Shown here one piece after another: positions 1 to 64,000 of a DNA stretch of 64,000 nt. Location of the stretch: contig PLCA01000016.1 of assembly GCA_003134685.1 (NCBI GenBank), forward strand, positions 237,988 to 301,987. The letters run 5' to 3'. The number at the start of each line of letters is the position of its first letter. The stretch's first letter is position 1. The translations under genes were made by a program, and so were the position numbers. This DNA comes from Gemmatimonadota bacterium. Lineage in GTDB: Bacteria; Gemmatimonadota; Gemmatimonadetes; Gemmatimonadales; Gemmatimonadaceae. The notes under the pieces were generated by a model. It did no database searches, was not told the DNA's origin, and saw only the letters and a program-made list of their open reading frames with translations.

Positions 1-5
1 TCTCG

Positions 6-1067
6 CTACCCCGCCAGCACTCTATTGTACACCTCAGCCGTCCGTTCGATCATCCGCTTCGAGTTGAATTCCCCGGCGCGCTGCCTCGCGCCCTCACCGA
101 GCATGGAGCGGAGTCCGTCATCGCTGATCAGAGCCGCGGCGGCGCGGACGAAACCGGCGATGTCACCGGCCGGTACGAGCAGGCCGCTTTTGCCATCTTC
201 GATCACCTCGGGCAGCCCGCCGACCGCGAACGCGATCGGCGGAATTCCGAGAGCCATGGCATCGATCACCGACGTGCCGAGGCCCTCCGACCTGGCCGGA
301 TGCCAGAGAACATCGAGGCCCGATATGGCGTCGTGAATCTCCTCGACGAATCCCGCGTCGAATCCTTCGACGCCGGAGACAGTCGTCCCCCCTTGTCCCT
401 TTCCGCCGAGTAGGACGAGTCGAGTGCGGCGGAACACCTCGCCGGGAAGGCGGCGCGCGATTCCTGCCACCATGTCGAGACCCTTCTCCTGCGTCATCGC
501 ACCGACGATGCCGCAGATGACCGAATTCGGCGGCCATCCACGCTCGCGCCGCCAGTTGCGCGGTCGCTTGACCTGAGGAGCAGGGACTCCGGAGTAGACG
601 ACCTCGATTTTATCGGCCTGGACTCCCGCCTTCACCATGGCGGTCTTCACCGCCTGCGAGATGGCGATGAAAGCATCCACACCGTAGCGGTACTTGAGAC
701 GAACCTGTTTTGGAGGGAAGGCGACGCGACGCGTCACCACCAGCCGCGTTTTGCTTTTCCCGAGGAGCGCGAGCCTCGCGATCGAGTGCGTGCGGGCGTC
801 GTGCGCGTGCACGACCCCAGCGTCCCACTCCCGAGCGACGGCGCGGAGCTCGCGCGCGGAGCGAATATCCCATTCACCACGGAGTGTGAGCCGATATGTG
901 GGAAGTCCCGCCTGCTCGGCACGCCGGATGAGGGGGGATCCGGTGGGGGCCACAACGAGAGTGCGATAGCCGAGGTCGCGAAGTCCGGTGGCGAGCAGAA
1001 ATACCTGACGCTGGCCGCCGCGCCAGCTGCGCCCGGAGTCGACGTGAAGAATCCGTGGGAGCTCCAC
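6..1067 (-). CDS. GT4-family glycosyltransferase
   Basis: The product resembles GT-B fold glycosyltransferases of family 4, which move a sugar from an activated donor to a lipid or glycan acceptor at the cytoplasmic membrane. The N-terminus has the acceptor-domain signature RILHVDSGRSWRGGQRQ. The C-terminal half has a donor-binding region with HPARSEGLGTSVIDAMALG followed by GLPEVIEDGKSGLLV, where the E of EG and the E of PEV are the expected E-x7-E type donor residues. The reading frame is open upstream to 1115, but a GTG at 1067 overlaps the TAG stop of the upstream hydrolase, which suggests translational coupling, so I chose it. The length of about 353 residues is normal for the family. 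Acceptor and donor cannot be read from sequence. Confidence 0.85.
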   Translation of the reverse strand: MELPRILHVDSGRSWRGGQRQVFLLATGLRDLGYRTLVVAPTGSPLIRRAEQAGLPTYRLTLRGEWDIRSARELRAVAREWDAGVVHAHDARTHSIARLALLGKSKTRLVVTRRVAFPPKQVRLKYRYGVDAFIAISQAVKTAMVKAGVQADKIEVVYSGVPAPQVKRPRNWRRERGWPPNSVICGIVGAMTQEKGLDMVAGIARRLPGEVFRRTRLVLLGGKGQGGTTVSGVEGFDAGFVEEIHDAISGLDVLWHPARSEGLGTSVIDAMALGIPPIAFAVGGLPEVIEDGKSGLLVPAGDIAGFVRAAAALISDDGLRSMLGEGARQRAGEFNSKRMIERTAEVYNRVLAG

Positions 1068-1819
1068 TACCCTTCGAGCTTCCGCGCGAACGACTGGAAC
1101 AGGCCCCGGTCCCACGGTTCGGCCGAGTCAGTCATTTCCTCGGGGTGCCACTGCACGGCCATCACCCACCAATCTTCGTCGGTGGACTCGATCCCCTCGA
1201 TGATCCCATCCGGAGACCGGGCCGTGACGCGCATCCCGTCGGCGACGCGCTTCACCGACTGGTGGTGGAATGAATTCACCGTGAGGTGCTCGGTGCCGAC
1301 CGCCGTGGCGATAAGCGAGCCCGGCTCGACGGATATCTCGTGAGTGCGTGAATCGCGGGCGCTCTCTTCGTCGTGCGCGATTTTGGTCTCGCACTGCGAC
1401 GGAATGTCCTGTACCAGGGTTCCCCCGAGGGCGACGTTGAGTATTTGTATCCCCCGGCAGATCGCCAGAACCGGAGTTCCGCGCTCCTTCGCCTCCTTGA
1501 TCAGTGAGGCTTCCGTCGCATCGCGCGCGGCGTTAACGGAACGTACTTTTTCGTGGCGTTTTTCACCGTAGCGAGCGGGATCGACGTCTTCGCCGCCAGT
1601 TAGCACGAGGCCTGCAACGGAATCGAGAATCGCGGAGGCGGCGTCGGCATTGGCGAGTGGTGGGACGATGAGTGGTATGAGCCCTGCATTTTCCAGGGCA
1701 GTCACGTAGGCGGCGGTCAGCCGTACACGACTGGTATCGCCATCGGGGCGAATGCCGGCGGTAACAGCAACTGTGCAAGCTCGGACCGGCTTGCGCGCGG
1801 ACGACACGAGTGATCTCAC
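1067..1819 (-). CDS. Gamma-glutamyl-gamma-aminobutyrate hydrolase family protein (class I GATase fold, peptidase C26)
   Basis: This is a cytoplasmic glutamine-amidotransferase-like hydrolase of the PuuD type, which cleaves gamma-glutamyl amides. The nucleophile elbow is visible as AICRGIQ with the catalytic Cys near residue 121. The second catalytic element is QWHPEE near the C-terminus. An oxyanion-region motif LTGGEDVDPARYG also fits the family, and 250 residues is the usual length. The GTG start at 1819 lies head to head with the start of the Omp85 gene at 1810, so the two genes overlap at their 5' ends; an in-frame GTG at 1807 is an alternative start that would remove the overlap. The glycosyltransferase follows immediately. 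No polyamine genes are adjacent, so the substrate is unassigned. Confidence 0.88.
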   Translation of the reverse strand: MRSLVSSARKPVRACTVAVTAGIRPDGDTSRVRLTAAYVTALENAGLIPLIVPPLANADAASAILDSVAGLVLTGGEDVDPARYGEKRHEKVRSVNAARDATEASLIKEAKERGTPVLAICRGIQILNVALGGTLVQDIPSQCETKIAHDEESARDSRTHEISVEPGSLIATAVGTEHLTVNSFHHQSVKRVADGMRVTARSPDGIIEGIESTDEDWWVMAVQWHPEEMTDSAEPWDRGLFQSFARKLEG

Positions 1820-3528
1820 TTAGACAGGGTACGTTGGCACTGCTGGTCGCCGCGGGGTCGGCGACAAATGCGCAGCCCCAAAGTCTGAGCGGCCTCCCCG
1901 TCGCCTGCAAGGGGGAGCGCATCAGTCGGATCGATATCGATGCGAATCCGCCCTTCACCATCACCGGCAATAACATCTGGCAGAAGGCGGGACGCTTCGC
2001 GGCGAAGGAGCACGTGACCACGAAGGACGCTGTGATACGGCGATACCTCGCCCTGCAGCTCGGCGACCCCTGTACGGAGCTGCGCCGCGCTGAGTCGGAG
2101 CGCATCCTCCGCGCGCAGCCGTTCATCGCCGACGCGACCGTGCTTGCCTATGACGATGGACTGGGTGGCGTCACCCTCACCGTCACGACCGTGGACGAAG
2201 TCTCGCTGATTATAGGCGCCGGTATCGGTGGTGGCTCCGGCGTTCACTCGCTGCTGCTGGGGGAGGACAATCTTCTCGGCAGCGCCCTCCACGCGGAGAG
2301 CCAGTGGAAGAAGGCTGTGCACAGAGACATCTACGGAGCGAAGGTGGTCGACTATCAGTTTCTGGGCCGACCCTACCAGCTGCGACTCGAGGGCGGGAGG
2401 CGCGAGCTGGGGAGCGACTGGGCGACCGAGCTCAGCCATCCATTCCTCACCGATTTGCAGCGAGTCTCGTGGCGAACCACGGCCGGCAACACGAACGGAT
2501 ACTTCTACTTTCGGAGACCGGACGCGTTGCCGGCGGCCATACGACTGGAGCGATCGTACAGCGACATAGGTGGCGTAGTGCGCATCGGCCCGCCTCTGGG
2601 ACGCCTGGCGCTCGTCGGTGGTTCGATCTCGTTCGAGGATGAAAGTCCCGGGACGTCGCCGATCATCGTCACCGATACGGCTCTTGTGGCGGACACGAGC
2701 CAGGCGCTGATCAACAGGTATACGAAGCACCAGACGGCCCGGCTCAACGCTCTCTGGGGTATACGCAACATCGACTTCGTGCGCGTCAGCGGTTTCGACG
2801 CGCTCGAGGGCACGCAGGATCTTCGAACCGGGGTCCAGCTCGCGACCCTGCTCGGAAAGGGAGCCAGATTTCTCCGCGGCAACGAGCGCGACTGGTTCGG
2901 CTCGTCCGACCTGTATCTGGGCATGGCATCGCCCATTTCGTTCGCGGCGCTCGATGTGTCCGGTGAGGCCCGTCGCGATGAAGACGGCAATTGGGATGGA
3001 ATGCTGGCGCACGGACGCGCCGCGCTTTACGTGAAGCCAATCGACAGGCATACGGTGATTACAGACCTGGAGTGGAGCGCCGGATGGAAGCAGAGGATTC
3101 CGTTTCAGCTGACCTTCGCGGACCGCGACGGAGGGCTCCGCGGCTTCAGGTCAGTAGACGTCGGGGGAGCTCGGCGTATCGTCAGTCACTTCGAGGACCG
3201 CTACCTGATTGGCCGCCGCAAACAAATCGCGACATTCGCGGTGGCAGCGTTCGCCGAAGCGGGAAAGATATGGGCGGGCGATTCACCCTTCGGCGTGAAT
3301 ACCCCGGTTTATGCGTCGGCGGGTGTGAGCCTTTTCGCGGCTTCACCGCCGCAATCGCGCCGCACCTTCAGATTGGACTTGGCATTCCCGGTTCGGGGAC
3401 CGCGGGGCCACGGCTGGGAAGTGCGTCTCACCACCACCGATCTCACGAGGGCATTCCGGGTCGAGCCGCGCGACATCGCAAACAATCGCGAGAGGTCAGT
3501 GCCCCAGTCGGTGTTCAGCTGGCCGTAG
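1810..3528 (+). CDS. Omp85/BamA-like outer-membrane beta-barrel protein
   Basis: A predicted signal peptide (LALLVAAGSATNAQ) is followed by about 130 residues resembling one or two POTRA-like modules (RISRIDIDANPPFTI, then alternating polar strands). A C-terminal barrel carries the conserved DGGLRGFRS segment, matching the VRGF/Y loop-6 motif of the Omp85 surface-antigen family. At 572 residues it is shorter than BamA, with fewer POTRA domains, so it is more like TamA/FhaC-type or short Omp85 proteins. Such proteins insert or translocate proteins or lipids at the outer membrane. It starts with GTG and diverges from the hydrolase gene, with which it overlaps. The isolated location gives no substrate clue. 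The family call is supported by the RGF motif and barrel pattern only. Confidence 0.75.
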   Translation: MISLRQGTLALLVAAGSATNAQPQSLSGLPVACKGERISRIDIDANPPFTITGNNIWQKAGRFAAKEHVTTKDAVIRRYLALQLGDPCTELRRAESERILRAQPFIADATVLAYDDGLGGVTLTVTTVDEVSLIIGAGIGGGSGVHSLLLGEDNLLGSALHAESQWKKAVHRDIYGAKVVDYQFLGRPYQLRLEGGRRELGSDWATELSHPFLTDLQRVSWRTTAGNTNGYFYFRRPDALPAAIRLERSYSDIGGVVRIGPPLGRLALVGGSISFEDESPGTSPIIVTDTALVADTSQALINRYTKHQTARLNALWGIRNIDFVRVSGFDALEGTQDLRTGVQLATLLGKGARFLRGNERDWFGSSDLYLGMASPISFAALDVSGEARRDEDGNWDGMLAHGRAALYVKPIDRHTVITDLEWSAGWKQRIPFQLTFADRDGGLRGFRSVDVGGARRIVSHFEDRYLIGRRKQIATFAVAAFAEAGKIWAGDSPFGVNTPVYASAGVSLFAASPPQSRRTFRLDLAFPVRGPRGHGWEVRLTTTDLTRAFRVEPRDIANNRERSVPQSVFSWP

Positions 3529-3570
3529 CGCGGTGAGGCCGGAGTAGCGAACGCTGCGCCAGCCGGCATT

Positions 3571-5154
3571 TCACCGATTGCCCGCTGGAACGTCGCGCAT
3601 CATTCTGCGAACCGGGATGACGAGCAATCCGCACACGACCGCGGCGACGAAGAGGAACATCGAGGTCTGCCTGAACAGGATCGGCATCTGGGGCAGCTTC
3701 TCCGGATCCACGCTTCCACCCACGATTCCCGCCACGAGATTGCCGAGCGCGCTCGCCATGAACCAGATACCCATCATCTGGCCCTTGAACTTGATTGGCG
3801 CGAGCTTGGTCATCGAGCTTAGCCCAACTGGACTGAGGGACAGCTCGCCTACCGACTGGAAGAAGTAGCTCCACACCAGCCACCACGGTGAGACGAGGAC
3901 ATTGCCCCCGCCCGCGATGACGATGTTCGCGGCGAATACCATCACCACGAAACCAACGCCGGCGAAGAACAGCCCCCACGCGAACTTGGCAATGCTCGAC
4001 GGCGCTCTCCCGCGCTTGCCGAGCGCTATCCAGATCGCAGCGAACACCGGTGCGAGCGCGATGACGAACACGGAGTTTGCTGCCTGGAGCCAGAGCGTCG
4101 GCATCTCCCATCCGAACACGACTCTATTGGTGAAATCGCGCGCGAAAAGATTGAGTGACGTCGGCGCCTGCTCGAAGGCGGACCAGAAAATCGCCGCAAA
4201 GAAAAAGAGAAGGATGATGACGACCACGCGCTTCTTTTCCTCGCTGGTCAGTCCGCCACCGACGAACAGATAGATGAAATACAGCAGCGCGGACCCGACG
4301 ATGACATACGTCATTTTCGTCGCTAGCGAAACCGCGTTGATATGGATCAGTCCGGTCATCGTCAACAGGACCAGCAGCGCAATCAGGGCGACGCCGATCA
4401 TCACCGAGAGCTTGACGCGGCGATGCTCCGCTGGATCGGCGGAGCCCGGCGAGACTCCGATGTCGCCGAGCGTTTTGTCGCCTCGCAAACGATAGGTGAT
4501 CAGTCCAACCACCATACCGAGCCCGGCGGCACCGAAGCCGAGGGACCAGCCCACGCGCTCGCCGAGGATGCCCGTGATAAGGGGGGCGACGAGCGCGCCG
4601 AAGTTGATTCCCATGTAGAAGATCGAGAAGCCGGCGTCGCGCCGCGATCCGCCCTCGGGATAGAGATCACCGACGATCGCCGAGATGTTGGGCTTGAGGA
4701 GTCCGGTGCCCATCACGATGAGAACCAGTCCGATGTAGAATGCCGATTGCGCGAAGACGATCGAGAGAGCGATCGACAAATGTCCCAGCGCGATCAGAAC
4801 TCCCCCGTACCAGATCGAGCGTCTCAGTCCGAGCCACCTGTCGGCGATCCAGCCGCCGGGCAGCGACGCGAGGTACACGCTGGCGGCGTAAATGCCGACG
4901 ATCGACGACGCCGTCGCCCGATCCATTCCGAATCCGCCAGACGCCAGCGCGGCCGTCATGAACAGAACGAGGAGGGGGCGTATACCGTAGAAGGAGAACC
5001 GCTCCCACATCTCGGTGAAGAAGAGCGTCGAGAGACCTACGGGATGCCCGAAGAAAGTGCGCTTGCTGGCACCCGCAAATCCCGGAGGCGGAACGTCGGC
5101 CGTTACAGCTCCTGCCGAGGGCTGCTCAAAAACGCCTTTCGAGTCTCTGGCCAT
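3571..5154 (-). CDS. POT/PTR2-family proton-dependent oligopeptide transporter
   Basis: This major-facilitator transporter couples di- and tripeptide uptake to protons in the inner membrane. The first helix region has the POT signature E-x-x-E-R (FTEMWERFSFYG), followed by GGWIADRWLG and a FYMGINFGAL segment, with about 12 to 14 hydrophobic stretches over 527 residues. The frame is open to 5229, but the first sensible ATG is at 5154 (MARDSKG), which leaves a hydrophilic N-tail of about 30 residues. It is the last gene of a minus-strand run beginning with lipoate ligase and containing a complete ABC peptide importer, so two mechanistically different peptide uptake systems are adjacent. Confidence 0.93.
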   Translation of the reverse strand: MARDSKGVFEQPSAGAVTADVPPPGFAGASKRTFFGHPVGLSTLFFTEMWERFSFYGIRPLLVLFMTAALASGGFGMDRATASSIVGIYAASVYLASLPGGWIADRWLGLRRSIWYGGVLIALGHLSIALSIVFAQSAFYIGLVLIVMGTGLLKPNISAIVGDLYPEGGSRRDAGFSIFYMGINFGALVAPLITGILGERVGWSLGFGAAGLGMVVGLITYRLRGDKTLGDIGVSPGSADPAEHRRVKLSVMIGVALIALLVLLTMTGLIHINAVSLATKMTYVIVGSALLYFIYLFVGGGLTSEEKKRVVVIILLFFFAAIFWSAFEQAPTSLNLFARDFTNRVVFGWEMPTLWLQAANSVFVIALAPVFAAIWIALGKRGRAPSSIAKFAWGLFFAGVGFVVMVFAANIVIAGGGNVLVSPWWLVWSYFFQSVGELSLSPVGLSSMTKLAPIKFKGQMMGIWFMASALGNLVAGIVGGSVDPEKLPQMPILFRQTSMFLFVAAVVCGLLVIPVRRMMRDVPAGNR

Positions 5155-5176
5155 TTGTCGGAAGAGTAAGGGTCTT

Positions 5177-6244
5177 CTACGCGTGCACGGCGGCGAGCGG
5201 AAGATACCGCTCGGGTGGATGTACGCCACCAGCTTCCTTTTGTTGTTCCCAGCTCACGGTCGTCGGCGGCTGCTTGATGCAGGCGGCGAAGTGTCCCGGC
5301 GTCTTCTCCTCGAGTGGAGGAACGATCGCGGCGCACGCCGCGTCCTTTGCGGGATGGTGGCAGCGCGGATGGAAGACGCACCCCGAGGGCGGATTCGCGG
5401 GAGAAGGAACATCTCCCTGCAGAATGATTCTCTCCTTCCGCGCGTGTGGATCGGCGACCGGAACCGCGGAGAGAAGCGCCTGGGTGTACGGCATGAGCGG
5501 AGTGCTATATAGATCTTCGACCGTCGCGAGCTCGACGATCTTCCCCAGATACATCACGGCGACACGATCGGCGATGTGCTCCACGACCGAGAGGTCGTGC
5601 GCGATGAACATGTACGTGAGGTCGTGGTCCCGCTGCAGGTCCTCGAGCAGGTTGATCACCTGCGCCTGCACGGAGACATCCAGCGCCGACACCGGCTCGT
5701 CGCAGACGATGAACTTGGGCTCGACCGAGAGAGCACGCGCGATGCCGATGCGCTGACGCTGTCCGCCCGAGAACTCGTGGGGATACCGATTCGAGTACTC
5801 TGGCCGCAGTCCCACTTCCTGGAGCAGCTGCCTGACGCGCGCGTCCGCGGCTGCGCCCTCGGCGAGCTTGTGAATGGTGAGCCCCTCTCGGATGATCGCT
5901 CCGACGGCCATGCGCGGGTTGAGTGACGAGACGGGATCCTGGAAGATTATCTGCATCTCCCGCCTCAGCGCGCGCAGCTCGGACGTGCCCATCGCTCTCA
6001 CGTCGCGTCCCTCGAATCTTATCTCGCCCGACGTGGGCTCGATCAGTCGCAGGATCGAGCGGCCGGTCGTGGTCTTGCCGCAGCCGGATTCGCCGACGAC
6101 GCCGAGTGTCTCGCCGCGGGCGACGTCGAACGACACATCGTTAACTGCTTTGACCGCACCAACCTGCCGCGACAGGATGCCTTTTCTGATCGGAAACTCT
6201 TTCTTGAGATTCCGCACTGAAACCAGCGGCTCAGTTCCGTTCAT
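5177..6244 (-). CDS. Oligopeptide/dipeptide ABC transporter ATP-binding protein (DppF/OppF type)
   Basis: This is an ABC ATPase that powers peptide import at the inner face of the membrane. Walker A is GESGCGKTT, the ABC signature is EFSGGQRQR, and Walker B is [12 protein letters not shown]. The C-terminal oligopeptide_ABC_C extension carries the Cys-rich [10 protein letters not shown] segment typical of OppD/OppF-like proteins. The ATG at 6244 overlaps the TGA of the upstream ATPase gene (ATGA), so the two are probably translationally coupled. The longer open frame reaching 6883 is antisense-free read-through of the DppD region in another frame and is not the gene. The product is 355 residues. 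Confidence 0.95.
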
Positions 6245-7272
6245 GCGGCGGCGACTCCTGCTTCGACGACGACAGGCGGATGCGGGTGATTCCGCCGCTC
6301 CGGCTCGACCGCCAGATGGCAACGCGACACGTGGCCTGTGCCGATCTGGTAAAGCGGTGGATGCTCGCTCGCGCAGCGATCCCACGAATAGGGACAGCGA
6401 TCGCGAAAGCGACAACCTGCCGGCCATTCTGTCGGCGCGGGCACGGTGCCGGGGATGACGTTTAGCCGCTCCTGATCGTGCCCGATGTGCGGCATCGAGT
6501 GCATCAATCCCTCGGTGTAGGGATGCTGCGGCTTGGCAAAAAGCTCGTCGACCTCTGCCTGCTCCACCACTTCTCCCGCGTACATCACGATCACCCTCGA
6601 CGCCGTCTCGGCGATGACACCCAGGTCGTGGGTGATCATCAGGATCGAGGTGCCGATTTTCTTCTGGAGATCGACCAGCAGGTCGAGGATCTGCGCCTGA
6701 ATCGTGACGTCGAGAGCCGTAGTCGGCTCGTCGGCGATGACGAGCGCGGGTTTCATCATGAGCGCCATCGCGATCAGCACGCGCTGGCGCATGCCGCCAG
6801 AGAGCTGGTGCGGGTACTGCTTTGCCCGCGAGTCCGCGTCGGGAATTCCGGTGAGCGCGAGCATCTCCACGGCGCGATCCCACGCATCCCTTCTGCTCAT
6901 CCCGCCGTGGACGCGAGCAACTTCCGCGACCTGGTCGCCGACGGTGAACACTGGGTTGAGCGCCGACATCGGCTCCTGGAAGATCATCGAGATGCGATTG
7001 CCACGGATGTCGCGGATCTCATCGTCGCCGAGCGTGACGATGTCCTTTCCCTCGAACTCGATCACGCTGCCGGACTCTATTCGTCCCGGGGGCTGGATCA
7101 AGCGAAGGATCGAAAGCGCGGTCACGGATTTCCCGGAACCCGATTCTCCGACTAATCCAAGCGTCTCTCCAGCGCCGATGTCGAAAGAGACGCCGTCCAC
7201 AGCGCGCGCGACCCCGGCTTCCGTATAGAACCAGGTGCGCAGATTTCGGATCGACAGGAGCGGCGCGGTCAT
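6241..7272 (-). CDS. Oligopeptide/dipeptide ABC transporter ATP-binding protein (DppD/OppD type)
   Basis: This is the second ATPase of the peptide importer. Walker A is GESGSGKSV, the signature is QLSGGMRQR, Walker B is [11 protein letters not shown], and the H-loop is ITHDLGV. The C-terminal [14 protein letters not shown] motif is the conserved cysteine cluster of OppD-type ATPases, some of which bind an iron-sulfur cluster. It has 343 residues, the usual length. It is 4 bp from the DppC-like permease gene and overlaps the second ATPase, all on the minus strand. It should heterodimerise with the product of the next gene beneath the two permeases. Confidence 0.95.
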
Positions 7273-7276
7273 CGAA

Positions 7277-8173
7277 TCATCGGCGTCGCTCGTACGCGTC
7301 GCTCAGCGATTCGGCCAGGATATTCAGCGTCATCACAGTGAGGACCATGAAGAGACCCGGAAAGAGTGACATCCACCACATTGTCGGGAACTGATCGGAA
7401 CCGTCCTGAATGATGTTTCCCCAGCTCGCCAACGGTTTCGGGACGCCGATCCCAAGGTACGAAAGTCCGGCCTCGAGCACGATCACGTGCGCGACGCCGA
7501 GGGTTGCCGCAACGACGATCGGGGAGACGATATTCGGAAGCAGGTGCCTCCACAGAATCCGCCTCCGGCTGGCGCCGAGAGCCTGGGCAGCGGTCACGAA
7601 TTCCGCGTGCTTCAACGCAAGAACCTGACCCCTGACAATGCGGCTAAGCCCGAACCAACCGGTGAGACCCAGAAACACCACCAGCGCGCCGATCGACAGT
7701 TTGGGCCACGCTACCAGCACGCCAATCAGAAGCAGAAGTCGCGGAATGGAAAGAAATGCATCGAGCACTCGCATCATGACTGCGTCTAATATTCCGCCCG
7801 CGTAGCCCGCGATCGCGCCGTACGCGACGCCCAAGGTGAGACTCACAATCGTCGCCAGAATCCCGATCATAAGCGAAAGCCGCGCGCCGTAGATGACGCG
7901 ACTCAGCACGTCCCGGCTGTATGGATCCGTCCCGAACGGATGTGCGAGCGAGGGCGGAAGATCCTTGAGTCCGACGATGTCCGGTTGTGCCGCAGGATTG
8001 TAGGGGGCTATGAGCGGCGCGAGCAGTCCCACCAGCACGATGACGCCGAGCACGAAGAGCGCGACGCGCGAGGACGGCTTGCGCAGAATGTTGCGCACGC
8101 TGAGCGCGAGCGGCGACTCCCGCTGCGGCGTGGGGCCGCTAGCGGCTGCGAAGTCTTGGGTCTGCCAGGGCAT
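7277..8173 (-). CDS. ABC peptide transporter permease (DppC/OppC type)
   Basis: This inner-membrane permease has an N-terminal anchor segment (VALFVLGVIVLVGLLAPLI) and five further hydrophobic spans. The BPD_transp_1 EAA loop is visible in EFVTAAQALGASRRRIL. The N-terminal region before the core and the GTDPYSRDVLSRVIYGARLSL segment are typical of DppC/OppC. It has 298 residues. Its 5' end overlaps the 3' end of the DppB-like gene by 35 bp, so the two subunits are likely made in fixed proportion. It works with the DppB-like permease and two ATPases encoded on either side. Confidence 0.94.
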   Translation of the reverse strand: MPWQTQDFAAASGPTPQRESPLALSVRNILRKPSSRVALFVLGVIVLVGLLAPLIAPYNPAAQPDIVGLKDLPPSLAHPFGTDPYSRDVLSRVIYGARLSLMIGILATIVSLTLGVAYGAIAGYAGGILDAVMMRVLDAFLSIPRLLLLIGVLVAWPKLSIGALVVFLGLTGWFGLSRIVRGQVLALKHAEFVTAAQALGASRRRILWRHLLPNIVSPIVVAATLGVAHVIVLEAGLSYLGIGVPKPLASWGNIIQDGSDQFPTMWWMSLFPGLFMVLTVMTLNILAESLSDAYERRR

Positions 8174-9110
8174 AGAGCACGTCGGAGAGAAGGCTTCCGA
8201 GGGTGACCATGATGCTGCCGATGATGACGCCGCCCACCACGAGGGGATAGTCGCGCGTTCCGATCGCGAGAACGACCGCGTACCCCATACCCGGCCAGGC
8301 GAAGATCTTCTCGACGAAGAACGCGCCGGTGAGAAGAGCCGGGAACGAGAGTCCGACCAGGGTGATGATTGGAAGCAGCGCGTTACGAAGCGCGTGGCGC
8401 CTGAGGATCTCAGGCTCGGTGAGTCCCTTTAAGCGTGCCGTGCGGATGTAATCGGCGGGAAGAACGTCGAGCAGCGCCGCGCGCTGATATCGCGCCACGA
8501 CTGCGGACGCGAGCAGCATGAGAGTGAGCGCGGGGAGCGCGAGGTGGTACAGACGATCGACGATTCGCCCCCCGAGCCCCCAGTACTCGTGCATCACGGG
8601 ATCGACCGCGCCGCCAACGGGGAAAATCGGCAGCCAATAGGCGAACGTGAGCAACGCCAGAGTGGCGAGCCAGAAATCCGGCATCGAGAAGAAAAAAAGC
8701 GAGAGTCCGCTCAACACGTGGTCCGTCACCGAGCCGCGACGCGACACCTGAAAAAGGGCGATGAGGATTCCGAAGACGAAACTTCCGACGAGCGCGACGC
8801 CCATGAGAACGAGAGTGTTCGGCAGCGCACTGCCCAGTACTTCGCGTACCGGCCGCTCGTGCGAGAAAGACCAGCCCAGCTCACCGTGCGCGAGCAAGCT
8901 CACGTATCTGACGAACTGCTCGGGCAGCGGACGGTCGAGTCCGTACTGCGCGCGCAACGTCTGCCGCACCGTCTCGCTCACATTCGGGTTGTCCATCACG
9001 GCGCTGAACGGATCGCCGGGAGCGAGGTGAATCAGCGCGAACGTGATTGTCGCGACAATGGCGACGATCACCGCGGCCTGGGCCAGCCGTTGCGCGATGT
9101 AGCGGAGCAC
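8139..9110 (-). CDS. ABC peptide transporter permease (DppB/OppB type)
   Basis: This inner-membrane permease of 323 residues begins with a membrane span (IVAIVATITFALIHLAPGDPF), followed by the VRQTLRAQYGLDRPLPEQF region conserved in DppB/OppB. The EAA-type loop is DYIRTARLKGLTEPEILRRHALRNALLP. It lies between the solute-binding-protein gene (3 bp gap) and the DppC-like gene (35-bp overlap) in the same minus-strand operon. The family assignment is clear. Whether the substrate is a dipeptide, oligopeptide, nickel or another small solute is not shown by the sequence. Confidence 0.94.
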   Translation of the reverse strand: MLRYIAQRLAQAAVIVAIVATITFALIHLAPGDPFSAVMDNPNVSETVRQTLRAQYGLDRPLPEQFVRYVSLLAHGELGWSFSHERPVREVLGSALPNTLVLMGVALVGSFVFGILIALFQVSRRGSVTDHVLSGLSLFFFSMPDFWLATLALLTFAYWLPIFPVGGAVDPVMHEYWGLGGRIVDRLYHLALPALTLMLLASAVVARYQRAALLDVLPADYIRTARLKGLTEPEILRRHALRNALLPIITLVGLSFPALLTGAFFVEKIFAWPGMGYAVVLAIGTRDYPLVVGGVIIGSIMVTLGSLLSDVLYALADPRLRSR

Positions 9111-9113
9111 CCG

Positions 9114-10817
9114 CTAGGGGGTTTTCTGACCCGCCGGTAGAGCGGGTGGAGTCGACGGCGATGCTGAAGGAGGCGCTTTGTCGCGCGGGATCCGCTTGTC
9201 CGCCGGAATCGACCACTCCGGGATGTGCGCCCACCAGGCGTCCGCTCTCAGCGTCGTCAGCTGAAGACGCGAATGATAACCGACCGTCTGAATCGGCTCT
9301 GCCAGCCAGATCGCCGGCGCGTCCTGGATGATCGTCTCGTAGGCTTTGGTAAGCAGCGCCTTGCGTGCGGCCGGATCGAACGACGAGACCGCGCTGTCGA
9401 CGGTTGCATCGAACACCGGATTCTCGTAGGAGCCGAAGTTGTTGCCGCTGGCGGCGCGCGATCCCGCCGTACCCCACGATCCGCGAACCGCGCCCGGACT
9501 CGGCTGCGTGCTCCACTGTCCGATCGCGGCGTCGAAGGCGCGCTTTCTCTCCTTCTCCAGGAACACCGGGTAATCGAGCTGCTCTACATCCACTTTGACG
9601 CCGGCCTGCCGGAACTGCTCCTGGAGCAGCACCGCGAACTGTATGCGAATCTTGCTCGAATTCGGAACCGAAAGAGTGAACTCGAGCGGGCGTCCGTTGC
9701 GCGAGCGAACGCTGTCGCTGGTCGTGAGGCGCCACCCGAGCGAATCGAGGATCTGACGCGCGCGGGGAAGGTCGAAGGGGATCTGCGGGAGATTGGGATC
9801 GGTTGTCGAATATGCGCGCACGGTTGGGCCAAGTGCGGGCAACGCGAGGGAATCGTAGACGCTTCGCACGAGCGCGACGCGATCCGTTGCCATCGTCAGC
9901 GCGCGGCGAAGCTGCCTGTTGCCGAAGATGGGGTGCGGACGCGCGTGGTTCACCGGATCGCGCAGGTTGAACTGCGTGAATGAATACTGCAGGGCGTGAT
10001 TCTGTTTGGTACGCAATTCCGGATGCTTCGCCACTTCGGGCACGTCGCCTGGGCGCAACTGCTCCAGCAAATCGGTCTCACCGGAGAGGAGCCTTGTCAG
10101 CGCGGTAGGGAAGTCGGGAGCAATGCTCCAGATCAGCCGACTGAGCTTCGGAGCGCCTCGATAGTTCACCGTGTCGGCCGCGAGCTCGACCGCTACGCGC
10201 GGAATCCACCGAACGAATCTGTACTGGCTCGAGCCGACTGGATTCTTCGCGGCGTCGGAGGCGCGCCACCCTGCTGGCGGAATGCTCTTCCAGACGTGCT
10301 CCGGCATGATCGGCAGCTGATATACCGCATCGTAGAATTGCTGTGGCGAGCGGGCGTGGAACCAATAAACGGCGGTGAGGGAATCGGGGGCGCTGACCGA
10401 GTCGATGTTCGTTATGAGCGAGGTCGCCGGCGATCCGAGCAGGGTGTCCTTCGTACTCGCGACGGTGAATTGCACATCGGTCGAGCGGACCGGAAGTCCG
10501 TCGTGCCACTTCGCGTTTGGATTGATGTGAAACGCGATGCTGAGCGAGTCGGCGCTCCACGTCCAATGGTCGGACAGGCGCGGGACGAAGCCCTTGTCGC
10601 TGAGGATGTTGAGGGAATCGCCGATGTCCGCGAGGCGGTCGTAGATCATATCGGTGATCTGCGCTCCTACAACGCTCTGAACGAGCGATGGGATCAGAAC
10701 ATCGGGATCGCCGCCGGTGGAGATCGCGAGAGTTCCCCCAGAGTTATTCGCCGAAGACGACTCGGCTCCGACGCACCCGCATACCACGAGTGCGCAAAGG
10801 AGCCGCGCGTGTCTCAT
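9114..10817 (-). CDS. ABC transporter solute-binding lipoprotein, family 5 (peptide/nickel)
   Basis: This is an extracytoplasmic binding protein that delivers peptides or similar solutes to the permeases. The N-terminus is a short lipoprotein signal peptide with a lipobox ending in VVCGC, so it is probably membrane-anchored. The SBP_bac_5 core is recognisable: DHWTWSADSLSIAFHINPNAKWHDGLPV, then a RRALTMATDR segment and the RQILDSLGW region. Length is 567 residues from the ATG at 10817, which overlaps the TGA of the lipoate-ligase gene as ATGA; earlier in-frame starts at 10826 and 10832 exist, but the coupling favours 10817. All four transporter genes follow it directly. Confidence 0.92.
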   Translation of the reverse strand: MRHARLLCALVVCGCVGAESSSANNSGGTLAISTGGDPDVLIPSLVQSVVGAQITDMIYDRLADIGDSLNILSDKGFVPRLSDHWTWSADSLSIAFHINPNAKWHDGLPVRSTDVQFTVASTKDTLLGSPATSLITNIDSVSAPDSLTAVYWFHARSPQQFYDAVYQLPIMPEHVWKSIPPAGWRASDAAKNPVGSSQYRFVRWIPRVAVELAADTVNYRGAPKLSRLIWSIAPDFPTALTRLLSGETDLLEQLRPGDVPEVAKHPELRTKQNHALQYSFTQFNLRDPVNHARPHPIFGNRQLRRALTMATDRVALVRSVYDSLALPALGPTVRAYSTTDPNLPQIPFDLPRARQILDSLGWRLTTSDSVRSRNGRPLEFTLSVPNSSKIRIQFAVLLQEQFRQAGVKVDVEQLDYPVFLEKERKRAFDAAIGQWSTQPSPGAVRGSWGTAGSRAASGNNFGSYENPVFDATVDSAVSSFDPAARKALLTKAYETIIQDAPAIWLAEPIQTVGYHSRLQLTTLRADAWWAHIPEWSIPADKRIPRDKAPPSASPSTPPALPAGQKTP

Positions 10818-11611
10818 CGCCGCCATGTCCAATCCTCATCGAGAAAGTGCGGAACGTGCTCCAACATCTCGTCGCGAACGTCGTCCTCGTCCAGCGCGGT
10901 CGCGTCCTCGTCTTCGAGCGACCGGACCGCGTCGAACATCACGCTCGCGACCTCGTTGGCGTCGGGAGAGCGACCGAGCAGTGCGTAAAGCGTCGCCGGA
11001 GCCGGAATCGATTCACGCACCGCCTGTGCCCCGGCGGCAAAACCCGGAAGCGACGACTGGTCATCGTTGACGAGGATGGAGCCATGCTGCAACAACGCCC
11101 TGTCGTCTCGCCATTGGGCGCTGCCGACCAGCTTGCTTCCCTGCGCCACCAGCTCTCCTTCGCCGGGCGTCTCGAAGCAGCTTCGCACGCCTGGCGTACG
11201 TGTGGGTAGCGAACGGGGGACCGGCTCGACCGAAACGCCGAGCTGGCTCAGCCCCATCTGGAGAATTCGGTTGATGCGCGAATATGTCTCGCGAAGGGGC
11301 GCGGCGTCCCTCACGGGCGCAGTGACGCTGTAGGTGACCTCGCGGTGATGAAGAATCGCGCGGCCACCGGTTGGCCTGCGCACGACGTCCATTCCAGCTG
11401 AGCGAATCTTCCCGAGATCGTAGAGACCAGTTGCGGGTTGATTCCTCCCGAACGAGAGCGTCGGCCGGATCCAGGAATAGATGCTGAACACCGTTTCGCC
11501 CGTTCGAGCCGCGCGCGCCTGCAAGGCGGTGTCCCGCGCCATGTTCTCGGCGCCCGAACGAGGCGCCGCGATGAGAAGGCGCCAGGGGCCGTAACTTCGC
11601 CGGGAGTGCAT
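10814..11611 (-). CDS. Lipoate-protein ligase A / octanoyl transferase family (BPL/LPL)
   Basis: This enzyme attaches lipoate or octanoate to lipoyl domains. The motif RRPTGGRAILHHREVTYS matches the RRxxGGGAVxHxxGxxxxS motif of the BPL_LplA_LipB family. The catalytic-site motif GSKLVGSAQWR, with the conserved Lys, follows. It has 265 residues and lacks an obvious separate C-terminal ligase domain, so it could be an LplA without its accessory domain or a LipM-like transferase. It diverges from glycine decarboxylase with only 22 bp between starts, and lipoyl-carrying GcvH is encoded 3.5 kb away, so GcvH is an obvious acceptor. It is also first in the run leading to the ABC peptide importer. Confidence 0.88.
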   Translation of the reverse strand: MHSRRSYGPWRLLIAAPRSGAENMARDTALQARAARTGETVFSIYSWIRPTLSFGRNQPATGLYDLGKIRSAGMDVVRRPTGGRAILHHREVTYSVTAPVRDAAPLRETYSRINRILQMGLSQLGVSVEPVPRSLPTRTPGVRSCFETPGEGELVAQGSKLVGSAQWRDDRALLQHGSILVNDDQSSLPGFAAGAQAVRESIPAPATLYALLGRSPDANEVASVMFDAVRSLEDEDATALDEDDVRDEMLEHVPHFLDEDWTWRR

Positions 11612-11633
11612 GGGGTGTTAAATTGTCACCTCT

Positions 11634-14546
11634 ATGAGCACCACAATCAAGCACGTTCAAGCCGCGATTCCTGCCGCTGAATCCTTCGTACCCCGACATG
11701 TTGGACCCGACGAGCAAGATGTGGCCGAGATGGTCAAGATTCTCGGATTTTCATCGCTCGATGCGCTGATAGACGCGACCGTTCCGCGAAAGATCCGGTT
11801 CCGCGATGGCCTGGCTCTGCCGAAAGGAATGACTGAGCCGGAGGTTCTCGCCTATTTCCGCGCCCTCGCCGCAAAGAACCAGGTGTTCCGCTCGTTCATC
11901 GGGATGGGATACTCGGATTGCGTCACCCCGCCCGTCGTTCAGCGAAACATCCTCGAGAACCCGGGCTGGTACACGGCCTACACTCCGTACCAGGCCGAGA
12001 TCGCGCAGGGACGGCTCGAGGCGCTGCTCAACTTCCAGACGATGGTAATAGATCTCACCGCCCTTGAGATTGCCAACGCATCGCTGCTCGATGAGGCGAC
12101 GGCCGCGGCGGAAGCCATGACGATGAGCTACGGGCTCAAAGGCAAGCCAGGCAAGGAAGTCTTCCTCGTCGCGTCCGAGTGCCATCCGCAGACGATCGAC
12201 GTGGTGAAGACCCGCGCCGGAGTGCGCGGAATCGAGGTGCGCGTCGCGAGCCACGCCGATTTCAGGATCACGCCCGATATTTTTGGCGTTCTCGTACAGT
12301 ATCCGGCGACGGATGGCGCGGTCATCGACTACACGAAGACCGTGGAGCAGGTGCACGCGGCCGACGCGCTGCTCACGGTCGCGGCCGATCTCCTGAGCCT
12401 GGTGCTGCTCACGCCGCCGGGTGAGTGGGGGGCCGACATCGTCGTCGGCAACACGCAGCGCTTCGGAGTTCCGCTGGGATACGGCGGCCCGCACGCGGCG
12501 TATTTCGCCACCAGGGACGAATTCAAGCGGCACATTCCGGGACGGATTATCGGCGTGTCGCGCGATGCGGACGGGAAGCCGGCGCTGCGTATGGCGCTCC
12601 AGACGAGAGAGCAGCACATCCGCCGCGAGAAGGCGACGAGCAACGTCTGCACCGCTCAGGTGCTGTTGGCTGTGGTCGCGAGCATGTACGCGGTTTACCA
12701 CGGGCCGCAGGGGCTCAGCCGCATTGCGAGGCGGGTGCACGGATTTGCCCTGGCGCTCAGTGAAGGACTACGCAAGCTCGGCTACACGATCGTGCACGAG
12801 GACTATTTTGATACGATCCGTGTCGCGCTGGGAAAGAAGAATGTGCACGCGATCCTCGAGGAGGCGCGAAACCGCCGCATCAACCTGCGCGTGATGGACG
12901 ACAGAAGCATCGTCATCGCGCTCGACGAGACCGTCAGCAACCACGACATCACCAATCTTCTGGCGGCGTTCAACGGCGGAAAGGATCCCGACTTTGGCGT
13001 CGAGGACCTGGCTTCGGGGGCCGACCCCCGCTACGACGAGCGCTTCAATCGGACGACTCCGTTCCTTACGCATCCGGTGTTCAACAAGCACCACGCCGAG
13101 ACGGAGATGCTCCGCTACATGAACCGGCTGCAGTCGCGCGACATCTCGCTCGTCCATTCCATGATTCCGCTCGGCTCCTGCACGATGAAGCTGAACGCGA
13201 CGGCGGAGATGATGCCAATTACCTGGCCTGGGTTCGCCAAGATTCACCCCTTTGCCCCGCTCGATCAAACGGACGGTTATCGCCAGTTGTTCGACGAGCT
13301 CGAGAGCGCGCTGGCCGAGATCACGGGGTTTGCCGCGGTTTCACTCCAGCCGAACGCCGGCTCCCAGGGAGAGTTCGCCGGACTGCTGGTGATCCATGCG
13401 TATCATGCGTCGCGCAATGAGGCGCACCGCAATGTGTGCCTCATCCCCCAGTCGGCGCACGGGACCAACCCGGCGAGCGCGGTGATGGCCGGGATGCAGG
13501 TCGTGGTCGTGAAGACCGACGAGCGCGGGAACATCGATGTTGACGACGTGAGGGCGAAGGCGGAGGAGCACGGCTTGCACCTCGCCGCGCTGATGGTGAC
13601 CTATCCCTCGACCCATGGCGTGTTCGAGGAGTCGATCGTCGAGATCTGCAACATCGTCCACAAGTACGGCGGGCAGGTGTACATGGATGGCGCGAACATG
13701 AACGCGATGGTCGGCTTGTGCCGGCCCGCGGACATCGGCGCCGACGTCTGCCACCTCAATCTCCACAAGACGTTCTGCATCCCGCACGGCGGCGGCGGGC
13801 CGGGCATGGGTCCCATCGGCGTAGCGAAGCACCTCGTCCCGTTTTTGCCCGGCCATCCGGTGGTCAGACTCGACGGACGGCACGAGGTCGGAGCGGTATC
13901 GGCGGCGCCGTGGGGAAGCGCCAGCATTCTCCCGATCTCGCACGCCTATATCAAGCTGATGGGGGGCGATGGACTGGAGTACGCGACGAAAATCGCGATC
14001 CTCAACGCCAACTACATCGCGAAACGTCTGGAGCCCCATTTCCCGGTGCTCTACAAGGGCGCGCACGGAACCATCGCGCACGAGTGCATCGTCGACACGC
14101 GGGTGGTGAAGCAAACGAGTGGCATCGAGGTCGAGGACATTGCGAAGCGGCTGATGGACTACGGCTTTCACGCCCCGACGGTCTCGTTTCCGGTGCCGGG
14201 TACGCTGATGATCGAGCCGACGGAGAGCGAGCCGAAGGCCGAGCTCGACAGATTCTGCGAGGCGATGATCTCGATTCGCGAGGAGATAAGGGAGATCGAG
14301 TCCGGCGCCGCGGACAGGCAGGACAACGTGCTCAAGAACTCGCCGCACCCGATCGGACGCATGACGGCAAGCACGTGGACCCATCCATATACGAGGGAGC
14401 GCGCCGCGTTCCCGGCGCCGTGGACTCTGGAGTTCAAGGTCTGGCCAGCGGTGGCGCGAATCGAGAGCGCGTACGGGGACCGGAATCTCATCTGCTCCTG
14501 CCCGCCGGCTGACGCGTACGCAGAGGCGGTAGTCGGAACCGGCTGA
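11634..14546 (+). CDS. gcvP: Glycine dehydrogenase (aminomethyl-transferring), single-chain P-protein
   Basis: This is the PLP-dependent P-protein of the glycine cleavage system: it decarboxylates glycine and passes the aminomethyl group to lipoyl-GcvH. It is a full-length fused type of 970 residues, starting [21 protein letters not shown]. The PLP lysine lies in [18 protein letters not shown] (Lys near residue 712), followed by the glycine-rich loop. The catalytic [10 protein letters not shown]-like segment is present as [15 protein letters not shown]. The ATG at 11634 is 22 bp from the divergent lipoate-ligase start. GcvH lies just downstream on the other strand. GcvT is not in the window. 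Confidence 0.98.
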
Positions 14547-14547
14547 C

Positions 14548-15126
14548 ATGGCCGACGCTCTCAGGCTCGATCCGAAGCAAACCGCGCTCGTTCTGATCGA
14601 TCTCCAGAAGGGGATTCTTGGGCGTCAGACCGCGCCCCATTCCGCCTCCGATGTGCTGGCGCGCTCGGCGCGTTTGGCCGAGCGATTTCGAGCCGCGGGC
14701 GGGTTGGTGGTGCTGGTGAATGTTTCGTATTCGTCCGACGGAGGCGACCGACTGCTTCAGCCAACCGACGCGCCGCCATTGGCTTCCGCGTTCGAGCCCG
14801 GTTGGGATGAGCTTTCACCTGCTCTCGGTCGCGATTCACGCGACATTGCGATCACGAAGCGGCAGTGGGGCGCCTTTTACGGGACGCAGCTCGATCTTCA
14901 GCTTCGCCGGCGCGGGATCAAGACGATCGTGATTGCGGGTATCGCCACGAACTTCGGCGTGGAATCGACGGCGCGTGACGCGTTTGAGCGCGGTTACGCG
15001 CTGGTGTTCGTGGAGGACGCGATGGCGGGTTTGACCGAAGGGGCGCACGCCTTCGCGATCTCGACGATTTTTCCGCGCATTGGCCGCGTGCGCTCGACGG
15101 AAGAACTTCTGAAATCCCTTACTTGA
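14548..15126 (+). CDS. Isochorismatase-family protein, YecD-like branch lacking the nucleophilic Cys
   Basis: This 192-residue cysteine-hydrolase-fold protein starts 1 bp after the gcvP stop. The N-terminal catalytic Asp motif is ALVLIDLQKGIL, and the conserved Lys region is ITKRQWGAFYGT. The segment GIATNFGVESTARDAFERG aligns with the position where active isochorismatases and nicotinamidases carry the nucleophile (TNxCVExTARDA); here that Cys is Gly. This substitution is known in the YecD-type branch, whose activity is uncertain. Its close spacing suggests co-transcription with gcvP. The 3' end overlaps the convergent gcvH 3' end by 8 bp. Confidence 0.85.
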   Translation: MADALRLDPKQTALVLIDLQKGILGRQTAPHSASDVLARSARLAERFRAAGGLVVLVNVSYSSDGGDRLLQPTDAPPLASAFEPGWDELSPALGRDSRDIAITKRQWGAFYGTQLDLQLRRRGIKTIVIAGIATNFGVESTARDAFERGYALVFVEDAMAGLTEGAHAFAISTIFPRIGRVRSTEELLKSLT

Positions 15127-15508
15127 CCCCGATGTGCTTCGTGTACGCGTCCGATTTCATCAGGCCATCGATCTCCGACGCGCTGCTCGGCTTGACCTTG
15201 ATCATCCAGCCCGCACCGTAGGGATCGGTATTCACCAGGGCGGGCTCCTTGTCGAGCCGGTCGTTGATCGCGACGACCTCGCCGGCGATCGGCGCGAACA
15301 GCTCCGACACCGCCTTTACCGCTTCGATCGTTCCGAACACATCGTGCTTGCCGAATTTCGTGCCGACCTTGGGCAGCTCGATATAGACGATATCGCCGAG
15401 TTCGCCCTGGGCGAAGTCGGTGATGCCGATCTCCGCGTTGCCGTCCTTGCCCTTACGGACGTACTCATGCTCTTCGGTATACTGGAGATCGTTCGGGATG
15501 TTCGCCAC
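15119..15508 (-). CDS. gcvH: Glycine cleavage system H protein
   Basis: This is the lipoyl-carrier protein that shuttles the aminomethyl group between GcvP, GcvT and the dihydrolipoamide dehydrogenase. It is 129 residues, standard for the family. The start is NIPNDLQYTEEHEYV, and the lipoylation lysine is in FGTIEAVKAVSELFAP (Lys near residue 65). The typical C-terminal YGAGWMIKVKPS is present. It is convergent to the isochorismatase-fold gene with an 8-bp overlap of 3' ends. GcvP and a lipoate ligase lie nearby, giving three parts of one pathway within 5 kb but on different transcripts. Confidence 0.97.
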   Translation of the reverse strand: MANIPNDLQYTEEHEYVRKGKDGNAEIGITDFAQGELGDIVYIELPKVGTKFGKHDVFGTIEAVKAVSELFAPIAGEVVAINDRLDKEPALVNTDPYGAGWMIKVKPSSASEIDGLMKSDAYTKHIGVK

Positions 15509-15577
15509 TTGTGCTCCGCTATGGTGATGCGTGCGAGGACCGCCGCGCGCGAAGTCTATCCGCGCCTCAAAAGAGAG

Positions 15578-16270
15578 TCAAGAAATGCTGACTTGGCTCT
15601 CCATGACGCGGGCATCGCTTCCCATGGCGTGGACATCGCTCCCCTTGACGCGGGTATCCTTCACTGTGTCGACCGCATCGCGCTGAAGGGAGCTCCATAG
15701 CGCATCGACATCGCGCTCAAGTTCTTCAAGTGATCCGTTGTTGTCGATGCAGTAGTCTGCCCGCGCGCGCTTGAGCTCGGCTGGCATTTGCGCGGCGATC
15801 ATGTTCATCGCCTCGGTCTCTTCCAGGCCGCGATTGGTCACCAGACGCTCGAGCCGAAGGGGCCGGGGCGCATCCACCAGCACGATCGCGTCGAATTCGT
15901 CGACGAGGCTCCTCTCGAAGAGGAGAGGGATCACGCAGACGACGATCGGATCTCCCCGCTCCTTGGCGCGGGCGACCTCGCGATCCTGCATCCGCGCGAC
16001 GCCCGGGTGGACGATTCTGTTCAGCGCGTCCAGCTCGCTCTGTTCGGCGAACACGATCCGACGAAGCGCTTCCCGGTCGAGGCTTCCGTCCTGCTTGATG
16101 ACGTCTTTGCCCCAGCGCTTAACGATGTCCCTGAGCGCCTGGGTCTCGGGGCGCACTGCTTCACGGGCGAGCTCGTCCGCATCGATGATGGTGGCGCCAC
16201 GCCCGGCCAGCATCTTCGCGACCTCTGATTTTCCGCTAGCGATGTTTCCGGTCAGTCCGATGAGAATCAT
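15578..16270 (-). CDS. coaE: Dephospho-CoA kinase with a repeat-derived C-terminal tail
   Basis: This catalyses the last step of coenzyme A synthesis, ATP-dependent phosphorylation of dephospho-CoA. The P-loop is GLTGNIASGKSEVAK at residues 5-19, followed by the conserved DADELAREAV. A lid region with NRIVHPGV and VVCVIPLLFE is present. The core ends near residue 205. The last 25 or so residues are not typical of CoaE and are encoded by three imperfect 21-bp tandem repeats. Total length is 230 residues. It lies 69 bp from gcvH, and no strong ribosome-binding site distinguishes alternative starts. The tail is probably unimportant for catalysis. Confidence 0.95.
   Translation of the reverse strand: MILIGLTGNIASGKSEVAKMLAGRGATIIDADELAREAVRPETQALRDIVKRWGKDVIKQDGSLDREALRRIVFAEQSELDALNRIVHPGVARMQDREVARAKERGDPIVVCVIPLLFERSLVDEFDAIVLVDAPRPLRLERLVTNRGLEETEAMNMIAAQMPAELKRARADYCIDNNGSLEELERDVDALWSSLQRDAVDTVKDTRVKGSDVHAMGSDARVMESQVSIS
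15601..15663. repeat. Three imperfect 21-bp tandem repeats inside the 3' end of coaE
   Basis: Units at 15601-15621, 15622-15642 and 15643-15663 follow the pattern CC(A/T)TG(A/G)CG(C/T)GG(G/A)(C/T)ATC(G/C)(C/T)T. The period is divisible by three, so they add a seven-residue repeat to the C-terminus of the dephospho-CoA kinase without disturbing the frame. Confidence 0.8.
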
Positions 16271-16393
16271 CTTTCAGGGGATCGAGGTGGAAGCAGCAGC
16301 CTGCGGGGCCAAGATAGGAAGTTCTCCCAACTATGTCACGCATAAACAACTGCTTGGAGCTTTGCGGACCCATCCCAGCAGTCAGTCGAGCTG

Positions 16394-17014
16394 CTAGAGA
16401 AGCGGAACCTGAGCCGCGTCGCTCGGGGGAACGGTATGGCACATCCTGCAGCGCGCTTCGTACGATTCCGTACCGCCGACCATGATCTGCGGCGAGTTGT
16501 AAGGAGCCGGCCGGCCACCGATCAGCCGTTGATTGCGGCTGGCGGGGCCTCCGCAGAGTACGCAAATCGCGTGCAGCTTGTCCACGACCTCAGCAATTGC
16601 CATTAGGTCCGGCATCGCCCCAAACGGCTCTCCGCGGAAATCCGTGTCCGTTCCAGCCACGATTACCCGGCGTCCCCGGGCGGCCAGCGAGGTGACCAGG
16701 GGGACTATCCCGTCATCCAGGAATTGCGCTTCGTCGATCGCGATTACGTTCGCCATGGGGTCGATCTGCTGGCTTATCTGCGCCGCGGAATCGGCGGGGA
16801 TCGCCTCGACAGTACGTCCGTCGTGGCTCGAGATCGAGTAGATGCCGGCGTATCTGGCGTCCAGGTGCGACTTGAACACCTGCACCCGCTTTCGAGCGAT
16901 GATGGAGCGCCGGACGCGCCGGATCAGCTCCTCGCTCTTGCCGCTGAACATCACGCCGGCGATCACTTCCACCCATCCACCGGCCTGGTGGAATGGTCCA
17001 CTCGGCCCACTCAC
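16394..17014 (-). CDS. tdk: Thymidine kinase (class II, TK1-like)
   Basis: This salvage kinase phosphorylates thymidine with ATP. The P-loop is [14 protein letters not shown] at residues 20-33. The Walker B-like segment is [13 protein letters not shown]. The zinc-ribbon cysteines appear as CVLCGG and CRMCH, and the lasso region [18 protein letters not shown] is typical of TK1-like enzymes. It has 206 residues. The GTG start at 17014 overlaps the TGA of the upstream degenerate helicase gene (GTGA), suggesting coupled translation. An internal ATG would remove conserved residues, so the GTG is preferred. Confidence 0.95.
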
Positions 17015-18669
17015 GACCGATCGCGATCTCTACGCGGTGGCCCCCCGCCCCCGCGGGTTGGTCGATCGGACGACCCAGGGCGACGGGGAGGGCGTGGCCG
17101 ATCGCCTGACGACCTGTCACTACGCGGCCGATCACTTCGCGGCCGATCGCTTCGCCCACCTCGCTCCGGACGCTCCCTCGGTCCCGCGGAGCGCTCGCGA
17201 TCCTCTCGATCCCGTTCGCCGCGCACGACGACGCGCCGTCCCTTGATCATCGAGCCGTTTACCCGTGCGATCACGCTGGCCGCGTCGCCCGCCGCCACTT
17301 CGATCAGGGCATGGCTCTCCTGCAAATCGATCTTTCCGACGCGATCTCCTGGAATCCCGCCTTCACCGGCGATGATGCCCATGAGATCTCCCACCTTCAC
17401 TCCGTCGCGCGTGCCGATCGTCATGAAGAGTCGGATCATCCCGCCGGCGGCGGCGCCGCCACCAGCGTGCGGGCGCTCGCCATCAGCAGGTCTCGGCTTA
17501 GCAGCCGGCGCCTGGTTCGCATCGGCCTGGCGTCGCTGTGCGCGCTCGCGCTCCAACAGGTAGAGGGCGGCGGCAGCGAGCTCCGTTCCGTCGAATTCCT
17601 GGAGCAGTGGCTCCAGCGCTATGATCTCCCGGGTGGGAACCCCGCGCGCGAGCACCGCGCGCAGCTCCTGGCGTCCGGCTTCTTCCCGGTCATGCGCGCG
17701 ACGCTCGGGCCCGTGAAGATTCAGCGCGGCGAGTCTTCCAGCCGCCAGCTCTCTGAGCCAGGGGACTTCGCCCGGCGTTGCAATCACAACGACCTGAACC
17801 GGCTTCGCTTGCGAGATGCCGTGCAGCTCCGCGGGCGTCACCGGCGGCTGATAGAAAATCACCGTGTGCGTGGCGACGCTCCCGACATACCCCCGAGTCA
17901 CGGCGATCGACTCGTCATCTTCGTGGTAGCCAAGGGTTCTCAGGGTCCGCGCTGCTTCAGTGGCGGCAGTTTCGTCGCGCGCAACGATCAGCGCCGAAGG
18001 AGGATCGAGATCATCGAGCAGCCTCCGCAGCGCGCTGGCTCGGGCACCTCCAGCGACGGTGACAAACTTGATGATCGGCATCTCGTAATCCGCCGGAATC
18101 TGGGGCGCTTCCATATCCGCGGGTCCCACGCGCCGGGCGCGACGGGCGTAGCGCTCGACCAGATTTTCCACTGTCGGCGTCAGCTTGCGGGCGACGACGA
18201 TGCGACCAGCATCGCTTAGCTCGCCGAGTACACCCTCGAGAGCGGTTACGGAGTCAGCGCCTTCGTCCAGAATGTCATCCACCCAGGCGAGGGCCACGGT
18301 GCGTACCGTGTCGAGCTTGAGGAGCGAGGCGCGTACGAGCTCAAGGATCTCCGCCGGCGTTCCCGCCACGGCGAGAACCGGCCGGGTCTTGAAGATGCGA
18401 GCGGCGCGCGCGGCACTCGTGATGGGCACGACCTCGATTCCAGTCGGCCCGGAAAGACGGAGAACTTCCTCCGAAATCGCGAGAGCTGTTTCCGCATCGC
18501 GAGTCACCACCACGACTTGCGTGCCTCCCGCGGATGGATCGATGCGGGCAAGAGCGGGAGTCAGAAATTCCGCAATCGACTCGATCGTGTGCGGAAGCGT
18601 GTAGACGAGACTCTGGCTGCGCCCAGCCTGTCCGGTGGCGCGCTCTTCAACTTCCTGCAATTCCGACAT
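17011..18669 (-). CDS. Degenerate DEAD-box-like protein with DbpA/CsdA-type RNA-binding domain
   Basis: The layout is that of a DEAD-box RNA helicase but the ATPase core has decayed. No Walker A (motif I) is visible at the N-terminus. The segment [18 protein letters not shown] fits motif Ia, and [16 protein letters not shown] fits motif Ib. The DEAD motif position reads [10 protein letters not shown]. The second RecA-like domain is recognisable ([19 protein letters not shown]) but lacks the usual arginine-finger HRxGRxGR motif. Residues around 420-490 ([22 protein letters not shown] onward) form a DbpA-type RNA-binding domain, followed by a 60-residue Arg/Gly/Asp/Ser-rich tail. It probably binds RNA without unwinding it. 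The 552-residue gene is coupled to thymidine kinase. Confidence 0.72.
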
Positions 18670-18781
18670 CCCGCCCTCTATTTTCTCGCACGTGGCGTAG
18701 TGTCCGCCTCGCCGGTATCGTTATATGTCTTCCCACCGCGCGGCGTCGCCGCTCACCAAAGATAGCAGCATCGGGGCACCC

Positions 18782-19060
18782 ATGATTACCGCCATCGTAT
18801 TGATAAAGGCCGAGCCACAGCGAATCGCCCAGTGCGCGACGAAGCTTGCTGGAATCAATGGTGTCTCGCAGGTCTACTCCGTTTCGGGGGAGTGGGACCT
18901 CGTGGCAATGGTCGAAGTGGCCGAGCACGAGGCAATCGCCAGAATCGTGACCGAGGAAGTGACGGTGGTTCCCGGGATCAAGTCGACTCACACCCTCACC
19001 GCATTCCGGGCGTACTCGAAAAAGGATCTCGAGCAGGCCTGGGACATCGGGCTGGAGTAG
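18782..19060 (+). CDS. Stand-alone Lrp/AsnC-type ligand-binding (RAM) domain protein
   Basis: This 92-residue protein consists only of the alpha/beta ACT-like effector domain of Lrp/AsnC regulators, with no helix-turn-helix. It begins MITAIVLIKAEPQRI and has the GVSQVYSVSGEWDLVAMVEV core. Such proteins form rings and may sense amino acids or modulate full-length Lrp partners. The ATG at 18782 fits the domain start; the upstream open frame to 18725 is unlikely to be translated. It lies 6 bp before the nurA-like gene and may be the first gene of the end-resection operon. It diverges from the degenerate helicase gene across about 110 bp that should hold both promoters. Confidence 0.85.
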   Translation: MITAIVLIKAEPQRIAQCATKLAGINGVSQVYSVSGEWDLVAMVEVAEHEAIARIVTEEVTVVPGIKSTHTLTAFRAYSKKDLEQAWDIGLE

Positions 19061-19066
19061 CCGGCG

Positions 19067-20077
19067 ATGTTGGTTAGCAGCCCCAGTCCGGACTCGGCGA
19101 GCCGGGCAGCTATTCGTTTGCTGAAGGAGTGGTTGCCGGGGGCGAGCGCGGTCGAGGGAAGCGGGGATCTCGAATTGAGCTCGAGGGCCGACCAGCCGCA
19201 GCTCATTTCCGCGGAGATTGTCGAGGGCAAGACGCTCCGGGCTGTCAAAGTGCCGGGCGTAGATCGCACGACGATCTCCGGATTCGGCGCATTTCTCGAT
19301 GGAACGCAGAAGGTGAGGCTGATCGGGCGCCACTACGGCGTGCCGATCGTGCTCGGTACCACTTCTGCCGCGGTTCGCGTTCGCGTGAACCGCCGCCTCG
19401 TGACCTGGGGCCACCAGCCGCCCAGACTGGAGCGGAAGCTGTATCTGCCGCTCAAGTATTTGCCACCGCTGACCGAGACTTTGGGCGCCGGCTCTCAGCG
19501 GAAATACGGCCAGTTTCAGGTCGTGGACACATCGATTCCCGACGCGAGCGGCGCGTATCCAAGCGAGCATCCCACGGTTCTACTCGAGCGCGCAATTCGC
19601 GCGGTGGATCGACAGCGTGACGCTCTCGAGGACGAGCTCGCGGAAGCATGGTGCGCTCGCGGTGAAGCTCCCCTTTTTATTGATGGAAGCATCACTCGCA
19701 GCCCGCACGCTGCGGCTTCGGCGAACGCGATCGGTGTGATCAAGAGCCACTTCACGCTCTACGTCGAGGGCGAAGCCCTCAGGACCGTCGTGGGTTTGGC
19801 CAAGGGCGAAAGATCGTCCGTGTTCCAGGTCACTCCGAAATCGCGCAGCGCGGTAATGAGCTGGTATCTGCGACAGCGTGATCCGGAGGGCCACGACGTG
19901 TTGTGGGGACTCGTCCGCGTCGAGATGTCCAGGTGCGACAATCCCACCGAGCGAGCGGACGAAATCTCGCGCTGGGTGCTCGCCGAAACATCGCCGCTGG
20001 CACTGCCCGACGGACGTTGGGATAAGATGTCTTACGGTATTCGAGACGTTGAAGAATTTCTGAGAGCTATTTCATGA
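19067..20077 (+). CDS. nurA: NurA-like DNA repair nuclease
   Basis: NurA is a Mn2+-dependent 5'-3' nuclease that works inside a HerA hexamer during end resection. This 336-residue protein has two acidic motifs matching the NurA RNase-H-like fold: AFLDGTQ near residue 78 and PLFIDGSI near residue 206. The C-terminal SYGIRDVEEFLRAIS is consistent with the NurA tail. The assignment rests mainly on those motifs and on the context: its stop overlaps the HerA start (ATGA at 20074-20077), and Mre11 and Rad50 follow. It may therefore be a divergent NurA; a structure-based comparison would decide. Confidence 0.72.
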   Translation: MLVSSPSPDSASRAAIRLLKEWLPGASAVEGSGDLELSSRADQPQLISAEIVEGKTLRAVKVPGVDRTTISGFGAFLDGTQKVRLIGRHYGVPIVLGTTSAAVRVRVNRRLVTWGHQPPRLERKLYLPLKYLPPLTETLGAGSQRKYGQFQVVDTSIPDASGAYPSEHPTVLLERAIRAVDRQRDALEDELAEAWCARGEAPLFIDGSITRSPHAAASANAIGVIKSHFTLYVEGEALRTVVGLAKGERSSVFQVTPKSRSAVMSWYLRQRDPEGHDVLWGLVRVEMSRCDNPTERADEISRWVLAETSPLALPDGRWDKMSYGIRDVEEFLRAIS

Positions 20078-22020
20078 CCGAAGCACTTGGCCGCATCGTC
20101 GCAACGGAGCGGAAGCCGAACACGCCGCACGAGTTCCACTTCTGGACGGCGATCGACTCACCTGTCGGGATCGGGACGATCGTCCGCGTCGATGGCGCGA
20201 ACCCGATGGACGGGCAGATCCCTCATATCTACGGAATCGTCGTAGAAGGCTTCAGCTACACCGATCTCCAGTCTCCGATGCACGACGTGCTCGGCCACGA
20301 CGGTCTGCCGACGATGGCGGGATACGCAGCCACCGAACGTGCTGAAATCCGGCTTTATACGGCCGCCGTGCTGCGGCAGATCCCGGAGGAGCCGCTCCAG
20401 CCGGTGCCGATGGGGCAGGTCTTTCTGGCCGAGGAAGCCGACGTGCAGGTCGCGCTCCGCATGGACAGCTATCTGCGCGAAGGAGCGAACACGGGGATTC
20501 CGATCGGCGTCTATCGCGCCGGCGGAACGGAGGCCGTGATCTACCTCGACGCTGATTTCCTTCTCGGACCCGAGGCGGCGCACCTCAACATCACCGGCGT
20601 CTCGGGGCTCGCGACCAAGACGAGCGCCGTCGAGTGGCTGCTGGCTTCAATGTTCCGGCATTTCCCCGAGGACAAGGGATCGATCGCCGCGGTCTGCTTC
20701 AATGTCAAAGGCCCCGACCTGTGCTATCTGGATCAGCCGGGGAAGCTCGAGAAATCGGACGAGGCGCTCTATGAAAAGCTCGATGTCGAGCCGAAGCCGT
20801 TTCAGAAAGTCGAGTATTTCGCTCCGTACAACGCGAAGGGTCTGGCTCTGAACACGTTCCGGAACAATGAAGCTTTGCTCGACAACGTCACGCCGCTTAC
20901 CTGGGGTCTGCGCGAGGTCCTGCAGTTCGCCGAGGTTCTTCTCAACAGGGACGACATCGATGCGAAGGCCGATGCGCTGATCGACTTCATTGTTCAGAAC
21001 GTCGTCGACAAGGAGTTTTCCGACCCTCTGCTCAGCAAGAAGCACACGGTGCAGTCGTTTGCCGACCTCGATGCGTGGTTCCGCGACGTCCTGCGCGGCA
21101 TGGAACAGAAGGACGGAGAGAGTTGGCGCACGCACCATGTGGCGACCATCCGCAAGATGCGGAATCGCCTGTCGAACATCTCCACGCGCTGCGCGGGATT
21201 GGTCACCGACTCGGGTGCAGTGAGCGATCTACCGTTCGGGAGCTTTGAGGACCGCACGGTGTACGTGGTGGATGTCGCCAACCTCGAGGAAGATGCGCAG
21301 GACCTCATCTTCGCGCGGATCGTCTCCAAGCTCCGTGAGCATCTGGAACGAAGGGACCTGGGCGTCAAGCATCTCGTCGTATTCGTCGACGAGCTGAACA
21401 AGTACGCGCCGGGTGATGGTCCCGACACTTACGTCCGGAAGATGCTACTGGATATTGCCGAGCGTGGAAGGTACCTGGGTCTCGTCCTGTTCAGCGCGCA
21501 GCAATTCCGCTCGCAGGTTCATCGGAGAGTAGTTGGCAATTCCGGGACGTCGCTGTTCGGACGAATGGACCCCGACGAGCTGTCGACACCCGGCTACGCG
21601 GTGCTGAGCCCGGCGACGAGAACCAAGCTTGCCACGCTGGAGAAGGGGCAGTTGATGATTCGACATCCACATTTCACTCAGCCGATCTTCGTGCGCTTCC
21701 CGCGCCCCGCAGTTATGCAGGGACGCGAAGGCTCGGAGCGCTACCCGCAAGCGGGCGACGTCTCGCTCGACGCGGCGATTCTGCGCGCGCTCCGGCCGCT
21801 CGATCCGGCGATCACGCTCCCGTGGGTGCAGGAGATCACCGCGCTCTTTACGCAGGAAGAGGTGATCCGGGCCCGCAACGCGACGCTTCTGGCGCGACCC
21901 GAAAACGTGAAGGCGTACTTCTCGGCGCAATTCCGCAAGATCATCCCGGCGCAGCCGGCGACGCGCCCAATGGCGGCGAGCATCAAGTCAGCTCCGGAAA
22001 ACGATCCATATGGGTTTTAG
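20074..22020 (+). CDS. herA: HerA-like hexameric DNA-translocating ATPase
   Basis: HerA pumps DNA into the paired NurA nuclease during double-strand break processing. The N-terminal 130 residues are a HAS-barrel-like beta domain (GTIVRVDGANPMDGQIPHIYG). Walker A is an atypical GVSGLATKTS (residues 175-184), and Walker B is VVFVDELNKYAP with Asp439 and Glu440. A motif TSLFGRMDPDEL and the C-terminal GQLMIRHPHFTQPIFVRFPRP match HerA/FtsK-superfamily proteins. It has 648 residues. It is coupled by a 4-bp overlap to the nurA-like gene and sits 10 bp ahead of the exported-protein gene. Confidence 0.85.
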   Translation: MTEALGRIVATERKPNTPHEFHFWTAIDSPVGIGTIVRVDGANPMDGQIPHIYGIVVEGFSYTDLQSPMHDVLGHDGLPTMAGYAATERAEIRLYTAAVLRQIPEEPLQPVPMGQVFLAEEADVQVALRMDSYLREGANTGIPIGVYRAGGTEAVIYLDADFLLGPEAAHLNITGVSGLATKTSAVEWLLASMFRHFPEDKGSIAAVCFNVKGPDLCYLDQPGKLEKSDEALYEKLDVEPKPFQKVEYFAPYNAKGLALNTFRNNEALLDNVTPLTWGLREVLQFAEVLLNRDDIDAKADALIDFIVQNVVDKEFSDPLLSKKHTVQSFADLDAWFRDVLRGMEQKDGESWRTHHVATIRKMRNRLSNISTRCAGLVTDSGAVSDLPFGSFEDRTVYVVDVANLEEDAQDLIFARIVSKLREHLERRDLGVKHLVVFVDELNKYAPGDGPDTYVRKMLLDIAERGRYLGLVLFSAQQFRSQVHRRVVGNSGTSLFGRMDPDELSTPGYAVLSPATRTKLATLEKGQLMIRHPHFTQPIFVRFPRPAVMQGREGSERYPQAGDVSLDAAILRALRPLDPAITLPWVQEITALFTQEEVIRARNATLLARPENVKAYFSAQFRKIIPAQPATRPMAASIKSAPENDPYGF

Positions 22021-22030
22021 CAGGATCAGT

Positions 22031-22864
22031 ATGCGTGCAGGACGAATCGTTCTTTTCGCAGTTTGTTGTTTCGCCCAGGTGGCGCTCTCCCAGCCGGTCC
22101 TCCTCCAGATCCGGCCCCACATCGGCGACACTCTCAGGATGCACCTCTCGCAATCGGTGGAGATGACCGGCACCACCCGTGGCGGGGGGCGTGATTCGGC
22201 GACCAGCTCGATGACGACGTCCATCGAGGTGTTCACCCGCGCGATCGCGCACCAATGGACGTCCGGTGGCACTCTCATGCAGTCGATTACCGACTCGGTC
22301 GCGATGACTCCCGCCTCGGCGGGCTCGCTCGCCGATCTCAAGCGTCGGGCGATGACGGGAAAGCGCGTCTGGGTGCGTGTTTCCACGGATGGAGCGATGG
22401 AGATCGTCGATGACGACGATCCCAACAGCGAGCTCCGGCACGTCTTCGGAGAAATGCCCGCGATGCTGGCGCGCGAGCCGGTCGCCGTCGGCGCAAGCTG
22501 GACACGGGAGATGCAGATCCCCTTGAGCGGCGATCCGGGCACGATGGGGCAGGTGCGGGCGACGTTCCGTCTCGATTCTCTGAGCAGGAACGGCGATCTC
22601 GCGTTCATCTCAATGCACGGTACGATGTCCCGCATGAACTTGCCCGGCGCGCCGCCCGCGGGCGCCGGTTACGCCACTTCGGGCACGCTCTCGGGCACAA
22701 TTCAGATCGACCGAAGGCTCGGTTGGATCACTGACTCTCGGAGCAGCATTATCGTACGTTCTACGATCGCCGCGGCCCCGCCCCAAAAGGGAGGACCACA
22801 GGGAGCGCCGATGCAGGTGAGGACGAAGATCACTCAATGGATAAGAGCGATGCGCACTCGATGA
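22031..22864 (+). CDS. Predicted exported protein of unknown function
   Basis: A signal peptide is apparent in MRAGRIVLFAVCCFAQVALSQ, with cleavage likely after the final Ser-Gln region. The rest is a 255-residue soluble beta-rich protein with IRPHIGDTLRMHLSQSVEM near the start, resembling the DUF6263-type exported proteins; I cannot confirm that family by eye. An in-frame ATG at 22010 overlaps the herA stop, but starting at 22031 gives the cleaner signal peptide. It overlaps the Mre11 gene by ATGA. A secreted protein inside a DNA-repair operon is unexpected, so its presence there may be incidental co-transcription. Confidence 0.7.
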   Translation: MRAGRIVLFAVCCFAQVALSQPVLLQIRPHIGDTLRMHLSQSVEMTGTTRGGGRDSATSSMTTSIEVFTRAIAHQWTSGGTLMQSITDSVAMTPASAGSLADLKRRAMTGKRVWVRVSTDGAMEIVDDDDPNSELRHVFGEMPAMLAREPVAVGASWTREMQIPLSGDPGTMGQVRATFRLDSLSRNGDLAFISMHGTMSRMNLPGAPPAGAGYATSGTLSGTIQIDRRLGWITDSRSSIIVRSTIAAAPPQKGGPQGAPMQVRTKITQWIRAMRTR

Positions 22865-24048
22865 GACTGGTTCACCTCTCGGACATACACCTCGGCTTCA
22901 GACAATATCAGCGGCAGACACCCACGGGGATCAACCAGCGTGAGGCGGATGTCGCGCTGTCGCTGCGCCGCGTCATCGACAAGGTGATCGAGCTCAAGCC
23001 AGACCTGGTGCTCATCGCCGGCGACGTATTTCACGCCGTTCGACCCAGCAACCCGGCGATTCTGCACGCCTTTCACCAGTTCTCGCGCCTCATGCAGATG
23101 CTGCCAGACGCAACCGTGGTGATGGTCGCCGGCAATCACGACACTCCGCGCATGGCGGAAACGAGATGCATTCTGCCGCTGTTCGCTCCGCTCGGGATCA
23201 CCGTGGTGGAAGGCGAGCCAAAGCGCATCACCTTTCACGAGCGTGATCTTTCGATTCTCGCCGTACCCGACATGGGGAAGGCGCCGTCGCTCGAGCCCGA
23301 CTCCGCCGCGAAATACAATGTCCTCCTGCTCCACGGCGAGATCGAAGGGGTGCTGCCCAGATACGGCCGCGAGCTCGATCGCCGTCCCATGGGGATCACG
23401 CAGCAGGAGCTCGGCGCCGACCGCTGGGACTACGTCGCGCTGGGTCACTATCACGTGTACAGGCAGGTCGAGCCGAATGCGTTTTACTCCGGCTCGCTCG
23501 ACTATACGAGCACCAATTCGTGGGGCGAGATGGCTGAGGAGGAAGCCGCCAAGATCGGAGGCAAGGGGTTCATCGAGCACGATCTCACGACGGGGGCGCA
23601 CAGGTTTCACGCAATTCCGCCGCTGCGGCAGTGGGTCGATCTGCCATCGCTTTCCGGCATCGGGCTGTCACCCGCTTCGCTCGACGAGGCGATTCGCGCG
23701 ACGGTTGATAACCTCGAAGGCGGCATCGACGACAAGATCGTGCGGCTGGTCGTGCGTGATGTTCCGCGCCACATCCTGCGCGAGCTGGACCACAAGGCGC
23801 TCCGCGAATACAAGCGGAGAGCGCTCCAGTTTCACCTCGACACGCGGCGACCGGAGATCGTGCGTCGCGAAAATGGCCAGGCCGCGCCGGGCCGCCGGGC
23901 GTCTCTGGCGGACACCGTTCGCGACAAGCTCCGCTCGCGCGTGCTCACGGAGAACATCGATCGCGAAGCTCTCGTCGAGCTCGGGCTGCACTATCTCCGT
24001 GAGGCGGACCTCGTAGCGGGCCCGACCGAAGAGGACGCCATCGCGTGA
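22861..24048 (+). CDS. sbcD: Mre11/SbcD-family DNA repair exonuclease
   Basis: This is a metallophosphoesterase nuclease that acts with Rad50/SbcC on DNA ends. The family motifs are in order: LSDIHLGF (residues 5-12), LIAGDVFH, VAGNHDT, LLLHGEI, and LGHYHVY. It has 395 residues, close to bacterial SbcD length. The ATG at 22861 begins the first motif without a leader and overlaps the TGA of the exported-protein gene. The C-terminal region (residues 330-395) would contact Rad50 coiled coils. Its GTGA overlap with the Rad50 gene indicates coupled synthesis of the complex. Confidence 0.95.
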   Translation: MRLVHLSDIHLGFRQYQRQTPTGINQREADVALSLRRVIDKVIELKPDLVLIAGDVFHAVRPSNPAILHAFHQFSRLMQMLPDATVVMVAGNHDTPRMAETRCILPLFAPLGITVVEGEPKRITFHERDLSILAVPDMGKAPSLEPDSAAKYNVLLLHGEIEGVLPRYGRELDRRPMGITQQELGADRWDYVALGHYHVYRQVEPNAFYSGSLDYTSTNSWGEMAEEEAAKIGGKGFIEHDLTTGAHRFHAIPPLRQWVDLPSLSGIGLSPASLDEAIRATVDNLEGGIDDKIVRLVVRDVPRHILRELDHKALREYKRRALQFHLDTRRPEIVRRENGQAAPGRRASLADTVRDKLRSRVLTENIDREALVELGLHYLREADLVAGPTEEDAIA

Positions 24049-26555
24049 GACTCAATAGTCTCAAGCTCACCAACTTCCGTCAGCACGTACGGACCGAGCT
24101 CGAGTTCGGGAACGGCCTCACCGGCATCATCGGTCCGAATGGCGCGGGCAAGACCACGCTGCTCGAAGCAATCGCGTGGGCGCTCTATGGCAATCCGGCG
24201 ATTCGCGGCAACCGCGAATCCATCCGGTTCATGGGCGCGGGAGCGCGCGCGCCCGTCGAGGTCGAGCTCGATTTCGAGATTGGCTCCCACCGCTATCGCG
24301 TTGTCCGCGGACTGACGAGCGCCGAAGTCTATCTCGATGGCGCCGACAGCCCGATCGCGAATTCGATCTCGAGCGTCACCGAGCTGATGCAGCGCCGCCT
24401 CGGCATGTCGATGTCGGAATTCTTCCACACGTACTTCACGGCGCAGAAGGAGCTGAGCGTCATGGCGTCGATGAGTCCGGCCAGGCGCGGACAGTTTCTC
24501 TCGCGAGTGCTCGGCTACGAGAAGCTCCGCATCGCGCAGGACCTGACGCGCGAGCGGCGCAACCGCGTCCGCGCCGCGATCGACGGCATGCAGCGCGGGA
24601 TGCGCGATCCTGAGGTCGTTCTGCGCTCACTCGCGGAAGCAGCCTCACGAAAGGAAGAAGCCGAAGCGCGCGCGCACCACGCGGCGCATCGCGGAGCAGT
24701 GCGCCAGCGCGAGATGATGGCAATCGAGCCACGCTGGGAAATGGTGCAGCGACAGCGGGAGCAATCCGCGCAGCTGCTGACCCAGATCACGGTCGCGGAA
24801 GAAAAAGAAGCAGCACTCCAGCGGGACTCGGAGCGCGTTGCGCGCGAGCTGGAAGGCGTTCAGGCCGCGCGCGCTCAGCTCGCTAATCTGCGCGACGCGG
24901 TCGAGCCACTATTCGCGCTCAACGTCGAGCTCCAGGCGCTCAACACTCTTTATCGCGAGGAAGGCCGGCGGAAGACGCTGCTCGAAACCGAAGCCGCGCT
25001 GCGCGAGGAGATCGCGAGACTCGAGGAGCGTCACGCGAAAATCGAGAAGGCCCCGGCGCTCGAGGAAGAAGCGACGCTCGAGCTGGAGAAGAAGCGCACC
25101 GAGCTCGAGGATGCCCAGGGCCTCCTTGAAGCGAGGCGAACCGAATGGGTGCGTGACCGACAGGAAGCGCAGACCAAGCGCGAGGCATTGAGGCAGCAAT
25201 ACACCGAGGTCAAGCACCAGCGCGATCGCGTCGTCGCGCTCGGCGAGGACGGCGAGTGTCCGACTTGCAGCCGCCCGCTTGGTGGAAGTCTCCACACCGT
25301 GGTCGAGCATCTCGAGGAGCTGATCGAAACGGTGAACGTCGACGGGAGCTACTACAAGGCGCGCGTCGAGCAGCTGGAGCAGATGCCCGAAGACGTTCAT
25401 CAGCTGGACGAGAAGCGGCGCGCCCTGATGCTGGAGGTGGGCACACTCGAGCGCAGGCTCGCGAAAGTGCAGCTCGCGGTGCTGGAGCTGGGGACGATCG
25501 TGCGCGACCTCGCGGCGAAGCGACAGCGCGAAGTGCAGATGAAGCGCGACATCTCGCGCATTCCACCGGGCTACGACCCAGCGCGGCATTCCGAGGTGAT
25601 AGGGGAGGTCGATCGGCTGACTCCGATGGAAGCCGAAGCCGGGCGGTTCCAGGCGATGCTCGATCGCGAGCCGCAGCTCAAGCTCGAGCAGACGCACATC
25701 GCCCAGGAAATCATGCGCGTGCAGTCGATGCTCGGCACCATTAGAACGAGACGCGCCCAGATCTCCTTCACCGAAAAGGATTTCAACGATCTGAAGGCGG
25801 AATTCGACCGCGTGCGCGTCGAGCTCCAGGAATCCAAGGTTGCGGCCGCGCGCGCGCAGGAGCAGGTGTCGGGAGCGACAGCCGCACTGGCGGCAGCGCA
25901 GGAATCGGCGGAAGAGCTGAAGAAGAAAGTCGCCGAGCTCGAGGTGCTCCAGACAGATCGGCGAATGCACGACGAGCTGGACCGCGCCTTCTCGGACCTG
26001 CGCACGGATCTCAATTTCCAGCTCCGTCCCGAGTTGTCGGAGCTGGCGAGCGCGTTCCTGAGCGAGCTCACCGATGCGCGCTACACCGAGCTGGAGCTGG
26101 ACGACCAGTACAACATTGTTATTCTGGAGGATGGCATTCAGAAGCCCGTCCTGTCCGGTGGAGAAGAAGATCTCGCCAACCTCGTTCTTCGTCTGGCGAT
26201 CTCACAGATGATCGCCGAGAGAGCCGGCCAGAGTTTTTCGCTGCTGATTCTCGACGAGGTCTTCGGCTCGCTGGATGAAGCGAGACGATTCAACGTGGTC
26301 GAGCTGCTGCGCGGTCTTCAGGACCGGTTCGAGCAGGTGATCCTGATCACGCACATCGAGCCGGTGCGCGAAGGATTGGACCGCGTGATCAACGTCAGGT
26401 ATGACGCGGATCGGGGCTGCTCCGTTGTGACCGAGAGTGAAGGGGACGCTCTCGTGACCGACGAGGATCTGGAACCGATGCCCGCCGAGCGGACTCCGTT
26501 TGTACGTCCGCGGGTGGCGGAGGAATCTGTAGAGCGCACGGCGGGAGCGGCATGA
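24045..26555 (+). CDS. sbcC: Rad50/SbcC-type SMC-like ATPase
   Basis: The ATPase partner of Mre11. Walker A is IIGPNGAGKTTLLEA at residues 28-42. Long coiled-coil arms follow (heptad-rich, many Glu/Arg/Leu), interrupted by the zinc hook ECPTCSRPL with Cys405 and Cys408. The second arm leads to the signature LSGGEEDLANL near residue 704, and Walker B is LLILDEVFGSLD. It has 836 residues, shorter than E. coli SbcC and close to archaeal Rad50. The GTG start overlaps the upstream TGA. Together with NurA and HerA it forms the classic archaeal end-resection set. Confidence 0.96.
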   Translation: MRLNSLKLTNFRQHVRTELEFGNGLTGIIGPNGAGKTTLLEAIAWALYGNPAIRGNRESIRFMGAGARAPVEVELDFEIGSHRYRVVRGLTSAEVYLDGADSPIANSISSVTELMQRRLGMSMSEFFHTYFTAQKELSVMASMSPARRGQFLSRVLGYEKLRIAQDLTRERRNRVRAAIDGMQRGMRDPEVVLRSLAEAASRKEEAEARAHHAAHRGAVRQREMMAIEPRWEMVQRQREQSAQLLTQITVAEEKEAALQRDSERVARELEGVQAARAQLANLRDAVEPLFALNVELQALNTLYREEGRRKTLLETEAALREEIARLEERHAKIEKAPALEEEATLELEKKRTELEDAQGLLEARRTEWVRDRQEAQTKREALRQQYTEVKHQRDRVVALGEDGECPTCSRPLGGSLHTVVEHLEELIETVNVDGSYYKARVEQLEQMPEDVHQLDEKRRALMLEVGTLERRLAKVQLAVLELGTIVRDLAAKRQREVQMKRDISRIPPGYDPARHSEVIGEVDRLTPMEAEAGRFQAMLDREPQLKLEQTHIAQEIMRVQSMLGTIRTRRAQISFTEKDFNDLKAEFDRVRVELQESKVAAARAQEQVSGATAALAAAQESAEELKKKVAELEVLQTDRRMHDELDRAFSDLRTDLNFQLRPELSELASAFLSELTDARYTELELDDQYNIVILEDGIQKPVLSGGEEDLANLVLRLAISQMIAERAGQSFSLLILDEVFGSLDEARRFNVVELLRGLQDRFEQVILITHIEPVREGLDRVINVRYDADRGCSVVTESEGDALVTDEDLEPMPAERTPFVRPRVAEESVERTAGAA

Positions 26556-27532
26556 TGGCGTTCGCGCGCAACTGGAGACACGCGTGGGTGGCGGAGACGC
26601 CCGAGCGCGTGAGCGTGGGGGAGATTCCCGCGCTCAACGCGGTTTTCAGCGAGGCGTTCACCGAGCGCTATCGCAGAGATGGGATGGTGGGCGTTCGGGT
26701 GCCGCACCTAAATCCGGCGGTGTGGAAGTTCGCCATCACGGACGCCGAGGACGGCGCGATGATCTGGCGCAACGCGCGCGACGGAATCGCGGCGTTCAAC
26801 ATGGTCCACCGCTCTGGCGTCGAAGGGTGGATGGGGCCGCTGGCTGTCCATCCAGACTATCAGAGCCAGGGCGTCGGGAAAATGATCGTATCTTCGGGCG
26901 TTGAGTGGTTGAAAAAGGCTGGCGCGAAGGTGATTGGACTCGAGACGATGCCGCGCACGATGGACAACGTCGGATTCTATTCATCACTCGGCTTCACGCC
27001 CGGGCATCTCACCGTCACCGTAACCCTCGAAGCGGCGAGAGCCGGAATCCAGGCGACGGCGATGTCGTCCCTCAATCCGCACGAGCGGGAGCTGGCGCTG
27101 AGACAGTGCCGTGCGCTGGTGGAACAGCTCGCGCCGGGGTACGACTACACGCGCGAGATCGTTCTCACGGCGCAGCATCAGCTCGGCGACACGCTGTTCG
27201 TGCGGAAGGGGAACGACATTCTGTCGTTTGCGGTGTGTCACTCGGTGCCGCTGGTCGAAGGCCGGGTGACGGACGAAATGCGCGTGCTGAAGATGGTCGC
27301 GAGGAGCGAGGCCGATTTCGATCAGCTCGTGACGCAGCTGTGCGCTCATGCCCGGGTGAAGTCGGCGCGGCGTGTGGCGATCAGGGTGCAGGGGCAGTAT
27401 GGCGATATCTACCGGCGATTGGTGGCGCGGGGTGCGCGAGTCAGGTGGACTGATCTGAGGATGTCGTTGCACGAGTACGCGGAGTCGCGGCCGGCGGGAG
27501 GCGGGATCGTGCTGTCGAACTGGGAGATCTAG
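26552..27532 (+). CDS. GNAT-family acetyltransferase with an extra C-terminal domain
   Basis: The N-terminal 150 residues contain a GNAT fold: VEGWMGPLAVHPDYQSQGVGKMIVSSGVEWLKK carries the acetyl-CoA loop (QxxGxG), and DNVGFYSSLGFTPG is motif B. The following 175 residues look like a second, degenerate GNAT-like half (DYTREIVLTAQHQLGDTL onward), giving 326 residues in total. It overlaps the Rad50 gene by ATGA, so it is the last member of the repair operon; the substrate is unknown. An in-frame ATG one codon later is an equal alternative. The integron array begins about 190 bp downstream. Confidence 0.88.
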   Translation: MMAFARNWRHAWVAETPERVSVGEIPALNAVFSEAFTERYRRDGMVGVRVPHLNPAVWKFAITDAEDGAMIWRNARDGIAAFNMVHRSGVEGWMGPLAVHPDYQSQGVGKMIVSSGVEWLKKAGAKVIGLETMPRTMDNVGFYSSLGFTPGHLTVTVTLEAARAGIQATAMSSLNPHERELALRQCRALVEQLAPGYDYTREIVLTAQHQLGDTLFVRKGNDILSFAVCHSVPLVEGRVTDEMRVLKMVARSEADFDQLVTQLCAHARVKSARRVAIRVQGQYGDIYRRLVARGARVRWTDLRMSLHEYAESRPAGGGIVLSNWEI

Positions 27533-27719
27533 AGGCAAGAGGGGTCGGCAAAGCGTCCGTGCGCGGATCCGGATCGATGCTTTTTTGCCGCAAAGGAAGC
27601 GAGCGAATGTTATGCAGCTAGTCTTGCAGTCTATCACCGAGCACTATTGTGAGCGCATCATCTCTAAGTGCGTGCGGCGGCGGGAGTTTGCCTTCGCGTT
27701 CAGAATTGTTAGAATGGGC

Positions 27720-27776
27720 AAAGGTTGCGAGCTACGCGGCCTTTTTATTTCGCTTGCAACCTAATAGGCGTTAGGC
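27720..27776 (+). repeat. Degenerate attC (or attI-like) left boundary of the cassette array
   Basis: The 3' half matches the array attC family: CGCTTGCAACCT, then AGGC and GTTAGGC at 27770-27776. Its partner arm AAGGTTGCGAGC lies at 27720-27731, but no RYYYAAC precedes it. A further attC-like stretch (GCGAATGTTATGCAGCT) begins near 27602. It is either a decayed first attC or the remains of an attI. No integrase is visible beside it. Confidence 0.55.
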
Positions 27777-27801
27777 CGACTTCAACCAATCGCTGAACCC
27801 C

Positions 27802-28158
27802 ATGGTGTCGAATGCAGTGCGCTGTCTCGTGCTCGTGGTCGTGGTCGGGTGCGCCGGCAGCCGCGCCTCTCACGTGGCAACTGATTCTGACCTGCCGCCC
27901 GCCAACTGTCCGAAGTTGACGGGGTCCTATATGAGTTTCGTTATCGACGATCAGCGCGCGACTATCAACGTACCGAAGTTCCAATTCAGCGAGGCCCCCA
28001 TTTTTTACCCGTCGGTCAATCCAGACGACATTCTAAGCATCACGCCGCTTTCGCCAAGCGAAGCCGCTCGTTGGTATAGACCGTGTCCGGGAGTCGAGGT
28101 AATCATGATCCGTACGAAGGCCGGGAATTGGCGGCCCGATATCCCGAGCCGGCGGTGA
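27802..28158 (+). CDS. Cassette 1: predicted lipoprotein, unknown function
   Basis: The 118-residue product starts with a signal peptide ending in a lipobox (LVVVVGCAGS, Cys near 17), so it is probably lipid-anchored in the periplasm. The mature part is short, with paired cysteines (ANCPKLTG and RPCPGVEV) and no recognised domain. The gene lies alone between the left boundary site and the first complete attC. It is in the array orientation. I do not recognise the family. Confidence 0.7.
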   Translation: MVSNAVRCLVLVVVVGCAGSRASHVATDSDLPPANCPKLTGSYMSFVIDDQRATINVPKFQFSEAPIFYPSVNPDDILSITPLSPSEAARWYRPCPGVEVIMIRTKAGNWRPDIPSRR

Positions 28159-28171
28159 TCCGTGCCCCGCG

Positions 28172-28263
28172 GCCTAACGAACGTTGCAGCTGACAAGCAC
28201 TTTTCGGATGCGGCTTCGCCGCAATGGTGATAGTGTGCTTGCAGCTGAACTAAGGCGTTAGGC
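28172..28263 (+). repeat. attC 1 (92 bp)
   Basis: R'' is GCCTAAC at 28172-28178 and R' is GTTAGGC at 28257-28263. The inner arms pair as GTT/CAGCTG/CAAGCAC on the left with GTGCTTG/CAGCTG/AAC on the right. The left arm has two unpaired extra bases (G28186 and A28193), the extrahelical bases expected of attC. The centre carries a hairpin, GCGGC-TTC-GCCGC. Confidence 0.95.
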
Positions 28264-28290
28264 GGAGCACATGCTCTCAAGTGGGGGAGA

Positions 28291-28536
28291 GTGGATCCTC
28301 TGTTGATATTCGTCGTTGTTGTGGCCGCGGGCGCCGGCGCTGGCGTCTACGGTCTCAGCGTGCGCGATCTCATTCGGCGCGGTCGCCTTCACCGCCAGAA
28401 GGAGCGCCTGCTCCGCGAAGGCCGACTGCCCGCACAGCCAGGTGAACGCGTACCTTGCCCCGAGTGCGCCGAGGCGATCCTTCCGCAAGCGCGGCGATGC
28501 CCCTACTGCCGGTCCGTCGTTACCGGGCGGGTGTAG
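28291..28536 (+). CDS. Cassette 2: small membrane-anchored zinc-ribbon protein
   Basis: This 81-residue protein has an N-terminal membrane helix (LLIFVVVVAAGAGAGVYGL), a basic linker and a C-terminal rubredoxin-type zinc ribbon with CPEC and CPYC knuckles. The start is a GTG preceded by a GGGGGAGA stretch. The role is unknown; zinc ribbons of this kind commonly mediate protein or nucleic-acid contacts. The gene is the only one in its cassette. Confidence 0.75.
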   Translation: MDPLLIFVVVVAAGAGAGVYGLSVRDLIRRGRLHRQKERLLREGRLPAQPGERVPCPECAEAILPQARRCPYCRSVVTGRV

Positions 28537-28557
28537 TTCGGGAGAAACGCGCCGCCC

Positions 28558-28649
28558 GCCTAACGAATGTTGCAGCTGACAAGCACTTTTCGGATGCGGC
28601 TTCGCCGCGATGGTGGTAGTGTGCTTGCAGCTGAACTTGGGCGTTAGGT
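28558..28649 (+). repeat. attC 2 (92 bp)
   Basis: R'' is GCCTAAC at 28558-28564 and R' is GTTAGGT at 28643-28649. The interior is nearly identical to attC 1, including the GCGGC-TTC-GCCGC hairpin. Confidence 0.95.
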
Positions 28650-28667
28650 AGCAGCACGGTGGATCGC

Positions 28668-29123
28668 ATGATCGAACTCAAAACGAAGCGCCTCGACTTG
28701 CGAGAGACCGATCAATCCGATGCCAGTCTTCTGAGCAAACTTCAGGCACGCGAGGGCGTGGCAGACTACATCGGTGAGTTCCGTATCAAGCCGCCTAATT
28801 CCCATTTCTTCACAATCCTTCGGAAGCAAACACGACTTGGCCAAGTCTCCTTAGTGGCTCGGGCTGGTCTTGCGTCAAATGGGTTCGAAATCATTTGTGC
28901 GTTACTCCCGGAAGCTGAGGGCTGCGGTATTGCTACCGAAGCATGCCAACGCGTCTTCCAGTGGGCGCTCGAAGACTTACACCTATCAGTCATCTTCGCA
29001 CGCGTGCACGAAGACAATCGGGAGAGCCTTGCCCTGATCGGCAGGCTAGGGATGGAAGAACATGCGCCACGAAATGCCGACGGTGAAACGATATATGTGA
29101 AGCATCTCTTACCTGCTACCTAA
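28668..29123 (+). CDS. Cassette 3: GNAT acetyltransferase (RimJ/RimL-like)
   Basis: The 151-residue protein resembles the Acetyltransf_3 family that acetylates N-termini or small molecules. It begins IELKTKRLDLRETDQSDA and has the EGCGIATEACQRVFQWA acetyl-CoA loop and HEDNRESLALIGRLGMEE motif B. An upstream GTG at 28659 is an alternative start; ATG 28668 follows a GGTGGA stretch. The stop codon TAA lies inside R'' of the next attC. GNAT genes are frequent integron cargo, but the substrate is unknown. Confidence 0.85.
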   Translation: MIELKTKRLDLRETDQSDASLLSKLQAREGVADYIGEFRIKPPNSHFFTILRKQTRLGQVSLVARAGLASNGFEIICALLPEAEGCGIATEACQRVFQWALEDLHLSVIFARVHEDNRESLALIGRLGMEEHAPRNADGETIYVKHLLPAT

Positions 29124-29211
29124 CGAACGTTGCAGCAGACGGGCGCGACAAAGTCGTTGGGTTGTGTATGTTCAAAGTAGAATCGCCCGCAGCTGAACTG
29201 GGGCGTTAGGT
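29118..29211 (+). repeat. attC 3 (94 bp, variant centre)
   Basis: R'' is ACCTAAC at 29118-29124, overlapping the stop codon of the acetyltransferase. R' is GTTAGGT at 29205-29211. The outer arms match the family, but the centre differs from attC 1 and lacks the GCGGC hairpin. Confidence 0.93.
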
Positions 29212-29216
29212 GGCGC

Positions 29217-29762
29217 GTGAGACGCTTTAGCAGATTCCTAGCATGTACGGTCGCTTCGATATTGGTCGGCGGGTGCCATCACGCCGCGCCCGTGCCGGAA
29301 CCACCGCGCTCTGAGGACGTTCGCAGCACAGCCCGGTCAGCGCTGGTCGGACTCAACCGCGACACCCTTCGCGTCGACGTGACTGTCTTGAATACTGCTA
29401 AAACTCCACGAGCGCTCCAAACTTGGGTTTGCGGTGGTAATCCGCTGGTAATCAAAGTTCAAAGAGATGGCAGAATCTGGGATTCCGGCAACTGGTACGA
29501 GGAAAGGATGCGACCGCCGGTGGTCCGCGATTCTACGGGAAAGGTGATTCCGTTTATTTTCGTATGCAGCGCAATGATGGTGCGGGAGCTCCCGCCCGGG
29601 CGTTCAGTTCTAGCCTATTCCAGTTCAACGCCGGTGCGAGAAGTTCTCGGTGATTCATTGCCGCCCGGCCGCTACCAGATCAGAGCTTTCTTCTCGCTAA
29701 ACCGACGCAGCGTTAAGGGAATACCTGCTGGTGAGGTCGAGCTCGGCGCGCCGCCCACCTAA
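29217..29762 (+). CDS. Cassette 4: predicted lipoprotein with an immunoglobulin-like region
   Basis: This 181-residue protein starts with GTG five bases after R'. The signal peptide ends in a lipobox (ILVGGCHHA). The mature protein alternates beta strands (LRVDVTVLNTAKTPRAL, then GRYQIRAFFSLNRRS) like the fibronectin or Ig-like domains of secreted proteins; no enzyme motif is seen. TAA falls within R'' of attC 4. The function is unknown. It resembles the cassette-11 lipoprotein at 35461 in domain style. Confidence 0.7.
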   Translation: MRRFSRFLACTVASILVGGCHHAAPVPEPPRSEDVRSTARSALVGLNRDTLRVDVTVLNTAKTPRALQTWVCGGNPLVIKVQRDGRIWDSGNWYEERMRPPVVRDSTGKVIPFIFVCSAMMVRELPPGRSVLAYSSSTPVREVLGDSLPPGRYQIRAFFSLNRRSVKGIPAGEVELGAPPT

Positions 29763-29887
29763 CGGTAGTTGCAGCAGACGAGCGCTCGCTTCAAGGAATT
29801 AAGGTTGATCGCTCTTCGAGTCTTAACGAGTTTTAGTTTGTCGCGCTCACTTGGATGGGCGCTCGCAGCTGAACTTGGGCTTTAGGT
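29757..29887 (+). repeat. attC 4 (131 bp) with a mutated crossover base
   Basis: R'' is ACCTAAC at 29757-29763. The 3' core reads TTTAGGT at 29881-29887 where every other complete site has GTTAGNY, so the invariant G beside the cleavage point is T. The central segment is longer than in the 92-bp sites and shares GAGCGCTCGCTT with attC 8. Confidence 0.9.
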
Positions 29888-29903
29888 GGACCTAAGAGGA
29901 GCT

Positions 29904-30257
29904 ATGGACACTAAATGGCGACGAGTTCGTTGGGGCGCGATGCGCGGTGCGCTCGTTGGCGTGTCGCTCGCAGCGTTGCTCCTCGCGATCTTCGCAATCA
30001 ACATCTGGCAGGGCGAGACAGCAACAACAGCCGGGATGGGAGTCGGAATTCTCTCATGGCTTGCCAGCGTACCGGCCGGCCTCGTTCTTCTTTTTGCCGC
30101 GGTTCCTGCCCTCGAAGCGCTGGGCTTTCATGAAAGCATCGCTAGGAATATGGCGGTGATCCTGACCTTGGGCGTCTGCGGCAACTGGGCGATTCTCGGA
30201 GCGATCTATGGCGCTGTGCGGGGATCGCGCGGCAAGGCTGCGGCACCGGCCACCTAA
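29904..30257 (+). CDS. Cassette 5: small integral membrane protein
   Basis: The 117-residue protein has three or four predicted transmembrane helices (for example VGVSLAALLLAIFAINI and GVGILSWLASVPAGLVLL). The GTG at 29886 lies inside the attC core; the ATG at 29904 is preceded directly by AAGAGGAG and is the better start. The TAA is in R'' of attC 5. No domain is recognised. Confidence 0.72.
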   Translation: MDTKWRRVRWGAMRGALVGVSLAALLLAIFAINIWQGETATTAGMGVGILSWLASVPAGLVLLFAAVPALEALGFHESIARNMAVILTLGVCGNWAILGAIYGAVRGSRGKAAAPAT

Positions 30258-30344
30258 CGAACGTTGCAGCTGACGAGCACTTTTTCAGATGCGGCTTCGC
30301 CGCAATGGTTGTAACGTGCTTGCAGCTGAACTAAGGCGTTAGGT
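30252..30344 (+). repeat. attC 5 (93 bp)
   Basis: R'' is ACCTAAC at 30252-30258 and R' is GTTAGGT at 30338-30344. It carries the GCGGC-TTC-GCCGC centre with one added T compared with attC 1. Confidence 0.95.
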
Positions 30345-30375
30345 GGACATAACCGCTGTGTTCACGGAGTAACCG

Positions 30376-30897
30376 GTGCGCCAAGAGGTCGTTGAGCAAT
30401 TCACCTTTCGCAATGGCGATCTGAGTGTCACCGTCACAGAGGCCGTTATCGATACCGGCGCCCAGAATACCTACATCACTCAGCCGATCGTAGATGCGTT
30501 GAAGTTGAATCCGTTGCGAACGATGCCCGTTGGCTTCGCTGCCGGCCGGGGCTCCATAGCAATCGTGTATGACTGCCTCGTCGCCTGGACTATTTATGAG
30601 AGCCAGGGTTTCCATTCGCGTCAAGAAGTCCTTTGTCTAGCAGACAGCGACGAAGTCTTGATCGGATTTGATTTTCTAACGCGCCACGAGCTCACAGTCG
30701 ATATGTCCAATCTCGGGCTAATTGGAACGGCGCCTCGTAACGCAATTCCGCTTACGGGCGGTGGATTTGTTCTTAATCCCCCGCGTGGATTCGTTCTCGA
30801 GCGCAATCGTATTCGCGCAGAAGCTGCAAAGCCCGGCGATGTGCTTCGCCCGCATCCGGCGTGGCGATTCACCGTTCCAACAATTGTGAAACGATGA
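30376..30897 (+). CDS. Cassette 6: retropepsin-like (clan AA) aspartic protease-like protein
   Basis: The 173-residue protein has the single-domain retropepsin pattern: the catalytic triad motif AVIDTGAQNTYI near residue 28, and LIGFDFLTRHELTVDM near residue 96, which fits the hydrophobic-Gly second motif of clan AA proteins. No signal peptide is visible. Such proteins form dimers with one Asp from each subunit. A GTG start at 30376 follows GGAG at a suitable distance. No viral or retroelement genes are nearby, so this is a lone integron-borne aspartyl-protease fold. It could also be a non-catalytic fold relative. Confidence 0.72.
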   Translation: MRQEVVEQFTFRNGDLSVTVTEAVIDTGAQNTYITQPIVDALKLNPLRTMPVGFAAGRGSIAIVYDCLVAWTIYESQGFHSRQEVLCLADSDEVLIGFDFLTRHELTVDMSNLGLIGTAPRNAIPLTGGGFVLNPPRGFVLERNRIRAEAAKPGDVLRPHPAWRFTVPTIVKR

Positions 30898-30915
30898 GCG
30901 GGACATCGCCCTGCC

Positions 30916-31007
30916 ACCTAACGAACGTTGCAGCAGGTAAGCACTTTTCGGATGCGGCTTCGCCGCAATGGTGGTAGTGTGCTTGCAGCTGAACTAGGGC
31001 GTTAGCC
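30916..31007 (+). repeat. attC 6 (92 bp)
   Basis: R'' is ACCTAAC at 30916-30922 and R' is GTTAGCC at 31001-31007. The interior is the standard family, with GCAGGTAAGCAC instead of GCTGACAAGCAC. Confidence 0.95.
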
Positions 31008-31073
31008 GGATGCCTCGGGGCGCGCTTGCACCGGAGGGGAAACCGGACTGGCCCAGTATACGTTTCCCTTCGC

Positions 31074-32117
31074 ATGGTTATCGCTCGCACATCTCTGCAC
31101 GTCCTGTCGCTTTTCCTGGCAACCGTCTCCGCGGCGACCGTGTGTGGACAGGGTCAGCCCTCGTCCCTGCGCCCTGCGGTTGCCAGTAAGGATGGGTTTT
31201 GGCAGACATCGAGTCTTCGTGAAGATGCTGAGCTGAGTGCCGCTGCGCTGAAGGCGCACGAGGCGCTCTGTCAGCGGACAGGCGCGGACGCCTGTCTGGT
31301 GATCCATCATGACCGTATCGTGCAGGAATGGTACTCCGCGCGCTACACGACGCCGATGTATGCCATGTCCTCCACGAAATCCGTGGCGGGCTTGCTGACC
31401 GGTATGCTGATCGATGACGGCCGTCTCCAGAGTGCCGATGCCTCCGTCTGCAGCTTGATCGCGACATGGTGTTCGGGACGTCGAGCCAACGTGACCGTGC
31501 GTCATTTGCTCACTATGACATCCGGGCTGCCGATGATGCAGGACAGCAGCGTTGGCTTCGTGAGCGACAAGAATGCCTACGTGATGCATCTCGTGCCGAC
31601 GTCCGAGCCAGGTGCCACCTGGGCATATAGCAATGAAGGGGCGCAGCTACTATCACCGATATTGGATCGAGCGGCCGGAGAGCCAATTCAAGACTATGCG
31701 CAGCGCCGTTTGTTCGCACCGCTCGGTATGGATAGCACTCGGCTACGCGTGTACCCGGACCATGCATGGACGTACGCCGACATGGAGACGACGGCTCGCG
31801 ACTTCGCCCGTATCGGGGTTCTGATGTTGCACCAAGGAAAGTGGAATGGGCGGCAGATTGTTAGCTCAGAATGGGTCAAACGGTCAACGCGGCCCTCGCA
31901 ATCACTGAACCCGCGCTACGGTCTACTGTGGTGGATTGATCCGGAAATCCGTGGGTACGCGGCGCATGGTCACCTCGATACCGATCTGCACGTAATTCCC
32001 GATCTCGATTTGGTCATCGTTCGAATGCAGTCGAAGCCCGTCGCGGGCGTTGCTGAAGGGGAGTACGAACGGGAGGGGTTACGGCTTTTCCGGAGCTTGG
32101 TCCCTCAGCGGAACTGA
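31074..32117 (+). CDS. Cassette 7: secreted serine hydrolase of the beta-lactamase/PBP-like fold (class C family)
   Basis: A signal peptide (SLHVLSLFLATVSAATVCGQ) leads to a Beta-lactamase_2-type (PF00144) domain. The nucleophile motif is S-x-x-K in MSSTKSVAG near residue 99. The second motif is Y-x-N in WAYSNEGAQ near residue 185, and the HGH-like third motif is AAHGHLDT near the C-terminus. This fold covers esterases, D-aminopeptidases and class C beta-lactamases; resistance cannot be inferred. The ATG at 31074 suits the signal peptide; an upstream TTG at 31026 is an alternative. It is the only gene of its 1.2-kb cassette. Confidence 0.85.
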   Translation: MVIARTSLHVLSLFLATVSAATVCGQGQPSSLRPAVASKDGFWQTSSLREDAELSAAALKAHEALCQRTGADACLVIHHDRIVQEWYSARYTTPMYAMSSTKSVAGLLTGMLIDDGRLQSADASVCSLIATWCSGRRANVTVRHLLTMTSGLPMMQDSSVGFVSDKNAYVMHLVPTSEPGATWAYSNEGAQLLSPILDRAAGEPIQDYAQRRLFAPLGMDSTRLRVYPDHAWTYADMETTARDFARIGVLMLHQGKWNGRQIVSSEWVKRSTRPSQSLNPRYGLLWWIDPEIRGYAAHGHLDTDLHVIPDLDLVIVRMQSKPVAGVAEGEYEREGLRLFRSLVPQRN

Positions 32118-32146
32118 TTTCGATACTTAAGCTCCGGTGTTGCACC

Positions 32147-32238
32147 GGCTAACAAACGTTGCAGCCGACAAGCACTTTTCGGATGCGGCTTCGCCGCAAT
32201 GGTTGTACTGTGCTTGCAGCTGAACTCGGGCGTTAGAC
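32147..32238 (+). repeat. attC 7 (92 bp)
   Basis: R'' is GGCTAAC at 32147-32153 and R' is GTTAGAC at 32232-32238. R'' departs from the RYYYAAC consensus but is the exact complement of the cassette's own left end (GTTAGCC at 31001). Confidence 0.95.
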
Positions 32239-32262
32239 AGCAACTAAAGGCTTGGCAACTGA

Positions 32263-32652
32263 ATGAATCCTAAATTCAATTTCGCGCCAGTTAGTGGCGC
32301 ACAATCAGGCCTACTGAGGTTTGCTTCGGCGTGGTTGGTTTTCAATGGAGTCGTTTACGGACTGCTTGTCGTCGCAGCTGTCGTCCGATTCGGCTTTAGC
32401 CACCAGCTCCCAGCGCCGACGATTCTAGTTGTCTTCGTCCTTCTTATCCAAGCGACGTCAGCTGGTGGGATTGTATGGTCTGGGTCATTGCTGGCACGCG
32501 GCAGACGCCTTGGGGGTTACCTCGCCCTTGGGTTTGTTGTCCTACCAATCGTGTTCGCCGCTTTAAGTGGTGCGCCGCTCGACATATTTGAAGTCGCTTT
32601 CGCTGTGCTCGGAGTGCTCGTATTGGTGCTCTGCTGGCATGAGCTAAAATGA
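32263..32652 (+). CDS. Cassette 8: four-helix integral membrane protein
   Basis: The 129-residue product has four strongly hydrophobic helices (FNGVVYGLLVVAAVVRFGF, then PAPTILVVFVLLIQATSAGG, YLALGFVVLPIVFAALS and FEVAFAVLGVLVLVLCW). No catalytic motif is seen. It ends 57 bp before attC 8. The family is not recognised. It is another envelope-located product in this array. Confidence 0.72.
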   Translation: MNPKFNFAPVSGAQSGLLRFASAWLVFNGVVYGLLVVAAVVRFGFSHQLPAPTILVVFVLLIQATSAGGIVWSGSLLARGRRLGGYLALGFVVLPIVFAALSGAPLDIFEVAFAVLGVLVLVLCWHELK

Positions 32653-32709
32653 GCCTCATCTAATGCTGCTCGGTGTCAACATTGGTGTCGATCTGGTACC
32701 CGCGTTGCA

Positions 32710-32807
32710 GTCTAACGAACGTTGCAGCAGACGAGCGCTCGCTTTAAGGAACTAAGGTTGATCGCAACTAGAGTAGAGTCGCTCGCAGCTGAACTGGGGC
32801 GTTAGGT
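32710..32807 (+). repeat. attC 8 (98 bp, variant centre)
   Basis: R'' is GTCTAAC at 32710-32716 and R' is GTTAGGT at 32801-32807. The centre shares GAGCGCTCGCTT and AAGGTTGATCGC with attC 4, indicating a second attC sub-lineage in the array. Confidence 0.94.
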
Positions 32808-32903
32808 CGCGAGCAAGCGCACGCGAATTACGAGGCGTTGTCGCCGTTGGTGCGGTGGCTGAATGGCGCGCTCGGATTCAGACCCTCCCTCCATGGATGA
32901 CCC

Positions 32904-34073
32904 ATGACTTATCGGATCAGAACAGTTTGTCTTTTTCTGTGCGGTTTGACCAGCGACCTTGCCGCACAAACTCCTCCGCCGAGCGTAACAACCAGCTTCG
33001 GTGTCGATACGACAATCAGCGAAGTCCGCGACATTGTTCGCCTTACCAGAGCTTATCTCGCACAACCGGATGTATCAGCCCGCAGCCGAGGATTGTGGAG
33101 TAAATCACCCGTCGATGCTCGCTATGGCGATCTGGCGATGGAAGCCTACACGGGTTTCCCGGCAACAATCATCGGTGTCACGGGCGCAGCTCCGGGAGAT
33201 AGCGTTTTCGCCGTCAAGATCATTTACGGACCCGCTGATAGTAGCGGAACAACTTTGCGCCCGATCACCTTGCAGCGACTTTACGCCGTGCGCGCTCCGG
33301 GCTCACCGTATGGCTGGCAGTTCTCCTCTCCGTTACCGCGCCTTACGCGCCCGTGGGCACACAGAGACTTCGGGAGGATCACCTATTGGTACGCGCCGGG
33401 CATCACACAGTCGTCGACAAAGGGACTTCGAGCCTCCCGCTTCGTTGATTCCGTAGCGAAGCTTTTTTCAGTGAAGCCTCCGTCGCATCTCGATGCATAC
33501 CTCACTGCGACTATGGATGAGGGCTTGCGGCTCATCGGTTTGGATTTCTCGCTCGAGAATTCAGGACCGGGAAGCGGCTTCGGCGGCCGTGGGGGTGGTG
33601 CTGGGGATTATCTCATTCTCAGCGATCCGCGAGTCGGCGAAGCGTACTTGCACGAATTGGTTCATTCGGTGCTCGGACCGACCCTCCAGAGCAGGAACTC
33701 CCTCTTCAATGAAGGTGTTGCGTCCTGGCTGGGTGGATCAGGAAATCTGTCACCGCGTGAGCTCTACACCGGCTTGGAGGCTTACCAGCGTTCGCATACG
33801 AACATTTCGATGCTCGACGTCCTTCAGGGAGGCGGCGGCGAGGACCATGACGCTGTCGTAGCGTTGTATGGAACACGCGCGCTAATCGCTGATTCCATTT
33901 ACAGAAGCTCGGGCATTCCTGGATTGAAACGATTCGCCCAGGTCACCGGCAGGCCTGCCGATTTGATCGTAGCACTTCCCGGTTACATCGCCGGAATGGG
34001 CACCGATCCGAATCTATGGTGGCGATCTGAAACCGCCGCTGCCGTCAAACGCACTGCCCCCGCTGGCAACTGA
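32904..34073 (+). CDS. Cassette 9: secreted gluzincin-like metallopeptidase
   Basis: The 389-residue protein has a signal peptide (VCLFLCGLTSDLAAQ) and a zinc-binding site HELVH at residues 250-254. A NEG motif follows (LFNEGVASWLGG, Glu near 270), giving the HExxH-x(15)-E third-ligand spacing of the MA/gluzincin clan. A Gly-rich loop (GSGFGGRGGGAG) precedes the helix. The N-terminal 200 residues are beta-rich and of unknown fold. It is likely an exported or periplasmic peptidase. It starts 96 bp after R' of attC 8. Confidence 0.75.
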   Translation: MTYRIRTVCLFLCGLTSDLAAQTPPPSVTTSFGVDTTISEVRDIVRLTRAYLAQPDVSARSRGLWSKSPVDARYGDLAMEAYTGFPATIIGVTGAAPGDSVFAVKIIYGPADSSGTTLRPITLQRLYAVRAPGSPYGWQFSSPLPRLTRPWAHRDFGRITYWYAPGITQSSTKGLRASRFVDSVAKLFSVKPPSHLDAYLTATMDEGLRLIGLDFSLENSGPGSGFGGRGGGAGDYLILSDPRVGEAYLHELVHSVLGPTLQSRNSLFNEGVASWLGGSGNLSPRELYTGLEAYQRSHTNISMLDVLQGGGGEDHDAVVALYGTRALIADSIYRSSGIPGLKRFAQVTGRPADLIVALPGYIAGMGTDPNLWWRSETAAAVKRTAPAGN

Positions 34074-34083
34074 CGCCACCTGC

Positions 34084-34194
34084 ATGGAACCGCAGACTGC
34101 GTTCAGCTCCGAAAGCGGCCGCACCTATCAGCTCGCCGAGCTGATTGGCAGAGGCGGCAACCTCCGGTTGAAGCTCCGTGACACCGCGGCCTAA
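34084..34194 (+). CDS. Short ORF at the end of cassette 9 (possible remnant of a second cassette)
   Basis: Thirty-six residues begin at ATG 34084 (MEPQTAFSSESGRTYQLAEL) and stop in the TAA of R'' of attC 9, just as neighbouring cassette genes do. The sequence has no recognised domain, and it may be non-coding. Its coincidence with R'' and the mismatch of R'' to the cassette start suggest a lost internal cassette junction. Confidence 0.35.
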   Translation: MEPQTAFSSESGRTYQLAELIGRGGNLRLKLRDTAA

Positions 34195-34323
34195 CGGTCG
34201 TTGCAGCATGACGAGCGCGGCAAAGTCATTAGGTTTCCCGCCGGTAGAGCGTCGCGCCTGCGGCGCGCAATTTCTTCTGCGCATATTTAATCGTGCGCTC
34301 GCAGCTGAACTTGGGCGTTAGGC
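34189..34323 (+). repeat. attC 9 (135 bp, long centre)
   Basis: R'' is GCCTAAC at 34189-34195 and R' is GTTAGGC at 34317-34323. The centre is extended and includes a CGCGCC-TGC-GGCGCG hairpin in place of the short GCGGC hairpin. Confidence 0.93.
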
Positions 34324-34349
34324 GCACCAATCGACATCTTCCCCCAACG

Positions 34350-34898
34350 ATGAAGGCCGTCCTCAGCTCCGCTAATGCGCTCTGGCGAAAGGCAGAGCGA
34401 GAGGCATATCGAGCCCTCCACGCCAAGTCCAAACAACACAAAGCCGATCATTTCTTCAATTTTTGTGTGACAGCCCATTCGTTACGGGATTTCTTTTTCG
34501 AGCAGCGTAACATTCCTCGCGGGACGGTCCGCGATCCGTACTACGCGCAGTGGAATGCTGAGCCTCTGCTGGTAGCCGTCGAGGAGATCGCTAATCTCTC
34601 GAAGCACTTTCAATTGCGCGACCGAAAGAATTGGCAACCCCGGCAGCTACAGACTCGCCGCGTCGTTCACAAACCTGGCACCGACGTAGACGTTTACGTA
34701 TCACCAACTGGTGCGATCAGGACCATCCCGCGCCCGTCGCGGGACATCGTAATCACGACGAGTGACGGCGCGCGACATTGGTTGTGGGAGTTTCAGATAG
34801 ATATCCTCGACTACTGGCGGACCTTTCTTCGCAACAACGGAATTCGTGTGTACCGCCAGTCGGTCAAGGAAATGCTAGATCGTGCACCGGGCGCCTAA
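34350..34898 (+). CDS. Cassette 10: hypothetical protein
   Basis: The product is 182 residues with MKAVLSSANALWRKAEREAY at the start and no signal peptide. It is soluble and rich in Arg/Trp/Phe pairs, with SKHFQLRDRKNWQP and DILDYWRTFLRNNGI. No family is recognised. It begins 26 bp after R' of attC 9, and its TAA lies in the R'' of attC 10. The longer open frame starting at 34293 would begin within attC sequence and is unlikely. Confidence 0.7.
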   Translation: MKAVLSSANALWRKAEREAYRALHAKSKQHKADHFFNFCVTAHSLRDFFFEQRNIPRGTVRDPYYAQWNAEPLLVAVEEIANLSKHFQLRDRKNWQPRQLQTRRVVHKPGTDVDVYVSPTGAIRTIPRPSRDIVITTSDGARHWLWEFQIDILDYWRTFLRNNGIRVYRQSVKEMLDRAPGA

Positions 34899-34918
34899 CG
34901 AACGTTGCAGCTGACAAG
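34893..34918 (+). repeat. attC 10, 5' half only, cut by an IS-like element
   Basis: R'' is GCCTAAC at 34893-34899, followed by the family spacer and left arm to GACAAG. The sequence then leaves the attC at 34919, where the IS3-like remnant begins. The complementary right half and R' are missing from this position. Confidence 0.88.
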
Positions 34919-35337
34919 GGTTCTTGCACCACTTTTGTAGACACTTCCACCTAACCAGCATGGAGTGTCAACTATGCCACGATCGGGTCCACGCGCAGTG
35001 CGGAAGTACAGCGACGAGTTCAAGCTGACTGCTGTGCGACTCAGTCAGCAGCCGGGGTTGCAAGTGAAGAGCGTGGCTGCTGCGCTCACGATTCATCCCT
35101 TCATGCTGTCGAAGTGGCGTAAGGATGCGCGGGACGGCTGCTGTGTACCGCAATTGGACGAGGCACTTTGGGAAGCGTAGGTTGACTTCTAAGAGCGGGG
35201 GTAGGCGATGGAGACGCATCGGCGGGGAGCGGACGGGTGGCTTTAAGCGGGCGGCAGTAGCTTTACTCACCGTCCACCAAACCCGGCGCATCTCACTCGG
35301 CCCAGTCGACTTCGAACGCGCGGTGCAAGTAGCTTAG
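34919..35337 (+). mobile_element. Internally deleted IS3-like element, copy A
   Basis: The left end GGTTCTTGCACC (34919) is an imperfect inverted match of the right end GGTGCAAGTAGC (35322-35333), 10 of 12 positions. Between them lie the OrfA N-terminus and a C-terminal OrfB-like sequence (TRRISLGPVDFERAVQVA). A stem-forming GACACTTCCA...TGGAGTGTC lies near the left end. The catalytic core of OrfB is deleted, so it cannot move itself. Confidence 0.8.
34974..35180 (+). pseudogene. IS3-family transposase OrfA N-terminus (copy A), truncated
   Basis: The frame from ATG 34974 encodes MPRSGPRAVRKYSDEFKLTA, then a helix-turn-helix region ending HPFMLSKWRKDARDG, as in IS3-family OrfA. It then runs into unrelated residues (CCVPQLDEALWEA) and stops at 35180, because the rest of OrfA and most of OrfB are gone. 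A second fragment carries the OrfB C-terminus near 35268-35337. Confidence 0.82.
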
Positions 35338-35460
35338 GAGTGTATCCACGGAACCGGGTACAGCTCAATGGGGTCAATCACTATCTAGGCACTCATCAAT
35401 CCTGAAATCGGGCTTACCGTGAGCATCTTACTGGCGTCAATAATGCAGCCTCTTTCGCAT

Positions 35461-36009
35461 ATGCGTTCATGCTCTATCGTTTCGCGCGCTGCCAGGGCAC
35501 TTCCGTTCCTTATGATCTTCGGATGCTCCACGAGCACCGCGCCCGGTGCGCCCCCGAGAATCAGCACCGATGCCGGTCAATACGTCGCACGTCCCTCCGG
35601 CGGGTCGGGAACGTACCAGCTCTATTCGTTTCGTTTGATCGCGACCTATCGGAACGAGCGGTCCGACACAGTCTTCCTCGCGAACTGTTTTCCCAACGTG
35701 CCTACGCCGACCTACGGGGTAGTGCTTGCTAATGGGTCGCGTTCGACCACCGTGGGATATAATCCGACTTATGCATGTGTCGGGCACGATCAGCAGATTG
35801 CGGTTCCACCTGGTCAAAGCCACACCGATACCTTGATAGTGCAAGGACCAAACATGTGGGACGGTAAAACCGGGATACCCTTTGGAATCATGGAAGGACG
35901 CTTCACGCTACTGTATCAAGCGCAAACTTGCCGAGGCGATGGAATGTGCCGACTACCTGAATCGTTCGGCCTTTCGAATCCCTTTGAAGTGACAATCGCG
36001 GCGCCATAA
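35461..36009 (+). CDS. Cassette-region lipoprotein, unknown function
   Basis: From ATG 35461 the product is 182 residues with a lipobox in LPFLMIFGCSTST. The mature part has Ig-like beta repeats (YQLYSFRLIATYRNERS and AVPPGQSHTDTLIV) and a disulfide-like pair of Cys-rich segments (CFPNVP and TCRGDGMCRLP). An in-frame ATG at 35419 gives a longer, less likely leader. It lies just after the IS remnant, in a stretch with no complete attC until 36925. It resembles the cassette-4 lipoprotein in style. Confidence 0.68.
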   Translation: MRSCSIVSRAARALPFLMIFGCSTSTAPGAPPRISTDAGQYVARPSGGSGTYQLYSFRLIATYRNERSDTVFLANCFPNVPTPTYGVVLANGSRSTTVGYNPTYACVGHDQQIAVPPGQSHTDTLIVQGPNMWDGKTGIPFGIMEGRFTLLYQAQTCRGDGMCRLPESFGLSNPFEVTIAAP

Positions 36010-36238
36010 CAGAGTAGCTTAGGTCCCATTAGCTAGCTAGAGTGCCTCACGAAATGGGGTACACAGCACGGCCGACTAGGCGGGCGGGCGAGGAAGGCGC
36101 CACCACCACCCGGTCCCGCACGTGAGATCGCGCAGCTGCAGGCCCGCGCGACTGTCAGCAAGCGTGCTCGGCGTCGACAGAACCTATTATCAAGCAGCAT
36201 GTCGCGATGCTGAATTTTGCACTATCCAATCATCGGAC

Positions 36239-36694
36239 TCAATGGACTTCGAGGGTATCCTCAACCGAGCGGCTCATGTCTTCCGTTCGAGAAAATCCGC
36301 CGGTGTGTTCAAACACAATGATAGCTTTGCCTGTCGCAACTGCCTTGAACCGAAACCGTTGCGTCGGACCAGCCGGGACGTAGGGGCCGACGAAGGAAGC
36401 GTCCAAAAAACCGACCGCGGGTGAAGAAACCGTCGGAGGACTTGCATACTGGCCTGGGCCCATCGTTCCGAGCGTGATCTGAAGCTCATCACCTGTGCGG
36501 ACAAACACAGTCTGATTGCTGTTGCTCCTTATGGCAACGACATTCGCTGGATTGATTGGTGCACCCGGAGCCGTGATCTGATCGGAATCCGCCGGGCTGG
36601 AAACCTTCTCACCACGACTAGCGGGTGGGGTAGCCTCGCTGCACGCCGTTCCAATCAGGGCCACCGCTAACAACAACGGACCAAAGAGTTTCAT
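36239..36694 (-). CDS. Cassette-region lipoprotein in reverse orientation
   Basis: This 151-residue predicted lipoprotein has the signal peptide MKLFGPLLLAVALIGTAC. The mature domain has a short Pro/Ser-rich linker and a beta-rich region (VVAIRSNSNQTVFVRTGDEL) resembling BACON or Ig-like folds. It runs opposite to every other cassette gene, and its 5' end lies 230 bp left of the 3' half attC at 36925. It could be a reverse-oriented cassette gene with its own promoter. No function is assigned. Confidence 0.7.
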   Translation of the reverse strand: MKLFGPLLLAVALIGTACSEATPPASRGEKVSSPADSDQITAPGAPINPANVVAIRSNSNQTVFVRTGDELQITLGTMGPGQYASPPTVSSPAVGFLDASFVGPYVPAGPTQRFRFKAVATGKAIIVFEHTGGFSRTEDMSRSVEDTLEVH

Positions 36695-36864
36695 GATTTC
36701 TCCTTCCTAAAAATGGGCGGAAGTGAATCGCTCGTTCTTTTGTCCGCATATGCCGCGCCTACATGACGGCCCTTTTGCTCAGCGCTTCTCGTATTGCCAC
36801 AACGGGCAGCAACCGACAGTGGATTAAGATTCAGCACGGCAAAGAAGCCCCCGTCGCCCATTGG

Positions 36865-36931
36865 TAAGGGCCTGGCTTCTGCTTCGCCGCATTGGTTGTG
36901 CGATGCGTGCAACTAAACTAGGGCGTTAGGT
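36865..36931 (+). repeat. attC 11, 3' half only
   Basis: The right half of the family motif is present (TGCTTCGCCGCATTGGTTGTG, then GTGCAACTAAACTAGGGC) with R' GTTAGGT at 36925-36931. No RYYYAAC is found in the expected place to the left, so the site is a remnant. It still marks the left edge of cassette 12. Confidence 0.78.
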
Positions 36932-37000
36932 GGCGCATGAGAGCGAAACGCGCTCAAGTCGGAACATGAACACTACGGCCCTTATGGTTCCCTAGAAGTG

Positions 37001-37234
37001 ATGACTTGGCCAGACGCCGGAGTCGACGGTCATGCAGTTCGCGGTTCCTTGGCGGACCTTACGCGGCTGGCCAACTTAGTGGGAACGAAGCTCTCCGCTG
37101 CCACACCCGGTTCGCTAATCCACATCCGTGAAGAATACGCGAGCGATAGTCCGTTTACGCTCCTGCTGGACGTTCGGAGCGACGCGTTTGATCCTGCATC
37201 CCTCGATCCAGATATTTCCGCCGGCGCTACCTAA
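37001..37234 (+). CDS. Cassette 12: small soluble protein
   Basis: The 77-residue product starts at ATG 37001 (MTWPDAGVDGHAVRGSLADL) with a GTG directly before it as an alternative start. It contains a helix (SLADLTRLANLVGTKLSAA) and an acidic strand pair (IHIREEYASDSPFTLLLDVR), suggesting a compact alpha/beta fold of the sort seen in immunity-like or small hypothetical cassette proteins. The stop TAA lies in R'' of attC 12. No family is recognised. Confidence 0.68.
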   Translation: MTWPDAGVDGHAVRGSLADLTRLANLVGTKLSAATPGSLIHIREEYASDSPFTLLLDVRSDAFDPASLDPDISAGAT

Positions 37235-37320
37235 CGAACGTTGCAGCAGACAAGCGCTTTTCGGATGCGGCTTCGCCGCAATGGTTGTAGTGTGCTTGCA
37301 GCTGAACTAGGGCGTTAGAC
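37229..37320 (+). repeat. attC 12 (92 bp)
   Basis: R'' is ACCTAAC at 37229-37235 and R' is GTTAGAC at 37314-37320. It is of the standard sequence family, with the GCGGC-TTC-GCCGC hairpin. Confidence 0.95.
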
Positions 37321-37344
37321 GGCGATTCGGAGTTGGGTGCAGAT

Positions 37345-38064
37345 ATGAAAACCCGCTTACTAAAGTTTGTTGCGCCACTCGTCGCTCTCAGTACATCGGC
37401 CTGCGGGCATCATCACGTCAATCCGCCTGCAGAACCATATTGGGACGGAGCGTTTTGGATTGAACCGACTAGCAGCTGCACTGACTCCTCACCGAGATTC
37501 CTTCCAAAGTTCAGAGCTTCTGACAATCTTCCCGGTATCAGCGAAATTCATCATGCCGATCAGCTCCAAGCGTGGCTTGCTCGCCACGTCCCAGGCGGGT
37601 GGGCATACGGGCCCTCGTTCAACAGCAATCATGCGACGCTTTGGCTTCGGGACCCGACGCAGAAACATGCCGCCATGGCCGCACTCGATTCGTTAGCTCC
37701 GCCGAATCAACTCTTTACCGCTACACACGCTGACTCGATCGTTGCGCTGCCGGTTCGGTGGGACTACGCGGAGCTTTACGACTGGCTGGAAGTCCTCAAG
37801 ACTGGGCACATAATAGCTACGGGAATGAACATGTGGGGAATCGATGCGGCCAATGACCGAATTGTTTTCGGTATTGAGACGAGAGAGACGCTTGATGCAA
37901 TGGTGAAGTGGCTTATTGACAAAGGAATCCCCTGTCGTCTTGTCGTAGTCGAAGTAAGTGGAAAGATCTACCTCGCTGGGCGACCTACGTTCTCGCTTCG
38001 CCGTCTAACGAACGTTGCAGCAGACAAGCACTTTTCGGATGCGGCTTCGCCGCAATGGTGGTAG
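37345..38064 (+). CDS. Cassette 13: lipoprotein whose C-terminus is encoded by attC
   Basis: From ATG 37345 the 239-residue product has a lipobox in VALSTSACGHH. A domain with WDYAELYDWLEVLKTGHIIATG and FGIETRETLDAMVKWLIDKG follows. The last 19 residues (from LTNVAADKHF to PQWW) are read from the attC itself, because this gene enters attC in a frame that has no stop in R''. The frame ends at a TAG at 38062-38064. No enzyme motif is identified. The tail may be an artefact of cassette evolution rather than a functional part. Confidence 0.75.
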   Translation: MKTRLLKFVAPLVALSTSACGHHHVNPPAEPYWDGAFWIEPTSSCTDSSPRFLPKFRASDNLPGISEIHHADQLQAWLARHVPGGWAYGPSFNSNHATLWLRDPTQKHAAMAALDSLAPPNQLFTATHADSIVALPVRWDYAELYDWLEVLKTGHIIATGMNMWGIDAANDRIVFGIETRETLDAMVKWLIDKGIPCRLVVVEVSGKIYLAGRPTFSLRRLTNVAADKHFSDAASPQWW

Positions 38065-38094
38065 TGTGCTTGCAGCTGAACTAAGGCGTTAGAC
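38003..38094 (+). repeat. attC 13 (92 bp)
   Basis: R'' is GTCTAAC at 38003-38009 and R' is GTTAGAC at 38088-38094. The standard family. It is the last complete attC in the window. Confidence 0.95.
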
Positions 38095-38240
38095 GGACGA
38101 TCATCTATCTAGTATTATTCGCTCACGAGTGACGATCGCCTTGTCCGCGACGGGTGTCTCGATGAGCCCGCTGAGATTTCGGAATCGACTGGCGGCGCCG
38201 GCTCCCAATCAAGGGCGATTGTTCCCAGCGGCGCCGGAGC

Positions 38241-41200
38241 CTATGGCCCACAGGTCGGCGGCTGCGCTCCGACAGCCTTCGCCAACGGAGTCCTGCGCGC
38301 GGCGGAAAGAGCGGCGTTCAATGCGGTGAGATCCGCGCCGTTGATTGCGCGCCACGCAGCGATCGACTTCCCAAGATCGTTGCACGCCGACTTGTAGGCC
38401 GCGAGCATCGCCGCCGTCGGATCGACGTCGCCGTTGTCGAAGGTGCCGAGCTGGTTCAGCAATCGGCTGATCAACTGCACGAGGGTCGGACGCGCGTTGG
38501 CGTTGCCTCCGAAGAAGCCGCCACCACCAAAACCACCACCCGTCGGGGCACGGCCACCCAGCGTGTCGAGCTTCGCGATGTATTCCCGGATCGTCTTCGC
38601 GGCGCCGCTCGTGGAATCGCTTGCCGTTATCGCTCGAAGCTGCGCTCGCGTTGTGTCGGTCTGCCGGAATGCGTCCCACGCGAGCCGCTCCAACGCGTTC
38701 AGCTTCCTGATGAGCGCGTCCTCGGCCTTCAGCGCCGCGAGGTTCGCCGGCGACCGCGGATCGTTGGCGACAGTCACTTTCTCGTCGTGCGATTTTCCGT
38801 TGACGCTGAGACGCACGGTGTATGTACCTGGCGGCACGACCGCACCTTCGGGCGAGGCCGGCGTCTCGGCCGGGTTAGCGTTGATCTCGAATGAGTGAGT
38901 GAACGCCGGCGGCGCGTCGTAGCGCAAATCCCAATTCACGCGATGCATACCGGCGTCTGTGGGCAGCGGTTGCTCGACTTTCACCCAGAAATTCGGATGC
39001 GGGGGACGCGCTGCTTCGGGCACTGGCGTGATGGGATCGCTGGAATAATGCCGCACCACCGCGCCGGCGGAATCGAGCACGTCGAGTGTCACTCTGCCGC
39101 TTGCCCTCGAGCCAAGCCAGTAGTAGATGATGGCGCCGTCGGGGGGATTCAGCGCGTGCGGCACTTCGGGAGGGAACGGTGTGTCCGCGCCGACGTTGCG
39201 GCGCACACGCACTGCGCCGTCCGGCTTGAAGAGGTGCACGTCCTCGTTCGCGGTGGTGTTGGTGATCTGCCGCAACACCGCGTAGTCGTCGAGCACAAAA
39301 ATCCCGCGTCCGTACGTGCCCACAATGAGATCGTTGCCCCTGAACGCGATGTCGCGGAACGAAGTCGTCGGCAGGTTGAGCATCAGCGATTGCCACGAGT
39401 CGCCATCGTCGAACGAGACGTACATCGCGCTCTCGGTGCCGAGGAAGAGGAGGCCGGGTCGCTTCGGATCTTCGCGCAAGATTCGCGCGTAGCTGCCGTT
39501 GGACTCACCAGTGGCGAGGCCGTTAGTAATCAACGTCCACGTCTTGCCGTAATCGCGCGTGCGATAGACGTACGGTTTGTAATCGGCCGAACCCCGCCGG
39601 TCAGCCGTGATGTACGCCTCAGCGGCGGTCGTGTGCGACGGTTCCACCGAGTGGATTTGTCCGGGGAGCGAGAAGCCCGACACATCATTCCATGTCCGGC
39701 CGTTGTCGCGCGTGAGCTTCACCAGCCCCGTGTTGATCCCTACCCAGATCGTGCCGCGTGCGACTGTAGATGGACCGATCGACATGATCGTGCCCGGGAT
39801 CGGCTCTCCGGGTTTGGGCGTGGCGGTGTCCGGGGGAATCGCGAAGCTCGCCGGATAGCCAAGGTTCGGGCTGATCTTCGTCCAATGCATGCCTCCGTCC
39901 GTCGTCGACATGAGATATTGAAAGCCGGCGAGGAGTCTGTGTTCATCCCAAGGGTCGAACAGCAGCGGCGCGTCGGTGTTCACACGCAGCCGGAGCGATT
40001 GGTCCTGCGCCGGGCTTACGTTCACCCACTGCTCGCTCGGAAAGGAAATCCTGATGACGCCGTTGCCGGTGGCGTACACGGCGTTCGCGTCGAGCGGGTC
40101 GGGCAGAATGGTGCCCCACTCCCAGCCGTTCACGGGATTCCAGTCGAGCGGTGTCACCGCTCCCAGGTTGCCGCGCGCGCGTGTGCGCACGGCACCGGCG
40201 TCCTGCTGCGACGCGTAGATCCAATACGGGAACGAGTTGTCCGTGGAGACGTGATAGACCTGCTCGGTGGACTGGTTGTACCACGAGCTCCAGGTGGCGC
40301 CGCCATCTAGCGAGACGATTGCGCCCTGGTCGTAGCCGAGGATAATGCGCTTGCCGTTGGTGGGATCGATCCACCCCTGCTGCGGATCGTCGCCGCCCGG
40401 CGCGCCCCTGAAACCGGTGAAGGTATTGCCGCCGTCGCGCGAGATGTACGCCGCGGTATTGAAGACGTAGACGACGTCCGGATTCTTCGGATCGACGTAG
40501 ACGCCGCAGTTGTAGCCGCCCTGTCCATTGCGGATGCGCGTGTCGGTCGCGTCCATCTGCTTCCAGGTGGCACCGCCGTCATCCGAACGGAAGAACCCGA
40601 TGTTGGTGGTGAAGTAGACGCGCTGCGCGTTGGTGCCGTTCGCGACGGCGATCGACGTGCGACCCGGGATGCGCGGCAACGCACCACCAGTGAGCTCCTT
40701 CCAGGTGACGCCGCCGTCGAGCGATTTATATATGGAAGTGCCGGTCGGACCTTGGGAGCGCTGCGCACCAGCGGGGCCTCCGCCGCCACCCAGTCCACCG
40801 GGCGGGACAACGGGTAGACCGCTCGGCGCGGGCGCCGAGTAGTGGCGCACCGTGGTCGCGAACACGACGTCCGGCCTGTCGAACGCGATCGCCAGCTTCT
40901 GGATGCCGGTCGAGTCGTCCACGAACAAAGTGCGCGTCCAGGTCGTGCCGCCGTTTGTGCTGCGATACACGCCACGCGAATCGTCCTTGGTGTGAACGTC
41001 TCCCTGCGCCGCGATGAGCACTACGTTCGCGTCGCGCGGGTCCACTACGATGCTTGGAATCTGCTTCGTCTTCTCGAGGCCGATGTGCGTCCACGTCGCG
41101 CCGGCATCGGTACTCTTGTACGTGCCGTTGCCTTCGGCAATTCCACCACCCGTGATCAAGTCACCGGTGCCCACGTAGATCGTGTTGCCGTTTGACGGCG

Positions 41201-41492
41201 CCGCTTCTAGCGCGCCAATCACCTCGGCGTCTCTGACGCCGTCGAAGACCGGCCACCAGGTGGCGCCGGCGTCGGTTGTCTTCCACACACCGCCGGCGGG
41301 CAGGCCGATGTAGAACGTTCCCGGCTCGCCGATCACGCCGGAGACGGCGGAGATGCGGCCGCCGCGGAACGGACCGACGTTGCGCCAGACAAGCCCGGAA
41401 AGCAACTCAGGTTTGATGGGTGTCGCCGCGACGGAGATGGCGGCAACGGTGATGGCGGCGACGGTGAAGGAGATAGCGTGTTTCGTGTTCAT
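38241..41492 (-). CDS. Sortilin/VPS10-like secreted BNR-repeat protein
   Basis: This 1083-residue protein has a signal peptide and many BNR/Asp-box repeats of the S-x-D-x-G-x-T-W type, such as KTTDAGATW, STNGGTTW, RSDDGGATW and SLDGGATW. The fold is expected to be a ten-bladed beta-propeller of the VPS10/sortilin type, typical of large secreted proteins in Gemmatimonadota and Acidobacteria that are annotated as glycosyl hydrolase-like. The C-terminal 300 residues form Ig-like and helical domains (NPPDGAIIYYWLGS, later LNALERLAWDAFRQT). The enzyme activity is unproven. It lies opposite to the integron orientation and between attC 13 and the interrupted attC at 41727. Confidence 0.88.
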   Translation of the reverse strand: MNTKHAISFTVAAITVAAISVAATPIKPELLSGLVWRNVGPFRGGRISAVSGVIGEPGTFYIGLPAGGVWKTTDAGATWWPVFDGVRDAEVIGALEAAPSNGNTIYVGTGDLITGGGIAEGNGTYKSTDAGATWTHIGLEKTKQIPSIVVDPRDANVVLIAAQGDVHTKDDSRGVYRSTNGGTTWTRTLFVDDSTGIQKLAIAFDRPDVVFATTVRHYSAPAPSGLPVVPPGGLGGGGGPAGAQRSQGPTGTSIYKSLDGGVTWKELTGGALPRIPGRTSIAVANGTNAQRVYFTTNIGFFRSDDGGATWKQMDATDTRIRNGQGGYNCGVYVDPKNPDVVYVFNTAAYISRDGGNTFTGFRGAPGGDDPQQGWIDPTNGKRIILGYDQGAIVSLDGGATWSSWYNQSTEQVYHVSTDNSFPYWIYASQQDAGAVRTRARGNLGAVTPLDWNPVNGWEWGTILPDPLDANAVYATGNGVIRISFPSEQWVNVSPAQDQSLRLRVNTDAPLLFDPWDEHRLLAGFQYLMSTTDGGMHWTKISPNLGYPASFAIPPDTATPKPGEPIPGTIMSIGPSTVARGTIWVGINTGLVKLTRDNGRTWNDVSGFSLPGQIHSVEPSHTTAAEAYITADRRGSADYKPYVYRTRDYGKTWTLITNGLATGESNGSYARILREDPKRPGLLFLGTESAMYVSFDDGDSWQSLMLNLPTTSFRDIAFRGNDLIVGTYGRGIFVLDDYAVLRQITNTTANEDVHLFKPDGAVRVRRNVGADTPFPPEVPHALNPPDGAIIYYWLGSRASGRVTLDVLDSAGAVVRHYSSDPITPVPEAARPPHPNFWVKVEQPLPTDAGMHRVNWDLRYDAPPAFTHSFEINANPAETPASPEGAVVPPGTYTVRLSVNGKSHDEKVTVANDPRSPANLAALKAEDALIRKLNALERLAWDAFRQTDTTRAQLRAITASDSTSGAAKTIREYIAKLDTLGGRAPTGGGFGGGGFFGGNANARPTLVQLISRLLNQLGTFDNGDVDPTAAMLAAYKSACNDLGKSIAAWRAINGADLTALNAALSAARRTPLAKAVGAQPPTCGP

Positions 41493-41580
41493 CGCGGTGC
41501 TGGATGGAAGGAAGTGGGTGGACTAATATGGCCGGAGCGATTGGCGTTGGTTATGTCCTCCCAGAATCGTCTCGGCTCAG

Positions 41581-41748
41581 GCCGCTGCTGCCATCCTTGC
41601 CCTTCTCAGGGAATTCGAGGAAGATCTGGAGGCCACTCAACAGGCTAGAGAACAGCTACGCGAAGGGCTAAGCGAAGCGTCTTCCTCCGCTGTTCGTACT
41701 GTCACGTCCCTATCGCCACGTTTGCGGTCTAACGAACGTTGCAGCTGA
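41581..41748 (+). pseudogene. 5'-truncated cassette ORF fragment (coiled-coil)
   Basis: In the frame from 41581 an open stretch encodes a short amphipathic helix (LLREFEEDLEATQQAREQL) and continues into the attC remnant to a TGA at 41746-41748. No ATG, GTG or TTG start is in frame; the frame opens after a TAA at 41524. It may be the 3' end of a cassette gene cut off when the sortilin-like gene arrived. This is weakly supported. Confidence 0.35.
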
Positions 41749-41752
41749 CAAG
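41727..41752 (+). repeat. attC 14, 5' half only, cut by a second IS-like copy
   Basis: R'' is GTCTAAC at 41727-41733, followed by the family left arm to GACAAG at 41752. The sequence then changes to the IS-like element at the same attC base as in attC 10. The flanking bases left of R'' are unrelated to those at attC 10. Confidence 0.88.
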
Positions 41753-41858
41753 GGTACTTGCACCACTTTTGTTGACACTTCCACCTAACCAGCATGGAGT
41801 GTCACCTATGCCACGATCGGGTCCACGCGCAGTGCGGAAGTACAGCGACGAGTTCAAG
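41753..41858 (+). mobile_element. IS3-like element fragment, copy B
   Basis: This stretch is nearly identical to the left end of copy A: from attC GACAAG onward it differs by three bases over about 106. It includes the inverted repeat GACACTTCCA...TGGAGTGTC and an OrfA start at 41808 (MPRSGPRAVRKYSDEFK). Similarity stops at 41858, where an unrelated gene begins. The right end is absent. 41493-41887 otherwise contains nothing that I can assign. Confidence 0.8.
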
Positions 41859-41887
41859 AACAGAACCGGAGAATCTGCATGCTCGAC

Positions 41888-42469
41888 CTATGCCTTCTTC
41901 AAAGGCCCGAGGACCTTGTATGTAGTGAGGGTGACGCCGGCCGGCGTAGTTTGTGTATTCACGAACTCGAATGTCTGCGCTGGAGTTCTGTCAGCGAACA
42001 CGCGCTTCCCCGTCCCCAACAGGACCGGATAGACGATCGCGATGAGTTCATCGGCAAGCCCATGCTCGAGCAGCGTCGATGTAAGCGACGAGCTGCCTGA
42101 GAGAATCAGGTTCGGGCCGTCTTGCGACTTGATGCGGCGAAGGGCCGCGACGACGCTCGGTCCAATGGCTTCGAACGGGCCCCACACAAGACTATCCGGA
42201 CGGTGGGTAGCGACATACTTCGTGGCGGCGTTGATTCGGGCGCCGATCGGACTGCTCGGCGCCGTTGGCCAGAAGCCCGACCACAAATCGTAGGTGCGAC
42301 GGCCGAGCACCAGGTCAAAGCGCTCGCCGTGAATCGCCATAACCATCTCTCGGCCAGCGGGCGTTCGATACGACGCGGTCCAGTCGCCGTAGGGGAAGTC
42401 GTTGTCGTCGCGAGAGTTCTGCATCACGCCGTCCAGCGACATGTGTTCGATAATCTTGAGCGTTCTCAT
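41888..42469 (-). CDS. RibD C-terminal-domain (dihydrofolate-reductase-like) protein
   Basis: The product is 193 residues of the RibD_C fold used by bacterial reductases of the dihydrofolate-reductase-like family. Signs are MRTLKIIEHMSLDGVMQ at the start, the VLGRRTYDLWSGFW motif, and LILSGSSSLTSTLLEHGLADEL, followed by YPVLLGTGKRVF. No deaminase domain is present. The start at 42469 overlaps the TGA of the SRPBCC gene by ATGA. Substrate and cofactor are unknown. It forms an operon with an ArsR-type regulator and SRPBCC protein, an arrangement seen for stress or xenobiotic genes. Confidence 0.88.
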   Translation of the reverse strand: MRTLKIIEHMSLDGVMQNSRDDNDFPYGDWTASYRTPAGREMVMAIHGERFDLVLGRRTYDLWSGFWPTAPSSPIGARINAATKYVATHRPDSLVWGPFEAIGPSVVAALRRIKSQDGPNLILSGSSSLTSTLLEHGLADELIAIVYPVLLGTGKRVFADRTPAQTFEFVNTQTTPAGVTLTTYKVLGPLKKA

Positions 42470-43290
42470 TTGAGTCCCAGCTCCGTCGGCATCGGGAAGC
42501 GTTCCTGGAGCCACGCTTGCCACACCGGTGTCTCACGGGCGACGGTTGCGGCCGACTGATCGCCGTAAAGGTAGAAGTTCATCGCAACCATGCTCTGGCC
42601 ACCGGGATAGGTGACGGCGCCAAGGGCGGCTACGCCTGGCCCCGGCTTGTCGAGCCTCAGCAGGGCGTCGTACGGACTCTCGGTGACATACTCCACCACG
42701 CCGCTGAGCGGTGGGACACCCGCGGGCGTCGTCCAACGCCGCCCGACGCTCAAGCCTTTCACTCCCAACGCCGAGGTCAGCGTTTCCCAGGCCTCCGCGT
42801 CCGTACTCGCGACGGGAGTCATCACCTGCATGATCGCGGAGCGTTGGCTGCGGAAGTGCGTGAGATAGATCCGAAGGGTGCGTAGAAAAGCAGGCCATGC
42901 GGATGCGGTGGCTTCGAGCTGGTTGTCCCAATCGTCCGTGCTGGCGAAAAGACTATGGACAATGCGGACGATGCAGATACCTCCTCCGCGCGCTTCAACG
43001 CTCCACTCGTTCGCGATGGGTGGCGAGCCAGGCATCCAGCCATCGGACTCATTGGCGAACATCCGGGGTGAATCCCAGGCAGTGACCACGGAGCGTGCCT
43101 CCATGCCCGGACCGAAGCTCACTGTCAGTGCGACGGGCTTCCCGTCGCGCTCCTCGAACTCAACCGGCACGAACCAGGACGAAATACCCGGCCCGGTGGC
43201 GATGGCCTGCCAGACTTCCTCCGGCGTGCCGGGGACCTCGACTTCGACCTGGACGGAACGGCGTCCGTTGGCTTCTTGCTTCACGCTCAT
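42466..43290 (-). CDS. SRPBCC/AHSA1-domain protein, duplicated layout
   Basis: This 274-residue protein starts VQVEVEVPGTPEEVWQAIAT, the AHSA1-type START-fold entry, followed by a second region (ITHFRSQRS, then AWETLTSALGVKG) that looks like a related half of about 110 residues. The fold binds hydrophobic ligands. Its gene is bracketed by overlaps: 4 bp with the ArsR-type gene upstream and 4 bp with the reductase gene downstream. Activity is unknown. Confidence 0.85.
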   Translation of the reverse strand: MSVKQEANGRRSVQVEVEVPGTPEEVWQAIATGPGISSWFVPVEFEERDGKPVALTVSFGPGMEARSVVTAWDSPRMFANESDGWMPGSPPIANEWSVEARGGGICIVRIVHSLFASTDDWDNQLEATASAWPAFLRTLRIYLTHFRSQRSAIMQVMTPVASTDAEAWETLTSALGVKGLSVGRRWTTPAGVPPLSGVVEYVTESPYDALLRLDKPGPGVAALGAVTYPGGQSMVAMNFYLYGDQSAATVARETPVWQAWLQERFPMPTELGLK

Positions 43291-43889
43291 GATGGCTCCT
43301 TGGGCTCGGATTTTTTCGGGAGGGGATGCGCCACGACCACAAGTCGATGCGCGCGACCGCCGGGGGCGGATTCATCGTGATATTTCGAAACGAGTTTCGC
43401 GATTGCATCGGTGAGTTCGCGGCTGAACGCCGCCCGGTCCGTCGGCGACCGGAAGCGAACCTCGGTATCCACTGCCAGTGTCGCCAGGCGTTTGCCCGCC
43501 TCGTTCGCACGACGAACGAGATCGCCCACCTCGCGGACAACCCGTGCGCCCAAGGCGATGAGGTAGCCCGCGGACAGCCGATCGACTTCCCGATTCGGAT
43601 CAAGGGCGACCGGACCCAAGGCGCTCGGCGAAACGACATAGGAAGCAGCCGTCGCGACGAGCAGCCGCTCCGTCAGCCCGCCCCACTTGCGTTCCTGGGC
43701 CAGCCGCACCAGCCCGTGCGCCTCCAGCTCGTGCAGATGGTAGTTGACCTTCTGCCGAGCCAAGCCGACCCGCGTGGCCAACGTCGCCGCCGAGGCGGGC
43801 GCGGCCAGTTCGGAGAGGAGTCGGCTTCGGATCGGCTCCAAGGCCGCCGTCGCCGCCGCCGGATCATCGATGACTTGGATGTCGAGCAT
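43287..43889 (-). CDS. ArsR/HTH-type transcriptional regulator
   Basis: The 200-residue product has an N-terminal winged helix (EPIRSRLLSELAAPASAATL then RVGLARQKVNYHLHELEAHG), as in ArsR-like regulators of SRPBCC genes, and a C-terminal region of 110 residues (LSAGYLIALGARVVREVGDL) with no clear metal site. Translation from ATG 43889 gives this protein; the longer frame to 44264 runs through fossil attC DNA. A palindrome overlaps the promoter upstream (43904-43925), suggesting autoregulation. It is first in the three-gene operon. Confidence 0.88.
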   Translation of the reverse strand: MLDIQVIDDPAAATAALEPIRSRLLSELAAPASAATLATRVGLARQKVNYHLHELEAHGLVRLAQERKWGGLTERLLVATAASYVVSPSALGPVALDPNREVDRLSAGYLIALGARVVREVGDLVRRANEAGKRLATLAVDTEVRFRSPTDRAAFSRELTDAIAKLVSKYHDESAPGGRAHRLVVVAHPLPKKSEPKEPS

Positions 43890-43903
43890 GAGGAGATGGT
43901 ACC

Positions 43904-43925
43904 CTTGACAACTTTTATTGTCAAG
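43904..43925. promoter_or_regulatory. Palindromic operator/promoter of the ArsR operon
   Basis: The sequence CTTGACAA-CTTTTA-TTGTCAAG is a perfect 8-bp inverted repeat with a 6-base spacer, 14 bp upstream of the ArsR start on the minus strand. TTGACA forms a -35-like element on either strand. Its position supports autoregulation by the ArsR-type protein, but this is an inference. Confidence 0.65.
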
Positions 43926-43966
43926 CGTGATCCAAAGTTTTTTTGCCGAAATTCGCGGAGTCCGCA

Positions 43967-44041
43967 AGGAGCAAGCACTTTTCGGATGCGACTTCGCCGC
44001 AATGGTTGTAGCGTGCTTGCAGCTGAACTTTGGCGTTATGC
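43967..44041 (+). repeat. Fossil attC 15, degenerate 3' part
   Basis: The centre AAGCACTTTTCGGATGCG(A)CTTCGCCGCAATGG, then GCGTGCTTGCAGCTGAAC, is the family sequence. R' is GTTATGC at 44035-44041, with a T where the consensus has a purine, and the 5' arm and R'' are unrecognisable. Confidence 0.75.
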
Positions 44042-44063
44042 CGCGGTGGATATCATAGAAGTG

Positions 44064-44453
44064 ATGGAACTGCTCACCCCGATTCGCACGCACACTTTTT
44101 CTGACATTCCGATCCCAGTCATCTCCAAGGGCAATCGTCCGATGACGGTCATCAACGTCTTCACCGTCGCACCTGATCGCCAAGCGCGTCTGCTTCATCT
44201 CCTCACGCGTGCCACCGAGTCCAGCGTGCGACACGTGCCGGGCTTTGTCGCGGCGGCGCTTCACCGGAGTCTGGATGGCACCAAGGTTACGATGTACGCG
44301 CAGTGGCGGTCGCCCGAGGATTATGAGCGGATGCGCAGTCGTCCGGACACGTCGCCCTTTCTTGCCGAAGCGATGACAATCGCCACATTCGAGCCCGGCT
44401 TCTACGAGGTCGTCGAGGTCTTCTCCCCCGACGAAGCTCGACCCGCGGTCTAA
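44064..44453 (+). CDS. Fossil-cassette gene: antibiotic-biosynthesis-monooxygenase (ABM)-fold protein
   Basis: This 129-residue protein has a dimeric alpha/beta ABM-domain sequence (VINVFTVAPDRQARLLHLLT, then HVPGFVAAALHRSLDGTKVT and QWRSPEDYERM). ABM proteins act as small monooxygenases or detoxifiers. It begins 22 bp after the decayed R', and its stop TAA is in GTCTAAC at 44448-44454, the same arrangement as the intact cassettes, so it is an old cassette gene whose attC sites have decayed. Confidence 0.85.
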   Translation: MELLTPIRTHTFSDIPIPVISKGNRPMTVINVFTVAPDRQARLLHLLTRATESSVRHVPGFVAAALHRSLDGTKVTMYAQWRSPEDYERMRSRPDTSPFLAEAMTIATFEPGFYEVVEVFSPDEARPAV

Positions 44454-44458
44454 CGAAC
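44448..44458 (+). repeat. Fossil attC remnant after the ABM gene
   Basis: GTCTAACGAAC at 44448-44458 is the first 11 bases of the attC family. The following sequence is unrelated, so the rest of the site has been lost. It marks the last trace of the array that I can find. Confidence 0.6.
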
Positions 44459-44483
44459 AACCACCATCTTCCTTCTCGTCACT

Positions 44484-44669
44484 ATGCGAATCGCATTGAA
44501 CGTCTCAGGCGTCTTGTGTCTGCTCGTGGGATGTGTCTGGATTCTTCAGGGAATCAACATCCTTCCGGGTAGCTTCATGACTGGCCAAACGAAGTGGGCC
44601 ATCTATGGCGGCCTTCTAGTGGTCGCAGGCATCGGTCTGTTGATCTCGGCAAATCGTCGCAGAGTCTGA
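44484..44669 (+). CDS. Small two-helix membrane protein
   Basis: Sixty-one residues: a first helix MRIALNVSGVLCLLVGCVWIL, the loop GINILPGSFMTGQTKWA, and a second helix IYGGLLVVAGIGLLISA. The INILPGSFM loop pattern is common to a widespread small membrane protein family of unknown function. The gene is 25 bp past the fossil attC remnant. Confidence 0.75.
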   Translation: MRIALNVSGVLCLLVGCVWILQGINILPGSFMTGQTKWAIYGGLLVVAGIGLLISANRRRV

Positions 44670-44823
44670 ATTGACCAACGAGATTGCCCGACCTCCGCTA
44701 CTCGCGCAAAGCCTCGAGGCCTCGGCGATTAGTCATTGCCTTTAGCTTGACTGAGACTGTTGTGGCTCAACAGATTCAGCGCACAAGACTCTGAAGACCC
44801 GTCGAGAGGCTCCGTCGCCACCT

Positions 44824-45783
44824 ATGAGTTGTATCCGCGTTGCACCGGCCCTCGGTGCCTGGCTGGCAATCTCCCTCGCGGCATGCGGGGACGGTTCTAC
44901 TTCACCGCTGAACGATCCCCGTGGAGTCATGCTGGTGGTGAGCGGGACTGGTTCCGCGTCCGAGATCTACGCCATGCGTCTCGATGGATCCGCTCGGCTG
45001 CAGCTCACCCAAAATGCGATCCTGGATGGTGATCCGGATTGGTCACCCGACGGTCAGCAGATCGTGTTCATCAGTGCGGTAGACAGCGAGCCAGGTGCGC
45101 CAGCTCGCCGGCGCGATGTCTATCTGATGAGCGCCGACGGCTCCGGAAAGCATCGATTGTTTCAGGGCGCCCCCGGTGCCGGGGCTGCACATCCCCGCTG
45201 GTCGCCGGACGGAAGCCGCATTTCCTTCGACAGCTTCGACGCAGCACTGGGTGGGTTCCAGCCTTACGTGATGAACAGCGACGGTTCCAACGTGAAGATC
45301 GTGCGGACAATGCCGGGAGAAAATTTCGGTCTCGCGTGGTCGCCCGACGGCACGCGCTTTCTCTTTCTTACGAACCGATCACCGAGGTTGCTGTGGACTT
45401 TGCACGTCATGCCAACGGACGGTTCCAGCGACCAGCAGATCACAGACGACGCCGCCTGCCCGTCGAATCTCGGGAGGGCTGCCCAGTGGTCGCCCGATGG
45501 TTCCACCATCGCGTTTTCGTGCGCAACCAACCTGGGATCGTGGATCACTACGATGCAGGCCGATGGGACGGGCGTGGCTATCGTGACCCTCCCCGCGACA
45601 GAAGCTTTCGATCCGGTGTGGTCACCAAGTGGCGCGCAAATCGCCTTCGCCGGCAATCCCGGTTCAGTTGGCGGTAATCCTGTCTCGCAGGTGTTCGTGA
45701 TCAACGCCGCGGGAGGGGCGGTGTCGCAGATAACGAATGGCACCGCACGTAATGTCGTGACCGCCTGGCGATCGGGGCACTAG
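44824..45783 (+). CDS. PD40/TolB-like beta-propeller lipoprotein
   Basis: The 319-residue product starts with a lipoprotein signal (LAISLAACGDGST) and contains at least five WD40-like PD40 repeats of the form W-S-P-D-G-x-x-I/L: DWSPDGQQIVF, RWSPDGSRISF, AWSPDGTRFLF, QWSPDGSTIAF and VWSPSGAQIAF. It would form a periplasmic propeller akin to TolB's C-terminal domain. It lacks a TolB N-terminal domain, so it is more likely a secreted scaffold. Its stop overlaps the start of the frame that leads to the rhamnosidase. Confidence 0.88.
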   Translation: MSCIRVAPALGAWLAISLAACGDGSTSPLNDPRGVMLVVSGTGSASEIYAMRLDGSARLQLTQNAILDGDPDWSPDGQQIVFISAVDSEPGAPARRRDVYLMSADGSGKHRLFQGAPGAGAAHPRWSPDGSRISFDSFDAALGGFQPYVMNSDGSNVKIVRTMPGENFGLAWSPDGTRFLFLTNRSPRLLWTLHVMPTDGSSDQQITDDAACPSNLGRAAQWSPDGSTIAFSCATNLGSWITTMQADGTGVAIVTLPATEAFDPVWSPSGAQIAFAGNPGSVGGNPVSQVFVINAAGGAVSQITNGTARNVVTAWRSGH

Positions 45784-45924
45784 CCCATAGGCACTCTTCG
45801 TCTGTGCTTCGCCTCGATCCTCGCGGCGTTCGCGGCCGTCGTCGCGTTCTCCGCACCGCTCGACGCGCAGGAGACGCGCGTATTCGACGGGGCGTCGCCA
45901 GCGAGCTGGATCGCGCCTCCCGGT

Positions 45925-48189
45925 GTGCCGGGGGACACCTTCACTGTGTTCCACGCGCGACGAACCTTCGACCTGTCGTCGGTCCCCGCGCGATTCGTGG
46001 TGCACGTGTCCGCGGATAATCGATACCGACTCTACGTCAACGGCGTGCAGGTGTCCTCCGGTCCACAGCGGTCGGATGTCATGCACTGGCGCTACGAGAC
46101 GCTCGACCTCGCGCCCCATCTGCGCGCGGGGCGTAACGTGATCGCGGCCCTCGTGTGGAACTGGGGCGCTTCGCGTCCGGTGGCGCAGCACAGCAATCGC
46201 ACCGGATTCCTGCTCCAGGGTAACGGCCAGGTCGAGGCAGCGCTGGTGAACACAGGCACAGGATGGAAGGTGCTGCGCGATCCGGCGTACTCGCCCATCG
46301 TCATCACCACCGCTACGCTGGGCGACTATTACGCCGCGGCTCCCGGCGATTCGGTCGACGGCTCGCGCTATCCATGGGGATGGGAGCGCGCGGACTACTC
46401 GGATGATTCGTGGAGCGATGGTGCCAGTGCCATCGTCGGTCGCGTGCAGCTGCGCGCGATGGCGCCCGGCGGCTATGGCGAAGTGTCGGGATGGCAGCTC
46501 GAGGCGCGGTCGATACCCTCAATGGAGGAAACAGAGCAACGGCTCGCGCGCGTCCGTCGCACGACCGGTGTCGAAACCGACGGCGCGTTTCTACGAGGAG
46601 CCGGTGATCTGGTGATCCCCGCACGGACGACGGCGGTGCTCCTGCTCGATCAATCGCATACGACGAATGCGTATCCGGTGCTCGAGACGAGCGGAGGCGC
46701 CGGCAGCATGGTACGCCTCACGTACGCCGAGGCACTGATCGACGCGAAGGGGCAGAAAGGAAATCGGAACGAGATCGAAGGGCGGACGGTGCGCGGGCTG
46801 CGCGACGTCTTCCTTCCCGACGGGGGCGCGCGGCGCCGCTTCACGACGTTGTACTGGCGCTCCTTCCGCTACATCCAGATGGACGTCACGACGGCAGATG
46901 CGCCACTGCGAGTGCACGATCTGCACGGGATCTTTACTGCGTACCCGTTCGCGGAGCGCGGTCGCTTCGCGAGCGATCTTCCGTGGCTTGCCGAAATGTG
47001 GGGCATGAACTGGAACGGCGCGCGAATCGGTGCGTTTGAGACGTACATGGACACTCCGTATTGGGAGCAGCTCCAGTACGTCGGCGATACGCGCGTGCAG
47101 GGGCTCATCTCGCTTTACGTCGCCGGCGACGATCGCCTCCTGCGTCAGGCGATCGAGCATTTCGACTTCTCTCGCATCCCGGAGGGACTCACCGCGAGTC
47201 GCTATCCCTCGGCGTTGACGCAGATCATTCCACCCTTCTCGCTGATCTACGTCGCGATGGTGCACGACTATTTCATGCACCGCGACGACCCCGCGTTCGT
47301 GCGTGCGCGACTCGCCGGCGTGCGCGGGATCCTTGACTGGTTCGGCCGCCACGTGGATGCCACCGGCATGCTGGGCCCGATGCCGTACTGGAACTACGTC
47401 GATTGGACGAAACCGTGGGATCGGGGCGTTCCCCCCGGCGCCGACGATGGGCACTCGACGACGATCAGCCTGCTGTACGCATACGCGTTGCAGCGCGCGG
47501 CGGAGCTCGAGGAGGGAGTCGGGATGCGCGGTGCGGCGGCAGACTATCGTGCGCGCGCTGAAGCGATGCGTGCCGCGGTACGCGCGCGTGCCTGGGACTC
47601 GGCGCGGGGATTGTTTCGCGACGCGCCGGATATCAGTGCGTACAGCCAGCAGACCAACGTGCTCGCCGTCCTAGCGAATGCGGTGTCCAGCGCTGAGCAG
47701 CGAGACCTGATGGAACGCGTCCTCGCCGACACGACGCTCACACAGGCATCCTATTACTTCAGCTTCTACGTACTGGAAGCGCTACGAAAGGCGGGGCTCA
47801 GCGACCGCTACATCGAACAGCTTGCGCCGTGGCAGGCGATGTTGAAGCTCGGTCTTACGTCGGCTCCGGAAAATCCGGAGCCCACGCGCTCCGACACGCA
47901 TGCGTGGGCCGCGCACCCGAACTATGGCCTGCTCGCGACTGTGCTCGGCGTGCGTCCTTCGAGTCCGGGCTTCCGCACTGTGCGCATCGCGCCGGCGCTC
48001 GGTCCTTTACTTCGCGCCGAGGGACGCGTGCCACATCCGTCCGGCGACATCGACGTCCGACTGGTGCGCGAGGGCAAGCGCGGACTGCGCGCCGAGATCA
48101 CGCTGCCGCGCGGGCTGTCAGGCGTGTTCGAATGGCAGGGGCAACGCCGGCCGTTGCGCGAGGGGCGGCAGATCATTCGGTTCGAATAA
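45925..48189 (+). CDS. GH78-type alpha-L-rhamnosidase, start uncertain
   Basis: This secreted glycoside hydrolase of family 78 type removes terminal L-rhamnose. The N-terminal carbohydrate-binding region contains WRSFRYIQMDVT, typical of the family, and the (alpha/alpha)6 catalytic domain shows a TPYWEQLQYVGDTRVQ segment, where the Glu near residue 381 fits the acid/base. The C-terminal beta-sandwich ends with GVFEWQGQRR. The first GTG in frame is 45925, but the frame upstream encodes a clear signal peptide (LCFASILAAFAAVVAFSA) back to 45784 with no ATG, GTG or TTG. The gene may use a non-standard start or have lost it. Confidence 0.87.
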   Translation: MPGDTFTVFHARRTFDLSSVPARFVVHVSADNRYRLYVNGVQVSSGPQRSDVMHWRYETLDLAPHLRAGRNVIAALVWNWGASRPVAQHSNRTGFLLQGNGQVEAALVNTGTGWKVLRDPAYSPIVITTATLGDYYAAAPGDSVDGSRYPWGWERADYSDDSWSDGASAIVGRVQLRAMAPGGYGEVSGWQLEARSIPSMEETEQRLARVRRTTGVETDGAFLRGAGDLVIPARTTAVLLLDQSHTTNAYPVLETSGGAGSMVRLTYAEALIDAKGQKGNRNEIEGRTVRGLRDVFLPDGGARRRFTTLYWRSFRYIQMDVTTADAPLRVHDLHGIFTAYPFAERGRFASDLPWLAEMWGMNWNGARIGAFETYMDTPYWEQLQYVGDTRVQGLISLYVAGDDRLLRQAIEHFDFSRIPEGLTASRYPSALTQIIPPFSLIYVAMVHDYFMHRDDPAFVRARLAGVRGILDWFGRHVDATGMLGPMPYWNYVDWTKPWDRGVPPGADDGHSTTISLLYAYALQRAAELEEGVGMRGAAADYRARAEAMRAAVRARAWDSARGLFRDAPDISAYSQQTNVLAVLANAVSSAEQRDLMERVLADTTLTQASYYFSFYVLEALRKAGLSDRYIEQLAPWQAMLKLGLTSAPENPEPTRSDTHAWAAHPNYGLLATVLGVRPSSPGFRTVRIAPALGPLLRAEGRVPHPSGDIDVRLVREGKRGLRAEITLPRGLSGVFEWQGQRRPLREGRQIIRFE

Positions 48190-48200
48190 GCTGACATGAC
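48151..48200. repeat. 50-bp direct repeat, copy 1 (end of the rhamnosidase gene)
   Basis: This contains the last 13 codons of the rhamnosidase and 11 bases past its stop codon. It matches 50205-50254 at 47 of 50 positions. The two copies flank the 2-kb segment that carries the carboxypeptidase-regulatory-domain gene. Confidence 0.85.
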
Positions 48201-48390
48201 GGCATCTAGAGCGCACGTCCGATAAGCGTTGAGTCTGAATCATGCATTCTGAGATAGTTAGATAACATTGTTAGCGCGTCTTTGGTGAAAGTGTTGACGG
48301 TTGGTTCAGATTTTATCTCCAAATCGATCTGCCGACACTCGTTTGTCAAGAATCAAAGTGGACAACCGAAAACCAGGGGTGATCACTCGA

Positions 48391-50133
48391 ATGAATATTG
48401 CTCCCCTGTTGAGACTCAGCCTAGCCTCTGTGGTCCTGACACCCACTGTATTTTGCCAAGAGGTCAGCGGCACGGCCCAGATATCGGAATCACATGCAAG
48501 CTCACCCGGAACAACCATTGTCCTTGTTAGCCCGAGCGGAGTAATCATCGCAGGGACATTGAGCAGGCTGGATGGAGGATATGTTCTTCGCGCGCCGAGC
48601 CCGGGACGATACAGAGTTCGCGCGCGGCGCTTGGGGTTCGCGCCGGATTCGTCGGACGTACTGACTTTCAGCGTCGACGGTGCGCTCCACTTCGACCCGG
48701 TGCTAAGGCCACTCACCACATCGCTTCAGGCTGTCTCCGTTGAGGGAGCCAGCCGGTGCGTCGTAAGCCCAGGCTCTGGCGCTCAGGCATTTCGCTTATG
48801 GGAGGCGGCACAAAACGCATTGTCAGCGACCATCGCCGCATCGACTGGGAAACAATTTGCGTTCCGGCTTGGGCGATTCCAGCGGGAGATCGATCCTGCG
48901 ACCGGACGAATCATTCATGGGACCGAATGGGAGATGCGTGCCCTGAGCTCTGAGCCCTACTACAGCATCTCGCCCGATTCTCTTGCCACGACGGGCTTTG
49001 CGAGGACGGAAGGAGATTCGGCGGTGTACTTCGCCCCGGATGCTCGGACGCTTACTTCCGCGGTCTTTGCGCAGACACACTGCATGCGCGCCATTCAGGA
49101 TAGAGCAAAGCCTGAACAGATCGGCCTCGGATTTGAGCCTGTCGCACGAACGGGGCTCGTCGATGTAGCGGGAGTGCTCTGGCTCGATCGGGCTTCCGGC
49201 GAATTGCGAAATCTTGAATACCGATACGAGCTGGGCGTGGGCAATCGTGCGCAGGAAGGATCTTCCGCAACCGAGTCAGCCACCGGTAGAATCGAATATC
49301 GTCGGCTGGACAACGGCGGCTGGATCGTCAATCGATGGCTGATTCGCGTCCCGGTTCAAAAGGATGAGCGCAACAGCACTCTGTCTTCCAAAGGAGCGGG
49401 CGGTAACCTGACAGTTCGCTCAACTCGCGTTGCTCGTACGACAGCTTTTTGGGAGGTCGGGGGTGACGTGAGGGCTGTTCTCGATCCGAGCGATCCGGCA
49501 TTCAGCCAGCAGAGTGAGGTCGGTGTCCTGCGCGGAAGCATTGTTACCGGCCCCAATCATGTTGGCGTGCCGAACGTTGAGATCAACGTCGCGTCAACTG
49601 GCCCGAGTGCCCAATCACGGAGAACCATAACCGGCAGCGATGGGCTTTTCTCTTTTGACAGTCTTCCCGAGGGTGACTACCGTCTTACCGTGAGCGCCGC
49701 TTCATTCGACACATTGAACACTCTCGTACAACCAGTACCGCTTCGAATAGGTGCGAGCACTCTTCAAACAGTGACGATTACTATTCCATCGGCAGAGGAG
49801 GGCCGCGCTGCTCTTTGCTCGGCGACCAACTCGTCTACCACAATCGTTCACGGGCTTGTAACTGACAGCGCGACAGGGCAACACATTACCGGAGCACGCG
49901 TGGAAGCCTACTGGCTGTCGGGAACGACACGGAACATTGGAGGATTGACCACGAGTGCCCACCAACGGGTAACTCTTACCGATAGCAGCGGCAAATACGT
50001 CTTCTGCGGAATGGAGTCGACGACGCGTTTATTGCTGAGTGCCTCACTCGGGTCACGAAAAAGTCGGCGTATGCCGTCGATGACAATTGGCCAAGGGGAT
50101 ATGCAGTTGGCAAATCTTCAGATTTCACGATAG
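48391..50133 (+). CDS. Secreted carboxypeptidase-regulatory-domain protein
   Basis: A signal peptide (LLRLSLASVVLTPTVFCQ) precedes a 580-residue protein. At least two CarboxypepD_reg-like domains are visible, including GIVTGPNHVGVPNVEI-type entry (GSIVTGPNHVGVPNVEINV) followed by TGSDGLFSFDSLPEGDYRLTV, and an N-terminal copy with VSPSGVIIAGTLSRLDGGYVL then PGRYRVRARRLGF. Such proteins occur as ligand-binding or TonB-associated modules. The ATG at 48391 follows an upstream open frame from 48301. The gene lies between two copies of a 50-bp repeat and shows a slightly lower GC than its neighbours. Confidence 0.8.
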   Translation: MNIAPLLRLSLASVVLTPTVFCQEVSGTAQISESHASSPGTTIVLVSPSGVIIAGTLSRLDGGYVLRAPSPGRYRVRARRLGFAPDSSDVLTFSVDGALHFDPVLRPLTTSLQAVSVEGASRCVVSPGSGAQAFRLWEAAQNALSATIAASTGKQFAFRLGRFQREIDPATGRIIHGTEWEMRALSSEPYYSISPDSLATTGFARTEGDSAVYFAPDARTLTSAVFAQTHCMRAIQDRAKPEQIGLGFEPVARTGLVDVAGVLWLDRASGELRNLEYRYELGVGNRAQEGSSATESATGRIEYRRLDNGGWIVNRWLIRVPVQKDERNSTLSSKGAGGNLTVRSTRVARTTAFWEVGGDVRAVLDPSDPAFSQQSEVGVLRGSIVTGPNHVGVPNVEINVASTGPSAQSRRTITGSDGLFSFDSLPEGDYRLTVSAASFDTLNTLVQPVPLRIGASTLQTVTITIPSAEEGRAALCSATNSSTTIVHGLVTDSATGQHITGARVEAYWLSGTTRNIGGLTTSAHQRVTLTDSSGKYVFCGMESTTRLLLSASLGSRKSRRMPSMTIGQGDMQLANLQISR

Positions 50134-50204
50134 GGGATCTCCGTTCACCAAGCATAGAGTTGGCGTTAGCAACTGTATTTAAAGCCAAGCGGTGGTGAGT
50201 GCGG

Positions 50205-50254
50205 CCATTGCGCGAGGGGCGGCAGATCATTCGGTTCGAATAAGCCGACGTGAC
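50205..50254. repeat. 50-bp direct repeat, copy 2 (no gene attached)
   Basis: The 47-of-50 match to the rhamnosidase 3' end at 48151. Here it is a stranded copy in non-coding DNA, with the final codons of the rhamnosidase but no upstream gene body. Confidence 0.85.
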
Positions 50255-50329
50255 CGGTACCAAGTACTACCGAATTCTGCCTCGTCCTAACCGGGATAGA
50301 TTCCCAACAGCCTAACAAAGGATCAGTCG

Positions 50330-50752
50330 ATGTTATTCTTTCGCTCTTCTTCCCCCCGACAGCTGAGCCTCGGGCTTGGGGCACTCCGTGTCGCCGTTGC
50401 AACGATCTTCATCAAACACGGGGCGCAGAAGTTGTTCGTCTTTGGTTTCTCCGGCGTTACGGGCGCGTTCACGCAGATGGGCGTCCCGCTTCCGGGCGTC
50501 ACGGGACCGTTCATCGCGCTGCTCGAGTTCTTCGGCGGCATTGCTCTCGTAATAGGTCTCCTGACCCGTCTGATCGCGCTCGGCTTCGTGTGCGACATGC
50601 TCGGTGCCATCCTCTTAGTACAACTCAAGAGCGGGTTTTCGCATTTTGAGCTCGAATTCCTGCTCCTCGGGTCGAGCCTCGCTCTTGTTCTTACGGGAGC
50701 CGGCGAGTTCTCCGTCGACGCGCTGCTTGGTCGTCGTGACGCGAAAGGTTGA
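50330..50752 (+). CDS. DoxX-family membrane protein
   Basis: The 140-residue protein has four hydrophobic segments (LGALRVAVATIFIKHGAQKL, GPFIALLEFFGGIALVIGLL, LGFVCDMLGAILLVQL, FLLLGSSLALVLTGAGEFS), matching the DoxX fold, including the HGAQKLF motif after helix 1 and the ALLEFFGGIALVIGL motif. Members are linked to thiosulfate:quinone oxidoreductase or redox homeostasis. It precedes a cytochrome c gene by 6 bp and probably shares its transcript. Confidence 0.9.
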   Translation: MLFFRSSSPRQLSLGLGALRVAVATIFIKHGAQKLFVFGFSGVTGAFTQMGVPLPGVTGPFIALLEFFGGIALVIGLLTRLIALGFVCDMLGAILLVQLKSGFSHFELEFLLLGSSLALVLTGAGEFSVDALLGRRDAKG

Positions 50753-50758
50753 CTTCGT

Positions 50759-51808
50759 GTGAGCCCAAGCAAGGAAGAAAGCATCCTCCGACAGCTTGAC
50801 GGAGCGATTCGTCAGCCACGTGCCGGCAAGTTGCTGACCGCGCCGTTACTGCCGATAATCATCGCTGTCTTTACGATCGCTCTTGCCGTCTTCCAAGAGC
50901 CCTCCGATGTACCGCCCTGGGCTTTCCCCGGCAGCCCAAAGGATTCCGCGGGTGTCGATAGCACGCGGTTGCATCACATCCCCAACAGCGAGGCGCGGTT
51001 CACGCTACGTCAAGCCATCGATCGGTTCGCGCCACCCGACTGGCATCCGAGCGGACACCCGCCGATGCCGGATGTCGTTGCGCATGGCCGGAGAGCGGAT
51101 CTCTTTGCGTGCGCCTACTCTCATTTGCCGAACGGAACAGGAAGACCCGAGAACGCGGCGCTCGCCGGCTTGCCCGAGGGCTACATCATCGCACAGCTGG
51201 CGGATTTCCGCAGTTCTGCCCGCAAAAATCCGTTGCCCGGTTGGATTCCCGGCAACAGCATGCACGCCGTTGCCATGAGTGCCACGGAAGCAGACGTCGC
51301 ATCCGCCGCGCGCTACTTCTCGCGGCTGCGATTTACGCCGCAAGTTCGAGTGATCGAGGCGGCGCGCATTCCTCGCATGCGCGAGGCCGCATTCGTCTAC
51401 GCGCGCATCCCAGGGGCGGGAACCGAGCCGATCGGCAGCCGGATCGTCGAGGGTCCGCCCGATTTCGAACGCCACGAGCTCCGCGACGACGCCATGACCT
51501 ATGTCGCCTACGTACCACCGGGGAGCATCAAGCGTGGCCGGTCCATCGCGACGAAAGGCACCAACGGGCTCGCCACCGCGTGCGTCACGTGTCACGGCAA
51601 AAACCTGGTCGGCACAGGCCTCATTCCTCCGCTCGCCGGCCGCTATCCGACGTACATCGTTCGCCAGCTCATTGCATTCAAGACGGGTGCGAGGTCCACG
51701 CCCGCTTCGCAGCCGATGCAGCCCGTGGTGGCTCGGCTGACGGTTGCGGACATGATCGCGGTAGCCGCGTACGCCGGTTCGCTCGCCCCTGCGCATCACT
51801 CTCGATAG
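50759..51808 (+). CDS. Membrane-anchored cytochrome c, one normal and one broken heme site
   Basis: The 349-residue protein has an N-terminal membrane anchor (LLPIIIAVFTIALAVF), so it is periplasmic. The second domain has an intact c-heme site CVTCHGKNLVG. The first domain keeps the surrounding pattern of a c-type cytochrome (PNGTGRPENAALAGLPEGYI) but its site reads CAYSH, with Ser in the place of the second Cys. The Ser codon TCT is one base from the TGT codon for Cys. Only one covalent c-heme should be attached. It begins with GTG 6 bp after doxX, and precedes the FAD monooxygenase gene. Confidence 0.85.
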   Translation: MSPSKEESILRQLDGAIRQPRAGKLLTAPLLPIIIAVFTIALAVFQEPSDVPPWAFPGSPKDSAGVDSTRLHHIPNSEARFTLRQAIDRFAPPDWHPSGHPPMPDVVAHGRRADLFACAYSHLPNGTGRPENAALAGLPEGYIIAQLADFRSSARKNPLPGWIPGNSMHAVAMSATEADVASAARYFSRLRFTPQVRVIEAARIPRMREAAFVYARIPGAGTEPIGSRIVEGPPDFERHELRDDAMTYVAYVPPGSIKRGRSIATKGTNGLATACVTCHGKNLVGTGLIPPLAGRYPTYIVRQLIAFKTGARSTPASQPMQPVVARLTVADMIAVAAYAGSLAPAHHSR

Positions 51809-51819
51809 CCGCCGCTTCA

Positions 51820-53349
51820 ATGACCGACAAGCTTGTCCTGATCGCGGGCGCGGGACCGACCGGCCTCGTGCTCGCGCTCTGGTTGACGAAGCTCGGAGTC
51901 AGGGTGCGAATCATCGACAAAACGGCGGAACCTGGCACGACGTCCCGCGCGCTCGCCGTGCAGGCACGCACGCTGGAGTTCTATCACCAGATTGGGATCG
52001 ACGACGGAGTCATCGCGGGCGGAGTCAAGATTCAGAACCTGAATTTGTGGGTGAAGGGGCGCCGAGCTGCCCGCGTACCGCTCCAGCGCGCGGGAGAAGG
52101 ACTGACGCCGTACGACTTCGCACTCGTCTTTCCGCAGGACGCTCACGAGCGCTTGCTCATCGAGCGACTGGGTGAGCTGGGCGTTCGGGTGGAGCGGAAA
52201 ACAGAGTTGCTGCGCTTCTCACAGAACGACGCCGGAGTGACGGCGACGCTGCGGAGGCCCGACGCCTCAGAAGAAGTTTGCGAGGCAGCGTATCTCGCGG
52301 GCTGCGACGGCGCGTCGTCAACCGTTCGCGGACAGCTAGGAGTCGGGTTCCCCGGGGGAACCTACACCGGCCTCTTCTACGTCGCGGACATAGAGGCAAC
52401 GGGCGAGCCCGTCGACAACGACCTCCACGTCGACATCGAAGACGCCGACTTCCTGCTGCTCTTCCCGCTCAAGGGAAAGGGACGCGTGCGTCTGGTGGGA
52501 ACGGTCCGCGATCTGCCGGAGAACGATCACGGCAAGCTCGACTTCGAGGACGTGAAGGGCAAAGCCATCGAACACCTCAAGCTCGACATCAAGAAGGTGA
52601 ACTGGTTTTCGACCTATCGCGTGCACCATCGCGTCGCACTCCACTTTCGCGACAGACGCGCCTTCCTGCTCGGCGACGCCGCGCACGTCCACAGTCCGGT
52701 CGGTGGACAAGGAATGAACACCGGGATTGGCGACTCGGTGAACCTGGCGTGGAAGATCGCTGAGGTGCTGAGTGAAGCAGCGCCCGAGAGCCTGCTCGAC
52801 ACGTACGAGCCGGAGCGGATTGGTTTCGCACGACGCCTCGTCGCGACCACCGATCGTGGATTTACGTTCGTCACGAAACGTGGTGGGATCGCCAGTGTGG
52901 TACGCACGCGGATCGTTCCGCTCGTGGTGCCGCTGCTTTTTCGAACAGGAGCAGTGCGTCGCTTGCTGTTCAGGACGGTATCGCAGACCCGGGTTAACTA
53001 TCGCAACAGCGCATTGAGCACGGGCTCGGCGGGGAAAGTCCGCGGCGGGGATCGATTACCCTGGGCCGATCTCGGACCAGGTAAGGACAACTTCGCACCG
53101 CTGACGTCGCTCGCGTGGCAGGTTCATGTCTATGGCGAAGCGAGAAGCGTCCTGGTCGAAGCGTGCGCTGAGCTTCGCCTTCCGCTGCACGTATTCGCGT
53201 GGCAACAGTCAATGCGAGGCGCCGGTTTGCAAAAAGACGCGTTGTACCTGGTGCGACCGGACGGATACATCGCGCTTGCCGAGCCGAGTGCGGACCCGCA
53301 ACGACTGCGTCAGTATTTCACTGAACGCGGCTGGCGCCACGGCAACTGA
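51820..53349 (+). CDS. FAD-dependent aromatic monooxygenase (PheA/TfdB-like)
   Basis: The 509-residue flavoprotein hydroxylates aromatic or polyketide compounds with NAD(P)H. The N-terminal Rossmann motif is LIAGAGPTGLVLALWL, the DG region is LAGCDGASSTVR, and the second FAD motif is LLGDAAHVHSPVGGQGMNTG. The C-terminal 110 residues form a thioredoxin-like domain. The frame is open from 51109, but the ATG at 51820 begins right at the FAD motif (MTDKLVLIAGAG) and is 11 bp past the cytochrome gene. The substrate is unknown. Confidence 0.93.
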   Translation: MTDKLVLIAGAGPTGLVLALWLTKLGVRVRIIDKTAEPGTTSRALAVQARTLEFYHQIGIDDGVIAGGVKIQNLNLWVKGRRAARVPLQRAGEGLTPYDFALVFPQDAHERLLIERLGELGVRVERKTELLRFSQNDAGVTATLRRPDASEEVCEAAYLAGCDGASSTVRGQLGVGFPGGTYTGLFYVADIEATGEPVDNDLHVDIEDADFLLLFPLKGKGRVRLVGTVRDLPENDHGKLDFEDVKGKAIEHLKLDIKKVNWFSTYRVHHRVALHFRDRRAFLLGDAAHVHSPVGGQGMNTGIGDSVNLAWKIAEVLSEAAPESLLDTYEPERIGFARRLVATTDRGFTFVTKRGGIASVVRTRIVPLVVPLLFRTGAVRRLLFRTVSQTRVNYRNSALSTGSAGKVRGGDRLPWADLGPGKDNFAPLTSLAWQVHVYGEARSVLVEACAELRLPLHVFAWQQSMRGAGLQKDALYLVRPDGYIALAEPSADPQRLRQYFTERGWRHGN

Positions 53350-53364
53350 GCTCGTGATGCTCGA

Positions 53365-53763
53365 TTACCTGGAGTCCAGCTCTCGAGTCATCTCGATCAT
53401 CGTCCGTCGGAACCCGGCGCGATCGAACAGGCGCTGCGCCGAGGCGTTCCGCTCCGCCGTCGAGAGTACAACGCGGGGCGCACCTCGGGCCTTGAGCGCC
53501 TCGAGCGTCGCGTCGAGCAGCTTCCGACCGACGCCGTGCTTGCGATGGGCGGGATCGACGACGATGTCGTACAACACGCCCGCGGGTCCGCGCAGCGCCA
53601 TGTAATCGGTCCCTTCCACGCCCGCGTAGGTATAGCCCACCACCTCGCCATCCCGCTCGGCGACAAGGATGATGACGTTCTGCTCATCTAGCTGCGTGCC
53701 GAGAAACGAGCCGTACCCCTTCTCGGTGCCCGGCGTTGCCGCGATGAAGCGCTCCGGGTCCAA
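53365..53763 (-). CDS. GNAT acetyltransferase, start not resolved
   Basis: The 132-residue product from a TTG at 53763 has the GNAT core VLYDIVVDPAHRKHGVGRKLL and motif B NASAQRLFDRAGFR. It lacks the usual first strand and helix. In the same frame upstream, reading toward 53856, the segment LNIRPATPTDITAIGRLGALL supplies the missing N-terminus, and the only near-start is a CTG at 53856 overlapping the TGA of the aldo-keto reductase gene. The protein therefore probably starts there, giving about 163 residues and translational coupling. The substrate is unknown. Confidence 0.83.
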   Translation of the reverse strand: MDPERFIAATPGTEKGYGSFLGTQLDEQNVIILVAERDGEVVGYTYAGVEGTDYMALRGPAGVLYDIVVDPAHRKHGVGRKLLDATLEALKARGAPRVVLSTAERNASAQRLFDRAGFRRTMIEMTRELDSR

Positions 53764-53852
53764 GTCGTGGTGCGTGCGGACGAGGAGCGCGCCGAGTCGG
53801 CCAATGGCCGTGATGTCTGTGGGCGTTGCTGGGCGGATGTTGAGGGCCGCGC

Positions 53853-54872
<1,020 letters not shown>

Positions 54873-54906
54873 CTATAGTGCGACGACCGTGCTGTGTGCG
54901 CGCACG

Positions 54907-56403
54907 TCAGAACACGAGCGTCTGAATAGAATGGGGCAAGCTACTGACTTCCGCGGCGTTGCCGTCCAGCCAGAGATAATAAGAAACCTTCTGATCGGTT
55001 TTGTTCATTACCACCACCGACACTTTTCCATCAGGATTAATGAAGGCGGCGGAAAGCAGCGCACTTCTGCTCGGTGAGCTGGCAATTCTCCTTGCGCCCG
55101 GACGGACAAACTTTGAAAAGTGCCCGATGTAGTAATACGAGTTTGTGTAGGTCAGCTCACCCGTTTTCGTATCCGCGTGAACCGGGGCGAAGCAGAAGTT
55201 CCCGACGTGATTTGGCCCACCTTGTTCGTCCAGCAAGACGTTCCAGTCTGTCCAGCCGACAGCGCCGCTGTTGAAGTCATTGATCATCGAACGTCCGTAC
55301 GCTTCGCCCAATCTCCAATTGTGGAGATCTTCGGCTTTGAAGGAATCGACGCAGCCCTCCGTGAACATCAGATTCTTGGTTGGAAACGTCTCGTGCACGA
55401 GCTTGACGTTGTCGAACATCTGGTCGCCACCGCTCCATGGCTCGTACCAGTGAAAACCAATGCCCCATACATACTGGGCGGCTTTGGGGTCTTCCAGGAT
55501 GGTGCTCGCTCTCTGGTAGATGAGGTCGCGGTTGTGATCCCAGGCGATGATCTTCTTGTCGCCCAACCCTTCTCTCTTCATCGTGGGGCCGAGGTGGTTT
55601 TTCAGGAAGTCTCTCTCGTCTTCAGCGGAGTAGATGCACGACTCCCAAGTCTGCGTCGCCATGGGCTCGTTCTGAACGCTGATGCCCCAGATGGGTATTC
55701 CTTCCCGCTCGTATGATTTGATGAATTTCGTGTAGTAGTTGGCCCAGGACTGATAGAACTCCGGCTTTAACTTTCCACCGTGGAGCATGTCATTGTTGGT
55801 CTTCATGAATGCCGGTGGACTCCAGGGGCTGCCGAAGAGAGTGAGTTTCCCCCCAGCGGTGGCCATCGCCCGTTTGATAAAGGGAATGCGGAATTGCTTG
55901 TCGTGGTTGACGCTGAAGGACTTGAGCTCCTTGTCGCCTTCGTTGACATAGGTGTAGCTGGCGGACGAGAAATCGCAGCTGTGGATGTTGGTCCTTCCAA
56001 TTGTGTAGCCGATGCCTTTGTTGGGGTCGAAATAGGCATCCATGATTTCCCGCTGTTTGGCCGGCGGCAGCTTGGCATACGTTTCAGCGGAGGCATCCGT
56101 CAGCGCGCCGCCGATGCCGAGGAATGTTTGAGATCTCTTTGAGGGATCGACAAAGACACAGATCTGGGTCTCCAGCGGCTGGCCCATGGGCTTGAATGTC
56201 AGCGTCTCTGTGCCAGACAGACGGTAGTTCGTTTTGTCGGCGGTAGTGTGGACCGCTATCTGTCTCCCATCGAGTCTTCGTTCGATCTCGGGCGGCTCGG
56301 GAGTCTCGGACGGTTGCTCATATGCCGCCGGCGACAGCTTTGTTTTCCCCAACACCAATGCCGAAGACGACGCTACCAGGAAACTACGGCGATCGATTTT
56401 CAT
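54907..56403 (-). CDS. GH30-type secreted glycoside hydrolase (glucosylceramidase-like)
   Basis: The 498-residue protein has a twin-arginine-like leader (MKIDRRSFLVASSSALVLG). The catalytic barrel has the acid/base Glu in SVQNEPMATQTWESC (Glu near 246) and the nucleophile in LMFTEGCVD (Glu near 349). The GIGGALTDASAETYAKL entry strand and SWSPPAFMK-like SPWSPPAFM match GH30 clan A enzymes. Subfamily 1 or 3 would be beta-glucosidase or glucosylceramidase-like. It diverges from a DUF4386 gene with about 215 bp between starts. Confidence 0.92.
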   Translation of the reverse strand: MKIDRRSFLVASSSALVLGKTKLSPAAYEQPSETPEPPEIERRLDGRQIAVHTTADKTNYRLSGTETLTFKPMGQPLETQICVFVDPSKRSQTFLGIGGALTDASAETYAKLPPAKQREIMDAYFDPNKGIGYTIGRTNIHSCDFSSASYTYVNEGDKELKSFSVNHDKQFRIPFIKRAMATAGGKLTLFGSPWSPPAFMKTNNDMLHGGKLKPEFYQSWANYYTKFIKSYEREGIPIWGISVQNEPMATQTWESCIYSAEDERDFLKNHLGPTMKREGLGDKKIIAWDHNRDLIYQRASTILEDPKAAQYVWGIGFHWYEPWSGGDQMFDNVKLVHETFPTKNLMFTEGCVDSFKAEDLHNWRLGEAYGRSMINDFNSGAVGWTDWNVLLDEQGGPNHVGNFCFAPVHADTKTGELTYTNSYYYIGHFSKFVRPGARRIASSPSRSALLSAAFINPDGKVSVVVMNKTDQKVSYYLWLDGNAAEVSSLPHSIQTLVF

Positions 56404-56560
56404 AGTTGATGATTTTGATGTCGGTGATGTGCGGCGTTCGAGTTACCAAAGCATGTAGTTGTTCTCCGCCAAGAGCAACTGTCCGCTTCCTTCAGGTCCT
56501 CGGTACGCCTCTGGCTGTCGTGGTGGCTGCGTCTGTCAGCTCAGCCCTCACCTTGACGGA

Positions 56561-56586
56561 AACTAAAAACGAAGTTATTCGTATTG
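56561..56586. promoter_or_regulatory. Conserved motif upstream of DUF4386 gene 1
   Basis: GAAACTAAAAACGAAGTTATTCGT lies 33 bp before the ATG at 56619. It matches the motif before the second DUF4386 gene, where the palindrome AACTAA-AAAC-TTAGTT is perfect. It is probably an operator for a shared regulator. Confidence 0.5.
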
Positions 56587-56618
56587 CCCCAACAACGCTC
56601 TCCTCGAGGACACGCGTC

Positions 56619-57365
56619 ATGCCGTCGGATACATCCACCGAACCATCCCCACAATTCGGCGCCCGTATGGCCGGCGCGTTGTGGCTGACCGTCATCCTTG
56701 TGAGCATCGTAGCCGTCCTTGGTGGCACCTCCCTCGACGTGCACGGCGACCCGGGAACGTTGGCCGCGAATGCCCTGGGGTCGGCGTCGAAGATCCGTCT
56801 CACCTTCGTCCTCTTTTTCCTCGGCAAGGTCTGCTACCTGGGCGTCACGGTCCTCCTCTACGAGCTGCTCAAACCGGTCAACAAAAGCGTCGCCCTGTTC
56901 GGCGCGTTTTGCGGTCTTGCCGGACTCCTGAGCGGGGGCGCCGGCCACATCAACCTGCTCACCGCCCTGTCACTGCTCGAGGAATCGCGACGCGCAACCG
57001 AGCCGGTTGCGAGCCAGCTGCAGGGAGCGGCGAAGATCCTCCTCGGTACCGTACCCCGATTCAGCGGTGAGGATGTGTGGTTTGGATTTCAGATACTATC
57101 CGTTGGCTATCTGATCGGCCGCTCGCATTTCATCCCGCGGGCAATCGGAGTGCTGTTGGTGCTGGGAGGCTCGTGCTTCCTCATCACCTCGTTCACGAAC
57201 TTCATGTCGCCGGCCCTTGGCGACCGGTTGGCACCGCTGCTCCTGCCGATTGTCCTGCTCGGGGAGGGCTCGCTCGCGCTGTGGCTGCTTGTGAGAGGCG
57301 TGAACGTCGAGCAGTGGCGATCGACGAAAGCCCGCCGCACCACCATCAATCCGGCGGCACGATGA
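56619..57365 (+). CDS. DUF4386-family membrane protein 1
   Basis: A 248-residue protein with six to seven transmembrane helices (LWLTVILVSIVAVLGG, VLLYELLKPVNKSVALFGAF, FGFQILSVGYLI and others) and the DUF4386 hallmarks LYELLKPVNKS and LLGEGSLALWLL. No function is established. The ATG at 56619 fits; the 56406 frame is too long. It overlaps the next gene by ATGA. It is most like the gene at 59566. Confidence 0.88.
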   Translation: MPSDTSTEPSPQFGARMAGALWLTVILVSIVAVLGGTSLDVHGDPGTLAANALGSASKIRLTFVLFFLGKVCYLGVTVLLYELLKPVNKSVALFGAFCGLAGLLSGGAGHINLLTALSLLEESRRATEPVASQLQGAAKILLGTVPRFSGEDVWFGFQILSVGYLIGRSHFIPRAIGVLLVLGGSCFLITSFTNFMSPALGDRLAPLLLPIVLLGEGSLALWLLVRGVNVEQWRSTKARRTTINPAAR

Positions 57366-58060
57366 CCGGGCCGGACGCGATTCAGCGCCGATGGGCTCGA
57401 GTGGTGGGTTTCAGCTACCTCTTCGCACTCTTGCCGGCGGTCTTCGCCGAGTTCTACGTGTCGGGTCGGCTCGTCTCCGACAACGCCATCATGACGGCTC
57501 AGAATATCATTGCACACGAACGGCTATTTCGACTCGGCATTGCCAGCAATCTGCTGGTTTTTGCGGCCGATGTGGTGCTGGTCACTGCACTCTATATCGT
57601 CCTCGAAAAAGTGAATCGGCGACTGGCTCTCGTCGCCACGTTCTTCCGCCTCATCGAGACCACGATCCTCTTCGTCGCGGTGCTCAACGATTTCTACGTG
57701 CTGCGTCTTCTCAGCGGGGCGAGCTATCTCACGACCGTGAACTCCGATGAATTGGCGGCGCTGGCGCGCGTGAGCATCGGAGCGCACGGCTCTGCGTATG
57801 GCGTCGCGTTGCTTGTCTTTGGCTTCGGCTCGCCGGTGTTCTGCTACCTGTGGCTCAAGTCGGGATACATCCCCAAACCACTGGCCGTGTGGGGACTGCT
57901 CGCGTCGGCCTGGATCGGCATTTGTTCTTTCGCCTTCGTCGTTTTCCCCGAGCTCACGAAGGTGATCACCGTCGGGTACTACGGCGGTCCAATCTTCTTG
58001 TTCGAGCTCACCATTGGTTTGTGGCTGGTCTTCAAAGGCGTCCGGCAACGCGCGCTGTAG
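57362..58060 (+). CDS. DUF4386-family membrane protein 2
   Basis: The 232-residue protein has the same family fold with FSYLFALLPAVFAEFYV, a VLEKVNRRLALVATF segment at the place of LYELLKPVNKS, and GLWLVFKGV at the end. Its start overlaps the stop of the first DUF4386 gene, so the pair are coupled. It is a more distant paralog than the gene at 59566. Confidence 0.87.
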   Translation: MTGPDAIQRRWARVVGFSYLFALLPAVFAEFYVSGRLVSDNAIMTAQNIIAHERLFRLGIASNLLVFAADVVLVTALYIVLEKVNRRLALVATFFRLIETTILFVAVLNDFYVLRLLSGASYLTTVNSDELAALARVSIGAHGSAYGVALLVFGFGSPVFCYLWLKSGYIPKPLAVWGLLASAWIGICSFAFVVFPELTKVITVGYYGGPIFLFELTIGLWLVFKGVRQRAL

Positions 58061-58072
58061 TACAGTCGCCGG

Positions 58073-59416
58073 TTATTTCCTGCCCGGGAGCGCACCGGCT
58101 TGCTTCGGAGTGAAAGGAACGCCGAGGAGTGTGAGCGCGCGCGCCAATGCCGGGTCATTTCCGGCGGCGATATCCTCACCTGTTGGAAGAACGACGTAGT
58201 CGGGAACCACTCCCGTATTTTCCAGCTTGCCACCATCGGGCATTGTCAGATCCGCGATCGTGACGCTCGTCCCGTAAGCGACGACTGTTTGAGTTCCAAT
58301 CTGGTGGAAAAAACCGCGGCTCTCCCGAACCGCGCCTGCCGTGCGGTCGCCGATCACCTTGCCACGACCGGTGAGCTGAAGGGTTCGTGCAAGGATTTCT
58401 GACGCCGAGGCTGATTCCGCGTCGACAAGAACGACAAGCGCGCCCTGGTAGCGATCCCTTCCTGCGCCTTTTGCAATGACCTCTTTAGGATTGTTGCGGC
58501 CCAGCTCGGTAAGCACGACCAGATCCTTCTCATAGAACTGTCCAATCAGGCGAAGAAGGGTGCTCACGGAGCCACCGAGATTTCCGCGGAGATCGAGGAC
58601 AATCGCCTCACGGTTGCGCGCGTGCTTCATGAGATCGTCGATCCACGATGTGTAGCCGTAGAATTGACGTGGACGCGAAACGATCACGCGATCGACGACG
58701 TCGGCGTAGCGCGGGGCGCTAACTTCCCATGCGTTCTCGCCCTCGCGGATGAGCTCCAGGAAATCGAAGGAGTTTGTCGGGTCGACGATGTGGCGGCGCT
58801 CCTTCACTTTCGCTGCGATGGCGACATCGCGGGATGTACCGCCGGGAGGCTGAAGCGAGACGCGGAGTCCGGGCCGCGGTTGAATTCCGTTTATCGCGTA
58901 ACGAAGGTGCCAAAGATTTCGCCGCGTGAGAGGGATTCCGCCGACAGCCAGCAGCGCATCACCGGCGTGCATGCCTTTCGCTTCCGCGTCGCTCCCCGGT
59001 ACTACGCTCAAAACGCGGCAGGTATCCCCGACGAACCGCATGTCCCACCCGTACTCCGCGCGGTAGATCAGCGCGGGCGGAATGAACGCCGTATGCGAGT
59101 CGTTCAACTCGAGCGTCGCCTGTGCGATCGCGCCGAGAACCTGCTCGAGCCGGTCCGCGCGATCGATGCGGGCCCGCGCCGAATCAAACACCGCCTTGAT
59201 GTCGACGCCGCCGTAGGCGGAATCGAAGTAGTTCTTCATGATGTCGTCCCTGACGCCGTCGAGCATCGCAAACCCTCGACTGCGATCGAAACGACTGAGC
59301 CCCTGGGCTCCAACGGGCGCGGCGAGGATGAGGAGCGCAGCGATCAGCCGGGACGCGGGCGGCGGGAAGAGGGAGGCGGGAAGCGGGAAGCGTTGCTGGC
59401 TGGACAAGGGGCGCAT
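58073..59416 (-). CDS. Secreted S41-family peptidase (C-terminal-processing protease-like)
   Basis: The 447-residue protein has an N-terminal signal or membrane region, a PDZ-like domain (CRVLSVVPGSDAEAKGMHAGDAL) and a tail-specific protease domain. The catalytic Ser is in LVDAESASASEILA, and the Lys is about 26 residues further in the GRGKVIGDRTAG segment. The substrate is unknown. It is convergent with the DUF4386 pair, the gap being 12 bp. Confidence 0.9.
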   Translation of the reverse strand: MRPLSSQQRFPLPASLFPPPASRLIAALLILAAPVGAQGLSRFDRSRGFAMLDGVRDDIMKNYFDSAYGGVDIKAVFDSARARIDRADRLEQVLGAIAQATLELNDSHTAFIPPALIYRAEYGWDMRFVGDTCRVLSVVPGSDAEAKGMHAGDALLAVGGIPLTRRNLWHLRYAINGIQPRPGLRVSLQPPGGTSRDVAIAAKVKERRHIVDPTNSFDFLELIREGENAWEVSAPRYADVVDRVIVSRPRQFYGYTSWIDDLMKHARNREAIVLDLRGNLGGSVSTLLRLIGQFYEKDLVVLTELGRNNPKEVIAKGAGRDRYQGALVVLVDAESASASEILARTLQLTGRGKVIGDRTAGAVRESRGFFHQIGTQTVVAYGTSVTIADLTMPDGGKLENTGVVPDYVVLPTGEDIAAGNDPALARALTLLGVPFTPKQAGALPGRK

Positions 59417-59513
59417 CTTCTACGGGTGTCGACAGAAGAAAAGATGCTACTGATGTCTGCTCCTGTCGAACGCACGGTGGCCTGCGGAGTCGGGATCTCG
59501 CTCTAAACAGGTT

Positions 59514-59540
59514 GAAACTAAAAACTTAGTTATACGTAGA
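59514..59540. promoter_or_regulatory. Conserved palindromic motif upstream of DUF4386 gene 3
   Basis: GAAACTAAAAACTTAGTTATACGT contains the palindrome AACTAA-AAAC-TTAGTT and lies about 27 bp before the ATG at 59566. The same motif, less symmetric, precedes the DUF4386 genes at 56619 and, more weakly, 62016. Confidence 0.55.
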
Positions 59541-59565
59541 GCGGCGTAACGCTCACCCCACCCCT

Positions 59566-60294
59566 ATGTCTATACTTTCGACCGACTCACCTGATACCAC
59601 CGCCAGACTTGCCGGCGCTCTCTGGCTTATCGTCATCGCCCTGAGCATAGCTTCGGTCGTCGGCGCCCCTTCAGTTAACACCCTCGGCAGCCCGGCCGAG
59701 ACCGCCGCAAGTGTTCTGGCAGCGGAGACACCATATCGCCTCGCGTTTACCGCCCTCTTTTTCGGCGGCCTTTGCTACCTCGGCGTAACCGCGCTGCTTT
59801 ACGAGCTGCTGCGACCCGTCAACAAGAGCGTCGCCATCTTCGGCGCCTTTGCCAGCCTTGCCGGCCTGACGATCGGAGCCGCCAGCGCTGTCAACGAGCT
59901 GGGCGCGCTCGCGCTGTTCAAGGATGCCTCGAGCGCCGCGCCTGCCGCGGCGAATCTGCTGCAGACAATCGCGCAGGTGTTCATGCGCGATGGTCCGGAG
60001 TTCAAAGTCAGCATGGTCTATTTCGGCTTGCACGTCGCTTCAATCGGGTATCTGATTCTTCGTTCGGCCTTGGTGCCGCGGATTATCGGCGGCGTGCTCG
60101 TAGCCGGCGGTGCGAGCTACATAGTCACCTCGTTCGCGACCTTCGTTGCGCCCGCAGTCGGAGCGCGACTGTCACCGCTGGTCATTCCCATAGCCATCCT
60201 TGGCGAGGGGTCGCTCACGCTGTGGCTGCTGTTCAAGGGTGTGAATACCAACTCTTCACAACGCCGTCCCGCATTGGATCATCCGCCCCGCTGA
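59566..60294 (+). CDS. DUF4386-family membrane protein 3
   Basis: The 242-residue paralog of the gene at 56619: LAGALWLIVIALSIASVVGAP, LLYELLRPVNKSVAIFGAFA and ILGEGSLTLWLLFKGVN are nearly matching. Six to seven helices. No function is known. It sits downstream of its own copy of the conserved upstream motif and near a di-heme peroxidase gene. Confidence 0.88.
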   Translation: MSILSTDSPDTTARLAGALWLIVIALSIASVVGAPSVNTLGSPAETAASVLAAETPYRLAFTALFFGGLCYLGVTALLYELLRPVNKSVAIFGAFASLAGLTIGAASAVNELGALALFKDASSAAPAAANLLQTIAQVFMRDGPEFKVSMVYFGLHVASIGYLILRSALVPRIIGGVLVAGGASYIVTSFATFVAPAVGARLSPLVIPIAILGEGSLTLWLLFKGVNTNSSQRRPALDHPPR

Positions 60295-60474
60295 TGATCG
60301 TCAGGCGAATTGGACCGGTTCGGGTATAGCGATTGCGGTACGTTTGCACGGGCTCGACGCGCATCATCTGTCGTCGGAGCAGCGGCTAAGGTCGTGGATC
60401 GTCTACGCGTTGGATGATGAAATGCGCCCGACAATTCTGCACACCTTTCACATTCATCAGGGGCAAGTTACCCC

Positions 60475-61806
60475 GTGAGGCTCGCAAAGCTCGGATCCCG
60501 CGCGCTCGTCTTCGCGGCGAGCACCGGCGTATGTCTCGCATGCGGGGAGCGGGGCGGCCAATCACTGGTCAGATCGGATACGACCGGAGCGGGAGCATTC
60601 ACGATAAGCTCGCAGCCGCTGGGACCAATTCCTCCTGACGATTCTCTCGCTCGGCCAAAGTCGCCTCACCAAATTGGTTTCCCGATCGCCCTCACAGACT
60701 CGGTCATACCGAAAAACAATCTGCAGACGCCGGAGAAGATCGCGTTCGGCGAAAAGTTGTTCTTCGAGGGCCGGCTCTCGGCTAACGGAACCGTCGCGTG
60801 CGCAACCTGCCACAATCCGCGACTTGCTTTCACCGACGGCAGACCGGTGGCCGTCGGAATCGATAGCCGCGTGGGGCAGCGAAACTCGCCGACTGTGCTG
60901 AATGCCTTGTACAACCAGTTTCAGTTCTGGGACGGACGGGCTGCAACACTCGAGCAGCAGGCGGGACTGCCGATAGTGAATCCGGTAGAGATGGGGCAAC
61001 CGAATCTGGACTCCGCCATCGCGCGCATCGCGCGGATCCCGGAGTACCGGGCGGGTTTCATCCGCGTGTTCGCTCGTCCGCCGAACCCGACGGATCTGGT
61101 GCGCGCGATCGCGTCGTACGAGAGATCACAGGCGAGCTTCGACTCGCCGTTCGATCGTTACATGGCCGGCGACTCGAACGCCATCAGTGCCTCAGCCAAG
61201 CACGGCTGGGTGCTGTTCAGGACGAAGGGGCGCTGCAACCTGTGCCACACATTCGCCGACACGACGACTCACCCCACCAGATTCACCGACGATGGGTTTC
61301 ACAACATCGGTGTCCTGATCGTGCGTCATCGCGTCGTTTCACTGGTGCGTCAGGCCGAGCAGGCGATCGCCAAGGGAGATACCATCGCGATCGACCAGGC
61401 TGCCATCGGCACACCGATGTCCGCCCTGGGGAGATTCCTGATAAGCAGGGCCGATTCCGACATTGCGTCGTTCAAGACGCCGGATTTGCGCAACGTGATG
61501 GTGACGGCGCCCTACTTTCACGACGGGTCGGCCGCCACGCTCTGGGACGTCATGGACCACTACAACAAAGGCGCGGGAACGCACAATCCCTACCTGTCGA
61601 CGGAAATCCAGCCGCTCGCGCTCAACGAAACAGAAATCGACGACTTCGTCGCGTTGATGGCATCGCTCACCAGTCCTGACTACCGAGAGCTCGGGGCAAA
61701 GGAGCTCGCCCGACAACGCCAAGTCTCGCGCACGTCGCGACCACAGCGCGACTCGGCAAGAGCGTTCGGTCCGAAGCCGATTCAGCCCAAACCTCCCAAA
61801 TTCTGA
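60475..61806 (+). CDS. Di-heme cytochrome c peroxidase / MauG-family lipoprotein
   Basis: The 443-residue protein has a lipoprotein-type leader (GVCLACGE, Cys near 20 or 23). Two c-type heme sites are intact: CATCH (residues 109-113) and CNLCH (254-258). The segment RNSPTVLNALYNQFQFWDGRA and the PYFHDGSAATLWDVMDHYN element match cytochrome c peroxidases of the CcpA/MauG family, which reduce hydrogen peroxide or modify proteins in the periplasm. The start is GTG 60475, with 180 bp of non-coding DNA before it. Confidence 0.92.
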   Translation: MRLAKLGSRALVFAASTGVCLACGERGGQSLVRSDTTGAGAFTISSQPLGPIPPDDSLARPKSPHQIGFPIALTDSVIPKNNLQTPEKIAFGEKLFFEGRLSANGTVACATCHNPRLAFTDGRPVAVGIDSRVGQRNSPTVLNALYNQFQFWDGRAATLEQQAGLPIVNPVEMGQPNLDSAIARIARIPEYRAGFIRVFARPPNPTDLVRAIASYERSQASFDSPFDRYMAGDSNAISASAKHGWVLFRTKGRCNLCHTFADTTTHPTRFTDDGFHNIGVLIVRHRVVSLVRQAEQAIAKGDTIAIDQAAIGTPMSALGRFLISRADSDIASFKTPDLRNVMVTAPYFHDGSAATLWDVMDHYNKGAGTHNPYLSTEIQPLALNETEIDDFVALMASLTSPDYRELGAKELARQRQVSRTSRPQRDSARAFGPKPIQPKPPKF

Positions 61807-61929
61807 AATGTGCGTATGGTTTCTGACCCGAGCCCAATAACACGCGAAACAACGCCGGCACTCGATTATCATGATTCATTACTTCGATAGTCGATATTTG
61901 GGTTCAGTGCCAGCGACGAAGGGTCAGCC

Positions 61930-61953
61930 GCGACTGAAAACGACGTAATCAGG
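61930..61953. promoter_or_regulatory. Weak third copy of the DUF4386-associated motif
   Basis: GACTGAAAACGACGTAATC lies 66 bp before the ATG at 62016. It resembles the stronger copies (AACTAAAAACGAAGTTATTC) at 15 or so of 18 core positions, with no perfect palindrome. It may be chance similarity. Confidence 0.3.
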
Positions 61954-62015
61954 TTTGGTTGAATCCTTGCCTCGACCGGTGCCGTATTGTGGATCGCCCA
62001 ACCCATGAGGTAGTG

Positions 62016-62723
62016 ATGCAACCGGTCGTAGAAGGTTCGCCGCGCCCCACTGCGCGGACCATCGGCGTCGTTTATCTGCTCTACTTCCTGACGTCAGTCT
62101 TCGGCGCACTTCTAATGAAGGGAGTGGTGGTCCCCACCGACGCCGTGGCGACGGCACAAAACCTCCTCGCCCACGAGTCCTTGTACCGATCCGGTTGGGA
62201 GGTCGGCCTGGTCGCGAACGCGTTGTACATCGCGGTGACCGCGCTTTTCTATGGCTTGCTCGCGCCGGTGAACCGGAGTCTGGCGATGATGATGGCGTTC
62301 TTCAGCCTTTTGGGGTGCACCGTTCAGATCTTCGGCGGCCTCCTGCAGCTGGCCCCTCTCACCATTCTGGGAGACACCCAATTGGCGGGGGCTTTCACGG
62401 TCGCCCAGCTGCGGACGGCGGCGCTGCTGTCTTTCAAGCTCTACCCGCTGGTCTTCTACATCTCTCTGGTCCTCTTTGCGCTGTTCGACTCTTTGCTCGG
62501 GTATCTGATTTACAAGTCGACCTTTCTCCCGCGCTTTATTGGAGTGTGGTTCATGATTGCGGGTGTGGTCGGGCTCACCTTTCTCTGGCCGCCGCTGGCA
62601 CTTCCACTAAGGTTCGTCATAATACCGGTCGGTGGCCTCGCGGAAATCGTCCTGATGCTTTGGCTGATCGTGAAAGGTGTGGAAGTTTCGAGGTGGCGGG
62701 AAAAAGCAGGCGCTCCTCTCTAG
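62016..62723 (+). CDS. DUF4386-family membrane protein 4
   Basis: A 235-residue protein with LYFLTSVFGALLMKG, FYGLLAPVNRSLAMMMAFF and GGLAEIVLMLWLIVKGVEV, the family pattern. It resembles gene 2 (57362) more than genes 1 and 3. The ATG at 62016 fits the first helix; an upstream frame start at 61959 is less likely. The function is unknown. Confidence 0.87.
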   Translation: MQPVVEGSPRPTARTIGVVYLLYFLTSVFGALLMKGVVVPTDAVATAQNLLAHESLYRSGWEVGLVANALYIAVTALFYGLLAPVNRSLAMMMAFFSLLGCTVQIFGGLLQLAPLTILGDTQLAGAFTVAQLRTAALLSFKLYPLVFYISLVLFALFDSLLGYLIYKSTFLPRFIGVWFMIAGVVGLTFLWPPLALPLRFVIIPVGGLAEIVLMLWLIVKGVEVSRWREKAGAPL

Positions 62724-62748
62724 CGGTCAGCGACTGGCAGCGAGCCGC

Positions 62749-62883
62749 CTACTCGAGCGTGTGGGTTGCAGCGACCAGGTCATCAAGTGCCGCGAGGAAG
62801 GCGGCCGCGCGGGACGGTGAGAGTCGCCCGAGAAGTGCCGACTTCAGTTCCGCGCGGATCTCGCAGGCATCCTGGAGAAGCAT
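62749..62883 (-). pseudogene. Possible MarR-type C-terminal remnant
   Basis: A 44-residue frame on the minus strand (ending RLSPSRAAAFLAALDDLVAA then THTLE) resembles the last two helices of MarR-family regulators. The same frame has a TGA 12 codons upstream, and no DNA-binding domain is present. 62724-63137 contains nothing else that I can assign. Confidence 0.3.
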
Positions 62884-63137
62884 CACGTCACTCTGGGTCT
62901 GGTGTTTTCACTCGTGAAGACCGGCGTTGCCTACCTGCCGAGTCACGACCTGCAGTCACTCGCCCGTCGTTAATGGCGCGATGCTTTCGTTTGAAGTTCG
63001 GCCGTGGAGTTGGTCAGGACGAAGGCGGCAGTCCGGATGTGCCCAGGTAAATCGAGGGCCGGAGTAACGCTTTGAGCGTCTGCAACTATCCTGACTCGGT
63101 TTCAATTTCCCTGCACGGCGCGTATTCTAAGATTGAA

Positions 63138-64000
63138 ATGAGCTCCGATGAGCAGTCAGTCGAACGCGGGTCGGCTTTGGGAGTCGACGGGCTTGCCCGT
63201 CTGGACGTCGTGCTTCGCCAAAACGAGCTCGAGTGGCGCCACATCACCGATGCGATTGCGGTGAATGTCGTCGTTCAGAGCACGACGGGTACGTGTCTGT
63301 TTGCCAACCGTACCGCGCTCGAGTATTGGGGACTCAAACTCGATGACGTGATGGTCGCCAACTACCGTGCTCCGATTCACCCGGATGATGCCGCCCAGAT
63401 GTACGCCCGGCGCCAGGAAGGGTTGGCGAAAGGGATCCCATTCGAGAACGAGTTGCGCTCGCGGCGACAGGACGGAGAGTACCGCTGGTTCCTCTGGCGC
63501 TACATCCCCGTCAGCGACGAGCAGGGACAAATCGTGCGCTGGTACGTTACCGGCACCGACATCGACGATCGCAAGCGCGCCGAAGATCGCATGCGCAACG
63601 AAACTTTCGCCCTGCGCGAAGACATTGACCGCGCTTCGATGTTCGAGGAGATCGTCGGCTCCTCGCACGCACTCCAACGTGTTCTCACACAAGTCACAAA
63701 AGTCGCCCACACCGACGCCACGGTCCTCATACTCGGCGAGACCGGAACCGGCAAAGAGCTGGTCGCTCGCGCCATTCACAAGAGATCGCGCCGAGCGGGC
63801 GGAGCGTTCATTCTCGTGAACTGCGCGGCAATTCCGCCTTCGCTCATCGCGTCCGAGCTGTTCGGACACGAGAAAGGCGCGTTCACTGGCGCCCTGCAGC
63901 GGCGACTCGGACGGTTCGAGGCAGCCGATCGCGGCACGATCTTCCTCGACGAAATCGGCGAGCTGCCACCTGAGGCGCAGGTCGCGCTGCTGCGCGTGCT
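63138..64000 (+). CDS. PAS-domain sigma-54-dependent activator, 5' part
   Basis: The gene runs off the window after 287 codons. An N-terminal PAS/PAC domain ([21 protein letters not shown], then [19 protein letters not shown], ending [18 protein letters not shown]) is followed by a linker and the AAA+ module: Walker [16 protein letters not shown], the sigma-54-contacting GAFTGA loop in [13 protein letters not shown], and Walker [15 protein letters not shown]-terminal Fis-type helix-turn-helix would be expected beyond the window. The gene is likely to be a sensor-activator responding to a ligand or redox signal through the PAS domain. Confidence 0.93.

Follow-up and report, generated by a model that had tools for sequence, protein, structure and literature searches.

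The analysed DNA originates from Gemmatimonadota bacterium (assembly GCA_003134685.1, contig PLCA01000016.1, positions 237,988–301,987 of the forward strand). This stretch of 64,000 nt is called the window, and positions follow its numbering unless a contig is named; the source genome is designated G000. The window contains an alpha-L-rhamnosidase-like gene whose 3′ end occurs twice, as a 53-nt direct repeat with 50 identical positions, a longest run of identity of 38 nt, and a start-to-start distance of 2054 nt (Table 1). The left copy comprises the final 42 nt of the rhamnosidase ORF, the stop codon of which ends at 48189, and the next 11 nt. A preliminary description of this DNA had reported a 50-bp repeat matching at 47 of 50 positions, which is real and is contained in the 53-nt one. 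The enclosed segment was found to carry, as had been described, a single gene for a carboxypeptidase-regulatory-like protein (P0001). To the right of the segment, the DoxX, cytochrome c, and FAD-monooxygenase genes were recognized using Pfam.

Table 1. Coordinates of the features at the rhamnosidase locus (window numbering).
Feature	Position	Strand	Evidence
Alpha-L-rhamnosidase-like gene, start codon not settled, intact to the stop inside the left repeat copy	45826..48189	+	PF17389 E 1.3e-20, PF17390 E 1.1e-07; 95% identical G002 orthologue
Left 53-nt repeat copy	48148..48200	+	Single in G002
Inserted segment, 2001 nt	48201..50201	.	Absent from G002 and G004
P0001, sole gene of the segment, 580 aa	48391..50133	+	Three CarboxypepD_reg stretches
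Right 53-nt repeat copy, relic of the rhamnosidase 3′ end beside the old right flank	50202..50254	+	50202–51815 matches G002 at 91%
DoxX-family gene, which originally followed the rhamnosidase gene on the right and does so in G002	50330..50752	+	PF07681 E 2.2e-20; synteny

The repeat boundaries are sharp. Outside the edges, similarity fell to the random level, with 2351 and 528 of 5000 random stretches being as good on the right and all 5000 on the left. The full repeat was matched at only two places in the G000 genome, with four further weak matches of 16–24 nt. The three differences between the copies speak against an assembly join, as does the agreement of each outer flank with the respective side of the single-copy site in the sister genome G002.

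The G+C content of the segment is 56.2% versus 66.2% for the rhamnosidase gene and 62.6% for the downstream DNA. The GC3 value of P0001 is 0.585, and just 18 of the 599 long ORFs of G000 have values as low or lower. The N-terminus of P0001, judged by eye, resembles a signal peptide, and the only Pfam domains found at E ≤ 0.01 were of the CarboxypepD_reg type. The AlphaFold model (mean pLDDT 75.9, pTM 0.69, 25-sequence alignment) is beta-rich and multi-domain. The 50 Foldseek rows listed for this model were mostly sandwich-domain proteins with TM ≤ 0.16 over the query, and the sequence gave no match to solved structures. P0001 is thus predicted to be a secreted multi-domain beta protein, and no narrower function is claimed.

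Relatives of P0001 at E ≤ 0.001 were present in all 179 family genomes. The nearest homologue, from G059, is 40% identical (179 family genomes, and 395 phylum genomes with the best three candidates of each scored), and among the 395 phylum genomes, considered in the same manner, only G059 and G060 passed 1e-90, the source genome aside. A close donor was recovered neither by DNA in 288 order genomes (best candidates per genome scored) nor by protein, where nothing above 40% identity was found in the 395 phylum genomes (best three candidates per genome). The scan of the genome contigs with P0001 yielded 23 pattern matches and zero relatives. Flanking repeats as a habit of the P0001 family were rejected, none of 29 other loci of the family having a strong one (best: 37 bits, 62 nt at 71%, locus L035). 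A phage-carried origin was also rejected, as positions 48100–50300 had no match in phage records (distant mode); P0001 received no PHROG assignment, and no exact 20-mer of the rhamnosidase gene end was found in viral contigs.

The rhamnosidases of G002 and G004 are 95% and 86% identical, respectively, to that of G000. In G002, the counterparts of the window stretches 44742–48209 and 50202–51815 adjoin and share the repeat as their overlap; the two flanks, with 94% and 91–92% identity to G000, thus meet over one 53-nt copy. G004 also has a single gene end and no segment; its right flank is alike for only 16 nt and then diverges, and the genes from DoxX to FAD-monooxygenase are missing beyond this point. 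G004 therefore backs the absence of the segment, yet it is a weaker picture of the site than G002. In G016, the rhamnosidase gene is present with a different end. The orthologue check covered 17 loci including that of G000, with G229 (partial matches) left out. The 3′-end repeat occurred downstream in 0 of the 16 other orthologues, with no more than about 1.3 kb of sequence beyond the gene in two of them; a second rhamnosidase with its end at the position of the right copy, which would have contradicted the preliminary description, was thus not seen in relatives.

Repeat position 47 is A in both copies and G in G002. Compared with G002, the left copy differs at two positions and the right one at three, and the copies differ mutually at 3 of 53; between G000 and G002, 145 of 2361 positions of the rhamnosidase CDS and 3 of 75 intergenic positions (50255–50329) are different. 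The shared A and a copy divergence of 3/53 against 145/2361 in the CDS would place the duplication in the G000 lineage, and these counts, although small, fit an origin around or after the split from G002. The preliminary description had suggested insertion with recombination. The insertion is upheld by the segment-free site of G002, which was searched for and found; a part played by recombination is conjectural, and no recombinase belonging to the segment was found. Excision by homologous recombination, which had also been proposed, is possible in principle given 38 identical nt, and copies able to pair could permit loss of the segment in this way. For the single-copy relatives, the better reading is that the segment was never there, and one gain in the G000 lineage is the simplest reading. 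Taken together, the locus very probably represents a lineage-specific insertion of a single gene with a 53-nt target duplication, by which the host gene was kept whole.

The stretch around the locus is variable, with several single-gene differences. Positions 44696–44741 (46 nt) correspond in G002 to 2.9 kb that include a protein-kinase gene (849 aa; L041 798–3680) and no flanking repeat. The FAD-monooxygenase gene occupies 51816–53377, where G002 instead has a sugar-transporter gene and others (L041 8704–11662), with edges without repeats. An aldo/keto reductase gene (53848–54902) is absent at that place in G004, again with no flanking repeat. On the left, positions 28162–44044 contain an array of at least nine repeated sites (CTAACG...GGGCGTTAG) between small ORFs. 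These sites, which we take to be attC-like, make the array look like a cassette array without an integrase, the contig having no PF00589 match. A copy of the array site at 85–88% was also located upstream of the G004 rhamnosidase gene (L042 18222–18277). A link of the segment to the array was rejected, the segment ends not being attC-like, and so was an integron cassette at a secondary site, since alignment of the ends with seven array units gave scores at the random level (521 and 881 of 1000). One GGCGTTAG 8-mer is present at 50162, with no partner CTAACG upstream.

Repeats were surveyed in 1,792,364 bases of G000, half of the genome (at least 28 nt, 88% identity, 0.2–12 kb spacing), the attC-like array being left out. 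The survey comprised contig C4 as a whole, C12 1–440000, C5 1–400000, C1 1–420000, and parts of C10, C16, and C8, some of the parts having been picked for integrase or Ku genes. Eight direct-repeat pairs passed: six are tRNA 3′ ends at five loci (tRNA-Arg ACG, Ser GGA, Lys CTT, Pro GGG, and Lys TTT), the other two are a 34-nt pair on C8 and the present 53-nt repeat, the latter exceeding chance expectation. The seven PF00589 matches in G000 include four inside the tRNA-repeat elements, one after a tRNA-Pro(TGG) gene, and none on C4; the two best matches are probably Xer proteins. The tRNA-Pro(GGG) locus (C10:17976–30883, L102) has three 3′-end copies, and a 1.4-kb piece without a PF00589 match adjoins an 11.4-kb integrase piece. 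This tandem resembles an element beside a CIME (the residue of an ICE or IME that retains att sites and lacks an integrase). A very small integrase element was observed at C16:14266–15800 (L104), with 1.49 kb between two identical 43-nt 3′-end copies of tRNA-Lys(TTT). On C8, 34 nt of a neighbouring gene recur at 99269–99302 (L110 4269–4302), about 2.1 kb from the original; this copy is present in G002 and absent from G008. This is a probable templated insertion; the pair could instead reflect a deletion in G008. In the comparison of G000 with G002, seven gaps of at least 300 nt were counted in an alignment of about 88 kb, and six of the seven are flanked by exact repeats of at most 9 nt.

Several element types do not fit the segment. 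An insertion sequence or transposon was rejected because the single gene has no transposase domain, the segment has no terminal inverted repeats (the score was reached by 1991 of 2000 random pairs), and the duplication is 53 nt long; target duplications of such elements are short, 2–14 bp. A tRNA-targeted integrative element was rejected because the repeat is not part of a tRNA gene, and no tRNA genes were found within the window. An ancestral segment, lost by G002 and G004 through recombination between the repeats, is very unlikely. Loss between direct repeats would yield exactly the single-copy site seen in these relatives; against it, at least two losses would be needed, and copies as old as the G000/G004 split should have more than 3 differences in 53 positions, the rhamnosidase DNA of G004 being 84% identical, unless conversion kept them alike. 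The GC3 of P0001, low for this genome, also speaks against an ancestral segment. It is similarly improbable, to a somewhat lesser degree, that circular DNA bearing the gene together with part of a rhamnosidase 3′ end entered by one homologous crossover of the Campbell type, the donor being a relative with the gene beside its rhamnosidase gene. The homology would be the 53 nt overall, with 38 identical nt today, and circle insertion is proposed for similar flanking repeats of Arabidopsis in the relevant passages of Woodhouse et al. 2010 (PMC2869330). On the other hand, beyond the known ends in G000, G002, and G004, neither the segment (best candidates per genome) nor a further copy of the gene end occurred in any of the 288 genomes, and the nearest P0001 homologue is the one in G059, at 40% identity.

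The main rival is a decayed tyrosine-integrase element, a possible if rather doubtful reading. The repeats would be attL and attR of an integrase recognizing the rhamnosidase 3′ end; the element would have brought its own copy of this end and restored the gene; subsequent loss of the integrase, or reliance on one in trans, would have left a single cargo gene. The layout of an intact gene, an element, and a 3′-end relic is the same as at the five tRNA loci of G000, where four of the seven PF00589 matches sit between the repeats, and the tRNA-Pro locus on C10 offers a repeat-flanked piece without such a match beside an integrase-bearing one. Passages of PMC5704250 and PMC7563491 describe tyrosine-integrase elements as usually having 8–60 bp repeats and using 3′ ends of protein genes, and CIMEs of 1.2–13 kb with cargo. 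The present segment resembles these CIMEs in being a small recombinase-free cargo, flanked by direct repeats where an intact gene has its 3′ end, and lies within the size range given in PMC7563491. It differs in that no related integrase element occupies the site in the searched genomes, that the target is a rare accessory gene, and that the att role of the repeats is putative. No integrase was detected in the segment by Pfam and ORF analysis, and contig C4 contained zero PF00589 matches. The target gene is not conserved, rhamnosidase being found in 18 of 287 order genomes. Of 288 order genomes, only G000 (twice), G002, and G004 yielded DNA of the gene end at three mismatches or fewer; an attP dedicated to it must then derive from this narrow group. 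Integrase elements were found neither beside the 16 other orthologues nor with this gene end, a putative att site, in the 288 genomes. The repeat holds GGTTCGAAT, a T-loop-like 9-mer noticed after the fact, with eight other occurrences in 832,364 bases (its own two copies subtracted); the similarity of the whole repeat to 20 tRNA genes was reached by 643 of 1000 random 53-mers, and mimicry of the tRNA T-loop as the reason for the site was therefore rejected. An inverted core was not clear, 460 of 2000 random stretches being as good, in a test of low power in which the tRNA-site positive controls scored no better.

The explanation we prefer, tentatively and at somewhat short of even confidence, is that foreign DNA with one gene was inserted at the rhamnosidase 3′ end in this lineage and that the 53 bp were duplicated in place by break repair. 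One nick in each strand, at a distance of about 53 nt from each other, would break the chromosome, the single-stranded ends would be filled in, by which the 53 nt would be copied, and a passing gene-sized fragment would be captured between them by end joining. The insertion is proposed to have persisted since the enzyme gene remains intact thanks to the left copy. Ku was found in 17 of 19 genomes of the genus, including G000, where it is encoded at C8:103158–103700 with LigD beside it (LigD_N at C8:103977–104294 within a 944-aa frame). From the 34-nt copy on C8, it seems that short duplications can also arise locally in places other than tRNA sites; against this, the copy is shared with G002, and a deletion in G008 could account for the difference. 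The six of seven gaps between G000 and G002 that have no long repeats show that segments come and go without marks of mobile elements. The same comparison counts against break repair, since the present locus is the only one of the seven with an exact flanking repeat longer than 9 nt and a long duplication is thus not the usual scar here. Also against break repair, six of the eight comparable repeat pairs are integrase-type duplications, and a segment that sits exactly at the 3′ end of a gene and leaves it restored looks like a classic integrase insertion.

A literature search retrieved nothing on this locus. The closest counterpart is the "insertion with long target duplication" of Helicobacter pylori, attributed in passages of PMC1643837, PMC3031569, PMC3154945, and PMC4978471 to Nobusato et al. 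2000, whose comparison of strains 26695 and J99 is reported via PMC1643837 and PMC3031569. As far as these passages describe them, the cases share a gene-sized polymorphism in close relatives, a long direct duplication of sequence present once in the insertion-free relative, and no transposase. There, the cargo is often, though not necessarily, restriction-modification genes, whereas here it is one secreted carboxypeptidase-regulatory-like gene in Gemmatimonadota; unlike the H. pylori cases described, the present duplication restores a protein gene at its 3′ end. In Arabidopsis, according to the corresponding passages of Woodhouse et al. 2010, direct repeats of more than 30 bp flanking transposed genes match the orthologous site of the sister species in 13 of 18 cases. 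The likeness is a single gene between direct repeats that match the sister's site; the differences are that Arabidopsis is a eukaryote and that for several of the cases described there the genome also contains a parent copy, whereas none was found here. A title cited in PMC7719229 concerns the acquisition of heterologous DNA through bacterial non-homologous end joining.

The novelty of the case is modest, and the event itself is well supported. It widens the long-target-duplication pattern to include a cargo that does not consist of restriction-modification genes. In general terms, bacteria with Ku and LigD might take up single genes through patch-like repair of staggered breaks, in which the broken stretch is copied on both sides and gene ends are kept whole. 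In this idea, which we regard as speculative, the locus would be a naturally caught case, and the sister site the picture before it. Most bacterial accessory genes arrive without a recognizable vehicle; this locus retains a 53-nt scar, a segment-free site in the sister, and a genome with both integrase elements and end-joining enzymes, and the combination makes two mechanisms of single-gene gain testable at one site.
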